Shown: one piece after another, positions 1-46,160 of the stretch
How positions within the stretch are numbered: the first letter of the stretch is position 1
Layout of the letters: each line of letters begins with the position of its first letter
Assembly (NCBI GenBank): GCA_938002255.1
Contig: CALLAL010000015.1
Coordinates: 1 to 46,160, forward strand
DNA length: 46,160 bases
Reading direction: 5' to 3'
From: an uncultured bacterium
GTDB taxonomy: Bacteria; Desulfobacterota; BSN033; UBA1163
Position numbers and translations under genes: made by a program
The notes under the pieces: model-generated
Databases searched by the model: none
The model's input: the letters and a program-made list of their open reading frames with translations, nothing else
What the model was told of the DNA's origin: nothing

Positions 1-1791
1 TCGATATACTGTAAGATCTGTTTTCCCATCATTATCAAAATCAACTGCGCTGAGCACAATAAAAGCCTGGAGGATCGTTCCGGCCTGCCCAACGGTCAAA
101 AAGCTGTTTCCCCTAAACGTAACCCCGAAGAGGTGATTAAAGGTTCTCGATTCTCTCAGAGACCATGTCACTCCATCCGATGAGGTGAGGAGCGTTCCAA
201 ATCCACCAACGGTTGTAAAAGTATTGCTACCGAAGGTGATAGCGAAAAGATCATCAACCGTTCCTGATGGTTGAGTTGCCCAGGTGGTTCCATTGCTGGA
301 TGTGAGGATAGTCCCAAAACTTCCAACCGCTACAAAGAAATTATTCCCAAAACTAACCCCAAAAAGATCCTCGGTCGTGCTGGAGGTTCGAAGGGTCCAG
401 GTTTCACCCTCCGGTGAAGTCAGGATCTCTCCAAAGCCACCGACCGCCACAAAGAGATTATCCCCGAAGGTCACACTAAAAAGATCTTCGGTTGTTCCGG
501 ATGTTTGTAGAGTCCAGCTCACCCCATCCAAGGAGGTTAAGATCTCGCCAAACCCACCTACCACTATAAAGAGATTATTCCCAAAAGTCACGCCGAAAAG
601 GTCGTTGGTCGTTCCCGAGGTTCTGGGAGTCCAAGTCATACCGTCAGGAGAGGTCAGAATGGTTCCCAACGTACCGACTGCTACAAAAAGATTATTCCCA
701 AAAACCACTCCAAAAAGATCTTCTGTTGTGCCTGAGGTTCGAGAAGTCCAGTTTATCCCATCTGATGAGGTCTGAATGGCGCCCAACTCTCCCACACTGA
801 CATAGAGGTTATGATTCGAGGCAACCCCAAAAAGCCAATCGGTCGAGCCTGAAGACCTTAAGGCCCAGTTTGTGTTATTGGGAGAGGTTAGAATGGTTCC
901 AAAATCTCCGACTCCTACAAAGAGGTCCTCAGCGAAAACAATTCCGAAAAGATCATTCGGGGTTCCTGAAGTTCGCACGGTCCAACTACTTCCATTCGAA
1001 GACGTAATGATCGTTCCCAAACTCCCAACGGCAATAAAATTTCCATCGCCAAAGAAGACTCCAAAAAGATCGTCAAGGATATCTGAATTCTCAACAGTCC
1101 AATCTATACCATTTGTTGACCTCAGTACCTCTCCTTCTGTTCCCACAGCAACAAAAGTATTATTTCCGAAGGCAGCTCCAAATAGCCACTGTGCTGTACC
1201 AGAGGTCTGGATGGTCCAGGTCTCACTGTCAGGAGAGGTGAGGATCTCACCATTGCTTCCTACAACTACAAAGAGGTTATTGCCAAAGGTTACCCCAAAA
1301 AGAATCTCAGAGGTTCCAGAGGTCTGGGCGGTCCATGTCACTCCATCGGGTGAGGTCAAGACCGTCCCTAAATCTCCAACGGCCACAAATCTGTTATTTC
1401 CAAACCTCACTCCCCATAGATCATTTGTGGTTCCTGAGGTTTGAGAAATCCAGTTCACTCCATCAGAGGAAGTTAAAATAGTTCCAAAACCACCAACAGC
1501 AACAAAAGTCCCATTGCCGAAAGTGATTCCTAATAAGTCATTGATGGTTCCAGAACTCCGTAATGTCCAGGCTGTTCCATCGAAAGAAGTCATGATCGTG
1601 CCTGCGGCTCCAACCGTTACAAACTGATTACTGTCCGCTGAAACACCGTAGAGAGGGTTTCCCTGTGGAAGGGGATTTCGCCACTTCCATGCGTGAGGTA
1701 CAGCCCCCTGAAGGATATTAGGAGCGGTCAATATGACCAAAAGAATTAAACAAAGCCAAAAGGTAAATATCTTATAACGATATTTAAGCAT
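1..1791 (-). CDS. Secreted 14-repeat FVAVG propeller protein with C-terminal FG-GAP cassette (3' end outside window)
   Basis: The frame is open from ATG at 1791 to the left edge (597 codons, no stop), so the gene is partial. An AAGGGG ribosome-binding site precedes the ATG. The N-terminus (MLKYRYKIFTFWLCLILLVI) is a signal peptide. I count 14 repeats of about 39 residues, each with L-F-G-V-x-F-G-N-N-x-F-V-A-V-G, then G-x-I-L-T-S-x-D-G and W-T-x-R-T-S-G. The SxDGxxW part resembles the Asp-box of BNR and Ycf48-type propellers. Fourteen repeats suggest two seven-bladed propellers. The last visible residues (VDFDNDGKTDLTVYR) begin the 46-residue FG-GAP-like cassette seen elsewhere in the window. 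It is a paralogue of the gene at 34155-36761. It is probably exported; no enzymatic residues are recognised and the function is unknown. Confidence 0.88.
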   Translation of the reverse strand, partial: MLKYRYKIFTFWLCLILLVILTAPNILQGAVPHAWKWRNPLPQGNPLYGVSADSNQFVTVGAAGTIMTSFDGTAWTLRSSGTINDLLGITFGNGTFVAVGGFGTILTSSDGVNWISQTSGTTNDLWGVRFGNNRFVAVGDLGTVLTSPDGVTWTAQTSGTSEILFGVTFGNNLFVVVGSNGEILTSPDSETWTIQTSGTAQWLFGAAFGNNTFVAVGTEGEVLRSTNGIDWTVENSDILDDLFGVFFGDGNFIAVGSLGTIITSSNGSSWTVRTSGTPNDLFGIVFAEDLFVGVGDFGTILTSPNNTNWALRSSGSTDWLFGVASNHNLYVSVGELGAIQTSSDGINWTSRTSGTTEDLFGVVFGNNLFVAVGTLGTILTSPDGMTWTPRTSGTTNDLFGVTFGNNLFIVVGGFGEILTSLDGVSWTLQTSGTTEDLFSVTFGDNLFVAVGGFGEILTSPEGETWTLRTSSTTEDLFGVSFGNNFFVAVGSFGTILTSSNGTTWATQPSGTVDDLFAITFGSNTFTTVGGFGTLLTSSDGVTWSLRESRTFNHLFGVTFRGNSFLTVGQAGTILQAFIVLSAVDFDNDGKTDLTVYR

Positions 1792-1893
1792 GAATTCCCC
1801 TTTCTGAATTGAAGTGAGCGTAATACAAGCCCGATATTCTTATGCAGGCTTTTTCCTACGCCTACCAAAATTTTACCCTTAAAAACATTTGAT

Positions 1894-1930
1894 CCCCCTG
1901 ACCCTAACCATGTCGGTTAGGGTCAGGGGG
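1894..1930 (-). terminator. Strong intrinsic terminator hairpin
   Basis: Perfect 16-bp inverted repeat (1894-1909 and 1915-1930) with a 5-nt loop, 10 bp beyond the stop of the gene at 1940. On the minus strand it is followed by AUCAAAUGUUUUU, so the U-run is slightly displaced from the stem. It ends the 1940-3625 transcript and separates it from the 1791 gene. Confidence 0.8.
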
Positions 1931-1939
1931 AAATCGATT

Positions 1940-3625
1940 TTAATAATATGGCCACAACGTTAAAGGAACGTCACTCGGTTCACCACCCCAACCCACCAGG
2001 TAAGGAATCCCGGTGCCAGAAGGAGCAATGACCCATATGCCTGTCAAACGATTGTAGATAGCCACATCATCAATTCCATCTTTGTCAAAATCCCCTGACA
2101 CAGGGAAATCATCCAAGCCACCTCCCAACTGATAAGCGAACGGAAGGCGACCACTTGATGGGATGATGTACCAATTCATAATGTTGGTTAGAGAAGTTGG
2201 GCGATAGACGGCAATATCGGTTAACCGATCCCCATCATAATCACCAGGAACCGGAATATCATTGGGGTCTCCGCCCCAGGCCACTCCATAAGGAGTTGCC
2301 CCTGAAGATGGAAGGACATACCAGGCTCCTAAACTCCCACGATAAACGGCGGGGTCTGTTTTCCCATCCCCATCATAGTCGCCAGGAACCGGGACATCTG
2401 TTACATCTCCTCCCCAACCGATTCCATAGGGTTCTGCACCAGAAGAGGGAATCACATACCAGGCTCCTGTGTCAGTTCGGTAAACCGCAACATCACTCTT
2501 CCCATCCCCATCATAGTCGCCTGCTACAGGAACATCCGTGGCCTCTCCTCCCCATCCAATCCCATAAGGGGCGGCGCCAGAGGAAGGTATCACATACCAG
2601 CCTCCGTTGCTACTTCTGTAAACAGCGATGTCTGTTTTTCCATCTCCATCATAATCGCCAGGAGTTGGGACATCGGTTGGATCACCGCCCCAACCCACTC
2701 CATAGGGTGCGGCACCAGAAGAGGGAATCACATACCAGGCCCCTGTATCCCCGCGATAGATCACTACATCCGTTTTGCCATCAAGATCAAAATCGTTTTT
2801 AGGAATAGGCAAAGCACCGCCAAAGATCTTGCCCATTACACTGAATAGGTCTGTAAAGGCAACCAAAGTTTCAAACGTTCCATCTCCATTGGTATCAGCA
2901 AGTACCTGGAAGAAGTTAGTGCCGATTGGACTACCGGTAACTGTGTGCTCGATTGCAGGATCTCCAACGAACAGCATCCCGGAAAATTCAGGCAAAGAGA
3001 CAGGGTAATCTGTATCCCATCTTAAGAAGGGTCCTATTTTCCCATTGAGTGCCCCCCTGAAGTCACCTGGGGCACCAATGCCAACATCCTCTGTAAAATT
3101 GATTGCCCTGATTCCTGGTGTAACATTTGGAAAGAAATTGACACCGTAGGGATGGATGACAAGATAATTTCCAGCTACAGGGGCATCCACTCTTATACGG
3201 ACTCGAACGAATGAGATTTGATCTCCATCGACCACATTCTCTTGAGCAAACGCCGCTTCTAATGCCAAGATTAAATCGGCGCTACCGGTGCCTCCAATAA
3301 TAGGGGTAATTGCATCGGCAGCCCACCAGAAGAGCTCATCAGGGCTATTACCAGGGACTGTGATCGGTTGACCGGGATTAGGAACAACCCCATCAAGAAG
3401 ACAGGGATCAACAACAATATCCGGACCTCCAAGAGGGTCTGGCACGGTGACGGGCTGTTCCGTACAGAGTTGTAAAGCAATTCCTGTGGAATCACGGTAC
3501 CATAGCGGAAAACCTGTTTCAGGATCTATAGGACCATGTGAAACCAAAGCACCATAAACGATCTGACTAAAACCTCCCAGAAAAACAAAAACAATCATAC
3601 TAATGAGCAATTTTTTTCTTTCCAT
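1940..3625 (-). CDS. Secreted protein: GFPLWY-type N-terminal domain plus six FG-GAP-like repeats
   Basis: ATG at 3625 is chosen because AAAGGAGG lies just upstream; an in-frame start 17 codons earlier lacks this. The product is 561 residues. A signal peptide (MERKKLLISMIVFVFLGG) is followed by a domain of about 250 residues with D-P-E-T-G-F-P-L-W-Y-R-D, two cysteines, F-W-W-A-A and G-D-F-R-G-A-L. From memory this pattern recurs in uncharacterised secreted bacterial proteins; I know no function. From about residue 278 come six 46-residue repeats with [14 protein letters not shown]-like calcium-binding loops, GAWYVIPSSG and PYGxGWGG; the last two are degenerate. The gene is preceded by a sigma-54 promoter and paired enhancer sites (separate entries), which makes it the one cassette protein here with visible ties to the MCO operon's control. 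Confidence 0.88.
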   Translation of the reverse strand: MERKKLLISMIVFVFLGGFSQIVYGALVSHGPIDPETGFPLWYRDSTGIALQLCTEQPVTVPDPLGGPDIVVDPCLLDGVVPNPGQPITVPGNSPDELFWWAADAITPIIGGTGSADLILALEAAFAQENVVDGDQISFVRVRIRVDAPVAGNYLVIHPYGVNFFPNVTPGIRAINFTEDVGIGAPGDFRGALNGKIGPFLRWDTDYPVSLPEFSGMLFVGDPAIEHTVTGSPIGTNFFQVLADTNGDGTFETLVAFTDLFSVMGKIFGGALPIPKNDFDLDGKTDVVIYRGDTGAWYVIPSSGAAPYGVGWGGDPTDVPTPGDYDGDGKTDIAVYRSSNGGWYVIPSSGAAPYGIGWGGEATDVPVAGDYDGDGKSDVAVYRTDTGAWYVIPSSGAEPYGIGWGGDVTDVPVPGDYDGDGKTDPAVYRGSLGAWYVLPSSGATPYGVAWGGDPNDIPVPGDYDGDRLTDIAVYRPTSLTNIMNWYIIPSSGRLPFAYQLGGGLDDFPVSGDFDKDGIDDVAIYNRLTGIWVIAPSGTGIPYLVGWGGEPSDVPLTLWPYY

Positions 3626-3671
3626 ACAACCTCCTTTGGTGATACGTATATTACTTCTTTCAGATAATAAC

Positions 3672-3688
3672 AGCAATTCTTATACCAA
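3672..3688 (-). promoter_or_regulatory. Sigma-54 (-24/-12) promoter of the 3625 gene
   Basis: The minus strand reads TTGGTATAAGAATTGCT, with GG and GC separated by exactly 10 nt as sigma-54 requires and a canonical TTGCT -12 element. The -24 element (TTGGTA) is less canonical than TTGGCA. Predicted start near 3661 gives a leader of about 36 nt to the ATG. Confidence 0.72.
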
Positions 3689-3751
3689 AAATATTATGCA
3701 ACAAACTATTTGAATTCATTTAACCTTTTTAAAAATATCCCTTGAACGATC

Positions 3752-3785
3752 AGGCAAAATGCCTTAAAGACAGGGCAAATTACCT
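3752..3785 (-). promoter_or_regulatory. Paired upstream activator sites (palindromes)
   Basis: Two palindromic sites, AGGCAAAATGCCTT (3752-3765) and AGGGCAAATTACCT (3772-3785), start 20 bp apart. The proximal one begins 66 bp from the GG of the -24 element. They match, with deviations, the AGG-N2-AATT-N2-CCT sites upstream of the promoters at 22029 and 22675. Inferred binding sites for a sigma-54 activator. Confidence 0.6.
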
Positions 3786-3804
3786 TTATGAAAATATTTA
3801 GAGG

Positions 3805-4803
3805 TCAAAACACCATTTTAAGGTTCGAAAATGCCATCTGGTACCCACTAATGATTAGAAAAATGGTAAGGCAGAGTAGGGAAAAAATAACCAGTCTCTT
3901 TTGAATGCGTGGAGCAATCTCTTTCAGGCTCTCAATGCTTCGGGCTTTCATTAAGGCTCCCACCCCTATGCCTGAAACTCCAGAACCCAAGAAAGTCATA
4001 TAGATGGGGTATCCGATATAACGATATTCACTCTGCAGAATGCAGAAGGGGCAGTGATGGGTTGGAAGTTCGTAGATATATAGGCAGATAAAGGAGATTA
4101 AAGCCAGAGCAGCAACAATAAGCGTAGCCCCATTGGTAAATGTAAACAGCCACCCTCCCTTCCCTTTCCAATAGAACACCACACCTTCTCCAATGCTCAA
4201 GCCAGCCCCAAGATAGAGCAAAACTTCGAGTGGAAGTCTTGGAAGGGCTATGAGTGAGGAGGTGATCCCTTGTTTCTCCGGAGTGAAAAGGGCTCCACAA
4301 CAGGAGGTGATGATGTCTGGATGAAGTCCGAGAAAATAACTGGTCTGAATTATTGTTTCTGCAAGGATAAGGGGCACGGCAAAAAGGAGCAACCCATATT
4401 TCCATTTGATTAAGGGATAATCATATGCCCGGTTATCCGTGTAATTGATAATCAACCAGAGGCCTGCGAATAGAAAGTTAATCATCTTCAGAAGAAAGGT
4501 TGGATAGCCCCATCGGTTGACATTAAGCGTTCCAGCCGCACACATTGCACCTGAAAAAAGAGGACTCAGGTGATCCGCTGTATAGATGAAGAGAAAGAAG
4601 GAAAGAACCTGGAAGGAGAAAGCATAGGCCATTACCGTAGAAATAAGATAGGTCTTCCGTTCAAGGCTTAACTGGACCTCGCTTCCGCTCTTGAGATCCC
4701 ATTTTTTTAGGATAAGTAACCCAAAATAGGCAGATAAGATCAGCATTAAACTGATCAGGATTGAACCAATGGAGAGGGCGAGGATGGCAGGGTGAAGAAT
4801 CAT
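3805..4803 (-). CDS. Polytopic membrane protein with CPFC motif, partner of NosL/ABC copper cluster
   Basis: 332 residues with about eight hydrophobic segments. The loops carry cysteines: SGAMCAAGTLNVNRWGYP near residue 85, TSCCGALF near 166 and HHCPFCILQSEYRYIGYP near 255. CxxC and CC pairs facing a compartment suggest metal or thiol-disulfide chemistry. It is the last gene of a same-strand set with an ABC transporter, a small anchored protein and two NosL proteins, so copper trafficking is inferred from context. I do not recognise a named family. The ATG at 4803 has no good ribosome-binding site, and a hexanucleotide repeat lies directly upstream, so the start is uncertain. Confidence 0.8.
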   Translation of the reverse strand: MILHPAILALSIGSILISLMLILSAYFGLLILKKWDLKSGSEVQLSLERKTYLISTVMAYAFSFQVLSFFLFIYTADHLSPLFSGAMCAAGTLNVNRWGYPTFLLKMINFLFAGLWLIINYTDNRAYDYPLIKWKYGLLLFAVPLILAETIIQTSYFLGLHPDIITSCCGALFTPEKQGITSSLIALPRLPLEVLLYLGAGLSIGEGVVFYWKGKGGWLFTFTNGATLIVAALALISFICLYIYELPTHHCPFCILQSEYRYIGYPIYMTFLGSGVSGIGVGALMKARSIESLKEIAPRIQKRLVIFSLLCLTIFLIISGYQMAFSNLKMVF

Positions 4804-4810
4804 AATCGGA

Positions 4811-4837
4811 GTGTTAGTGTCAGTGTCAGTGTCACTG
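4811..4837. repeat. Hexanucleotide microsatellite (GTGTCA)n
   Basis: Four tandem units, GTGTTA then GTGTCA three times, followed by CTG, just upstream of the start at 4803. Related short GTGTC/GACAC-rich runs occur near 5643-5655, 7575-7605, 7757-7770 and 9988-10024, all in or between genes of the copper island. Confidence 0.7.
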
Positions 4838-4918
4838 TTTTTATGCAGGGAGTACTACTGCTTCAATTTTTTTGGCCTAATCATTTAAACGGCAGCACCT
4901 CGGTACCGCAATATTTTC

Positions 4919-5593
4919 TTAATTTCTTATGATTTTTCCGTCTCTCATCTCAATGACACGGTGAACCAGTGGCGATTCGTGAATCATAGGATCATGACTG
5001 GCAATGAGGATGGTTTTTCCCTCTTGATTTAACTTCCCCATGATGTCCATAAACTCAATGGAGAGCTTTGTATCCAGATGCGCGGTCGGTTCATCTGCAA
5101 TGATAATAGAAGGATGATTGATTAAGGCACGGGCGATGGTCACCCTCTGCGTCTCTCCTCCTGAAAGCCAATCGACTCGCACAGAGGCTTTCTGAGCCAT
5201 ACCGAAGAGGTTGAGAAGTTCATATGCTCTCTTTGCTAAAGATCCCCTCTTCTCTCCAGAAGGATAGGCAGGCGTCATCACATTCTCAATTGCTGTTAAC
5301 CCTTTGATGAGATTAAACTGCTGAAAGATGAATCCAAAGGTCTTGCGTCTTACTTCTGTAAGAAACCGCTCTGGGAGGCTGGTGATCTCCCGATCAAAAA
5401 GAAAAATCCTGCCTGCCGTAGGTCTGGCCATGCTGCCAATCAGACTTAACAGGGTCGTCTTGCCCGAACCACTTGGACCTTTAAAAACAGTGATCTGATG
5501 AGATGAAATCGATAGATCAATCCCATCAATCGCCACAAACTCATTGGGCTTCCCCATGTGAAAGACTTTTTTAATGTTTTGGAGTTGAATCAT
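4919..5593 (-). CDS. ABC transporter ATP-binding protein (LolD/MacB type)
   Basis: 224 residues, the usual length for a stand-alone LolD/MacB-like ATPase. Walker A GPSGSGKTT is at 39-47, Q-loop near 91, signature LSGGE at 143-147, Walker B IIIADE at 163-168 with the D-loop AHLD after it, and the H-loop His at 200. It should energise the permease encoded just upstream at 5659-6789. This subfamily usually drives mechanotransmission or lipoprotein/substrate release in the periplasm rather than classical import. With NosL-like proteins next door, a role like NosF in copper-site assembly is inferred, not shown. No strong ribosome-binding site precedes ATG 5593, and a REP-like palindrome lies in the 65-bp gap. 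Confidence 0.92.
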   Translation of the reverse strand: MIQLQNIKKVFHMGKPNEFVAIDGIDLSISSHQITVFKGPSGSGKTTLLSLIGSMARPTAGRIFLFDREITSLPERFLTEVRRKTFGFIFQQFNLIKGLTAIENVMTPAYPSGEKRGSLAKRAYELLNLFGMAQKASVRVDWLSGGETQRVTIARALINHPSIIIADEPTAHLDTKLSIEFMDIMGKLNQEGKTILIASHDPMIHESPLVHRVIEMRDGKIIRN

Positions 5594-5615
5594 GATTTAT
5601 GAATCCACATCTGCT

Positions 5616-5640
5616 GTAGCCGCAGGCTGAAGCCCGCGAC
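5616..5640. repeat. REP-like palindrome
   Basis: Core CGCAGGCTGAAGCCCGCG (5621-5638), flanked by GTAGC on the left, between the permease and ATPase genes. Other members or fragments are at 6806-6830, 8343-8420, 13240-13309, 28577-28594 and about 32621-32650. Confidence 0.7.
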
Positions 5641-5658
5641 GACTGTCACTGCCACTTT

Positions 5659-6789
5659 TCACCCCCTCATCACCATATCCGGATCAATCGTGGCTGTCCT
5701 CCAGGAGGGAATCAGGGTTGCTATCGTGTAGGGCACAACGGTCAAAAAGAGGAGAGCAACGACCTGATAAAAATCGATAAAAGGGGTTAGCCGAAATTTT
5801 GGATAGAGCACGGCCCATCCCTTGAGGACAGGCTCAAACATCACGGATGATGAAAAAAAGATATGGAGGTAAGCCAGAATGACTCCAAGCAAAAAGGAGG
5901 AGAGAGACACAACCGTTCCCTCCCAGAATTTCATTAAAAGGATATCTGAAGTCTCCCAGCCAATGGCTTTTAAGATTCCGATTTCCCGTTTTTCTTCCAT
6001 GCTTAAACCAGACGCCTTTTCCCATGCCAGAATCACAAAAGCCAGAATAGATCCCAAAAGGATGATCAGAAGCAGGCCTCCCCGCCAGTTAAAAGAAGCA
6101 TCATAGGTCCTCAGAATTTCATCCCTTAAAATGGGGCGGGTATCGGGTAGAAGCTGTGTGATCTTTGTGGCAATCGTAGTTAACTCTTTCGGGTTCCTTA
6201 CCCGAACAGTCAGATCGGTTACATAGCCTTCGGGAATGGCAAAGATTTTTTTGAAATCGGTCTCGGATATCAAAATCAAATCCGAAGATACAAGTTCGGA
6301 ATCCGAAGACAGAGTGCTTTTGATTTTTAAAAAGAGGTAAGATCCATCCTGAGCCTTAAGGGGAAGCGTACCAAATTGATCTCCTGGAAGATTTTTTTCA
6401 ATGCCTTTTCCAATTATCACCGATCCTGAATCAAAATGTTTTTCATTGACCATCAGCGTATAGTTCGCCCCATTGGTTGGATCAAAATAGTATCCCCAGA
6501 GTCTTCCCTTGACTGACTCCACCCCCCGAATCTTTTGAATCATCTCTCCATAATCGAGAGGAATCAGGTCATGCCTTCCTGCGAGAAGGCGCTGAACCAT
6601 CATTTCAGGAGCATCTTTCAAGATGAGTGCGGCTTCTCTTTTAAGGGCGTAAGTAAAAAACATGACCGAGGCAAGAAAAAAAACTATACAGGTATAGACC
6701 CCAATTAAGGCGAGATTCTTCCCCTTTCTCCGGAAAAGGGAAGATAAGGTATAATCAAGAATGTTTCGCTGTTTTTCGATCCACGTCAT
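5659..6789 (-). CDS. FtsX/MacB-type ABC transporter permease
   Basis: 376 residues in the MacB/FtsX plan: one transmembrane helix near residues 25-48 (LALIGVYTCIVFFLASVMFF), a periplasmic domain of about 180 residues, then three C-terminal helices (about 235-255, 282-310 and 343-362) around the conserved EKREIGILKAIGW segment. It pairs with the ATPase at 4919-5593. Four transmembrane helices with a large extracytoplasmic domain are typical of the family. Its place after two NosL genes suggests an analogue of the NosDFY transporter that supports copper-protein maturation; that role is inference. A GAGGGAAG ribosome-binding site lies about 12 nt before ATG 6789. Confidence 0.9.
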   Translation of the reverse strand: MTWIEKQRNILDYTLSSLFRRKGKNLALIGVYTCIVFFLASVMFFTYALKREAALILKDAPEMMVQRLLAGRHDLIPLDYGEMIQKIRGVESVKGRLWGYYFDPTNGANYTLMVNEKHFDSGSVIIGKGIEKNLPGDQFGTLPLKAQDGSYLFLKIKSTLSSDSELVSSDLILISETDFKKIFAIPEGYVTDLTVRVRNPKELTTIATKITQLLPDTRPILRDEILRTYDASFNWRGGLLLIILLGSILAFVILAWEKASGLSMEEKREIGILKAIGWETSDILLMKFWEGTVVSLSSFLLGVILAYLHIFFSSSVMFEPVLKGWAVLYPKFRLTPFIDFYQVVALLFLTVVPYTIATLIPSWRTATIDPDMVMRG

Positions 6790-6833
6790 TGTTTTAAATG
6801 CTTCCCTCAGGCAAAAAACCTGCGGCTACCCTT

Positions 6834-7145
6834 CTACTCTCCTTGACGTTTTTTCAGGTGGGGCGGTACCGACAAAATCGCACCCGATGGGAAATAGTCA
6901 AAGGCCATCGGGTAGTCCTGAAAAGCCGTGTTTAAATCTGCCATTGAGGGATGTCGGGTATATCGAGCATCAGTAAAGAGGGCAAGATCGGTTAATTCCA
7001 ACGACTTAACCATCTCACTCCTTCTCTGAAGAATGAGAAGATCTGCCTTTTGGCGAATCACCGTATGGCCACACAGTCCCCCCAAAAGGCCTAAAAGAAA
7101 AACGATCCAGATAAGAAATAGATTTGACTTCCTTCGAAACATCAA
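6834..7145 (-). CDS. Small membrane-anchored protein of the NosL cluster
   Basis: 103 residues with one N-terminal hydrophobic helix (NLFLIWIVFLLGLLGGLCGH) and a soluble tail of about 75 residues holding SLELTDLALFTDARYTRHPS and YFPSGAILSVPPHL. The start overlaps the upstream NosL stop by 4 bp (ATGA), so translation is probably coupled. The tail is predicted to be periplasmic. No catalytic motif is recognised. Its fixed place between NosL and the ABC permease suggests an accessory subunit of the transporter or copper-delivery complex. The family is unknown to me. Confidence 0.8.
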   Translation of the reverse strand: MMFRRKSNLFLIWIVFLLGLLGGLCGHTVIRQKADLLILQRRSEMVKSLELTDLALFTDARYTRHPSMADLNTAFQDYPMAFDYFPSGAILSVPPHLKKRQGE

Positions 7146-7633
7146 TCCAACCCTTTCAAAACCTCCGGAGTGATTTCCTGAAACCTCAACAGGGCCTTGC
7201 CCACATGGTCGACCATAAATTCCTCTGCATCCTCCTTCTTTTCAAAAGGGATCAGTTCTTTCCCCATCGGTCCATAGATATTGCTCCCGATGATGTAGTA
7301 AGCCTTTAATCCATCAATAGGAGCGAGGCGGTAGTAATCATTCACTTGAATGTAGTCAATATCGGTGTGACGTTTTGATGGATTGTATTTTTTTAGATGG
7401 TGATAGTATTTCATCATGTCTTTAACCCCGTCAAAAACCGCATAAGACCCATCTTTATAGACTATGGCGGAAAGCCAGTCCGGATATTTTGCCACAAACA
7501 TTCCACAGACGGGGCATTTATCTTTTGGCAGAGGCTTAATGGGTCTCCGATCTGCACCCTGAACGGGGGAAGAGAGATTCAGTGACAGGATCAGTGCCAG
7601 CGTCAGTGAAAGTTTTGGAAATATTTTGATCAT
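7142..7633 (-). CDS. NosL-family periplasmic copper protein
   Basis: From ATG 7633 (alternative ATG 7654) the product is 163 residues with a signal peptide (IFPKLSLTLALILSLNLSSP). The hallmark KCPVCGMFVAKYPDW follows, then YAVFDGVKDMMKYY, a NosL pattern. NosL binds Cu(I) and helps assemble copper centres. The C-terminus has FEKKEDAEEF, a motif repeated in its neighbour at 7778. A longer frame reaches 7771, but that extension runs through GTGTC-rich repeat sequence and is unlikely to be coding. No nosZ is nearby, so the client is more likely one of the multicopper oxidases encoded upstream; that is inference. Confidence 0.88.
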   Translation of the reverse strand: MIKIFPKLSLTLALILSLNLSSPVQGADRRPIKPLPKDKCPVCGMFVAKYPDWLSAIVYKDGSYAVFDGVKDMMKYYHHLKKYNPSKRHTDIDYIQVNDYYRLAPIDGLKAYYIIGSNIYGPMGKELIPFEKKEDAEEFMVDHVGKALLRFQEITPEVLKGLD

Positions 7634-7777
7634 GACTTCTATCCTTCTATTCATTGCTGTCTGATCGCCCTGATCGATTTTCAATTTTTTAAAAAACGCA
7701 CAGGCAGACTCTCCGACAGAGTCGGATCCCCCTGGCGGAAAGCCCGCTGCTACGGATACCGACACTATCACAGATCT

Positions 7778-8281
7778 CTATTTTTTATGTTGCATCCGTC
7801 TCATTTTTCTTCGTTCACGGATCATCTTGGTATCGGCATACATATCTTCGTAGGCAGCTTTGATGGCGATTTCAAAAGAAGTGATCTCACCTCCGTTCTC
7901 TTTGATAAATGCCTCAGCATCTTCCTTCTTTTCAAAAGCCCACTTTGCCCTTCGGGTCATCACCCCCGATTTGCTTCCGCCAATGACCCAGAAGGCTTTT
8001 TCTGCATCCACCAATCTCTTCGTGTTATAATCCCCGACCCAGATCACTTTGGGCGTTTTGTCAATATGGAGAGCCAGTTCGATACAGGCACAGTGAAGAC
8101 TGCACAGGCCCGCCGTTGCCCCATCATCATATTCAATCAACATCCGGCTATATCCGAAACGTTCCCGATCCATCCCGCAATAGGGGCAGGAAGGATGTTT
8201 CCCGACGTCTCCACTCGGTTGACTGTAAACCATCCCCCACGATAGGGTGATAACAAATACAGGCAACAGCATTTTTTTCAT
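7778..8281 (-). CDS. NosL-family copper protein with basic Met/Lys-rich tail
   Basis: 167 residues with signal peptide (MKKMLLPVFVITLSWGMVYS), then SCPYCGMDRERFGYSRM and GLCSLHCACIELALH. CxxCGM plus CSLHC is the extended cysteine/histidine set of NosL-like proteins. The C-terminus ends in a basic stretch with methionines and histidine (MIRERRKMRRMQHKK), which could add soft metal ligands. A strong AGGAGGAG ribosome-binding site precedes ATG 8281. It is the second NosL copy in the cluster and shares the FEKKEDAE motif with the 7142 gene, which suggests duplication and divergence. Copper binding is well grounded in the family; the client protein is not known. Confidence 0.9.
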   Translation of the reverse strand: MKKMLLPVFVITLSWGMVYSQPSGDVGKHPSCPYCGMDRERFGYSRMLIEYDDGATAGLCSLHCACIELALHIDKTPKVIWVGDYNTKRLVDAEKAFWVIGGSKSGVMTRRAKWAFEKKEDAEAFIKENGGEITSFEIAIKAAYEDMYADTKMIRERRKMRRMQHKK

Positions 8282-8342
8282 GATTTTTCTCCTCCTGTGA
8301 AAAATAATTGTATCCCGAATTTAGCGATTCTTTAAAAAACCC

Positions 8343-8420
8343 TGTAGTCGCAGGGAAGAATTACCTTCGGGTAAAAACCAAAAGCCCAAAAACTTCCCTG
8401 CAATGGTATTCGCAGGCTAC
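8343..8420. repeat. REP-like element with foldback structure in intergenic gap
   Basis: In the 154-bp gap between the NosL gene and the cytochrome fusion gene, CGCAGGGAAG and CTTCCCTGC are complementary and enclose a small TTACC-TTCG-GGTAA hairpin with a UUCG loop. The right end, ATTCGCAGGCTACC, resembles the REP-like family of the window. It could stabilise or separate transcripts. No clear promoter was found in this gap. Confidence 0.5.
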
Positions 8421-8435
8421 CCTCACAGATACGAT

Positions 8436-10031
8436 TTATTCCAGACTGATCCATCCCCCCACTGGATCAAACGTCTTCTGTTTCAGATCAACGGCAACCA
8501 CATAGGCTCCAAGGACACCAATTCGTCGGTTGGGTCCATAGGTGATCTTTGGCGTTAAACCCGTCTCAAATCCTGTTAGCCCTTCTAATTTTTCGATCAG
8601 TTTTTCCCGGCTGACCTCCTTCCCGGATTGTTTTATTCCTTCTACCAGAATCCTGGATGCCACAAAGGCATAAATCTGAAAGGGAAGGTAGCTTTCCGTC
8701 AATCTGTATTTTCTAAAGAGATCCCTCAATTCTTTCAACCCTGTTTCCGTCCGATCAGTGGGAAGCAGGGGGTAAGTGAGATAAATCTTTTTCTGGAACA
8801 GACCAGGAAGGTGCCATAGGTCTCTTCCTATCTTAGAGCCTGAAAGAAAGAACAGGGGTGCCCAGTTGATTTGGTCGGCAGAAAAAGCGAAAACCTTTGC
8901 TTCTTCCCATGAACCCAAGAATAAAATGGCTTCCACTCCTCTTTGATAAAGTTTTCTTACGATGAGAGGATCGAGGCGGCCAGGCGGATAACTGATTTTG
9001 TGAAAGGAATGCCAACCTTCCTGTTTAATCTGCTCCAGTAAACTTTCTTCCACTTCTTCCGAGAGCTCTTCTTCGGGATAGACAAGAACAATCTTAAGAT
9101 CTAACTTCTTGAACTTACTCTTTAAGAGGTGAAGATGAACCAGGATCTCTTCCCTAATCCCAGAAAAGAGATAGAAAACAAAACGGTTTAACGAAAGGTG
9201 TTCAGGGGCAAAGGTATATGGGCCTATGAGGGGAACCTCCTCGTTCTCAAGGTAATCTGAGATCTCCTTTTCTGCCCCTCCGGGGATACCTCCAACCAAC
9301 GCAAAAACTTCCTTTTCGTCAATCAAACGTTTGATGGCAGAAACAGCAGATCCCCTTTTATCCGGAAACGTTACGACTTCAAGTTCAATCTTACGATGGT
9401 AGAGCCCTCCTTGCAGATTCACCTCATTGAAGTATGCCTCCATCATAGCCCTCATGGCTTTCCCGGCCTCAACAAACCTTCCTTCTTCAGGGAAAAAAGT
9501 TCCGATGCGGATTCGATTTTCATGGATGCCGGGTTCAAGTTCATTGCCGAGGCGTTTCAGATAAGCCACCAGGGCGTTAAGTTCCTCTTCCTCCATGGAG
9601 TAAATTGGCATGGCAGGATTTAATCGGTTTCCGGCAGGATCTATTCCCTTGGTAATGGCTCTAACGAGAGTCTCCTCGTTATAAGCAGACCTCTGTCTCC
9701 CATCCATCTGCCTGACGTGATAAGGTTTGGTTAACTCTTTGTAAGTAATGTTGGATGGGTAAATCCCGCTTGAAGGCCTACCCTGCCCATTTCGACCATG
9801 ACAGTTCACACAGGGCATCACCGACCCGGGAGCCTCAGTAGAAGCGATGCCAATAAAGGCTTTGATCTCCCTGCCAAAGGGACTGATCGTTTTAAGATAG
9901 ATCTGTTTGCCACGTTTCTCCTGCTCTGTCAAACGCTCTGCCATAAGAGCTTGCGGAAACGAGAAGAAGAGAAGAAGGATATTGATCAACGACACCGTCA
10001 CTGACACTGGCACGGAGATGGACACTTTCAT
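8436..10031 (-). CDS. Cytochrome c fused to a type 1 periplasmic binding protein domain
   Basis: 531 residues. A signal peptide (to about residue 31) is followed by a class I cytochrome c domain with haem motif CVNCH (near residue 76) and a likely axial Met in NPAMPIYSM (near 142). From about 175 to the end is a Leu/Ile/Val-binding-like periplasmic domain (IRIGTFFPEEGRFVEAGKAMRAM, then VFALVGGIPGGAEKEISDYL). It starts by ATGA overlap with the upstream Sco-like gene, so translation is coupled. The fusion suggests a redox-linked sensor or a protein that binds a ligand near a haem; this is inference. The signal-peptide start is unusual, being encoded by GTGTC-rich repeat DNA (residues ISVPVSVTVS). 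Confidence 0.88.
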   Translation of the reverse strand: MKVSISVPVSVTVSLINILLLFFSFPQALMAERLTEQEKRGKQIYLKTISPFGREIKAFIGIASTEAPGSVMPCVNCHGRNGQGRPSSGIYPSNITYKELTKPYHVRQMDGRQRSAYNEETLVRAITKGIDPAGNRLNPAMPIYSMEEEELNALVAYLKRLGNELEPGIHENRIRIGTFFPEEGRFVEAGKAMRAMMEAYFNEVNLQGGLYHRKIELEVVTFPDKRGSAVSAIKRLIDEKEVFALVGGIPGGAEKEISDYLENEEVPLIGPYTFAPEHLSLNRFVFYLFSGIREEILVHLHLLKSKFKKLDLKIVLVYPEEELSEEVEESLLEQIKQEGWHSFHKISYPPGRLDPLIVRKLYQRGVEAILFLGSWEEAKVFAFSADQINWAPLFFLSGSKIGRDLWHLPGLFQKKIYLTYPLLPTDRTETGLKELRDLFRKYRLTESYLPFQIYAFVASRILVEGIKQSGKEVSREKLIEKLEGLTGFETGLTPKITYGPNRRIGVLGAYVVAVDLKQKTFDPVGGWISLE

Positions 10032-10615
10032 TCCCTTGTCTCAAGAGTCCGAAGTCCCTCAGCCACAGAGAAAGCCGGCGCCGTTTCGGGAAGCCGCATC
10101 CACTTCCCCGTTCTCAGATTACCAAGTAGGAAAACCTGAAGATGGGCTTCGGGCGAGGGATTTCGATTGCCCAGTCTTAAATTGATTGTCCGCAAATGGT
10201 CACTCTTCCCGGTGATAAACATCCATCCGGGTTTTGGATTAAACCTCGAGGCATACTCCTGGACCGCCTTCAGCGTATCCCGCTCAGGATCAACGCTTAC
10301 GGAGAGGAAATGGATGGTCTCGCCTAATCGGTTCCCAACCATCTTCTGAAGCTTGAAAAGAGTAATCAAACTGACCTGCGCTGTTGGGCAGTTGGTATAA
10401 AAGAAGTTGATGACCACCAACTTGTCTTTCAGAAGATCGTTATAAAAACGCACCTCTTTTCCTTCATGGGTCATGACGATCGTATCCGTGAAATATCTTC
10501 TTCCCTTTTCATCGATGTCTCCATTCTGACCCGCCTCCCCAAACACATAAAAAGGAATCATGATGACAAAGAGGGAGAAAAGAATGATCCATCTACCTCT
10601 ACACTCCATGAGCAT
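10028..10615 (-). CDS. Sco1/SenC-like protein lacking the second copper cysteine
   Basis: 195 residues: signal peptide, then a thioredoxin-like fold with VVINFFYTNCPTAQVSL where Sco proteins have CxxxC. The first Cys is kept but the second is Gln. SVSVDPERDTLKAVQEYA is a clear Sco segment, and a His remains near the usual copper-ligand position (SPEAHLQVFLL). Sco proteins deliver Cu or reduce cysteines in cytochrome oxidase CuA and similar sites. With only Cys plus His it may bind copper differently or act as a reductant. It lies 17 bp after a second Sco-like gene with the same loss. Confidence 0.87.
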   Translation of the reverse strand: MLMECRGRWIILFSLFVIMIPFYVFGEAGQNGDIDEKGRRYFTDTIVMTHEGKEVRFYNDLLKDKLVVINFFYTNCPTAQVSLITLFKLQKMVGNRLGETIHFLSVSVDPERDTLKAVQEYASRFNPKPGWMFITGKSDHLRTINLRLGNRNPSPEAHLQVFLLGNLRTGKWMRLPETAPAFSVAEGLRTLETRE

Positions 10616-10632
10616 TTTCTTCCAACTCCTCT

Positions 10633-11268
10633 CTATGGAGAGGGCAATTGTTTATTGATCTGAGCCAGGAGAATCTCTGGAGGGGGATACCCATGGAATT
10701 GTTTCCATTCTCCCTGGACCTTTCCAACCAGAGTCAGAGGAATGTGTTGGTGTTCATCCAGACTCTGGCCCACAATGTATTGGACACCTATCCCTGAAAG
10801 AACGGTGGCCAAATTGGTCAGTTCACCTGAAAGAAAGACCCACCCCGGCCGGGCCTTCTGCTTGCGAGCAAAGGCTTTTAAGCGGATGGGAATATCGGTC
10901 TTTGGGTCAACGCTGATTGAGATCAGAAGCACGTCCTTTCCCAGCCGATCGCCAAGCATCTCCTGAAGACGAGTAAAGATAAAAATTAAAATCGGATAAG
11001 CCGTCGTACAGGTCGTGTAAAAAGGGACGACGGCAACAACCTTATCTCCAATGACGTCGCTTTTAAATTTCACCTTCTTCCCATCCTGATCCCAGAGGTC
11101 AAGATCAAAGAGTTTTACCTCAGGGGTTCGAATCTCGGTACGTGAGGGCTGGGCAAGAGAGATTGAAAAGAATAACAACAAAGAGGAAAACCATAGAAGG
11201 GCGGATATCCATACCCATCTCCGTACCAACCCATGCCTTTGTCTTCTCTCATTGATCTTCTGATTCAT
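10633..11268 (-). CDS. Sco1/SenC-like protein lacking the second copper cysteine (paralogue)
   Basis: 211 residues with an N-terminal hydrophobic segment (WVWISALLWFSSLLLFFSIS), a probable uncleaved anchor or signal. The Sco core is visible as VAVVPFYTTCTTAYPIL, LLISISVDPKTDIPIRLKAFA and SLDEHQHIPLTLVG. The canonical CxxxC is reduced to C-T-T-A-Y; the downstream His region (EHQH) is kept. It sits 9 bp after the YVTN-propeller gene and just before the other Sco-like gene. I infer that the pair works in copper loading of exported oxidases. Loss of the same cysteine in both copies argues for selection, not decay. Confidence 0.87.
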   Translation of the reverse strand: MNQKINERRQRHGLVRRWVWISALLWFSSLLLFFSISLAQPSRTEIRTPEVKLFDLDLWDQDGKKVKFKSDVIGDKVVAVVPFYTTCTTAYPILIFIFTRLQEMLGDRLGKDVLLISISVDPKTDIPIRLKAFARKQKARPGWVFLSGELTNLATVLSGIGVQYIVGQSLDEHQHIPLTLVGKVQGEWKQFHGYPPPEILLAQINKQLPSP

Positions 11269-11277
11269 TTTCGGTAA

Positions 11278-13221
11278 TTACTTCGATCCTTCCTCTTTTG
11301 CCTGCAGGATGTGATAGGGAGCCTGCATCAATCCCATCTTTAAAGAGGGAGAAGCAAAGGTGATATAATAGGTGCCAGGCCGGGGAGCTTTAAAGACTAC
11401 CTCATAAACGCCGTTCCCCTTATCCTGAGCTGGATATTGTTCTCTCCAGATTCCAGGGGCAAGGGTGGCCTGAACGATCACATCCTTTACCTGCTTCACT
11501 GAATCCTCTTGAACCGCATCAATCAACTTAAATCGAAAGGAAAAAGTTTTACCGACCACAGGATGTTCATTGGGATTTATTACTTCAACCCTAAAACCCG
11601 TGCTCTTCTGACGAACAATCCGTGGGTTTGGGTTTGCAGAAAACTCAAAACAATGTAAAATCCTCGGGGAATCGAGAAGAAAGGCCACCTGGTACTTCCC
11701 GCTTGCCGGAATCCTGATCTGGGACGCATAGACCCCCTTTGCAACTTCTTTCATGGACCGGTCCACCACTCGAACCGCTTGCTGAACATATCCGCCATAA
11801 CTCCGGAAACTTCCCATCGGACCTGACATGCCTTCCATGTAGTAGTACACCATCTTATCTGAGGGATTGACAATGAGCGCATGTCCATCTTCTGGAGTTG
11901 GAACAATCGGATCTGCAACAGAATGGTAAGGCGAAGCAGCCGGAACTCCCTGTCCGATCGGAACACGAACCACAGGTAATACGCCTTCTCGCCCAAGGTG
12001 ACTCAATTGAATCAGAGCAACTTCAGGCGCTCCTTTCAACCGGATGTAGGCGTTGTCTTTGGTAAAGCTTATAAAATCCGGTTGATTCCCAACATTGACG
12101 GTGTGAATCTTTTGATGGGTGGAAGTATCAAAGGCCTCAAGAGTTCCTTCTTTTCCATTCACCACCAGACCATATCGACCTCCAGGGGCAAAACGAACAA
12201 ATCGAAGGCCCTCTTTTAATGAAAGTCGATGGATCACTTCATGTTTCTCGCCATCAACCACTGATAGAACTCCATCGCCCTCATTAACAATGTAGAGCGC
12301 TTTACTTAAACTCGAGTAGGCAATGGACACCGGCTCTTTCCCGATTGGAAGATCCTTGATCTTTTTGAGAGCCCTCACATCAATCACAGAAAGGGTGCCC
12401 TCTTTCCGATTGGTGATAAAGGCAAAAAGGCTATCTTCAGTAAATGCGATCTCGTGATGACCCTCTCCGGTTAAAATAAACTTGACCACCTTTAATTCTT
12501 CTGCATCGATGACCGTCACCCCACTCCTGCCTTTTTCTCTTGAATTGTTTCCAACCCAGAGATATTTCCCATCAGGTTGAAGCGCAATCCGAAAGGGATA
12601 ATCTCCTGCTCCAATTTCTTGGATTAGCTTAAATCTCTCTAAGTCGATCACGGCCACATGACCGGCTCTTGGCACAGTCACAAAAAGTTTCTTATCATCC
12701 TTACTCGATACCCAATCCTCTCCTGGTCTTTTCAGATAAATCATGCCATAGAGCTGGGTGATTCCGCTAAAACTGACGATCGGGTCGGTTACCGAGATCG
12801 TTCCATCGTTGTTGAGAGATAGAATGAAATAGGAGTTAAGATCAATATCGGGCCGGTAACCAAACGTCCCCTGCAAATAGAGTCCAATCTTGTCTTTGCA
12901 GGAGAGGGGGGAAAGTGTTTCATTTGTTCTTTTTTCAAGATCGATCCAGACCGCAGGACGAAGCGCAGAGAGAGGCATCTGGGTAGCCGAATCCTTGATG
13001 GTGAATTGAAGGGTCGCAAAATCACCTTCTAAGAGCCCTTGTCGTGAAGCCGATTCTATAGAAAATTGAACCTCTGCCCCTTGAGAAACGATTTTGTCTT
13101 TTTCAGCCTCCGCTAAACCTTTCTGAGATTGGCTGAAGGCTGATTCAAACAAGGAGAACAGCAAGAAGAAGAGGACGGCGATGAAAATCACCAATGAACT
13201 GGTGAATCGGATGTTTAGCAA
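11278..13221 (-). CDS. YVTN beta-propeller (cytochrome D1-like) protein with flanking immunoglobulin-like domains
   Basis: The product is about 647 residues. I prefer the TTG at 13221 (AAGAAGG upstream), which gives MLNIRFTSSLVIFIAVLFF as signal peptide. The longer frame from ATG 13311 would translate two REP-like palindromes. After about 170 residues of beta-rich sequence comes a YVTN-type propeller with repeats such as VAVIDLERFKLIQEIGAG, VTVIDAEELKVVKFILTG and LSVIDVRALKKIKDLPIG. The last 130 residues resemble a YtkA/FixH-like beta domain (VQATLAPGIWREQYPA, RPGTYYITFASPS). No CxxCH is present, so it is not itself a haem protein. It heads the Sco, Sco, cytochrome-fusion set and probably acts in the periplasm. 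Confidence 0.85.
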   Translation of the reverse strand: MLNIRFTSSLVIFIAVLFFLLFSLFESAFSQSQKGLAEAEKDKIVSQGAEVQFSIESASRQGLLEGDFATLQFTIKDSATQMPLSALRPAVWIDLEKRTNETLSPLSCKDKIGLYLQGTFGYRPDIDLNSYFILSLNNDGTISVTDPIVSFSGITQLYGMIYLKRPGEDWVSSKDDKKLFVTVPRAGHVAVIDLERFKLIQEIGAGDYPFRIALQPDGKYLWVGNNSREKGRSGVTVIDAEELKVVKFILTGEGHHEIAFTEDSLFAFITNRKEGTLSVIDVRALKKIKDLPIGKEPVSIAYSSLSKALYIVNEGDGVLSVVDGEKHEVIHRLSLKEGLRFVRFAPGGRYGLVVNGKEGTLEAFDTSTHQKIHTVNVGNQPDFISFTKDNAYIRLKGAPEVALIQLSHLGREGVLPVVRVPIGQGVPAASPYHSVADPIVPTPEDGHALIVNPSDKMVYYYMEGMSGPMGSFRSYGGYVQQAVRVVDRSMKEVAKGVYASQIRIPASGKYQVAFLLDSPRILHCFEFSANPNPRIVRQKSTGFRVEVINPNEHPVVGKTFSFRFKLIDAVQEDSVKQVKDVIVQATLAPGIWREQYPAQDKGNGVYEVVFKAPRPGTYYITFASPSLKMGLMQAPYHILQAKEEGSK

Positions 13222-13239
13222 AACAACGCACCTTCTTAC

Positions 13240-13309
13240 CGCAGGCTGAAGCCTGCGACTACGATTTCTATCAATTGACATTTGCGGGTAGCCGAAGGCC
13301 TCAGCCTGC
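13240..13309. repeat. Two REP-like palindromes at the 5' end of the YVTN gene
   Basis: CGCAGGCTGAAGCCTGCG (13240-13257) is a near-perfect palindrome. A second, less regular copy (GCGGGTAGCC then GAAGGCCTCAGCCTGC) lies at 13284-13309. Their presence inside the longest open frame is why a downstream start is preferred. Confidence 0.7.
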
Positions 13310-13349
13310 ATATCAACTCTGTCTATTTTATATTTCTTTCCTTTATACT

Positions 13350-13393
13350 AAAAAAAGTGGATGGAATCTCTGAGAGATTACACCCACTTTTTT
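13350..13393 (-). terminator. Intrinsic terminator of the MCO operon
   Basis: AAAAAAGTGG (13351-13360) pairs with CCACTTTTTT (13384-13393), with an inner AATCTC/GAGATT stem. On the minus strand it gives CCAC followed by seven U. It lies 15 bp past the stop of the giant oxidase gene and separates the MCO operon from the copper island. Confidence 0.82.
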
Positions 13394-13407
13394 AAAAACC
13401 ATCTCAT

Positions 13408-16400
13408 TTATTCCACTCTGAAGATCCCCCACATCCCGTCATAGTTATGGAAGGGATCCATCATTCGATAGAGATAATCCCCAGAGATTCCAAACGCTCC
13501 CCCTGCACCATGAACAGGGATAATGTCCCAATGTCCGGTTGGACCAATCCCCTCCTGACTTCCCATCAGCTGAGACGTTGGATTACTCACGATGCGATCT
13601 GGCCCTTTGATATTGGAGTTGCTATTGTATGGCTCCCGCTCCCAGAGATGACCATGAAGGGTTAAAACGCCATTGGTGACGCCTGCCCCGGTGGGCATTA
13701 CAAACCGGAACCTGACAGGGGTCAAAGCGGTTGCTCGAAAGATGGGGGTTTCAGGATCTGCCGCCGGAGTCAATTGGGCGTTGGCATACACATTTTGGGT
13801 AAAGAAATTTCTTTGCGCTTCAGGCGATAGATGGGGCGGATATCCCAGCCTGAACCAGAGGGGCTCTGTCCTGTAATTGATCCCTTTATTGCCGGTAATT
13901 TCTACATCCTCTCCTTTTCTTCCCCCTTCTCCTCCAGACATAGGTACTGGATTGTTATTGGCATACCTGAGCTGAAATCCTTTCTGAAGCACAGCAACAA
14001 AGTCCCGGAATGTCTCACTTCCTGTCTGAACCGTCGCAGAGGCGCGTGTGTCGGGATCCTCTGTCCAGGTAGCACCCTGCGGAAGGATAACCATCGCACC
14101 TACAAGCCCTTTGTCTCCCTGTTCAATCTTATCGGCTGGCAACAGACCCACTACGCCAAATTCAACAGGGGTTGCTTCAAGTCTCGAAACATTACTGAAG
14201 ACTCTTCTCAGTCGTAGATCTCCTGCATACCAGCGATAACGGACAACCCCTCCAGGAGGTGCGGTTTGAACCGGATTTCTTCCCACATTGGTCCCATCCG
14301 CCCGTGTGACGTCATACTCTAAAAGCTGGACATGAAGCCCCACGTGGCTGGAGGGAATGATATCATTGGCATTAAATGTAACTTTCCCCGTGGGAGTAAC
14401 CTCCCGATCAACGATGGCCTGGATGTTTCTCCAGCCAGGAAGGTCTGGCACCGTGGAAGGTAAATTATTTCTTAAAGTCACTTCAATACAATCTCCAGCA
14501 TTGGCTCTCAAGATAAGAGGCTCCACCGGAACCCCTGTTTTGAGTTTGCCTGTAACAGGATCAATATCATCTGTGAAAACATAGAGCAGAGCCGTTGGAT
14601 CATGAAGTGGACCACTTCCTCCTTCAATGACCTGCCCTCCTCGAATGATATCCGGGATAACCGTTGGCCTTGAATTATAGATCAGAGTGCTTATTCCAAG
14701 AAGAGGATTCTCTAAAAGTACATCTGCCGCTCTGACGGCCGTAATATCAAATTGCCTTCTCGGGGAAGTGATCGGGCAGGCACCGCTGAATTGATCATTA
14801 CCGAGAAAATCACTTCGGTTCTGAATGATATGCCCCCTTGTCCCCAGGCGGTTATTTGGAAGGACATAGAGATCGGAGCGCTGTCTGTTGTAAGCCCTTA
14901 CAATTCCCCACACTCCATTCCAGTATCCATCGCCGGAAGCACTGGCGCTATATAGATAATCCGAAGCGTTTCCGATCTGACCCTGATCACCGATGAAAGG
15001 AACGATGAAGGTAAACTGTTCATCAATTCCCAGATGTTGCGTGTTTCGCCAGCCTGAGTTGTAATTGGCAAATTCTTGAAGCCATTTCATTCCATGAATC
15101 GAAAAGTTATGGGAATCTTCCGTCGCACCGGTTTGAATTCGCACCCGAATATTGTCTCCATCATACACTCTCAGAATGGGTGTGGCGGGGTCTTTTGGCC
15201 CTACGTCAAAAGTAAGCTGGGTTCCAGCTAAAGGAGGACCGATCGTATAACCTGTGTTCAAACCTTCAAAAGGTTGTGGCACAACGGACGAATCTCTGAC
15301 AGAAGCAGGCATCACCGTATTAAGCTCCGGTATCGCCCTGTTTATGGAAGAAGAGGATGAGAAAGCAAAGGCAAGATCTCCAGCCAGACCATCGGCCTGG
15401 GCACCGGGTGTGCCGGTTCTTGGATTAATCTTGTTGGGATCGAAAATTCGAAGGCCTATCGGTTCATTTCGATAGTTCACGACCATCGTCCCCACGTGAT
15501 CAGCGGAAATGGCTTCCGGGCAGGGTCTGAGGTTAATTCCATCAGGACAGATCGCCGGGAATTGAACAATATCTCCGGGATCTGCTGCAGTCGCATTCGC
15601 CGCCTCTACGCGAAAAGATGGATTAATCGCATAGAGATAACTTTGAGAATCAATGGTTCCAGGCCAGTTGGCTTTGTAGGCATGCTGAAAATCGCCCCAC
15701 TCAAGCAAGAACTCACGGAAAGCAGGACCATCCAGGTGGTTCCTTTCACCCAGGATGACCGCCTGCCAGCTTGTTGGGCCACCATCATGGCGATTTCCAA
15801 GAAGGGCGCCCGTCTCATTATGCCTCCACGTTGAACCGGCTGGCTCAACAATCAACGTAGCATAAAGACCTGTCTGTTGATGTGACGAAGGACCAAAATG
15901 GTCATGGGTAAAGACCAATCCGAGGGTGCGATCCCTGCCCTCATAGTCGAGAATTGGATCGGCAAACCATCGCTGAACGGTTGTCCTTGCCCCGAGCCAT
16001 CTTCCATTCGGCCCTGAACCGAAGAAGGGATGAGGTCTGGCAGTCAGTTCAATCCGATCCCCCCCTTCGTATGGAATCAATCCTCCTGCTTCATTAATGG
16101 CATGAATCCTCTCTCTCACCTCGTCAGGACTGAACGTTCCATCCTCATAATTGAAACCGTTTGCCGAACCATCCGATGAAGTCACGTCAAACTTAACCAG
16201 ATGGATGTGTTGACCAATAACATCGGTAGGGGTTCGAACCTGATAGTCATCAAGTTCATAGTAGCTGGGCACGAGATTGGTATGCCAGTATTCAGCACAG
16301 TCGTTCGTGTTAAGCCTCATGACAAAGGGCTCAGGGGGTCTCAACCCGGACATGGTCGGCATAACGTCTTCCCATAAGGTAATCAGTCTTTGCTGAGGAT

Positions 16401-18831
16401 GATGCCAACCCACCTTATTAAAGATGACATCCGTTTGAATATTGGCTCCTTTGTAGGTTCTCGGGTTTTCCGCTCCATACAGAATGGCCTTTGGAGTTTG
16501 TGCAGTCTGACCATTGAAAAAGGGCGTTATCCCGGGCAAAAGGGCATTTCCATTGTCATCCATGCAGGGGTCTGCATAAGGCGCACCTCTCTTGGGAGGT
16601 CTTCCGTTTGTCCTAAATTGGGCCGGCGTGCCATCCGGTTTAAAACTGTTATGGAATTTCTGACTGTGAAAATTCATAGCTGCCTTTTCGGCAGGGGTTC
16701 CCTCTTCTGGAATCTGAAGGGCATCCGCATTAAGAAGTTCCTTGCTGAAGTCAATTCGAGAGGCCACCTGTCTGATCAGGGTGCCAGTGGTATCGGTATT
16801 GGCTCCCAATGGACCTACAATGATATGTCTGGGCAACCCTCCATCGTCAATGAGATCAAATGGTGGCGTAGGAGGCCGATGACCGGCAATTCCCGCAATG
16901 AAGAAAGGAAAGCCAGGATTCCGATCCGGAATTCCGTCTCCATCATTATCCGGTTCTGTGATGACAATCTGGCTTCCGGGAAGACCTGGCTGGGCAACGA
17001 CAGTGGCTCCACCAGGCATGGGAGGCATAGGCAATCCAGGAATGGGAACAACCCCTGGGATGGGCGTTCCAGCCGCAATCTCTCCATCAGGCAGGGCCCT
17101 TGATCCTGGAGCCGGTTTGGCGCTTCCAAGGGTAAAAGGAGCTCTGCCTCCGTTTCGGAATCTCGAAACGAACTGAACCTCAAGCTTCGTTCCCTCTTCA
17201 AAGACATCATGATTTCGCCAGAGCGCCCACATCCCCTGTGCAAAGTGGGGATAAAAATGGCAGTGAAAGATGGCATCGCCAGGAGTTTTATTCCGATTTC
17301 CGCTTCCACCGAAGGCAATATCGTAAGTGTATCCACTGCCAGGTCCAACAGCCTGGCCATCCAGATAGGAGGACTTATCATTCATTGGAGAAAAAACCCA
17401 TTGGTGACTGTGAAGATGAAACATATGGTGTTCCGTACCCGCATGAAGATTTCTGATCTTCACATGATCGTTAATGTAACTGTGGTGGACCAGGGAGGGA
17501 TCGTCCGGATAAAAAGCAACCGTCGCCCTGGGTCCAGGAACCCGCTGGCCATTCACGATGGGACCGGCGTTGGCAGGAATGTCAACCACCATTCCGGGGT
17601 CTGCAACCACCCAGGAGGTGAGAAAAAACTCCTCATATTTGCAATCATTACAGTCCCACATCGGTCCCAATCCAAGTCGATTCGCAATGATCTCTGAACC
17701 TATGCCACCCGTTCCATAATTGATAGCAAAGGTATCCCTGACTCCATGCAGGGTGTGTCGGAAAGTCGGGTTGTTAAAGAATTCGGGAAAGGCTTGAAGA
17801 GAAAAAATCTCATCATGAAAGATGACTGTGAATTCACGAAAAGGTTGCTGCTGCTCAGGGTTAACAGGGGTAGAAGGATAATGCGTTCCCGGAAGAAAAT
17901 TCCCCCGATTAGGCCCTGTGATGATTGCATTAAGATCGGAATGGACGATCTGATTTCCGTCGAGCATCTTTAGGATGGGAAGGCCAATGCCGCGTCTCAC
18001 TTTCCCTTCTGTGATGAAAGGTTCCCTGTTTGGATAACGAGCATCGTAATTAATGATAGGATGTCCATCCGGTGTCCTTCCAATGGTTGCCAGATCCATC
18101 TCCTCCCGGGTGACCTGGCTCCGATACCATTCCGACCCTCTGGGTTCCACGTTGACCGCCCCGAAAAGACCGAAAGCCGTTGTCCCCCCCATGCCTTCAG
18201 CGCCTGTGGTAGAACCCATATTATAAAGGAGGTAAGTGTTTTCAAACTCGGCATAGAATCGATAGGTGATGGACTGGCCAGGCATGACCAGACCATTCAA
18301 TCCGGAGGGTCCGGGTTGCGTTTGAGAATTTCTTCCAACATTTGATCCATCGGAAAGAATGCTTCCAACGGGTTGCATTCCATTCACATGAATGCCTGCC
18401 GCTCTGGTTACCGGTTGGTCGTCTATCTGGACACCATTGACAACAGCCACAGCAGGGGTAGGGCTCAAAAGGTTAGTGAAGTTAACTTGTAAACAGTCCC
18501 CCGAATTCATCCGCAGCACAATGGGTCTGGGCCTTTTATCTGGCCTTAACTGTACAAAACCCGGGGTTAATACGCCCACCTGTCCTTGAGCATTTCGAAC
18601 ACCTTCAGGTGTTCCGGTCCTGACGTCAATCACATCGCGCCTTAACGCATACATCATTCCAATGGGGTTAAACGTCCCTAATCGGTTATAGAAGATGGGT
18701 TGGTCAAGGGCAACAACATCGGCAATGATCGTTCGATTGCATTGCTGAGCATCAACACTTGAAACGAAAAAGAAGATCAAGCTAAAGGCGAATCCTAAAA
18801 GGCAGATGGTTTTCCTATTGACCCTGTTCAT
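13408..18831 (-). CDS. Giant (1807-residue) six-cupredoxin multicopper oxidase, MnxG-like
   Basis: A signal peptide (MNRVNRKTICLLGFAFSLIF) is followed by about six cupredoxin-like segments. The four HxH motifs expected of a multicopper oxidase are present: HLH within HHMFHLHSHQW (468-478), HCHFYPHFAQGMW (523-535, with the T1 Cys at 524), HIH (875-877) and HDH (976-978, in HDHFGPSSHQQTGLY). Other segments keep only remnants (HNFSIHGMKW near 1241, LHGHLWE near 1724). A Pro/Gly-rich linker with DNDGDGIPD lies around 585-690. This arrangement resembles the Mn(II) oxidase MnxG and Geobacter-type large MCOs, but it is longer. It would be exported and could oxidise a metal or take part in extracellular electron transfer; the substrate is unknown. 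The start overlaps the receiver gene by 4 bp. Confidence 0.9.
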   Translation of the reverse strand: MNRVNRKTICLLGFAFSLIFFFVSSVDAQQCNRTIIADVVALDQPIFYNRLGTFNPIGMMYALRRDVIDVRTGTPEGVRNAQGQVGVLTPGFVQLRPDKRPRPIVLRMNSGDCLQVNFTNLLSPTPAVAVVNGVQIDDQPVTRAAGIHVNGMQPVGSILSDGSNVGRNSQTQPGPSGLNGLVMPGQSITYRFYAEFENTYLLYNMGSTTGAEGMGGTTAFGLFGAVNVEPRGSEWYRSQVTREEMDLATIGRTPDGHPIINYDARYPNREPFITEGKVRRGIGLPILKMLDGNQIVHSDLNAIITGPNRGNFLPGTHYPSTPVNPEQQQPFREFTVIFHDEIFSLQAFPEFFNNPTFRHTLHGVRDTFAINYGTGGIGSEIIANRLGLGPMWDCNDCKYEEFFLTSWVVADPGMVVDIPANAGPIVNGQRVPGPRATVAFYPDDPSLVHHSYINDHVKIRNLHAGTEHHMFHLHSHQWVFSPMNDKSSYLDGQAVGPGSGYTYDIAFGGSGNRNKTPGDAIFHCHFYPHFAQGMWALWRNHDVFEEGTKLEVQFVSRFRNGGRAPFTLGSAKPAPGSRALPDGEIAAGTPIPGVVPIPGLPMPPMPGGATVVAQPGLPGSQIVITEPDNDGDGIPDRNPGFPFFIAGIAGHRPPTPPFDLIDDGGLPRHIIVGPLGANTDTTGTLIRQVASRIDFSKELLNADALQIPEEGTPAEKAAMNFHSQKFHNSFKPDGTPAQFRTNGRPPKRGAPYADPCMDDNGNALLPGITPFFNGQTAQTPKAILYGAENPRTYKGANIQTDVIFNKVGWHHPQQRLITLWEDVMPTMSGLRPPEPFVMRLNTNDCAEYWHTNLVPSYYELDDYQVRTPTDVIGQHIHLVKFDVTSSDGSANGFNYEDGTFSPDEVRERIHAINEAGGLIPYEGGDRIELTARPHPFFGSGPNGRWLGARTTVQRWFADPILDYEGRDRTLGLVFTHDHFGPSSHQQTGLYATLIVEPAGSTWRHNETGALLGNRHDGGPTSWQAVILGERNHLDGPAFREFLLEWGDFQHAYKANWPGTIDSQSYLYAINPSFRVEAANATAADPGDIVQFPAICPDGINLRPCPEAISADHVGTMVVNYRNEPIGLRIFDPNKINPRTGTPGAQADGLAGDLAFAFSSSSSINRAIPELNTVMPASVRDSSVVPQPFEGLNTGYTIGPPLAGTQLTFDVGPKDPATPILRVYDGDNIRVRIQTGATEDSHNFSIHGMKWLQEFANYNSGWRNTQHLGIDEQFTFIVPFIGDQGQIGNASDYLYSASASGDGYWNGVWGIVRAYNRQRSDLYVLPNNRLGTRGHIIQNRSDFLGNDQFSGACPITSPRRQFDITAVRAADVLLENPLLGISTLIYNSRPTVIPDIIRGGQVIEGGSGPLHDPTALLYVFTDDIDPVTGKLKTGVPVEPLILRANAGDCIEVTLRNNLPSTVPDLPGWRNIQAIVDREVTPTGKVTFNANDIIPSSHVGLHVQLLEYDVTRADGTNVGRNPVQTAPPGGVVRYRWYAGDLRLRRVFSNVSRLEATPVEFGVVGLLPADKIEQGDKGLVGAMVILPQGATWTEDPDTRASATVQTGSETFRDFVAVLQKGFQLRYANNNPVPMSGGEGGRKGEDVEITGNKGINYRTEPLWFRLGYPPHLSPEAQRNFFTQNVYANAQLTPAADPETPIFRATALTPVRFRFVMPTGAGVTNGVLTLHGHLWEREPYNSNSNIKGPDRIVSNPTSQLMGSQEGIGPTGHWDIIPVHGAGGAFGISGDYLYRMMDPFHNYDGMWGIFRVE

Positions 18832-19196
18832 TTTTTTCTTTCCTTTCGAAACGTTTGGATTTCTTTTTTAAGGTCTTCCATACTAAATGGTTTTTTCAGA
18901 CACGAGTGAGCTCCACAGGATAACGATTCAGAAATCTCTTTTGTACTAGCCTTTCCTGAAATGGTGATGACTGGAATTTCTGGTTTTAAACTTTTAATTA
19001 TTTTTAACGCGTTGAGACCGTCAACACCCGGCATGACCAGATCCAGAAGCACACAATCATATGGGTTGGCAATACATTTCAGAATAGCATCCACTCCATT
19101 GCTGACATGATCCACCTGGTGGCTTTCTTCTTCCAGTTCTTTCTTGAGAATGGTAGCAAAATTCATGTCATCATCAGCAAGAAGAATATGGGGCAC
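18828..19196 (-). CDS. Single-domain response regulator (CheY-like) embedded in the MCO operon
   Basis: 122 residues forming only a receiver domain: acidic pair DDD at 8-10, phospho-acceptor Asp near 52 in LLDLVMPG, and KKPF with Lys near 102. There is no output domain. It starts with GTG at 19196 behind AAGGAA. Its stop overlaps the ATG of the giant oxidase (ATGA), so the two are translationally coupled. A cytoplasmic signalling protein inside an operon of exported oxidases is unusual. It may act as a phosphate sink or relay partner for the kinase at 22791 or another kinase; no partner is shown by sequence. Confidence 0.9.
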   Translation of the reverse strand: MPHILLADDDMNFATILKKELEEESHQVDHVSNGVDAILKCIANPYDCVLLDLVMPGVDGLNALKIIKSLKPEIPVITISGKASTKEISESLSCGAHSCLKKPFSMEDLKKEIQTFRKERKK

Positions 19197-19220
19197 AAAA
19201 AATTCCTTTCTTTCTTCGTT

Positions 19221-20498
19221 CTAACTAATCACAAACGGAATCCTTGCCGTCATTAATAATCGGTCGGCCTCATGTTTTCTAAATTCAACGGTTGCAAAGG
19301 AGTTGACAGCGACTGATGATCGGATTAAAGCTCCAAATCGCCTTGCCACACTCAATTTGATCGGTGTCCCTGCTTTCACCGGGTAGGCTGAATTATACGA
19401 TCCATAGGGCGGAATCCCCAGGGCTCTTCCGTCCCAGGCAATGATCACCACATCCACCGGAAAGGTCACTCTTGCTGTTCCGTAAGCCGCATCAAGACAA
19501 CGGATTAGAATCGTCTGATTTCTCTGAGCATTAATCGAAACCTGAGTTCCTGAAACGCCGCTATTAAGTGCAGCAGGAATGACAACATTGGGAGGAATCG
19601 TTCCGGGACCAGGGGCGCGGACCGGAATGGGTACGCCCGTAATAAAGAAATAGTCCGGGTTGTAGTCATGAAAGAAGCCATGGTAAAAGATGTCATTTAT
19701 TCCAGGCTGAGTTCCATGACCCGGAAAGAAAGCCGCATGATCTGCAGCAATATCATGCCATACTGAATCAACCGCCTGAAGCACCCAGTAAGCCTCCACA
19801 TCATAGGGAACCGTGTAAGCCTGGGGATCGCCACTGGTCAGGGGATTCGTATTCAGTTCTGGAAATTGAGGAAAGTTCGAAGTGTTTCCCGCTATCCGAC
19901 GGGGATAACCTCCCCAGTTTGGACCTGAAAAGGCATCGGGCGGCTCCACAATAAAAAGTCCGTAAAGCCCAAACTCAAAATGTTGAACGGTGTTCCGGTG
20001 GCAGTGATAAAAATAAGTTCCAATAAAATTGGGTTGAAATTGGTAAGTATATCGACCGAGTTCCATGGAACAGTGGCCTACGCCGTCATTAATGGGGGTG
20101 GGTTCAAGCCCATGCCAGTGAATCGTGTGTGGACCGCCATGGGTCATCGTTTCGCAATGAAATATGGTTCCTCTGGGTACCCGAATCGTTGCCCCCGGAA
20201 AATTTCCATTCTGGGTCGAAGGGTTGTCTTGATCTGTAAAGACAAACATCTCAACTCTCCTTCCATCCCACATATCTAATCGCAAACCATGGAGTAAATC
20301 ACGCTGAACCGTATTGGGGGTAGTCACTCTATCCTGGTAACCCGCCGCCAGCATCAACCCTGGGACTGGATTGGTCGGTGCTAAGAGTTCCGGAGTAGGC
20401 GGATTTGCCTGTGGTGGATCAAAAGTCTTTACCCAATGGCCCTCATGACCTTCCACAGACCGACGATGTATATGATAAGCTGGATTTTCAAAAGACAT
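19221..20498 (-). CDS. Multicopper oxidase-like protein carrying HWH and HCH copper motifs (half of a split MCO?)
   Basis: 425 residues. HTIHWHG near residue 127 and FYHCHRNTVQHFEFGLYG near 164 supply one T2/T3 and one T1/T3 histidine pair, with the T1-type Cys. No second HxH pair is seen in the C-terminal half, which has a beta-rich domain but not the expected HxxHxH/HDH set. No signal peptide is visible at the N-terminus (MSFENPAYHIHRRSVEGHEG), so export would need a partner or another route. It lies 26 bp after the Tat-type MCO gene, which has the complementary HIH and HDH motifs. I infer the two form one functional oxidase. AGGGAG precedes ATG 20498. Confidence 0.88.
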   Translation of the reverse strand: MSFENPAYHIHRRSVEGHEGHWVKTFDPPQANPPTPELLAPTNPVPGLMLAAGYQDRVTTPNTVQRDLLHGLRLDMWDGRRVEMFVFTDQDNPSTQNGNFPGATIRVPRGTIFHCETMTHGGPHTIHWHGLEPTPINDGVGHCSMELGRYTYQFQPNFIGTYFYHCHRNTVQHFEFGLYGLFIVEPPDAFSGPNWGGYPRRIAGNTSNFPQFPELNTNPLTSGDPQAYTVPYDVEAYWVLQAVDSVWHDIAADHAAFFPGHGTQPGINDIFYHGFFHDYNPDYFFITGVPIPVRAPGPGTIPPNVVIPAALNSGVSGTQVSINAQRNQTILIRCLDAAYGTARVTFPVDVVIIAWDGRALGIPPYGSYNSAYPVKAGTPIKLSVARRFGALIRSSVAVNSFATVEFRKHEADRLLMTARIPFVIS

Positions 20499-20524
20499 AC
20501 AAATCTCCCTTCTATCTCTATCGA

Positions 20525-21985
20525 TTAGTGATCTTCATGCCCTGCGGCTGGTCCAGTTTCGTTATGCGGATGTTCTAACGGAGCCTTCGGAAATGTAATA
20601 ATTCCCCCAGGCAGAGTTCGATCACCCGTAAAGTTAATACCTGCGATCATTCCAAGATTATAATTTCCACCCTGTGCCACCTGAGAAGGTTCATTGTGAT
20701 CATGCATTGGAAAACAAAGAGGAGAAAGCTGAACAGAGATGTCTGGCGAATTAGGATCTGCAGGGTTTGCTCGTGTCCCCACTGCTGGAATAAATAAGTT
20801 AATCTCCTCGAGAGGAGGCCAGACAGGATGAGGAGTCGATCCCTGAATCTGTGGGTTGGCAAGACAGGTCAGAGGAGGATCAGGAAATCCAATCCCACGA
20901 GTGTTGGGGACCTCAGGGGGCCTTGTAAATGGAACCAGCCAATCAAACGTTCCTAAAGGATAAAGGTCAAACGTATCAATCCAGATGGGGTTACTCTGAA
21001 CCCTTCCGTTAATGGCGATCACATAGACATGATTGGCATGGATGTGCAATGAATGCATCCACAGCCCTGCATTGAGAACGCGAATGACAACAGGTTCACC
21101 CACTCGTTGGTGGGGTGAAATATAAGGATTATGATGTGAAAAATAGCCTGACTGGCCATTAATCGTAAAAAAATGGGGTTTATGATTGAATTGATCATTG
21201 ATCGGGGTTACCCGATTGTCATTAGAGGTTGCGATAAAGCTATCGTTAAGGAATTCCAGGACAAAATCTCTCCGGTCATATATTCTATTGGAGGGGAGTT
21301 CTCCCACATCCCGAAAAAGTCTCGGGCTGGCTTGATGGAGCAACCAGATATATTGACGAAATGGGGCTGTGTGAGGAGTTACAGAATCATCACCTTGCTC
21401 CCAGGAAAGCCCTGGAAAATGAGTTGTTGTTCCGAGATCATCGAAAAGCATCTGTACCTGAGGTGTGGGTCTCTCATAGGGAGTAAAGTTGTGACCCGGA
21501 CGGGGGGCTCGTGGCATAACGATAAAAGCTCCGTGAAGTCCCATGACCCGGTTCACCGGAGCATTGAGGTTATCGTAATAGAGAAAAGTTCCAGCCTTTT
21601 TTGCCACAAACCTCTTCTTGATGGTCTGCCCAGGAGCTATTGGACCGCTGTTAAATATTCCCGGGATGAAAAAAGAATGGGGTTCGTCGAGATCGTTCGT
21701 AATCACGACCCGCACTACATCTCCCTGTGTCGTAAAAATTGTCGGTCCTGGACATTCTGGTGGAAAACGGTCTTCTTTATAAATCCAGAAATAGCACTGG
21801 GCTGGATTGAGAGAGTTGTGAGTGACCATATCTTTTATCGCATCGGTAATATGGAAATTGAGCGTCTGGACATGAACCGCTCCCTCTGCCGTGTTCTCAA
21901 GCCAATCCATCTGAGATCCGACAACAAGTGCCGTCAATCCCCCCGCTCCATACTTTATAAATTCCCGTCTTGAAATCTTTTCCAT
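20525..21985 (-). CDS. Tat-exported multicopper oxidase-like protein carrying HIH and HDH motifs
   Basis: 486 residues from ATG 21985, chosen over an in-frame GTG at 21991 that sits on the GGAG ribosome-binding site. The N-terminus has a twin-arginine signal (KISRREFIKYGAGGLTALVV), as expected for a folded cofactor protein. Copper motifs are HSLHIHANHVYV near residue 318 and CFPMHDHNEP near 430, followed by QGGNYNLGM. The N-terminal cupredoxin segment (GPTIFTTQGDVVRVVITND) has no HWHG pair. The HWH and HCH motifs it lacks are in the next gene. It is first in an operon of oxidases transcribed from a strong sigma-54 promoter at 22029-22045. The Tat substrate could carry the signal-less partner across the membrane by a hitchhiker route; this is inference. 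Confidence 0.9.
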   Translation of the reverse strand: MEKISRREFIKYGAGGLTALVVGSQMDWLENTAEGAVHVQTLNFHITDAIKDMVTHNSLNPAQCYFWIYKEDRFPPECPGPTIFTTQGDVVRVVITNDLDEPHSFFIPGIFNSGPIAPGQTIKKRFVAKKAGTFLYYDNLNAPVNRVMGLHGAFIVMPRAPRPGHNFTPYERPTPQVQMLFDDLGTTTHFPGLSWEQGDDSVTPHTAPFRQYIWLLHQASPRLFRDVGELPSNRIYDRRDFVLEFLNDSFIATSNDNRVTPINDQFNHKPHFFTINGQSGYFSHHNPYISPHQRVGEPVVIRVLNAGLWMHSLHIHANHVYVIAINGRVQSNPIWIDTFDLYPLGTFDWLVPFTRPPEVPNTRGIGFPDPPLTCLANPQIQGSTPHPVWPPLEEINLFIPAVGTRANPADPNSPDISVQLSPLCFPMHDHNEPSQVAQGGNYNLGMIAGINFTGDRTLPGGIITFPKAPLEHPHNETGPAAGHEDH

Positions 21986-22028
21986 GAGCACTCCAATCTA
22001 AATTTATTTTTGCTCGAAAAGATTAATA

Positions 22029-22045
22029 AGCAAAAGCAGTGCCAA
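22029..22045 (-). promoter_or_regulatory. Sigma-54 (-24/-12) promoter of the MCO operon
   Basis: The minus strand reads TTGGCACTGCTTTTGCT, a near-consensus sigma-54 promoter (TTGGCAC-N5-TTGCT) with GG and GC 10 nt apart. Predicted start near 22018 gives a leader of about 33 nt to ATG 21985. This is the best promoter in the window. Confidence 0.9.
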
Positions 22046-22097
22046 TATCAAACTAATTGATTTTATTAGATTATTCAAAAAGAGACAGATCAGGATC

Positions 22098-22133
22098 AGG
22101 CGAATTGCCCTTTTCTTTAAGGAGAATTGCCCT
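22098..22133 (-). promoter_or_regulatory. Paired upstream activator sites of the MCO operon
   Basis: AGGCGAATTGCCCT (22098-22111) and AGGAGAATTGCCCT (22120-22133) start 22 bp apart, two helical turns. The proximal one begins 55 bp from the GG of the -24 element. These two define the AGG-N2-AATT-N2-CCT consensus. Confidence 0.78.
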
Positions 22134-22163
22134 ATATCATGCCTGACTGTTTAGGTGACTCGA

Positions 22164-22209
22164 AAAACAAAAGGGCGGACCCAAATAAATGGAATCGCCC
22201 TTTTGTTTT
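22164..22209 (-). terminator. Intrinsic terminator of the cysteine-rich gene
   Basis: Perfect 14-bp inverted repeat, AAAACAAAAGGGCG (22164-22177) with CGCCCTTTTGTTTT (22196-22209), 25 bp past the stop at 22235. It is U-rich after the stem on the minus strand. Confidence 0.85.
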
Positions 22210-22234
22210 CTTTAGGAATAATATCGACCTCAAC

Positions 22235-22624
22235 CTACATCTTCTTCATTTCAACTCCACAGGTGCATTTCCCAGGATTCTGGCTGATCGTGTCGCATTT
22301 GCATGCCGGAGGACAGGCGCAGGTATATTTCCCGACAGTTTTAAAGGCTCTCTCTTTTGTCCACCCTTCTGCTTTAAAATAGGCTTTATCCTTCTCCACC
22401 CTTACAACTTTTGCTTTGACCAGATCTGCATCGCAAGTGCATTTACCCGGGTTGTTGGAGATTGTGTCACATGGACATTTCTCTCCACAGGCACAGACAT
22501 AAAGCTCATCACCCACTTTTACCTCAAACTTGCCTCTCGACCCAGCAAAAGAGAGGGTCCCAATTAGCACCACCAGACAGAGAACCAATCCAACTTGAAA
22601 GACTCTTAGAAACTTTTTATCCAT
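22235..22624 (-). CDS. Secreted 12-cysteine metal-binding-like protein
   Basis: 129 residues. A signal peptide (FQVGLVLCLVVLIGTLSFAG) is followed by two copies of a six-cysteine unit: C-A-C-x4-C-x-C-D-T-I-S-x-N-P-G-K-C-T-C near residues 43-65 and 100-122. The spacer has DKAYFKAEGW. All 12 mature cysteines fall in the two units, so this looks like a periplasmic metallothionein-like or cluster-binding protein. I know no named family. Its promoter has the same paired sites as the MCO operon, which suggests copper buffering or delivery to the oxidases. GGAGGAAAG precedes ATG 22624. Alternatives are disulfide-bonded structure or zinc binding. Confidence 0.88.
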   Translation of the reverse strand: MDKKFLRVFQVGLVLCLVVLIGTLSFAGSRGKFEVKVGDELYVCACGEKCPCDTISNNPGKCTCDADLVKAKVVRVEKDKAYFKAEGWTKERAFKTVGKYTCACPPACKCDTISQNPGKCTCGVEMKKM

Positions 22625-22674
22625 GCTCTTTCCTCCTTTCGATTGGTTTTGACAACATAATAAAAAAGTTATTT

Positions 22675-22691
22675 AGCAAAAAATAAGCCAA
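22675..22691 (-). promoter_or_regulatory. Sigma-54 (-24/-12) promoter of the cysteine-rich gene
   Basis: The minus strand reads TTGGCTTATTTTTTGCT, with TTGGC and TTGCT correctly spaced (GG-N10-GC). Predicted start near 22664 gives a leader of about 40 nt to ATG 22624. Confidence 0.82.
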
Positions 22692-22743
22692 TTTAAATTT
22701 GTTCGTTTTTAAAAGATTTTTTAAAAACCGGTAAATCGGGGTT

Positions 22744-22777
22744 GGGAAAAAAGCCCTATGATCAGGACAATTTTCCT
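22744..22777 (-). promoter_or_regulatory. Paired upstream activator sites of the cysteine-rich gene
   Basis: A weaker site GGGAAAAAAGCCCT (22744-22757) and a strong one AGGACAATTTTCCT (22764-22777) start 20 bp apart. The strong site extends to ATCAGGACAATTTTCCTGAT, with perfect 7-bp inverted arms. The proximal site begins 55 bp from the GG of the -24 element, the same distance as at the MCO promoter. Confidence 0.7.
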
Positions 22778-22790
22778 GATCGCAGTGAAC

Positions 22791-23954
22791 TCAGGTGGGA
22801 AGGGTGATCGTGAAGGTCGTACCCTTGCCTAATTCGGAGGAAACTCTGATTTCCCCTCCATTTTCTTCGATAATTTTCTTGGCAATAAAAAGTCCGAGTC
22901 CGGTTCCTCCCTGATCAGATTTAGTGGTAAAAAATGGGGTGAAAATCTTCTCAAGATGTCCTGAAAGAATTCCTGGACCTGTATCCGTAATCTTTACTGA
23001 AATCTTATGGCACAGATCAGTCGTTTCGAGAAGGAGTCTGCCTTTCTCTCCCATTGCCTCAACGGCATTGTTTAAAATCGAAAGAAAGACCTGCCGGAGT
23101 TCACCCTCATAGCCATGAAACTTTCCTATCTCGTGACTGTAATCTCTCAGAACTTCGATGCCATTCAATTTCTCCTGAAAACGGAGCATCTCGATCGTTT
23201 TATCCAAAACATGATGGATATCCAGTTCCTCTTTTGAATCATCCTTCTGTCTTACAAATGAAAGCATACCGATGGTGATTTTCTGACTCCGGGCGATTTC
23301 GTCTTTGATGATCTTTAAATAATTTTCAAAGAGCACAGGATCAAAACGACCCTCCTTGACCCTTTTGAGAAGTCCTTCAGCACTGACCCCGATGGTGGCC
23401 AGAGGGTTGTTGATCTCATGGGCAACGCTCGAAACCATCTGACCAATGGCGGAAAGCCTTTCCCTTAACATCGCTCTTCTCTCCTGCTCTTTTTTCTGGG
23501 TGACATCTTTCAGGATGATAATCGAACCTTCAAATTGATCTTCTAAACGATAGTAAGGGAAGACCGAGACTTCAAAGATCGTATCGAGATGGGGATACTC
23601 CACCTCATGAACGATCGGAGTCTTCTCATGAATGACACGCTTATGAGGACATTGAGAAAGAAAACAGGTGCCGAAAACTTTAGGACAGCTTCGGTCGTGT
23701 TTTTTTTGTAGTCCATCGAAAGACTCCATCTGAGATACAAACATCTTCCGAAAAGCTTTATTCGCTTGGTGAATGGTGCAATCTTTGCCCATCACCACGA
23801 TTGGATCAGTGATGCAATCGAATGTCTCCTGCCACTCCCTCCTGGAGCGGGAAATCAAATCGTATTGCATCTGAAACACGGGACGATTCTTATAGATTCT
23901 TTCAACAAACGATTTCAGGGTTTCTGAAACCTTTTCTTTAAGAAAATCGATCAT
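22791..23954 (-). CDS. Soluble PAS-domain sensor histidine kinase with cysteine triad
   Basis: 387 residues, no transmembrane segment. A PAS domain (about 43-155) holds three cysteines (90, 97 and 102: SCPKVFGTCFLSQCPHKR), a layout seen in PAS domains that may sense redox state or bind a cofactor. HisKA has His179 in VAHEINNPLATIG. The ATPase domain shows QVFLSILNNAVEAM (N-box), DTGPGI (G1) and GGTGLGL (G2). The start overlaps the regulator stop by 4 bp, so the two form a pair. Being cytoplasmic, it probably reads an internal signal such as metal or redox state; the signal is inferred, not seen. Confidence 0.92.
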   Translation of the reverse strand: MIDFLKEKVSETLKSFVERIYKNRPVFQMQYDLISRSRREWQETFDCITDPIVVMGKDCTIHQANKAFRKMFVSQMESFDGLQKKHDRSCPKVFGTCFLSQCPHKRVIHEKTPIVHEVEYPHLDTIFEVSVFPYYRLEDQFEGSIIILKDVTQKKEQERRAMLRERLSAIGQMVSSVAHEINNPLATIGVSAEGLLKRVKEGRFDPVLFENYLKIIKDEIARSQKITIGMLSFVRQKDDSKEELDIHHVLDKTIEMLRFQEKLNGIEVLRDYSHEIGKFHGYEGELRQVFLSILNNAVEAMGEKGRLLLETTDLCHKISVKITDTGPGILSGHLEKIFTPFFTTKSDQGGTGLGLFIAKKIIEENGGEIRVSSELGKGTTFTITLPT

Positions 23955-25267
23955 TCACCCATTCCGTAAATCTGGAGTTTGCGATAGAGGGTCTTTGGAT
24001 CAACTCCCAGGATGGCAGCCGCTTTGCCCCTATGTCCTCCGACCTCTTTAAGAACTTTGAGGATATGCTCCTTTTCAATGTCTTCAATTCTCTGGCTATG
24101 ACTGGACTGCTCTCGAAATAAGTCTTCCGGTAATCCCTCTGGACCGATGAGATCCTCTTTTGAAAGAAGAGCGGCTCGATGAACCACATTCTGGAGTTCT
24201 CTCACATTTCCAGGCCAGGAATAGGTCAGGAGCAAGGACATCGCCTCAGGAGTAAAGGCTTTTTTGCGAAAGGATGGATAGGATTGAAGAAAATGTTGGA
24301 TGAGGAGAGAAATATCCTCCCGTCTCTCCCTCAGAGGTGGAACCGCAAGATTGAGGGCGCTGATGCGATAATAAAGATCTTTTCGAAAAAGACCGGTTTC
24401 AACCTCTTTTTTAATATCTTTATTGGTCGCTGCAATAAAGCGTGTCTGGACTTTAACCTCTTTCACTCCTCCCACTCTAAAAAAACTTCCTGTCTCAATA
24501 GCTCTCAGAAGCTTCCCTTGTAAGGCAAGGTTCAGTTCTCCAATCTCGTCAAGAAAGATGCTTCCATGTTCACCCACCTCGATCAATCCCAATTTCCTCG
24601 AAACGGCGCCGGTAAAAGCACCTTTCTCATGACCGAATAACTCTGTTTCAAGCATGTTCTCAGGAATGGCGCCACAGTTGATGGGAACAAATGGACCCTC
24701 ATGGTACGAGGAAGCTTGATGAATGGCTCGAGCGATCAGCTCTTTCCCCACGCCACTTTCTCCTTCGATGAGTACAGGGTAATCAGAAAGGGCTATTCTT
24801 TTTACCTTCTCAAGAATTTCAATCATTTTCTGGCTCTGGGTGACCAGAATCTGTCCTCCGGACTGCCGTTTCACATGTTCCCTGAGAAGAAGATTTTCAT
24901 TCCTAAGGGCTTTCTTCTCATAGGCTTTCTCAATGATGGTTTTGAGAACATCCATTTCAAAAGGTTTGGTCAGAAAATCGTATGCCCCGAGTTTCATCGC
25001 CTCAACCGCAGAAGGGACCGTCCCATGACCTGTCAGGACGATCACTTCAACACGGAGGTCGAGCATTCGAATCCTTTTTAAGATTTCCATTCCATGAAGA
25101 TCAGGCATATTCAGATCCAGGAGCAAGACATCCAGTTCGTCTTTTTCTATCCTCTCCAAGGCTTGTGCCCCTGTATCGGCTGTCTGAATTTCATAGCCCT
25201 CGCTTTCTAATTCATTCGCGAGGACTCTTACGAAATTTTTATCGTCATCGAGAATCAGAATTTTCAT
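23951..25267 (-). CDS. Sigma-54-dependent response regulator (NtrC family), candidate master activator
   Basis: 438 residues. The receiver has Asp51 in LLLDLNMPD. The AAA+ domain has Walker A GESGVGKE (169-176), the sigma-54 contact loop GAFTGA (216-221) and SIFLDEIG as Walker B (236-243). A Fis-type helix-turn-helix ends the protein (RGKAAAILGVDPKTLYRKL). It is cotranscribed with the PAS kinase. The next gene along has a sigma-54 promoter with paired palindromes, and the same palindromes lie at the MCO operon and the 3625 gene, so this protein is the best candidate to bind them. ZraR/HydG-type metal-responsive regulators have the same domain order. Binding itself is inference. Confidence 0.94.
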   Translation of the reverse strand: MKILILDDDKNFVRVLANELESEGYEIQTADTGAQALERIEKDELDVLLLDLNMPDLHGMEILKRIRMLDLRVEVIVLTGHGTVPSAVEAMKLGAYDFLTKPFEMDVLKTIIEKAYEKKALRNENLLLREHVKRQSGGQILVTQSQKMIEILEKVKRIALSDYPVLIEGESGVGKELIARAIHQASSYHEGPFVPINCGAIPENMLETELFGHEKGAFTGAVSRKLGLIEVGEHGSIFLDEIGELNLALQGKLLRAIETGSFFRVGGVKEVKVQTRFIAATNKDIKKEVETGLFRKDLYYRISALNLAVPPLRERREDISLLIQHFLQSYPSFRKKAFTPEAMSLLLTYSWPGNVRELQNVVHRAALLSKEDLIGPEGLPEDLFREQSSHSQRIEDIEKEHILKVLKEVGGHRGKAAAILGVDPKTLYRKLQIYGMGE

Positions 25268-25379
25268 ATTCGGTGATCATTCTGCAGGGATGAAGGAAAG
25301 CCCCCCATTCAATTACACTTAATTTTAGCATATCTTTTTAGATTTTCGAATTTTTTTGTTTGAAAGATTTTCCCGATTC

Positions 25380-25408
25380 TTGACTAAATAAATGAAGTAT
25401 GTTAGATG
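25380..25408 (+). promoter_or_regulatory. Possible sigma-70-type promoter of the decahaem operon
   Basis: TTGACT (25380-25385) and TAGATG (25403-25408) with a 17-bp spacer. The -10 is a weak match. It lies upstream of a terminator-like hairpin and of the cytochrome gene at 25544. No sigma-54 promoter or AGG...CCT site is seen here. Confidence 0.4.
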
Positions 25409-25427
25409 GAGTGCGTTGTTCCTTTCA

Positions 25428-25461
25428 CAGATGCAAATGGGGGGATTTGCATCTGATTTTT
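25428..25461 (+). promoter_or_regulatory. Terminator-like hairpin in the leader of the decahaem cytochrome operon
   Basis: CAGATGCAAAT (25428-25438) and ATTTGCATCTG (25445-25455) form a perfect 11-bp stem with a six-G loop, followed by ATTTTT. It sits between the possible promoter and the first gene, with no upstream plus-strand gene to terminate. It may be an attenuator or an operator. Confidence 0.6.
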
Positions 25462-25543
25462 ATTCAGCCTCATCCAGAATATTTCTTTACCAACACTCTT
25501 TATTAACAATCTTTCTATAACCCGATAACCAGGAGGTGAGCTT

Positions 25544-26455
25544 ATGGGTTGGAAAAGGTTAATGGTCTTCCTTTTTATTCTTCTTGCCTTTTCAACGGTT
25601 CTTCTGATGATACAAACCCAGGCAACAGAAAAATCAGAATTCGTGGGTTCAGAAACCTGCAAAGGATGCCATGAAGGCTACTACAATGATTTCATCAAAT
25701 CGGTTCATGGCAAAAAGGCGGTTCCAGGAAGTCCAATCCATTCGGAAGGGTGTGAATCCTGCCATGGTCCCGGAAGCAAGCACGCCGAGAAAGGAGGGGG
25801 AAAAGAAGGAGGGGTTTTCGGCTTTGAAAGAAAAGCGGACGCCAAAACGAAATCGTCCAGATGCCTTTCCTGTCATGAAACATCCCAGCACCTTGTCTCT
25901 TGGGACATGGGCAAACATCGATCCGCAGGAATCTCCTGTGATCAATGCCACACCATTCACACTGGCGTTGGGAAATCTTATGCATCGAAAGAACCCGATC
26001 TCTGTTACACCTGCCACAAATATATCCGCACTCAGCAGAACAAACAATCCCATCACCCGGTCAACGAAGGAAAAATAAAGTGCAGTAGCTGCCATGAGGT
26101 TCATGGAGGTTTTGGGCAAAGGATGGTGAAAGCTGATTCGGTCAATGATCTCTGTTACAAATGTCATGCTGAAAAGCGGGGCCCCTATGCCTTTGAACAT
26201 CCTCCGGTTCAGGAGAACTGTTTGAATTGCCACGAAGTTCATGGAAGCAACCACACCAAACTGCTGGTCAGAAAAGTCCCCTTCCTCTGTCAGAGTTGCC
26301 ACACCCGGACAGGCCACCCGAGCAGACCGGCAACCAATTATCATTCCTTTTTAGGCCCTGGGGGTTCGCAGAAGAATAGATTTTTTGCACGATCCTGTCT
26401 GAACTGCCACGGGAATATCCATGGAAGCAGCCGATCCCCAGCTTTTGACCGTTAG
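25544..26455 (+). CDS. Decahaem c-type cytochrome, MtrA/DmsE family
   Basis: 303 residues with signal peptide (LMVFLFILLAFSTVLLMIQT) and ten CxxCH motifs: CKGCH, CESCH, CLSCH, CDQCH, CYTCH, CSSCH, CYKCH, CLNCH, CQSCH and CLNCH. The length and count match MtrA, PioA and DmsE, which cross the outer membrane inside an MtrB-type barrel and carry electrons between periplasm and surface. CHxxH-type histidines and other His residues can serve as distal ligands. A strong AGGAGGTGAG precedes ATG 25544. The barrel gene follows after 11 bp. No third (MtrC-like) surface cytochrome is present in the window. Confidence 0.96.
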   Translation: MGWKRLMVFLFILLAFSTVLLMIQTQATEKSEFVGSETCKGCHEGYYNDFIKSVHGKKAVPGSPIHSEGCESCHGPGSKHAEKGGGKEGGVFGFERKADAKTKSSRCLSCHETSQHLVSWDMGKHRSAGISCDQCHTIHTGVGKSYASKEPDLCYTCHKYIRTQQNKQSHHPVNEGKIKCSSCHEVHGGFGQRMVKADSVNDLCYKCHAEKRGPYAFEHPPVQENCLNCHEVHGSNHTKLLVRKVPFLCQSCHTRTGHPSRPATNYHSFLGPGGSQKNRFFARSCLNCHGNIHGSSRSPAFDR

Positions 26456-26466
26456 GAGGTGAGACG

Positions 26467-28500
26467 ATGAAAAAAACCATCATGACAATTGCAATGATCA
26501 TCGGACTGATCCCTTTTGGCATAATCTTCGCTGAAGAAAAGAGGATTGAAGGTGAAATCTCTTTGACAAGCAAGTACATCGGAGTGGATGCCGAAGGAGG
26601 GGGAGAGGCAAAGTTTACCGAATATCGAGATCTGAAGGAAAACGGTGGCTTCTATGGAAGGGCCCGCCTCCGTTACGATACGGAAAGATATTTTCTGAAT
26701 TTTAAAGCATGGGATGTGGGTTACGATACGCAGCGTTATAAACTTGAAGGAGGAATGTGGGGAAGATTCAAATACGATCTTTTCTATCAAGAAATTCCTC
26801 ATCATATTACCTTTGATGCTCGGACCTTCTTTCTGGGAGCCGGTAGGGATACCCTGGTAGGTGCTCCTAATACAAATATTGGATCCTGGAATACGTTTGA
26901 CTATGCATTTGAACGGCGCCAATACGGAGGAGGGTTAAAACTGAACCTGATTAAGCCCTTCTTTTTTAACGCCTCGTTTCAGCGGGAAGAACGAGAGGGG
27001 ATCAAACCGACTGGCGTTGCAGGAACCTCTCCGGGCGGGATCGGAATCGAAATGCCTGAACCTATTGATTATGTCACAAATAACCTGGCCCTCGAGACAG
27101 GTTATGCCAAAAATCCTTTCTTTCTCTCTTTTAACTATTTTTACAGCGGGTTCAATAACAGTAATACGGTCCTGAACTTCACCAATCCTGCTACAGCGAC
27201 ACCTGATACCCTTTCTCTCCCTCCCGACAACACTTACCATAAGGGTTCATTTAAAGGCTCTGTTAAACTCCCCTTTCATAGCCGAATAAGCACCAACATT
27301 GGATTCTCCAAAGGAAAATCAGAGTCATCGGCTTTTCCAACCTTAATCGGAGGCCGAACCGATTTTAGAGGAGAAGTTGAAACATTGAATTATGATCTTA
27401 TCCTGACCACCCACCCCATCCATTTCTTAGATGCAAAGGTTTTTCACAAATTTTATAAGCGAAATAACCGGTCCGATGAAGTTGTGGGAGTTGTGGAAAA
27501 TTTTTTGGATTACGAAGTAAAGCATTACGGTGCAGAGGTCGGTTTAAAACTCCCTTCAAGGGTTTATCTTAATGGCGGCTATCATTATGTGAGAACCGAG
27601 CGCGAATTTATCAAAGCCTTTCAAGATCCTTTGCTGGTTCTCCCGTTTAATAAAGATAATATCTATTTTACAGAATTGAGGTGGAGTGGACTGGATTGGA
27701 TGGATTTGAGGCTGGGTTATGAAAGACTGGATCGTAAGGCGAAAGAGAGAACATCTCAGGCAGAGGCACAGCCCAATAAAATGTATGCCTATGATTCCCA
27801 GAATCGGGATACCATTAAAGCAGCCGTTGACTTTTTCCCATGGGAAAGTTTCGCTTTTGGGCTTGAGTATCGCCACCGAACATCTAATTATGACGGACCC
27901 TTTGGTCTAAAGAAAGACAAGCGGGACGAGATTGCAACGAATGTCGCATACTCTCTCGGGAAACTGGCAAAAATTTATGGGAATGTTGATTTCGCCTGGG
28001 TCACTTTCCATCCCGATCTGGTTAGAACACAGGCTGCCGTTGACTTTCCATGGTCGGCAAAACAGAAAGATAAGACCCTTGGATACGGGCTCGGTACGGA
28101 GATCTATGCGATCCCGAATAAATTGACCTTCGTTTTTCAGCATGATTATCTCAAGTCGAATGGCAACATCGACTTTACCATTGATCCAGCCCTTCTCATC
28201 GCTGCCAATGGATTGGCTGGAGCAGACAACGACACAGTGGATATCATGAGATCGGAAGATTACGTTCTTTATACCTTCAGGTTCAAAACAATCTATCACC
28301 TCACCAAATCCCTGATCGCTTCACTCGGATATGCCTATCAGAGATTTAGTTATCGGGATGATCAACTGGACAACTACCAGTACATTAACCCGCCAGGTGG
28401 ACCGGTCACAGGAACGAATGGTGCCTATCTCACCGGGGCTTATAAAGACCAATCCTACAAAGCCCATCTCATCTTATTGGGATTGACCTATAGGTTTTAG
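26467..28500 (+). CDS. MtrB/PioB-family outer-membrane beta-barrel
   Basis: 677 residues with signal peptide (KKTIMTIAMIIGLIPFGIIF), many amphipathic beta-strands with alternating aromatic residues (RARLRYDTERYFLNFKAWD) and a C-terminal LLGLTYRF, the terminal Phe typical of outer-membrane proteins. Its length and place beside a decahaem cytochrome identify the MtrB/PioB porin that sheathes the cytochrome. The N-terminal CxxC of Shewanella MtrB is absent. GGAGGTGAG precedes ATG 26467. The pair is a complete minimal conduit for moving electrons across the outer membrane, in either direction. A REP-like palindrome lies downstream. Confidence 0.94.
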   Translation: MKKTIMTIAMIIGLIPFGIIFAEEKRIEGEISLTSKYIGVDAEGGGEAKFTEYRDLKENGGFYGRARLRYDTERYFLNFKAWDVGYDTQRYKLEGGMWGRFKYDLFYQEIPHHITFDARTFFLGAGRDTLVGAPNTNIGSWNTFDYAFERRQYGGGLKLNLIKPFFFNASFQREEREGIKPTGVAGTSPGGIGIEMPEPIDYVTNNLALETGYAKNPFFLSFNYFYSGFNNSNTVLNFTNPATATPDTLSLPPDNTYHKGSFKGSVKLPFHSRISTNIGFSKGKSESSAFPTLIGGRTDFRGEVETLNYDLILTTHPIHFLDAKVFHKFYKRNNRSDEVVGVVENFLDYEVKHYGAEVGLKLPSRVYLNGGYHYVRTEREFIKAFQDPLLVLPFNKDNIYFTELRWSGLDWMDLRLGYERLDRKAKERTSQAEAQPNKMYAYDSQNRDTIKAAVDFFPWESFAFGLEYRHRTSNYDGPFGLKKDKRDEIATNVAYSLGKLAKIYGNVDFAWVTFHPDLVRTQAAVDFPWSAKQKDKTLGYGLGTEIYAIPNKLTFVFQHDYLKSNGNIDFTIDPALLIAANGLAGADNDTVDIMRSEDYVLYTFRFKTIYHLTKSLIASLGYAYQRFSYRDDQLDNYQYINPPGGPVTGTNGAYLTGAYKDQSYKAHLILLGLTYRF

Positions 28501-28576
28501 CCGAACCTTTTGAACCTCCCATCGGCGTGGGGAGATACCCTTCAAATGGAATCTTTTCACCCTCCCATAGGGGGAG

Positions 28577-28594
28577 CGCAGGCTTTAGCCTGCG
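28577..28594. repeat. REP-like palindrome after the MtrB gene
   Basis: CGCAGGCTTTAGCCTGCG, a perfect 8-bp stem with a TT loop, 77 bp past the stop at 28500. It lacks a T-run, so it is unlikely to be an intrinsic terminator by itself. The rest of 28501-28737 shows no other clear signal. Confidence 0.75.
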
Positions 28595-28737
28595 TATCTT
28601 GATTTGCACCATCTATTTGATGGCTACCTATTCATGTGTTAATCTTAAGGGTAAGAGATCCCAGCGGGGGATGGGGCATTCTTTTTAAAAGTGCTGTTCG
28701 ACGAAGGGAAGAAAAAAGCGCCGGATTTCCAAAACGT

Positions 28738-30210
28738 ATGCAAAAGCCACAATCCCCCCTGATAAGACTTACAATCTTCTCGAGACTCACCATTGGTTAC
28801 CTCGCCCTTTTCGTCGTCATTGGAAGTATTGCGGTTTATGCTATTTTCAAACTTCACCAAATCAATAAGGTGACCCGAACTACCTTAAGGATCAATACCC
28901 CTATCCTGGATCAAAAGGCGAATTTGGTTGACGCAATCCTTTCACAACTGCGCTTTAAAAAGAAATACATTCTTACCCGGGATCCCCTTTTCTTTCAACA
29001 ATATCTTTCTGCCCGGGAAGACTTTGACAAACTCTTCTCCCTTATTTCTACAGCAACCGATACAGAGGAGAAACAGAAATCCCTGAACCGGATGGCCGCT
29101 TATTACCAACAATTCCGGACACTGGTTGATAAAGAGGTGCACTATACTCGTCAGCATCAAGCCTATCCGGTCCGGCAGTTCGAAATGGAGATCGAGCGAG
29201 CCGTCGACGGGGTTCTCGAGGAATTGGGGCGGATGGAGGCGCTTGCTCGAATGGACATCCAGAAAAGGATGAAAATGCTGGTGGAATCCACCTCCTCAGC
29301 TCAGCCCTGGGCTATTGGCTTATCTCTGTTCTTTATTCTCGTGGCGTTGATTCTTTCTGTTTTCATCACACGCAGTATCACTCATCCCCTCGCTCAATTG
29401 ATACATAAGACAGAAGAGCTTTCGAAAGGAATTTACGACTGTCGTCTTGACATCACCTCTCCTCCGGAACTGGTGGAGCTGGCGAAAGCCTTTGATGCCA
29501 TGTGTGTTAAGTTGAATGCCCTTGATCAGATGAAGTCTGACTTTTTTTCTACCGTGTCTCACGAATTGCGAACCCCCCTTGCTTCGATCAAAGAGGGAAT
29601 CAGTCTCCTCCAGAAAAATATGGGCGAAGAGATTTCTCCCCAACAGAGAAAAATCTTGACCATCCTTTCGGAAGAAAGCAGGCGGTTAATCGATTTGACC
29701 AATTCGGTGCTGGATCTATCCAAGATGGAAGCCGGAATGATGTCCTACGCCTTTCAACACACTCACCTCCCCTCATTAATCCATCAGACAGTGACGGAAT
29801 TGACCCCTCTGGTGGAATCAAAACAGATTCATTTGAGGATGGAGGTGGAGAACTCTTTACCGCCGTTAAAGATAGATCGTGAAAGGATGCTCCAGGTTCT
29901 CAGAAATCTGATTGGAAATGCACTTAAATTCACTCCTCAGGGAGGAACCATTGTGATTTCCTCTCGACAGTTAGATGGTTCCATCCAGGTTTCGGTAGCG
30001 GACACGGGCCCCGGCATCCCTGAGGAAAAATTGGAAACAATCTTTGAGAAGTTTCATCAAGGCTCTCTTCTGAAAGGAACTTTAATCAAAGGGACAGGGC
30101 TTGGGTTGTCTCTTGTCAGACACATCATCCAGGCTCACGGAGGCAAAGTATGGGCAGAGAACCTATCCGGACAGGGAAGTTTGTTCACGTTTGTCTTGCC
30201 GGTCTCATAA
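28738..30210 (+). CDS. Membrane sensor histidine kinase, GlrK/QseE-like
   Basis: 490 residues from ATG 28738; an in-frame GTG at 28636 would add 34 unlikely residues (the gene has no strong ribosome-binding site). Helices at about 17-37 and 191-211 enclose a periplasmic domain of about 150 residues. A HAMP region follows (about 212-264). HisKA has His275 in SHELRTPLASIKEG, and the ATPase domain shows NLIGNALKFTPQGG, DTGPGIP and GTGLGLSLV. Together with the lipoprotein and sigma-54 regulator that follow, it matches the enterobacterial glrK-qseG-glrR order, a system tied to envelope stress. That parallel is from gene order plus domain match. Confidence 0.92.
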   Translation: MQKPQSPLIRLTIFSRLTIGYLALFVVIGSIAVYAIFKLHQINKVTRTTLRINTPILDQKANLVDAILSQLRFKKKYILTRDPLFFQQYLSAREDFDKLFSLISTATDTEEKQKSLNRMAAYYQQFRTLVDKEVHYTRQHQAYPVRQFEMEIERAVDGVLEELGRMEALARMDIQKRMKMLVESTSSAQPWAIGLSLFFILVALILSVFITRSITHPLAQLIHKTEELSKGIYDCRLDITSPPELVELAKAFDAMCVKLNALDQMKSDFFSTVSHELRTPLASIKEGISLLQKNMGEEISPQQRKILTILSEESRRLIDLTNSVLDLSKMEAGMMSYAFQHTHLPSLIHQTVTELTPLVESKQIHLRMEVENSLPPLKIDRERMLQVLRNLIGNALKFTPQGGTIVISSRQLDGSIQVSVADTGPGIPEEKLETIFEKFHQGSLLKGTLIKGTGLGLSLVRHIIQAHGGKVWAENLSGQGSLFTFVLPVS

Positions 30211-30680
30211 CCCTTTCTCTTACAGGATGCCTCTTTTTCAGAGAGAGAGAAACCGTCAGGGTGAAGACAGAAGAATTTCACCAGACCCATGAGCCGAAAG
30301 AGAGACGGGTAGAATATCTGCTTGTGGCGAAAGGTCTTCTCGATCAAAACGACTTTGAGGGAGCCCTAAAAGAGTATCAGAAAATTCTGACCAACTCCGG
30401 GAAAAACTCTCTGCAAGACGAAGCCCTTTTCCAGATGGGCATGATTTATTCTCATTATGGAAATGTAAAGAAGGATTATGCAAAATCTCTGTCCCTCCTC
30501 AGGAGATTGGTCAAGGAATATCCTCATAGCCACCGAGCAGAACAGGCCAGACTCTGGATAGGCTTACTTCAGGAGTATGAACGACTGGCTCAAACCGTTC
30601 AGAAGTTACAGCAGACTCTCGAAGAGACCAAAAAAGTGGACATCGAAATCGAAGAGAAAAAGAAAGAGAAAGTGAAGTAA
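30150..30680 (+). CDS. TPR outer-membrane lipoprotein, QseG-like
   Basis: 176 residues. The N-terminus has a lipoprotein signal with lipobox LTGC (Cys27). A TPR-like region (about 50-150: EYLLVAKGLLDQNDFEGALKE, EALFQMGMIYSH) is followed by a coiled-coil tail (LAQTVQKLQQTLEETKK). ATG 30150 lies inside the kinase gene (61-bp overlap) but has a good GGAGG 6 nt upstream, so the overlap is probably real. It occupies the position of QseG between kinase and regulator. In Enterobacteriaceae QseG contacts the kinase from the outer membrane. A similar role here is inference. Confidence 0.88.
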   Translation: MGREPIRTGKFVHVCLAGLITLSLTGCLFFRERETVRVKTEEFHQTHEPKERRVEYLLVAKGLLDQNDFEGALKEYQKILTNSGKNSLQDEALFQMGMIYSHYGNVKKDYAKSLSLLRRLVKEYPHSHRAEQARLWIGLLQEYERLAQTVQKLQQTLEETKKVDIEIEEKKKEKVK

Positions 30681-30697
30681 CAAAAAGAGAGTAACCC

Positions 30698-32062
30698 ATG
30701 GGAAAACTTTTAATCGTTGATGACGATCAGAATCTTTTAGATCTTCTACAAATGAGGCTTGAATCTGAAGGCCATGAGGTGATAGCGACTGCCCGGGAAG
30801 AAGAGGCGATTGAAGCGGCAAAGGACCAGATTTTTGATCTTTCCATTGTGGATCTTCAGCTGGCACATCTGAACGGGATTTCATTAATGAATGATCTTCA
30901 TCTCATTCAACCGGAGATGCCGGTCATCATTCTGACCGGATATGGCAGCATTGAAAGTGCAGTCGAGGCCATGAGAAAAGGAGCCTTCAACTACCTCACC
31001 AAACCCTTTGAACCTGAGGACCTCCTTCTTCAGGTGGAAAGGGCGCTGGAGAATCGGAGACTTACTTCAGAGGTCAAACGCCTCGAGGGGTTGTTGGAGG
31101 AGCGATATGGGTTTGACCAGATCGTCGCAAGAAGCCAAAAGATGCAGAAAGTTCTTGAAATGGTCTCTCAGATTGCCAGAACCGATTCGACTGTTTACAT
31201 TCACGGAGAAAGTGGAACAGGAAAAGAACTGATCGCTAAAGCGATCCATCTCGGAAGTGAACGAAAGAGTAAATCTTTCGTGGCCATCAATTGCGCCGCC
31301 CTTCCTGAACCGCTGTTGGAAAGCAAGCTCTTCGGCCACGAGAAAGGGGCTTTCACCGGTGCTGTAAAAAGCTCAAAAGGGTTATTCGCTCAGGCTCATG
31401 AAGGAACCATTTTTCTGGATGAAATCGGGGATATGTCTCTACCCATTCAGGCGAAACTCCTTCGGGTCCTTCAGGAACGGCAGTTCTATCCGGTCGGAAG
31501 TGAAACGTTGGTAGAAGTGGATGTCAGAGTCCTGGTCGCAACCAATAAAGATCTTGAGAATCAGGTGAAGCAAGGCCTCTTTCGAGAGGACCTCTTCTAC
31601 CGAATTCATGTCATCCCAATTTACCTTCCTCCTCTACGGGAGAGAAAAGAAGACATCCCTCTTCTGGTCGAACACTTTTTAAAGAAGTTCAACCAGCAGA
31701 TGAAGAAAGAAGTGAGAGGGTTGACACCCGAAGCAATGCAAAAGCTGATGCTCTATGATTGGCCTGGTAATATTCGGGAGCTTGAAAATGTGATAGAATT
31801 TGCAGTGGCCCTAAGCCCGAACGAACTGATCTCCGATAACCTTATTCTTCAGACCAAAGAGAAAGCCATCTCCCAGGAACCCCTCAAACCCCTTAAAGAG
31901 GCAAAAGAGGCTTATGAAAAAACATATCTCATCAACCTCCTCCAGATTTGTCACGGAAACGTAAGTCAGGCTGCGAAGATGGCAGGAAAGTATCGGGCTG
32001 ATTTCTACGACCTTCTTAAAAAACACGGCTTGAAAAGCGAGGACTTTAAAAAACCCTCCTGA
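30698..32062 (+). CDS. Sigma-54-dependent response regulator, GlrR/QseF-like
   Basis: 454 residues. The receiver has Asp52 (SIVDLQLAHLNG). The AAA+ domain has Walker A GESGTGKE (170-177) and GAFTGA (217-222). The C-terminal helix-turn-helix reads GNVSQAAKMAGKYRADFYDLL, close to the form found in GlrR. It lies 17 bp after the lipoprotein gene and closes the operon. It differs in its DNA-binding segment from the regulator at 23951, so the two should bind different sites. The sigma-54 promoter at 32188-32204 is a possible target, but no obvious palindrome pair is seen before it. Confidence 0.94.
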   Translation: MGKLLIVDDDQNLLDLLQMRLESEGHEVIATAREEEAIEAAKDQIFDLSIVDLQLAHLNGISLMNDLHLIQPEMPVIILTGYGSIESAVEAMRKGAFNYLTKPFEPEDLLLQVERALENRRLTSEVKRLEGLLEERYGFDQIVARSQKMQKVLEMVSQIARTDSTVYIHGESGTGKELIAKAIHLGSERKSKSFVAINCAALPEPLLESKLFGHEKGAFTGAVKSSKGLFAQAHEGTIFLDEIGDMSLPIQAKLLRVLQERQFYPVGSETLVEVDVRVLVATNKDLENQVKQGLFREDLFYRIHVIPIYLPPLRERKEDIPLLVEHFLKKFNQQMKKEVRGLTPEAMQKLMLYDWPGNIRELENVIEFAVALSPNELISDNLILQTKEKAISQEPLKPLKEAKEAYEKTYLINLLQICHGNVSQAAKMAGKYRADFYDLLKKHGLKSEDFKKPS

Positions 32063-32187
32063 GTGCAGGAAAAACCCTTCCACTTTTAAGCTTCATCTGT
32101 AGGTGATTTCCTTCATACCTTCTTTTTTCGGTACTGAACCATTAAGAAAAATATAATTAAATCATATAGATAAGAATCTTTAATACA

Positions 32188-32204
32188 TCGGCATACCCCT
32201 TGCA
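32188..32204 (+). promoter_or_regulatory. Sigma-54 (-24/-12) promoter of the lone receiver gene
   Basis: TCGGCATACCCCTTGCA has the GG-N10-GC spacing and a TTGCA -12 element. It lies 38 bp before ATG 32242, giving a leader near 28 nt. It lacks the AGG...CCT sites of the other three promoters. Confidence 0.72.
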
Positions 32205-32241
32205 GAAGAGATCATAAAAATTCAATCCAGAAGAGGTGAAG

Positions 32242-32592
32242 ATGAAAATCTTAATCGTCGATGACAATTTGGATTTAGGGGCTCTCCTTCAATGGATGTT
32301 AGAGGATGAGGGGCATGAGGTGAGATTAGCGAAAGATGGAAAAGATGGTTACTTTGCCTATCTTCTATTCGAACCGGATATTGTTCTCACGGATATTCAA
32401 ATGCCTGAAAAGAACGGCTTTGAATTGATGGAATTGATCCGGTGCCACAATTCCGCAGTCAAGGTGATCTATATGAGTGGGAACCTGAATCAATTCCAAT
32501 CAGACCTCGGAGAAGAAATGAAAAGATATCATGCCAAAGCCCTTGAAAAACCATTCTCTAAAGATGAATTGATTCATCTGCTTTCTAACTGA
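32242..32592 (+). CDS. Single-domain response regulator (receiver only)
   Basis: 116 residues from ATG 32242 (AAGAGG five nt upstream; a GTG at 32236 is in frame). Receiver motifs are VDDN, phospho-acceptor Asp in IVLTDIQMPEKNG, SGN at the switch position and EKPFSKDEL with the conserved Lys. No output domain is present. It follows a sigma-54 promoter, so expression may depend on the regulator just upstream. Its partner kinase is unknown. It is one of two lone receivers in the window, the other being at 18828. Confidence 0.9.
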   Translation: MKILIVDDNLDLGALLQWMLEDEGHEVRLAKDGKDGYFAYLLFEPDIVLTDIQMPEKNGFELMELIRCHNSAVKVIYMSGNLNQFQSDLGEEMKRYHAKALEKPFSKDELIHLLSN

Positions 32593-32712
32593 GTGCCTCT
32601 TTAATCATCAGACCAAAACCTGTAGCCGCAGACTTTCCACCTGAGGCAGAACCTGATTCTCCCGGACAGTCTGCATTAGATTAAAATTAATCATTATACC
32701 AGGAGGTAGTAG

Positions 32713-33921
32713 ATGAAAAGGAAAGTCTTTAATTATTCGATCATTCTCTTCTCAATCGCGGGGATTTTCGGTATCGCCTGGGGAACCAATGCCATTAGAA
32801 ACCAGTTTAACACTCGATATGGAACGGCGGGGACGGTCCTGGACCAGTGCATCCTCTGCCACACCACCAACACCAGTGTGGGGCCTCTGAATCCTTATGG
32901 AACAACCCTTCTGAATAACGGGATCAATTTCGCTGCTGCTGAGCCCGTCGATTCAGACAACGACGGATTTACCAACCTTGCCGAGATCACCGCAAGAACC
33001 TTCCCGGGAAACCCCAACAGTAAACCTCAGACTGCGGATACCACCCCCCCGACAGTCACTGCCTTTACAATTCCCTCATCGTCATCATCTCTCACAGTGC
33101 CCATCACCTCTTTTACAGCGTCGGATAACGTGGGAGTGACAGGATATATGGTGACAGAATCTTCTTCTCCTCCCTCAGCCTCTGCAACAGGCTGGAGTAT
33201 CTCAGCACCAACGAGTTACACTTTTTCTACGGCTGGGACGAAAACGCTTTACGCCTGGGCAAAAGACGCCGCCGGAAATGTATCAACGAGCAGGAGTGCT
33301 ACAGTCACAATTACGTTGACGTCCGGTGGTTCTGCTATTGACCTCTTTGACTATGATGGAGACGGGAAGACCGATCTGGCAATCTACCGTTCCAATACAG
33401 GAGCTTGGTATATCCTTCCCTCTGGAGGTGCCTCTCCCCTTGGCATGGGTTGGGGTGGGGATGCATCGGATGTACCCGTGACAGGTGATTTTAATGGCGA
33501 TGGCAAGAGCGATCTGGCTATTTATCGAACATTAACAGGAGCCTGGTATATCTACCCATCATCCGGAGGCTCACCCTATGGTACGGGCTGGGGAGGCGAT
33601 TCATCCGATAAACCCGTTCCAGGCGACTATGATGGAGATAACAAAACCGATCTCGCTGTCTATCGCGCCAGCACGGGCGCCTGGTATATCCTCCCCTCCT
33701 CCGGCGCTTCCCCTTATGGTACGGGCTGGGGAGGCGATCCCAACGATAAGCCCGTTCCTGGGTTCTATGATGATGACAATAAGATTGATCTTGCTGTCTA
33801 TCGAACCAGCACAGGTGCCTGGTATATCCTCCCTTCCTCCGGCGCTTCCCCTTATGGTGTGGGTTGGGGAGGAAATTCAAACGATAAACCCGTATCAATA
33901 AATCTCTCCGCTATCGAATAA
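32713..33921 (+). CDS. Secreted monohaem protein with Ig-like domain and four FG-GAP-like repeats
   Basis: 402 residues with signal peptide (VFNYSIILFSIAGIFGIAWG). CILCH at 46-50 is a haem c site in a small N-terminal domain (about 25-100) that also has NPYG and the calcium-loop-like DSDNDGFTNLAEI. An immunoglobulin-like domain follows (about 111-201: TVTAFTIPSSSSSLTVP, AWAKDAAGNVS). Four 46-residue repeats fill 213-402 ([18 protein letters not shown]), ending in INLSAIE. AGGAGGTAG precedes ATG 32713. A haem joined to the cassette is the most direct tie between the cassette family and electron transfer. The axial sixth ligand is not obvious. Confidence 0.9.
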   Translation: MKRKVFNYSIILFSIAGIFGIAWGTNAIRNQFNTRYGTAGTVLDQCILCHTTNTSVGPLNPYGTTLLNNGINFAAAEPVDSDNDGFTNLAEITARTFPGNPNSKPQTADTTPPTVTAFTIPSSSSSLTVPITSFTASDNVGVTGYMVTESSSPPSASATGWSISAPTSYTFSTAGTKTLYAWAKDAAGNVSTSRSATVTITLTSGGSAIDLFDYDGDGKTDLAIYRSNTGAWYILPSGGASPLGMGWGGDASDVPVTGDFNGDGKSDLAIYRTLTGAWYIYPSSGGSPYGTGWGGDSSDKPVPGDYDGDNKTDLAVYRASTGAWYILPSSGASPYGTGWGGDPNDKPVPGFYDDDNKIDLAVYRTSTGAWYILPSSGASPYGVGWGGNSNDKPVSINLSAIE

Positions 33922-33943
33922 AAAAGAGATAAGTTTCAACATA

Positions 33944-33990
33944 AGAGCCCGATCTTTCCTCTAAAGAATGGAAGGATCGGGCTCTTTCCT
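33944..33990 (+). terminator. Intrinsic terminator with AGCCCGATC stem
   Basis: AGAGCCCGATCTTTC (33944-33958) pairs with GAAGGATCGGGCTCT (33971-33985), followed by TTCCTT. The GAGCCCGATC core recurs in the terminators at 36848 and 40192. Confidence 0.78.
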
Positions 33991-34070
33991 TCGGAATACC
34001 TCCCCTTTCATCTGCTATCGCATGGGAAAAGTTCTCCCTAAAATTCCAAATTTTCTTCCCAATTTTTTTC

Positions 34071-34099
34071 TTGACAATATATGAGATTAAGATTTAGCT
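34071..34099 (+). promoter_or_regulatory. Possible sigma-70-type promoter
   Basis: A perfect TTGACA (34071-34076) with a 17-bp spacer to TTAGCT (34094-34099), a poor -10. It lies 56 bp before the start of the 34155 gene. Confidence 0.35.
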
Positions 34100-34154
34100 T
34101 GAGGATGTCGAGTTTTTTTAATCATCAGGACCACACAGATGTCAGGAGGGGAAA

Positions 34155-36761
34155 ATGAAAAACTTGAGGGAAGGAACCTGGAAAAAATCTTGGTTCCAAA
34201 ATCTTTTCATTTTATTAGTATTTGGTTCGATTATTCATCCCCTCATTCTTGATGCTCATCCATTAGAAAACTGGACCTCTCGCAGTGGAATTAACCAATG
34301 GCAGCCCCGCTCTTCAGGCACCTCAAATTGGATATATGGAGTTACCTACTCAAATGAAAGAAATCTTTTTGTGGCTGTGGGTGCCTCTGGAACTATTTTA
34401 ACTTCAAGTGACAGCATCAACTGGACTGTAAGAACATCGGGAGTGACTGACAAACTGAATAGCATTGCTTATGGGAAAGGGATTTTTGTTGCCACAGGTG
34501 AAAATGGCAAAATTCTTACCTCTGATAATGGAACAATCTGGACTTCCCGTACCTCAGGGATCTCTGAAGCTCTTTATGGCGTTTCGTGCAATGGCACAAT
34601 CTTTGTGGCCGTCGGAGATAAAGGAAGGATTCTCACCTCTGAGAATGGAATAAACTGGACTTCAAGAACTCCCGGAACCGCTGATTATTATCTCTCGGCA
34701 GTGGTTTTTGGTAAAGGACTCTTTGTAACGGTTGGCCAATATGGAACCATTCGGACCTCACCGGATGGAATCACCTGGACAACACGCACTTCTCCAACAA
34801 CCGAGCGTCTTTTCGGCGTGACGTTCGGAAAAGAGAAATTTGTGGCAGTAGGTGATAAAGGCATCATTTTAAGTTCCGAAACCGGAGAAACATGGATCCA
34901 GAGGACTTCTGGGACAACCCTCTATCTTTCCGGAGTGACTTACGGGAACGGATATTTTGTTGCGTCAGGCTTTTTTGGCTCTCTCTTTACCTCACTGGAT
35001 GGATATACCTGGCGATCTCTTTCTTCCGGAGTATCCACCCATTTAAATGGAATCACTTATGGTCAGGGGTGGTATGTCGCTATTGGAAACAATGGTCTCA
35101 TTCTGACTTCTGGCAACTGCGAATCTCTCTGGGGAATAACTTATGGGAAAAATCTTTTTGTTGCAGTAGGAGATCATGGGAGGATTTTGACTTCACCAGA
35201 CGGCATCTCCTGGACTCCCAGAGTTTCAGGAACTTCCCAGAATTTGACTTCCGTCTGCTATGGAAAAGATCTCTTTGTAGCAGTAGGCTGGAATGGGACA
35301 ATACTCGTCTCAACAAATGGGATAGACTGGACGAATCAAAGTTTAGGGGCGGCATATTTTTGGGGTGTATCTTATGGGCAGGAGAGGTTTATTGTCGTTG
35401 GAACATCAGGAACAATCTATTATTCAACGGATGGGTTAAATTGGACGCCTGGGAGTTCAGGGACTTCTGGTGTGTTACGAAGCGTTCATTTCGGGAATAA
35501 TATTTTTACAGTGGTTGGAGATGGAGGAATTATTCTAACTTCTGAAATTGGAAGCAGTTGGACTCCAAGATCATCTGGTACGACAAATAGCCTCTATGGA
35601 ATCACTTATGGAAAAGGAATCTTTGTGGCTGTTGGTGCTTCCGGCACAGTCCTAACTTCTTCTAATGGAATAAACTGGACGGCTCAGACTTCCGGTATCT
35701 CATCACCCCTATATAATATCTGTTATGCAAATGGTTTTTTCGTATCACCGGGATTTTCTCTCATTTACTCATCATCAAATGGGAGCACCTGGGCAACGCA
35801 TAACCCCTCTGAGTATGGGTTTTTAAGCATTGCCTTTGGAAACGGGACTTTTGTAGCAGTGGGAAATTATGGCCAAATCGTTCAATCAAACCCTCTGCTC
35901 CCCCAAACCGTAGATTTTGAAGGAGATGGAAAGACCGATATCGCTGTTTATCGTTCAAATATGGGAGCTTGGTATATAAAACCCTCTTCTGAAGCTGCAT
36001 CTTATGGCTTTGGATGGGGTGGAGAAAGTTCAGACAAACCTGTTCCGGGTGATTACGACGGGGATGGAAAGACTGATATCGCTGTTTACAGATCCAACAA
36101 CGGCGCCTGGTATATCTCTCCGTCAGGCGGCAGCTCTCCATACGGTTTTGGATGGGGTGGCGATTCAACCGATAAACCTGTCCCTGGAGATTATGATGGA
36201 GATGGAAAGACTGATATCGCTGTTTATCGAACGAACACTGGCGCCTGGTATGTCTATCCATCGGGTGGCGGCGCCCCCTATGGACTTGGATGGGGTGGAG
36301 ACGCCACTGATAAACCCATCTCTGGGGATTATGATGGAGATGGAAAGACTGACATCGCTGTTTACAGGGCAGGAACCGGAGCCTGGTATATCTATCCGTC
36401 AGGCGGCAGCTCTCCATACGGTTTTGGATGGGGTGGCGATTCAACCGATAAACCTGTCCCTGGAGATTATGACGGTGACGGAAAAACAGACATCGCTGTT
36501 TATCGGACGAACACGGGCGCCTGGTATGTCTATCCATCCGGAGGAGGCTCTCCATACGGTTTAGGCTGGGGTGGAGATCCAAGCGATAAACCTGTACCCG
36601 GGGACTATGATGGGGATGGGAAAACCGATATCGCAGTTTATCGCACCAATTCAGGAGCGTGGTATGTCAGACCCTCTTCTGGCGCATCTCCCTATGGAGT
36701 TGGCTGGGGAGGGGATTTAAGCGACAAACCAGTGACAATGAATCTTTCAGGAATCGAATAA
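34155..36761 (+). CDS. Secreted 14-repeat FVAVG propeller protein with six FG-GAP-like repeats
   Basis: 868 residues. A signal or anchor segment (NLFILLVFGSIIHPLILDAH) is followed by 14 propeller repeats of about 39 residues (about 40-585) with FVAVGxxGxILTS and W-T-x-R-T-S-G. At the junction of repeats 7 and 8 about 14 residues of a repeat are missing (ILTSGNCESLWGITYG), as if two seven-bladed units meet there. Six 46-residue cassettes (about 590-868) end in MNLSGIE. It is a full-length paralogue of the partial gene at 1-1791. AGGAGGGG precedes ATG 34155. The function is unknown; a surface adhesin or scaffold is plausible. Confidence 0.9.
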   Translation: MKNLREGTWKKSWFQNLFILLVFGSIIHPLILDAHPLENWTSRSGINQWQPRSSGTSNWIYGVTYSNERNLFVAVGASGTILTSSDSINWTVRTSGVTDKLNSIAYGKGIFVATGENGKILTSDNGTIWTSRTSGISEALYGVSCNGTIFVAVGDKGRILTSENGINWTSRTPGTADYYLSAVVFGKGLFVTVGQYGTIRTSPDGITWTTRTSPTTERLFGVTFGKEKFVAVGDKGIILSSETGETWIQRTSGTTLYLSGVTYGNGYFVASGFFGSLFTSLDGYTWRSLSSGVSTHLNGITYGQGWYVAIGNNGLILTSGNCESLWGITYGKNLFVAVGDHGRILTSPDGISWTPRVSGTSQNLTSVCYGKDLFVAVGWNGTILVSTNGIDWTNQSLGAAYFWGVSYGQERFIVVGTSGTIYYSTDGLNWTPGSSGTSGVLRSVHFGNNIFTVVGDGGIILTSEIGSSWTPRSSGTTNSLYGITYGKGIFVAVGASGTVLTSSNGINWTAQTSGISSPLYNICYANGFFVSPGFSLIYSSSNGSTWATHNPSEYGFLSIAFGNGTFVAVGNYGQIVQSNPLLPQTVDFEGDGKTDIAVYRSNMGAWYIKPSSEAASYGFGWGGESSDKPVPGDYDGDGKTDIAVYRSNNGAWYISPSGGSSPYGFGWGGDSTDKPVPGDYDGDGKTDIAVYRTNTGAWYVYPSGGGAPYGLGWGGDATDKPISGDYDGDGKTDIAVYRAGTGAWYIYPSGGSSPYGFGWGGDSTDKPVPGDYDGDGKTDIAVYRTNTGAWYVYPSGGGSPYGLGWGGDPSDKPVPGDYDGDGKTDIAVYRTNSGAWYVRPSSGASPYGVGWGGDLSDKPVTMNLSGIE

Positions 36762-36847
36762 GGTCTTCATGCATTCTTTGTAAATCAAAGAAGATGATTT
36801 TTTCATCATAAATCTTTTTGGATCTGATTGGTGAATGGCCTTTAAGG

Positions 36848-36890
36848 AGCCCGATCATCCTAAAATTGTGATGGATAATCGGGCTTTTTT
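36848..36890 (+). terminator. Intrinsic terminator with AGCCCGAT stem
   Basis: AGCCCGAT (36848-36855) pairs with ATCGGGCT (36878-36885), with a CATC/GATG upper stem, followed by TTTTTT. It is preceded by GATTGGTGAATGGC, also found before the terminator at 40192. Confidence 0.85.
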
Positions 36891-36956
36891 GTGGAATAAC
36901 CTTCAACATTGGACAATGAAAGCAAGTCAGGCTGAGAGGAATACAGGGGGGCTGAG

Positions 36957-39755
36957 ATGAAGATAAGGGAAAAAGGATTTAAAACGGCCGGAGTACTCTT
37001 GGGGTTTTTAGTATTGTTTCTTTTTCTATGGATTGATCCTTCATCTGCAAGACCACAGTTTTCAGTTGGTCAAAATCACACACTTTTTATATTGTCAGAT
37101 GGAACCCTGTGGACCTGGGGTCGTAACGAATATGGTCAACTTGGAGACAGTACCACTACAGATAAAAGCACTCCTGTCCACATCGGTTCGGATGATAAGT
37201 GGATCATGGTTTCGGCAGGAGGTAATAACAGCTTTGGGATTAAATCGGATGGAACACTTTGGGCATGGGGACAGAATAATTCTGGCCAACTGGGAGATGG
37301 GACAACAATAGACAAATCCTCTCCAGTTCAAATCAACTCTGATATCAATTGGGTCATGGTTTCAGCAAGCCGGGTCCACGGAAGTGGCCCAAGTCACACT
37401 CTCGGCATCAAAGCAGATGGAACGCTCTGGGCGTGGGGTGGGAATAGTGCTGGTCAACTTGGAGATGGGACAAGGATAGACCAATCCTCCCCTGTGCAGA
37501 TCACTTTTGACGATAAGTGGATTATGGTTTCAGCAGGAACTACTCATAGCCTTGGTATTAAGTCAGATGGCACGCTCTGGGCGTGGGGATTGAATTCATC
37601 AGGCCAGCTTGGCAATGGGACGACGACCGATACCTATTCCCCCGTTCAAATTGGAATGGAAACCTCTTGGATTAGCATTTCTGCCGGGTTATCTCACAGC
37701 CTTGGTCTCAAATCAGACGGCACACTTTGGGCATGGGGTAATAATTCTTATGGTCAACTTGGAAATGGCTCGTATTCAGAGAGCACATCTCCTGTTCAGA
37801 TCGGCTCAGACCATAATTGGGTCGCAATCTCTGCAGGGTTGTATTACAGTTTAGGTCTCAAGTCGGACGGAACCTTATGGGCCTGGGGATGGAATGCTGG
37901 AGGGTGGCTCGGAGATGGAACCACGATTCAGAGAAACGCGCCCGTTCAGGTTGGAATTTTTTCGAACCCCAATTTTACTGCAGCCGTAGCAGGAGGTTTT
38001 CATAGCGCTGGATTCAGATCCGATGGAACCTTGTGGACCTGGGGATGGAATGGTTATGGACAACTGGGAGACGGAACAACCATAACCAAACTCTTGCCTG
38101 TTCATATTTCTATTGGTCCTGGCAGTAAGTGGACCATGATTTCAGCAGGAAATTATACCCATAGTCTTGGCCTCAAATCAGATGGCACGCTCTGGGCGTG
38201 GGGTAACAATGCTTACGGTCAATTAGGGGACAATACAAATACGCAGAGAAATGTTCCAACCCGAATTGGCATTGATAAATTGACCATGGTTTCTGCAGGG
38301 GGTTATCACAGCCTTGGACTTAAATCGGACGGGACCTTATGGGCATGGGGATATAATGGTTATGGTCAGCTTGGAGATGGATCAACCGTGGATAAATTTA
38401 CACCCTTTCAGATCGGCACAGACAACAACTGGGTGATGGTTTCTGCAGGATATTCGCACAGCCTTGGATTAAAGTCGGATGGATCGCTCTGGGCATGGGG
38501 AGCTAACCATGCTGGCCAGCTCGGGATAGGGTCAGAAGCCCAACAGCAAAATACTCCTATCCAGGTTGGCACAGACAACGATTGGGTGATGGTCTCTGCA
38601 GGTGGGTATCATAGCCTTGGGATTAAATCGGACGGCACGCTTTGGGCGTGGGGATCTAACCAATCCGGTCAGCTTGGAGATGGAACCACGACACTTAAAT
38701 ACGTACCTTTCCCTATCAACACGGACGGCAAATGGGTCTTGGTGTCTGCCGGTCACCAACACAGTCTCGGCTTGAAGTCAGATGGAACGCTCTGGGTCTG
38801 GGGATACAATTTCTATGGACAACTCGGAGATAATTCCACCAACACAAGACTCTCTCCTGTTCTGATTGCGGGGAATTATTGGAAAACCGTTTCAGCAGGA
38901 GGCTTTCACAGTCTTGGAGTGAGTGCAGATGGAACGCTCTGGGCCTGGGGCTGGAATGCTTATGGCCAGCTTGGAGATAATACAACAACCCAGAGAAGAG
39001 TTCCTGTCGCAATCGGAATAGAAAAAAGATGGTTGATGGTTTCTGCTGGATATACGTATAGCTTTGGGCTTAAGTCCGATGGCACTTTATGGGGATGGGG
39101 AGAAAACTCCTTTGGTCAGGTCGGAGACGGAACACAGTCGAATAGATATAGGCCTATTCAATTAAAACCTCAGACAAATGTTGATTTTAATCTGGATCGG
39201 ATGACTGATATCACCATTTATCGGTCAGAATCAGGAGCGTGGTATATCTTACCCTCGGGCGGCAATACCCCTTTTGGATTAGGCTGGGGTGGAGAAAGTT
39301 CAGACAAACCTGTTCCGGGTGATTACGACGGTGACGGAAAAACAGACATTGCTGTTTATCGAACAAACACCGGTGCCTGGTATATCTCTCCATCTGGAGG
39401 CGCAGCTCCTTATGGATTCGGTTGGGGAGGGGATCAGACAGACAAGCCTGTTCCCGGGGATTATGATGGAGATGGAAAGACTGACATCGCTGTTTACAGA
39501 TCCAACAACGGCGCCTGGTATATCTCTCCGTCAGGCGGCAGCTCTCCATACGGTTTTGGATGGGGTGGCGATTCAACCGATAAACCTGTCCCAGGAGATT
39601 ATGATGGAGATGGGAAAACAGATATTGCTGTATATCGTGCTGGCACTGGGGCCTGGTATATCTACCCATCTGGAGGCGCAGCTCCTTATGGATTCGGATG
39701 GGGTGGAAGCCCTAATGATATTCCCGTGACGATGAACCTTGCAGCAATGGAATGA
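36957..39755 (+). CDS. Secreted 14-repeat RCC1 propeller protein with four FG-GAP-like repeats
   Basis: 932 residues. Signal peptide ([20 protein letters not shown]), then 14 RCC1-type repeats of about 50 residues (about 33-745), each with [15 protein letters not shown] and [10 protein letters not shown]1 repeats normally form seven-bladed propellers, so 14 suggests two in tandem. Four 46-residue cassettes (about 748-932) end in MNLAAME. A 104-nt stretch is identical in DNA to part of the 34155 gene (see findings). A GGGGGG run before ATG 36957 is a weak ribosome-binding site. In other bacteria RCC1-like proteins have diverse roles; none is assigned here. Confidence 0.9.
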
Positions 39756-39790
39756 GGCTTTAAAGAATCAGTTTAAATTGTCTTTAAAAG

Positions 39791-39829
39791 GAGGGGATGA
39801 AGGAGTAACTTTCATCTCCTCTTTTTTTT
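39791..39829 (+). terminator. Intrinsic terminator of the RCC1-type gene
   Basis: GAGGGGATGAA (39791-39801) pairs with TTCATCTCCTC (39811-39821), one G-U pair in 11, followed by eight T (39822-39829). Confidence 0.85.
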
Positions 39830-39876
39830 AGAGCCTATGTGATTGTAATCTCTCAGTTATATGGTGTTTTTGGTTC

Positions 39877-40052
39877 AAAAGGGTTGGGACGTTCCTCCTC
39901 CAAAACCTTGAATAGCGGTTATAATTATAAAAGGTTACCCTCATCGGGGCCCTCATGCCCTTTGAATCGTATTTTTTTGAATCAGATTTGGTCGTTTTGA
40001 CGAACAGCGGTTTCGCTACAAGGTTTTTCCGAAGCAACCTCCCAACCCTTTT
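39877..40052. mobile_element. MITE-like element bounded by inverted repeats (gap 39756-40313)
   Basis: This 558-bp gene-free gap holds two terminators and a 176-bp segment bounded by AAAAGGGTTGGGA (39877-39889) and its exact complement TCCCAACCCTTTT (40040-40052); extending inward, 18 of 20 positions agree. No transposase is present. A 69-codon open frame on the minus strand (39828-40037) runs across it (MRVTFYNYNRYSRFWRRNVP), possibly a relic, but no ribosome-binding site is obvious. No target-site duplication was recognised. A possible promoter TTGACT-N17-TAACAA lies at 40092-40120. Confidence 0.4.
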
Positions 40053-40191
40053 TTTCTTTAACTGAGGGGTTGCGAAATCAAAGAAAAAAAATTGACTTTA
40101 AATATGGGATGTGCTAACAAACTTTTATCCAATATAAATTTCATTTAACCACAAAACCTCTTTGGGTTTGATTGGTGAATGGCTTTTAAAG

Positions 40192-40232
40192 AGCCCGATC
40201 ATCCTCAATCTGGCGGATGATCGGGCTTTTTT
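40192..40232 (+). terminator. Intrinsic terminator with AGCCCGATCATCC stem
   Basis: AGCCCGATCATCC (40192-40204) pairs perfectly with GGATGATCGGGCT (40215-40227), then TTTTTT. It lies upstream of the 40314 gene and not directly after any intact gene; flanking DNA resembles that at 36820-36890. Confidence 0.85.
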
Positions 40233-40313
40233 ACATGGTAATCCATATTTAAGCCATATTACAGGATGATTTAATTCCTACTGTGAAATTTTGGAATTAA
40301 AAAGGAGCTTAGC

Positions 40314-42562
40314 ATGTTAAAACAAAACCACTTTAATAAAATCCTTTCAACCCTTTTCTTGAGTCTATTTATGGGTATTTTGGCACCTGATGTAAGCGTT
40401 GCGGCTATAAATTGGAGGAGTATCGGGCCTGGTGGAGGATCAATTCCATGTTTGGTGACAGATCCTAACAATCCTAATATTCTTTATACCGGTACTGACT
40501 ATGGGGGAGTTTTCAAAAGCATTGATGCCGGACAAAATTGGACCTCAGTTAATAATGGGCTTTCCGATTCAATTTACTTGGGGTCCGTTTCCGCTCTTGC
40601 AATCTCATCAGGCATGCAATCCATAGTTTACGCAGGGACTTGTAGTGGAGGTGTATTTAAGACCACCGATGGAGGAGAAAATTGGTCTCCAAAGAATTCC
40701 GGTCTCACCAATACCTGTGTACGATCTCTGATTGTCTCACCTTCTGAACCAAACATTCTCTATGCGGGAACAGAGACAGGAGGGATATTCAAGAGTATCG
40801 ATGGCGGGGAAAACTGGAGCCATGTTTCAGATGTAAATTATGTTTTTGCAATGGCTATATCCCCAAACAACTCAGAGGTTGTTTACGCAGGATCGTATTC
40901 TTCCGGAATTTATAAAACAAAAAATGGTGGAATGGAATGGAAGCAGATTAATAGCGGATTAACAAATACATCTATTCAAACGTTGGTGATCGACCCGAAT
41001 ACCCCAAATATCCTCTACGCAGGAACTTTTGGCGGTGGAGTTTTCAAAAGCATCAATAGCGGAGTGGAATGGACCGCTGCGAATATAGGATTAACCAACT
41101 TATTGATTACTTCATTGACCATTGACCCCAGTAATTCTAATACCCTCTATGCCGGAAGCTATGGCTCTGGAGTATTCAAGAGTACTAACGCTGGAGGAAG
41201 TTGGAGTCCAGTCAATACAGGAATATTAACTCAGCAGGTGAGATCACTGGCATTAGATCAAAATAATTCGAATGTTGTTTTAATTCGAATGTTGTTTATG
41301 CCGGGACGAATGTGGCAGGTGTTTTCAAGACAACCACAGGGGGAACAAACTGGAATCCTGTCAACGCTGGACTCAACAATACCAATGTTCAGGCAATCGC
41401 CATCGATCCTGTAAACTCACAAATCATTTATGCAGGAACTTATGGCGGTAAGATGTTCAAAAGCATCGACCGCGGAAATGGCTGGAGTGCGATTAATTCT
41501 GGACTGAATTATCCTAACATTCATGCTCTGGCCATTGACCCCAATAATACCAACATCATCTATGGGGGATATTACAATGGGGGTGGATTGGTGAAGAGCA
41601 TAAACGGAGGGGAAAATTGGACATCCATCAACACAGGTGTCCCTGGGGATGCCAGCATTCTCTGCATTGTTGTCGATCCAAACAATTCTAATACACTTTA
41701 TGCTGGAACCTATAGCCATGGGGTTCTGAAAAGTAATAACGGCGGGGGGAGTTGGACCCAGATCAATACAGGATTAGGAGCAACCCGAATCTATGATCTG
41801 GTGATTGATCGGGGAAACTCCAATATTATATATGCGGCAACCCAGGGGGCTGGTGTCTGCAAAAGCACAAACGGTGGTGTCAGTTGGAGCGGGGTGAATT
41901 CCGGATTAACCTCTTATAATGTCAGTGCCCTATCTATGGATTCAACCAATAGCAGTATCCTTTATGCTGGAACAGAGGGGGGAATATTTAAAACCGAGAA
42001 CGGAGGAGGGGCATGGAATGCTGCAAACACCGGACATTTTGGGATCCCCAATGTGCTGATCATTGACCCTAAAAATTCTCAGGTAATTTACTCAGGTGGA
42101 ATGAATTTATTTAAGAGTATCAATGGGGGCCAACTCTGGCAACAGATTAATTCGGATACAGAAATTAAATGGATCCAGTCTATTGCGATCGATCCTCGTA
42201 GTTCTAATAACGTTTATGTCGGAACCTATGGGAGGGGTATATTAAAATCGATGGATGTCCCTGCTAATTTTGATAAAGATGTCAGGACCGATATTGCTGT
42301 GTATCGTTCAAATATCGGAGCCTGGTATATCAGACCTTCTTCGGGCGCATCTCCCTATGGAGTTGGCTGGGGTGGAGATTTAAGTGATAAACCCGTGCCT
42401 GGAGATTATGATGGGGACGGAAAAACCGACATCGCAGTTTATCGAGCGGGGATTGGCGCCTGGTATGTTATGCCATCCTCCGGAGCCTCTCCATATGGTG
42501 TAGGTTGGGGTGGTCATTCCTCAGACATCCCCATAACCATAAATCTGTCAGCGATAGATTGA
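40314..42562 (+). pseudogene. Frameshifted secreted 14-repeat BNR/VPS10-like propeller protein with two FG-GAP-like repeats
   Basis: Two overlapping frames (40314-41414 and 41312-42562) are parts of one gene. A perfect 17-bp tandem duplication at 41264-41297 shifts the frame; removing one copy rejoins the frames and restores VVYAGTNVAGVFKTTTGG. The repaired product is about 743 residues: signal peptide (FLSLFMGILAPDVSVA), 14 repeats of about 43 residues (ILYAGTxxGGVFKSINGGxNW, SGLTN, IDPNN), then two cassettes ending in INLSAID. The repeats resemble BNR or VPS10/sortilin-type propeller blades. As written, translation stops at 41414 after about six complete repeats. AAAAGGAG precedes ATG 40314. 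It could be a real mutation, a reversible slipped-strand switch or an assembly error. Confidence 0.85.
41264..41297 (+). repeat. 17-bp perfect tandem duplication causing a frameshift
   Basis: TAATTCGAATGTTGTTT occurs twice in direct succession (41264-41280 and 41281-41297). It lies in propeller repeat 7. Seventeen is not a multiple of three, which matches exactly the offset between the two frames. Confidence 0.93.
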
Positions 42563-42641
42563 TCAGAAGTAGTAAACCGACAATTTTTCCCAAGGAAACG
42601 TTCCTACGAATGTCTGATACCCAAACTAAAAGGAGGATATT

Positions 42642-44186
42642 ATGTGGATGAAGAAAATCTTATTAAAATGCTTTCTGTCCATTTTGCTTATTGGATTCGT
42701 TGGAGTGCCGTTGGCCATTGGTGATCCGGGGCAGGCTTTCTGGTCGGTTTATGTAGGTAACTACTGGAACAGATCAGGAAGTGGTGGATGGACAGCCAGG
42801 GACGAGTTTATTGGAACGGAGACCATAGGCGGTCAAAAAACCTTCAAACTTGATCAACGAGAAAACGGGAGTTTTGAAGGCAATGAATGGTATCAGGTAA
42901 ACCTCTCGGAAATTAAAATATGGAAAAAGACCTATTTCGATGATGATGAAGTTGTTTGGATCACCATCACCTTAAGCAATGGTCTGCTGTATGCCAGAAA
43001 TCCAATTAATGTTTCTGATAGCTGGTCCAACCAATCCTCTGCGACCGGATGCGTCGGTCTTCCCCCCACAACTTGTTATCCTGGCACAGTGACCATAGCG
43101 GGGGCAGTTCAGGCTAAAGAAAACGTCACAACCTCTCTGGGCACTTACCACGCCTTCAAGGTAAAATTTGATTATACCGTTTCAGCTCCTACTGCAGGTT
43201 ATTTCCGAAGTTTTTCGGAATATAAGTGGTTCGTCCCGTATCTGGGAGTCATCAAATGGCAATCCGGGGATCTATTGGAAACTGAGCTTGTTACTTCAAT
43301 GAAAATTAAGAAGAGTTTAATGGCCTTTGACCGTGATCTGGATGCTAAGACAGATCTTGTTGTCTATCGTAAAAGTACCGGAGCCTGGTTTGTCAAACCC
43401 TCATCGGGAGCTACTCCCTATGGTATAGGTTGGGGTGGCAATTCAAGCGATATCCCTGTGGCTGGAGATTATGATGGAGATGGCAAAACCGATATTGCCA
43501 TCTATCGGAAAAGTACCGGAGCTTGGTATATTGCCCCAACAGGAGGAGGTTCTTCTTATGGGATAGGCTGGGGAGGAGATTCTTCAGACAGACCTGCCCC
43601 GGGTGATTATGACGGAGATGGAAAAACAGACATCGCCGTTTATCGAGTTGGAACCGGCGCCTGGTATATCAAACCTTCTTCGGGGGCAACGTCTTATGGG
43701 GTGGGCTGGGGAGGACACGGAAGTGACATTCCTGTACCTGGAGATTATGACGGAGATGGAAAAACAGACGTTGCCATTTACCGCCCTAATGGGGGTGCCT
43801 GGTATATCTATCCTTCTGGAGGAACCGCCCCCTACGGCTTGGGCTGGGGAGGAGATTCCTCAGATAGACCTGCTCCGGGTGATTATGATGGAGACGGAAA
43901 AACAGACATCGCCGTCTATCGGTCTGGCACTGGAGCCTGGTATATCAGACCTTCTTCAGGAGCCGCTCCTTATGGGGTTGGTTGGGGTGGAGACTCAAGC
44001 GACATCCCCGTACCTGAAGATTACGATGGCGATGGAAAGACCGACATAGCAGTTTACAGGACTAACGGTGGTGCCTGGTATATCAAACCCTCTTCAGGTG
44101 CAACGGCCTACGGTGTGGGTTGGGGCGGCGATTCGAATGATGTTCCCGCCACTTATAATTTCTTTTCGACCTTTTTAAACCCTTAG
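42642..44186 (+). CDS. Secreted protein with unknown N-terminal domain and six FG-GAP-like repeats
   Basis: 514 residues with signal peptide (CFLSILLIGFVGVPLAIG). Residues about 28-225 form a beta-rich domain (FWSVYVGNYWNRSGSGGW, FKLDQRENGSFEGNEWYQV, GTYHAFKVKFDYTV, WFVPYLGVIKWQ) that reminds me of lipoprotein-like DUF3108/LolA-type beta folds; this is a weak guess. Six 46-residue cassettes fill the rest (GAWYIKPSSGA, PYGVGWGG); the tail reads YNFFSTFLNP and lacks the NLSxIE ending of its neighbours. AAAAGGAGG precedes ATG 42642. Only 79 bp without a terminator separate it from the 40314 gene, so the two may be cotranscribed. Confidence 0.88.
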   Translation: MWMKKILLKCFLSILLIGFVGVPLAIGDPGQAFWSVYVGNYWNRSGSGGWTARDEFIGTETIGGQKTFKLDQRENGSFEGNEWYQVNLSEIKIWKKTYFDDDEVVWITITLSNGLLYARNPINVSDSWSNQSSATGCVGLPPTTCYPGTVTIAGAVQAKENVTTSLGTYHAFKVKFDYTVSAPTAGYFRSFSEYKWFVPYLGVIKWQSGDLLETELVTSMKIKKSLMAFDRDLDAKTDLVVYRKSTGAWFVKPSSGATPYGIGWGGNSSDIPVAGDYDGDGKTDIAIYRKSTGAWYIAPTGGGSSYGIGWGGDSSDRPAPGDYDGDGKTDIAVYRVGTGAWYIKPSSGATSYGVGWGGHGSDIPVPGDYDGDGKTDVAIYRPNGGAWYIYPSGGTAPYGLGWGGDSSDRPAPGDYDGDGKTDIAVYRSGTGAWYIRPSSGAAPYGVGWGGDSSDIPVPEDYDGDGKTDIAVYRTNGGAWYIKPSSGATAYGVGWGGDSNDVPATYNFFSTFLNP

Positions 44187-44208
44187 GAGCATTGTTTAGG
44201 AGCATTGT
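44183..44208 (+). repeat. 13-bp tandem duplication at the stop codon of the 42642 gene
   Basis: TTAGGAGCATTGT occurs twice in a row. The first copy contains the TAG stop (44184-44186). It is a second recent-looking short tandem duplication in this gene family, here without effect on the coding frame. Confidence 0.85.
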
Positions 44209-44287
44209 TTCTATTAAATGGGAATGCAAAAAACAGAAACCTCCTGTTATAAAGTCGTTCAATTTAGATGAAGATGAGGAGGGGAAG

Positions 44288-46160
44288 ATGACCTTTTTTA
44301 TATTTTCAATTAAACGCAAGGGTCTTAAAAGTTTTTCAATTTTCTTTCTAACAGTTTCAATCTTTTTGACGATGGTAGGGTGGGTCATGGCCCAGGATAC
44401 AACACCACCTATGGTCGTCTCGTCCAGCCCTGCTAACGGAGCGGTCAATGTCAGTGTTAATCTCGCTGGACTATCCATTACCTTCAGTGAGCCGATGTTC
44501 CCAAGTGTCACCTATTCGACCGATCCTGTAATCTGGGGGGTTCCAATGGGAACGATTTCTTGGTCAGAGGATAAAACGGTTCTCACCTTTCCAAGAAATC
44601 CAGCCGTTGCTCTGCCTATCGGGGTGACAGTCTCTTTTACGATACAGAACCTTCGTGATCTTGCCGGAAACTATCTCAGTCCGAATCCGCTTGTTATCTC
44701 TTTTCTGGTCGGTACAGACGTTGATCTTCCACCTTCAATTATTTCTACGAACCCTCCAGATGGAACCACAGGCGTCAGCCTGAATCTTCAGTCCGTCTCC
44801 ATCACATTCAGCGAACCCATGAAAACATCCCTTAATATGACCTCCAATTTTCCCTCTTTTAGAGTGACCTGGTCCAATTATTATCAAGTCCTCACTTTTA
44901 CAAGGATCGACACGCAAACCCCCTTAAGATCGGGGGCAGATTATGTGTTTAACATAAATCCTCCAGGTGGGCATACTATGACTGACACTCAGGGAAACCC
45001 GCTTCCCCAGACCACCTTCTCTTTTCGAACCCAACAGGAATTTCAACTCTTAAAGATCCTCGAAAACCCATCCAGTGGCTTTCATTGGCCCTATTACCTT
45101 CTCATTCCAAACCATCTCAGTTCGAAGACCGTTCTTCTGGTCGAAACGAATAACACGGGTTACACCACTGATGACATAGCTGTTCATGATGCAGCGGCAG
45201 AGAGCCTAATTCGTTTCCGGTCCGATTTTGGGCTCGATCTCGACATCCCCATTCTGGTTCCCACCTTTCCACGTCCTAACAATCCAGGATACGTGTACAC
45301 ACACGCTCTCGATCGTTACAGTCTCACAACCACTGCCACGGTCGCCGGGAAAAGCATCCAGCGCATTGATCTCCAATTGATTGCGATGATTGCCGATGCA
45401 AGGAAACGGCTTGCCGCAATGGGATACGTGATTGATAAAAGGGTCTTCATGCACGGCTTTTCCGCTTCGGGCGCTTTTACAAGCCGTTTCACTCTGCTCC
45501 ACCCCTGGATTGTGAAAGCCGCAGCCCCTGGCTCTCCGGGTGGGTGGCCCACTGCGCCTGTTCCCGGATGGGACCTCCCTTCACCATACGGAGTGACGAC
45601 ATTAAGGTATCCTGTAGGAATTGCCGATGTTGAAAGCCTCACTGGAAAACCATTTGATCTCCAGACTTATAAGAGGGTCCCCCATTATATCTATGTCGGA
45701 TTCATGGATAACAACGATGCCCTGGACACAAGGGGTATTCCTGCCGATGAGGTTATAGCCATATGCGCTTGGCTGGATTGTAGTCCCCTACCCTGGATTG
45801 CCGATCGCTGGCCAATATCTGAATCAATATACGATTCTGTGGATGCAAATGCCCAGTTCGTTGTTTACCCTGGAGTTGACCATACGATCACCGAACAGAT
45901 GTTTTCCGATATAAAAAACTTTTTCAATCAAAAAAGGCATCCCATTATAACGAATGCCTTAGTAGGCCCTATGGATGTTGATGCTGACGGAAAAGCAGAC
46001 ATGACCATTTACCGGCCAAGCACCGGGGCCTGGTATATCTACCCATCAGGAGGAGGTGCTCCCTATGGTTTTGGTTGGGGTGGGGATGCCATGGATAAAC
46101 CCGTTGCAGGGGATTATGACGGTGATGGTAAAACCGATATCGCAATTTATCGAGCAAGCG
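44288..46160 (+). CDS. Secreted Ig-like/alpha-beta hydrolase protein with FG-GAP-like cassette (3' end outside window)
   Basis: Open from ATG 44288 (GGAGGGG upstream) to the right edge, 624 codons, partial. Signal peptide near the N-terminus (FSIFFLTVSIFLTMVGWVMA). Two Big_5/SbsA-type Ig-like domains follow (PPMVVSSSPANGAVNVSV, PPSIISTNPPDGTTGVSL). An alpha/beta hydrolase-like domain comes next with FMHGFSASGAF (Ser near 392), an Asp candidate in GFMDNNDALDT and a His in VVYPGVDHTI, a plausible triad of an esterase or depolymerase. At least two cassettes begin before the edge ([19 protein letters not shown]). It is the only cassette protein here with likely enzyme residues. The nucleophile elbow is G-F-S-A-S rather than the usual GxSxG. 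Confidence 0.86.
   Translation, partial: MTFFIFSIKRKGLKSFSIFFLTVSIFLTMVGWVMAQDTTPPMVVSSSPANGAVNVSVNLAGLSITFSEPMFPSVTYSTDPVIWGVPMGTISWSEDKTVLTFPRNPAVALPIGVTVSFTIQNLRDLAGNYLSPNPLVISFLVGTDVDLPPSIISTNPPDGTTGVSLNLQSVSITFSEPMKTSLNMTSNFPSFRVTWSNYYQVLTFTRIDTQTPLRSGADYVFNINPPGGHTMTDTQGNPLPQTTFSFRTQQEFQLLKILENPSSGFHWPYYLLIPNHLSSKTVLLVETNNTGYTTDDIAVHDAAAESLIRFRSDFGLDLDIPILVPTFPRPNNPGYVYTHALDRYSLTTTATVAGKSIQRIDLQLIAMIADARKRLAAMGYVIDKRVFMHGFSASGAFTSRFTLLHPWIVKAAAPGSPGGWPTAPVPGWDLPSPYGVTTLRYPVGIADVESLTGKPFDLQTYKRVPHYIYVGFMDNNDALDTRGIPADEVIAICAWLDCSPLPWIADRWPISESIYDSVDANAQFVVYPGVDHTITEQMFSDIKNFFNQKRHPIITNALVGPMDVDADGKADMTIYRPSTGAWYIYPSGGGAPYGFGWGGDAMDKPVAGDYDGDGKTDIAIYRAS

Follow-up and report, generated by a model that had tools for sequence, protein, structure and literature searches.

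How a multicopper oxidase (MCO) could be encoded by two genes is the question raised by a pair of adjacent reading frames in the window, a stretch of 46,160 nucleotides of DNA from an uncultured bacterium. A sequence-only reading had claimed that the four HxH motifs of one MCO are divided between these two genes. Both reading frames were confirmed on the minus strand, and we refer to their products as subunits A and B. The features of the pair, including the ligands of the type 1 (T1) copper site and of the trinuclear cluster (TNC), are as follows.

20525..21991, minus strand: subunit B (488 residues if read from the GTG at 21991, 486 if read from the ATG at 21985), with a Tat signal, a ligand-free domain 1 and the remaining TNC ligands in domain 2
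21953..21973, minus strand: twin-arginine motif SRREFIK of B, with a hydrophobic stretch after the motif, read from the sequence
21038..21046, minus strand: HIH of B, TNC ligands His316 and His318
20696..20704, minus strand: HDH of B, TNC ligands His430 and His432, with Asp at the place of the T1 Cys
20505..20510, minus strand: AGGGAG ribosome-binding site of A, inside the 26-nt gap and 6 nt upstream of the ATG of A, read from the sequence
19221..20498, minus strand: subunit A, 425 residues without a signal peptide; cupredoxin domain 1 carries the T1 site and one half of the TNC, and domain 2 carries no ligands
20112..20129, minus strand: HTIHWH of A, T1 ligand His124 and TNC ligands His127 and His129; invariant
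19980..20006, minus strand: HCHRNTVQH of A, TNC ligand His165, T1 ligand Cys166, TNC ligand His167 and T1 ligand His173, with the axial Leu178 just downstream; invariant

The stop codon of B and the start codon of A, both on the minus strand, are separated by 26 nt. The roles of the ligands were assigned from established MCO chemistry, and their division between the chains was read straight from the sequence. Domain 1 of A contains a complete T1 set (H124, C166, H173 and the axial L178) together with four TNC histidines; the sequence-only reading had not recognised this T1 site. Comparison of the ligands of both chains by motif and by alignment revealed no T1 site in B. The division is therefore one of the T1 site plus half of the TNC in A against the other half of the TNC in B. 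Neither chain has TNC ligands in both of its domains, since A has no domain-2 ligands and B has no domain-1 ligands. The T1 ligands and eight TNC histidines of a full set were found in neither polypeptide alone, and the pair together has all of them.

Both proteins scored above the Pfam cut-offs for Cu-oxidase_3 (A, 50.3 bits; B, 45.0 bits; cut-off 21) and Cu-oxidase_2 (A, 23.7 bits; B, 26.7 bits; cut-off 20.4), while domain 2 of A gave no Pfam match of its own. The earlier statement that the 425-residue protein has HWH (at 127) and HCH (at 165) is correct, but its statement that this protein has no HIH is not, since an HIH occurs at residues 9-11. This HIH, which is not part of a cupredoxin domain, was rejected as a ligand because homologues do not have it. 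The 486-residue protein was found, as claimed, to have HIH (at 316) and HDH (at 430) and to lack HWH and HCH; it has an additional HPH (at 474) in its tail. In shuffled sequences of A, the combination of HxxHxH and HCHx(3-8)H arose in 5e-5 of the trials, and the simpler motifs of B arose in 4% of shuffles.

To survey the family, genome contigs were searched with the A profile, which gave 73 loci, and all reading frames of these loci were then searched with the A and B profiles. B lies immediately upstream of A, on the same strand and as a separate reading frame, in essentially all loci where A gave a good match; a few of the loci are cut by contig ends or have weak matches only. The resulting 78 B-A pairs come from many phyla and one archaeon. 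The A ligands (T1 and four TNC His) are present in 77/77 pairs where alignable, and the four TNC His of B in 76-77/77; the split between the chains is identical in all pairs. Since the A motifs are too rare in shuffled sequences and their conservation over the 78 pairs is near-absolute, they cannot be attributed to chance.

The hosts of the pair include Deltaproteobacteria, Nitrospirae, Chloroflexi, Phycisphaerae, Poribacteria, Geomonas, Citrifermentans, Minicystis, Bacillus sp. OV166 and the archaeon Candidatus Methanoperedens nitroreducens, and some of them are cultured isolates. More distant pairs were found in Arthrobacter, Hyphomonadaceae, Methylobacterium and Flavobacteriaceae. Within the phylum of the window, A occurs in 12 of 395 genomes and B in the same 12, with no solo copies; their copy numbers in these genomes are equal, save for matches broken by contigs or alignment. 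One genome of the window's genus (G003) has three pairs. No fused A-B homologue was found among the loci examined. The sequence-only reading had named two findings that would speak against it, a full ligand set in one chain and a lack of co-occurrence in other genomes, and neither was obtained. The pair thus looks like a widespread two-subunit MCO whose genes stay adjacent yet unfused across distantly related bacteria and an archaeon.

Two positions vary among the pairs. The axial position of A is Leu in 58 and Met in 19. The residue between the last two histidines of B is Asp in 54 of 77 pairs, Cys in 16 and Ser in seven. The Cys was considered as part of a second T1 site, and this was ruled out because no downstream His is present in the aligned segments. 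The only broken A gene that we saw (L065:5974-7431, the same as L133) is interrupted by an in-frame TGA into 355 and 129 residues, by sequencing error or decay.

A and B are themselves related. An hhalign comparison aligned the two over both domains (270 columns, E 2.5e-18). In this alignment the HTIHWH of A faces PHSFFIP in B and the YHCHRN of A faces YYDNLN, while the HSLHIHANH of B faces TARVTFPVD in A. In a tree of 102 proteins, the B proteins were separated from the others by a starred branch (99*), while A was compatible with one group after a single change (support 43). This grouping suggests that the duplication giving rise to A and B probably predates the spread of the family, the root being unsure owing to the long branches in the tree. 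The distance matrices of A and B were correlated (r 0.93 against a permuted maximum of 0.26), also within the core family only (0.56 against 0.36). A single-chain relative of 369 residues (L111:5824-6930) has all four motif groups, PHTIHWHG, HCHWSTLLH, PHYFHFHG and HDHAES, and may resemble the unsplit ancestor.

The fold was analyzed with AlphaFold2 on a fused model, a read-through of a homologous pair (L043) with stop codons replaced by Gly, 910 residues in all with a short linker, for which paired and unpaired alignment rows were used. The model had a pTM of 0.90 and a mean pLDDT of 87.4. For two unconnected halves, a pTM near 0.5-0.6 is expected. The value obtained therefore indicates that A and B of this homologous pair are predicted to adopt a confident mutual arrangement. 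A shortened fusion of domain 2 of B, a linker and domain 1 of A gave a poor model (pTM 0.47, pLDDT 65.5). The top Foldseek match of the fused model was 9bxa (E 2.5e-23). Matches to ceruloplasmin and coagulation factors had a TM of about 0.4 and a large rmsd, and we therefore make no claim to a ring geometry.

The best sequence-profile matches of A were the type C two-domain MCOs (2dMCOs) 3g5w and 2zwn, which were also among the closest solved relatives of B. The same two structures matched in VIA-align (Z 27.7 and 27.4, respectively), where the query was the full fused model and all matches returned covered the B part; B was aligned to 3g5w over both domains (281 residues, 2.7 Å). Duplication followed by reciprocal loss of ligands would account simply for the paralogy, the tree, the single-chain relative and the fold data. 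From the paralogy with reciprocal ligand loss, together with the pTM of the fused model, we strongly infer that the halves in A and B form one copper site.

The export signals are as unevenly divided as the ligands. The earlier claim of a Tat signal on the second protein and none on the first agrees with the SRREFIK motif and hydrophobic stretch of B and the absence of a signal on A, although the Pfam TAT_signal score of B (14.1 bits) is under the cut-off (22.7). The N-terminus of nearly all core-family B proteins has RRxF and a hydrophobic stretch; a hydrophobic stretch of the signal-peptide type is absent from the N-terminus of every core-family A. The Arthrobacter-type B has no clear RRxF, and the Arthrobacter-type and Flavobacteriaceae pairs deviate from the core pattern. 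The core pattern supports the view, suggested earlier as co-export of a folded complex, that A would be assembled with B in the cytoplasm and exported as a Tat hitch-hiker.

A second family of split pairs was also found (L038:443-3046, L114:5785-8488, L112:3892-6628 and L143-L159). It is similar to the core pair in its complementary ligands, with HTVHxHG and HCHVEATEH in A' and HPFHxH and HSHxE in B', and in its perfect co-occurrence, A' and B' both being present in the same 11 of 267 genomes. It differs in that the gene order is reversed, A' then B' rather than B-A, and in that A' and B' each have a Sec-type signal sequence. The comparison of the two families suggests that each subunit either has its own signal or rides with a signal-bearing partner.

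Downstream of A, the window encodes the following proteins.

18828..19196, minus strand: single-domain response regulator between A and the giant MCO, read from the sequence
13408..18831, minus strand: MnxG-like giant MCO of 1807 residues, with its own complete motifs HMFHLH, HCHFYPH, HIH and HDH
11278-13311, minus strand: beta-propeller/YtkA-like protein
10633-11268, minus strand: SCO1/SenC protein
7142..10615, minus strand: second SCO1/SenC protein, a cytochrome c-Peripla_BP_6 protein, and two NosL proteins

The MnxG-like protein scored 1835.5 bits against the MnxG equivalog NF041487 (cut-off 3100), which makes it a homologue and not an equivalog. At two further loci, L055 of Methanoperedens and L087 of Bacillus sp. 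OV166, the pair is likewise followed by an MnxG-like gene. The whole genomes of G003 and G028, both with pairs, have no MnxG-like homologue, and the MnxG-like gene is therefore not part of the core. In Geomonas, SCO1-YtkA and cytochrome-Peripla_BP_6 genes follow the pair, and similar proteins occur in Citrifermentans and at L053. A reasonable reading is that the SCO1 and NosL neighbours serve copper delivery, and that the cytochrome c-Peripla_BP_6 region at 7142..10615, with its NosL and SCO1 proteins, provides copper delivery and redox partners. At 18 loci, though not beside the pair of the window, a di-haem cytochrome c peroxidase/MauG-like gene lies near the split pair (for example, L037:4451-6538), and it may mark a pathway common with the pair.

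Other explanations of the pair should be weighed against these results. Frameshifts can produce split reading frames, and the two genes might stem from a misassembly or a spurious frameshift, or be the two pieces of a decaying gene. Each subunit, however, has two domains, and the two align as paralogues, so that A and B are not two halves of one chain. In addition, the same separate frames recur across dozens of independently made assemblies, including several from cultured isolates. This conservation refutes the reading of the pair as artefact or decay, to which we assign a negligible likelihood. A different possibility is that no common copper cluster exists, A being a homo-oligomeric electron-transfer cupredoxin with a T1 site only and B a distinct partner that binds copper or has a structural role, adjacent to A because of a common pathway. 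The T1 site is indeed complete in A alone, and the shortened model was not confident. A T1-only protein, however, needs none of the four TNC histidines that A keeps, the HCH bridge included, nor the exactly complementary four of B, and all of these are invariant over the 78 pairs. The pTM of the fused model and the missing signal on A also favour a tight complex. It is therefore unlikely that A acts as a T1-only protein.

The neighbourhood allows another interpretation, in which the pair serves the adjoining MnxG-like oxidase as accessory subunits, comparable with MnxE and MnxF of Bacillus MnxG. The Mnx complex does need such subunits (PMC5622069), and the MnxG-like gene follows the pair at the three loci mentioned above. 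Most pairs, however, have no MnxG-like gene nearby, two genomes with pairs have none at all, and the MnxG-like protein has a complete set of motifs of its own; we regard an accessory role as unlikely. The pair might also be a heteromeric copper nitrite reductase of the NirK type rather than an O2-reducing oxidase. NirK shares with the pair the two-domain cupredoxin fold, an inter-subunit copper site and a T1 site in domain 1; its structures stand high in the fold and sequence rankings, and hosts such as Methanoperedens and Geobacteraceae are anaerobic. NirK, however, has no TNC, and its three-His type-2 site does not need the eight TNC histidines, all of which are kept in the pair. The NCBIfam NirK model TIGR02376 gave 22.0 and 24.3 bits, far below its cut-off of 296.3, and the best fold matches are 2dMCOs. 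A nitrite reductase is thus very unlikely.

We consider it highly probable that one heteromeric MCO, derived from a type C-like 2dMCO, has A and B as its two subunits. After duplication of the ancestral gene, copy A would have kept the sites of domain 1 (the T1 copper, HWH and HCH) and lost those of domain 2, and copy B would have kept the HxH pair of domain 2 (HIH and HDH) and lost those of domain 1. The cluster could then be built only at the interface between domain 1 of A and domain 2 of B. Electrons from the substrate would enter at the T1 copper of A and pass through its His-Cys-His to the common cluster, where O2 would be reduced. A and B would fold together in the cytoplasm and leave by the Tat route on the signal of B, with A as the hitch-hiker. 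Copper would be inserted after export, a step in which the SCO1 and NosL proteins of the downstream genes plausibly take part. One point, which bears on the putative stoichiometry, stands against a two-subunit MCO: A and B cannot alternate in a three-subunit ring.

Adjacent protomers of a 2dMCO both contribute histidines to the trinuclear cluster, one through its domain 1 and the other through its domain 2 (PMC13151041). The type C enzymes, the Nitrosomonas europaea blue copper oxidase (3g5w) and a metagenomic laccase (2zwn), share with the pair two cupredoxin domains, a T1 site in domain 1 and, as proposed for the pair, a TNC completed between chains. The known ones are, however, homotrimers with all ligands in one chain, whereas here the ligands of domain 1 and domain 2 are on two gene products, each of them lacking the half that the other retains. 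The Mnx complex of Bacillus sp. PL-12 (MnxG with MnxE and MnxF), represented by the top Foldseek match, is like the pair a multi-subunit MCO. MnxG is its only MCO, with all MCO ligands in that one chain. Heterodimeric fungal laccases of the Pleurotus POXA3 type are MCOs purified with a second subunit, the large subunit being a complete laccase and the small one no MCO half. MnxE and MnxF have no similarity to characterised proteins (PMC5622069), and the term for heterodimeric laccases occurs in PMC3129051. A search of the open-access literature, preprints excepted, for heterodimeric, heteromeric, bipartite or split MCOs yielded only fungal laccases with accessory subunits; such absence is no proof. 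The pair is apparently a conserved and undescribed heteromeric variant of two-domain MCOs.

MCO classes rest on the number of domains and the T1 position in one chain, an assumption broken by a family in which neither chain is an oxidase alone. The ligand split also explains why each gene is annotated as a mere 'multicopper oxidase domain-containing protein', and such pairs would be overlooked when metal or lignin oxidases are sought by requiring a full ligand set in each protein. The pair would offer a clean, naturally occurring example of gene duplication in which the two copies lost opposite parts of an active site at a subunit interface. Tat hitch-hiking of a cupro-enzyme becomes testable with it, the related Sec-exported family serving as the control. 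More tentatively, and with somewhat less than even confidence, we propose that obligately heteromeric MCOs form an undescribed class that is widespread among bacteria and archaea and arose by duplication and reciprocal ligand loss, with two sister lineages differing in export (a Tat hitch-hiker with order B-A; Sec-type signals on both with order A'-B'), and that some are extracellular metal oxidases beside MnxG-like enzymes.

An axial Leu in laccases goes with a high potential. This residue, together with the neighbouring MnxG-like and cytochrome genes, leads us to prefer a reduced metal, for instance Mn(II) or Fe(II), as the substrate, a choice that we hold with low confidence.

Further genes of the window may be mentioned. 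Upstream of B, a protein of 129 residues (22235-22624) has two copies of the Cys-rich motif CACxxxCxCDTIxxNPGKCTC and is probably metal-binding. The region 25544-28500 encodes a multihaem cytochrome and, after it, an MtrB/PioB outer-membrane barrel (251 bits); the two could serve, beside the copper enzymes, as an extracellular electron conduit. Six proteins encoded at 1940-3676 and 32713-44186 have differing N-terminal parts and a common repeated C-terminal module ([15 protein letters not shown]...GAWYI.PSSG).
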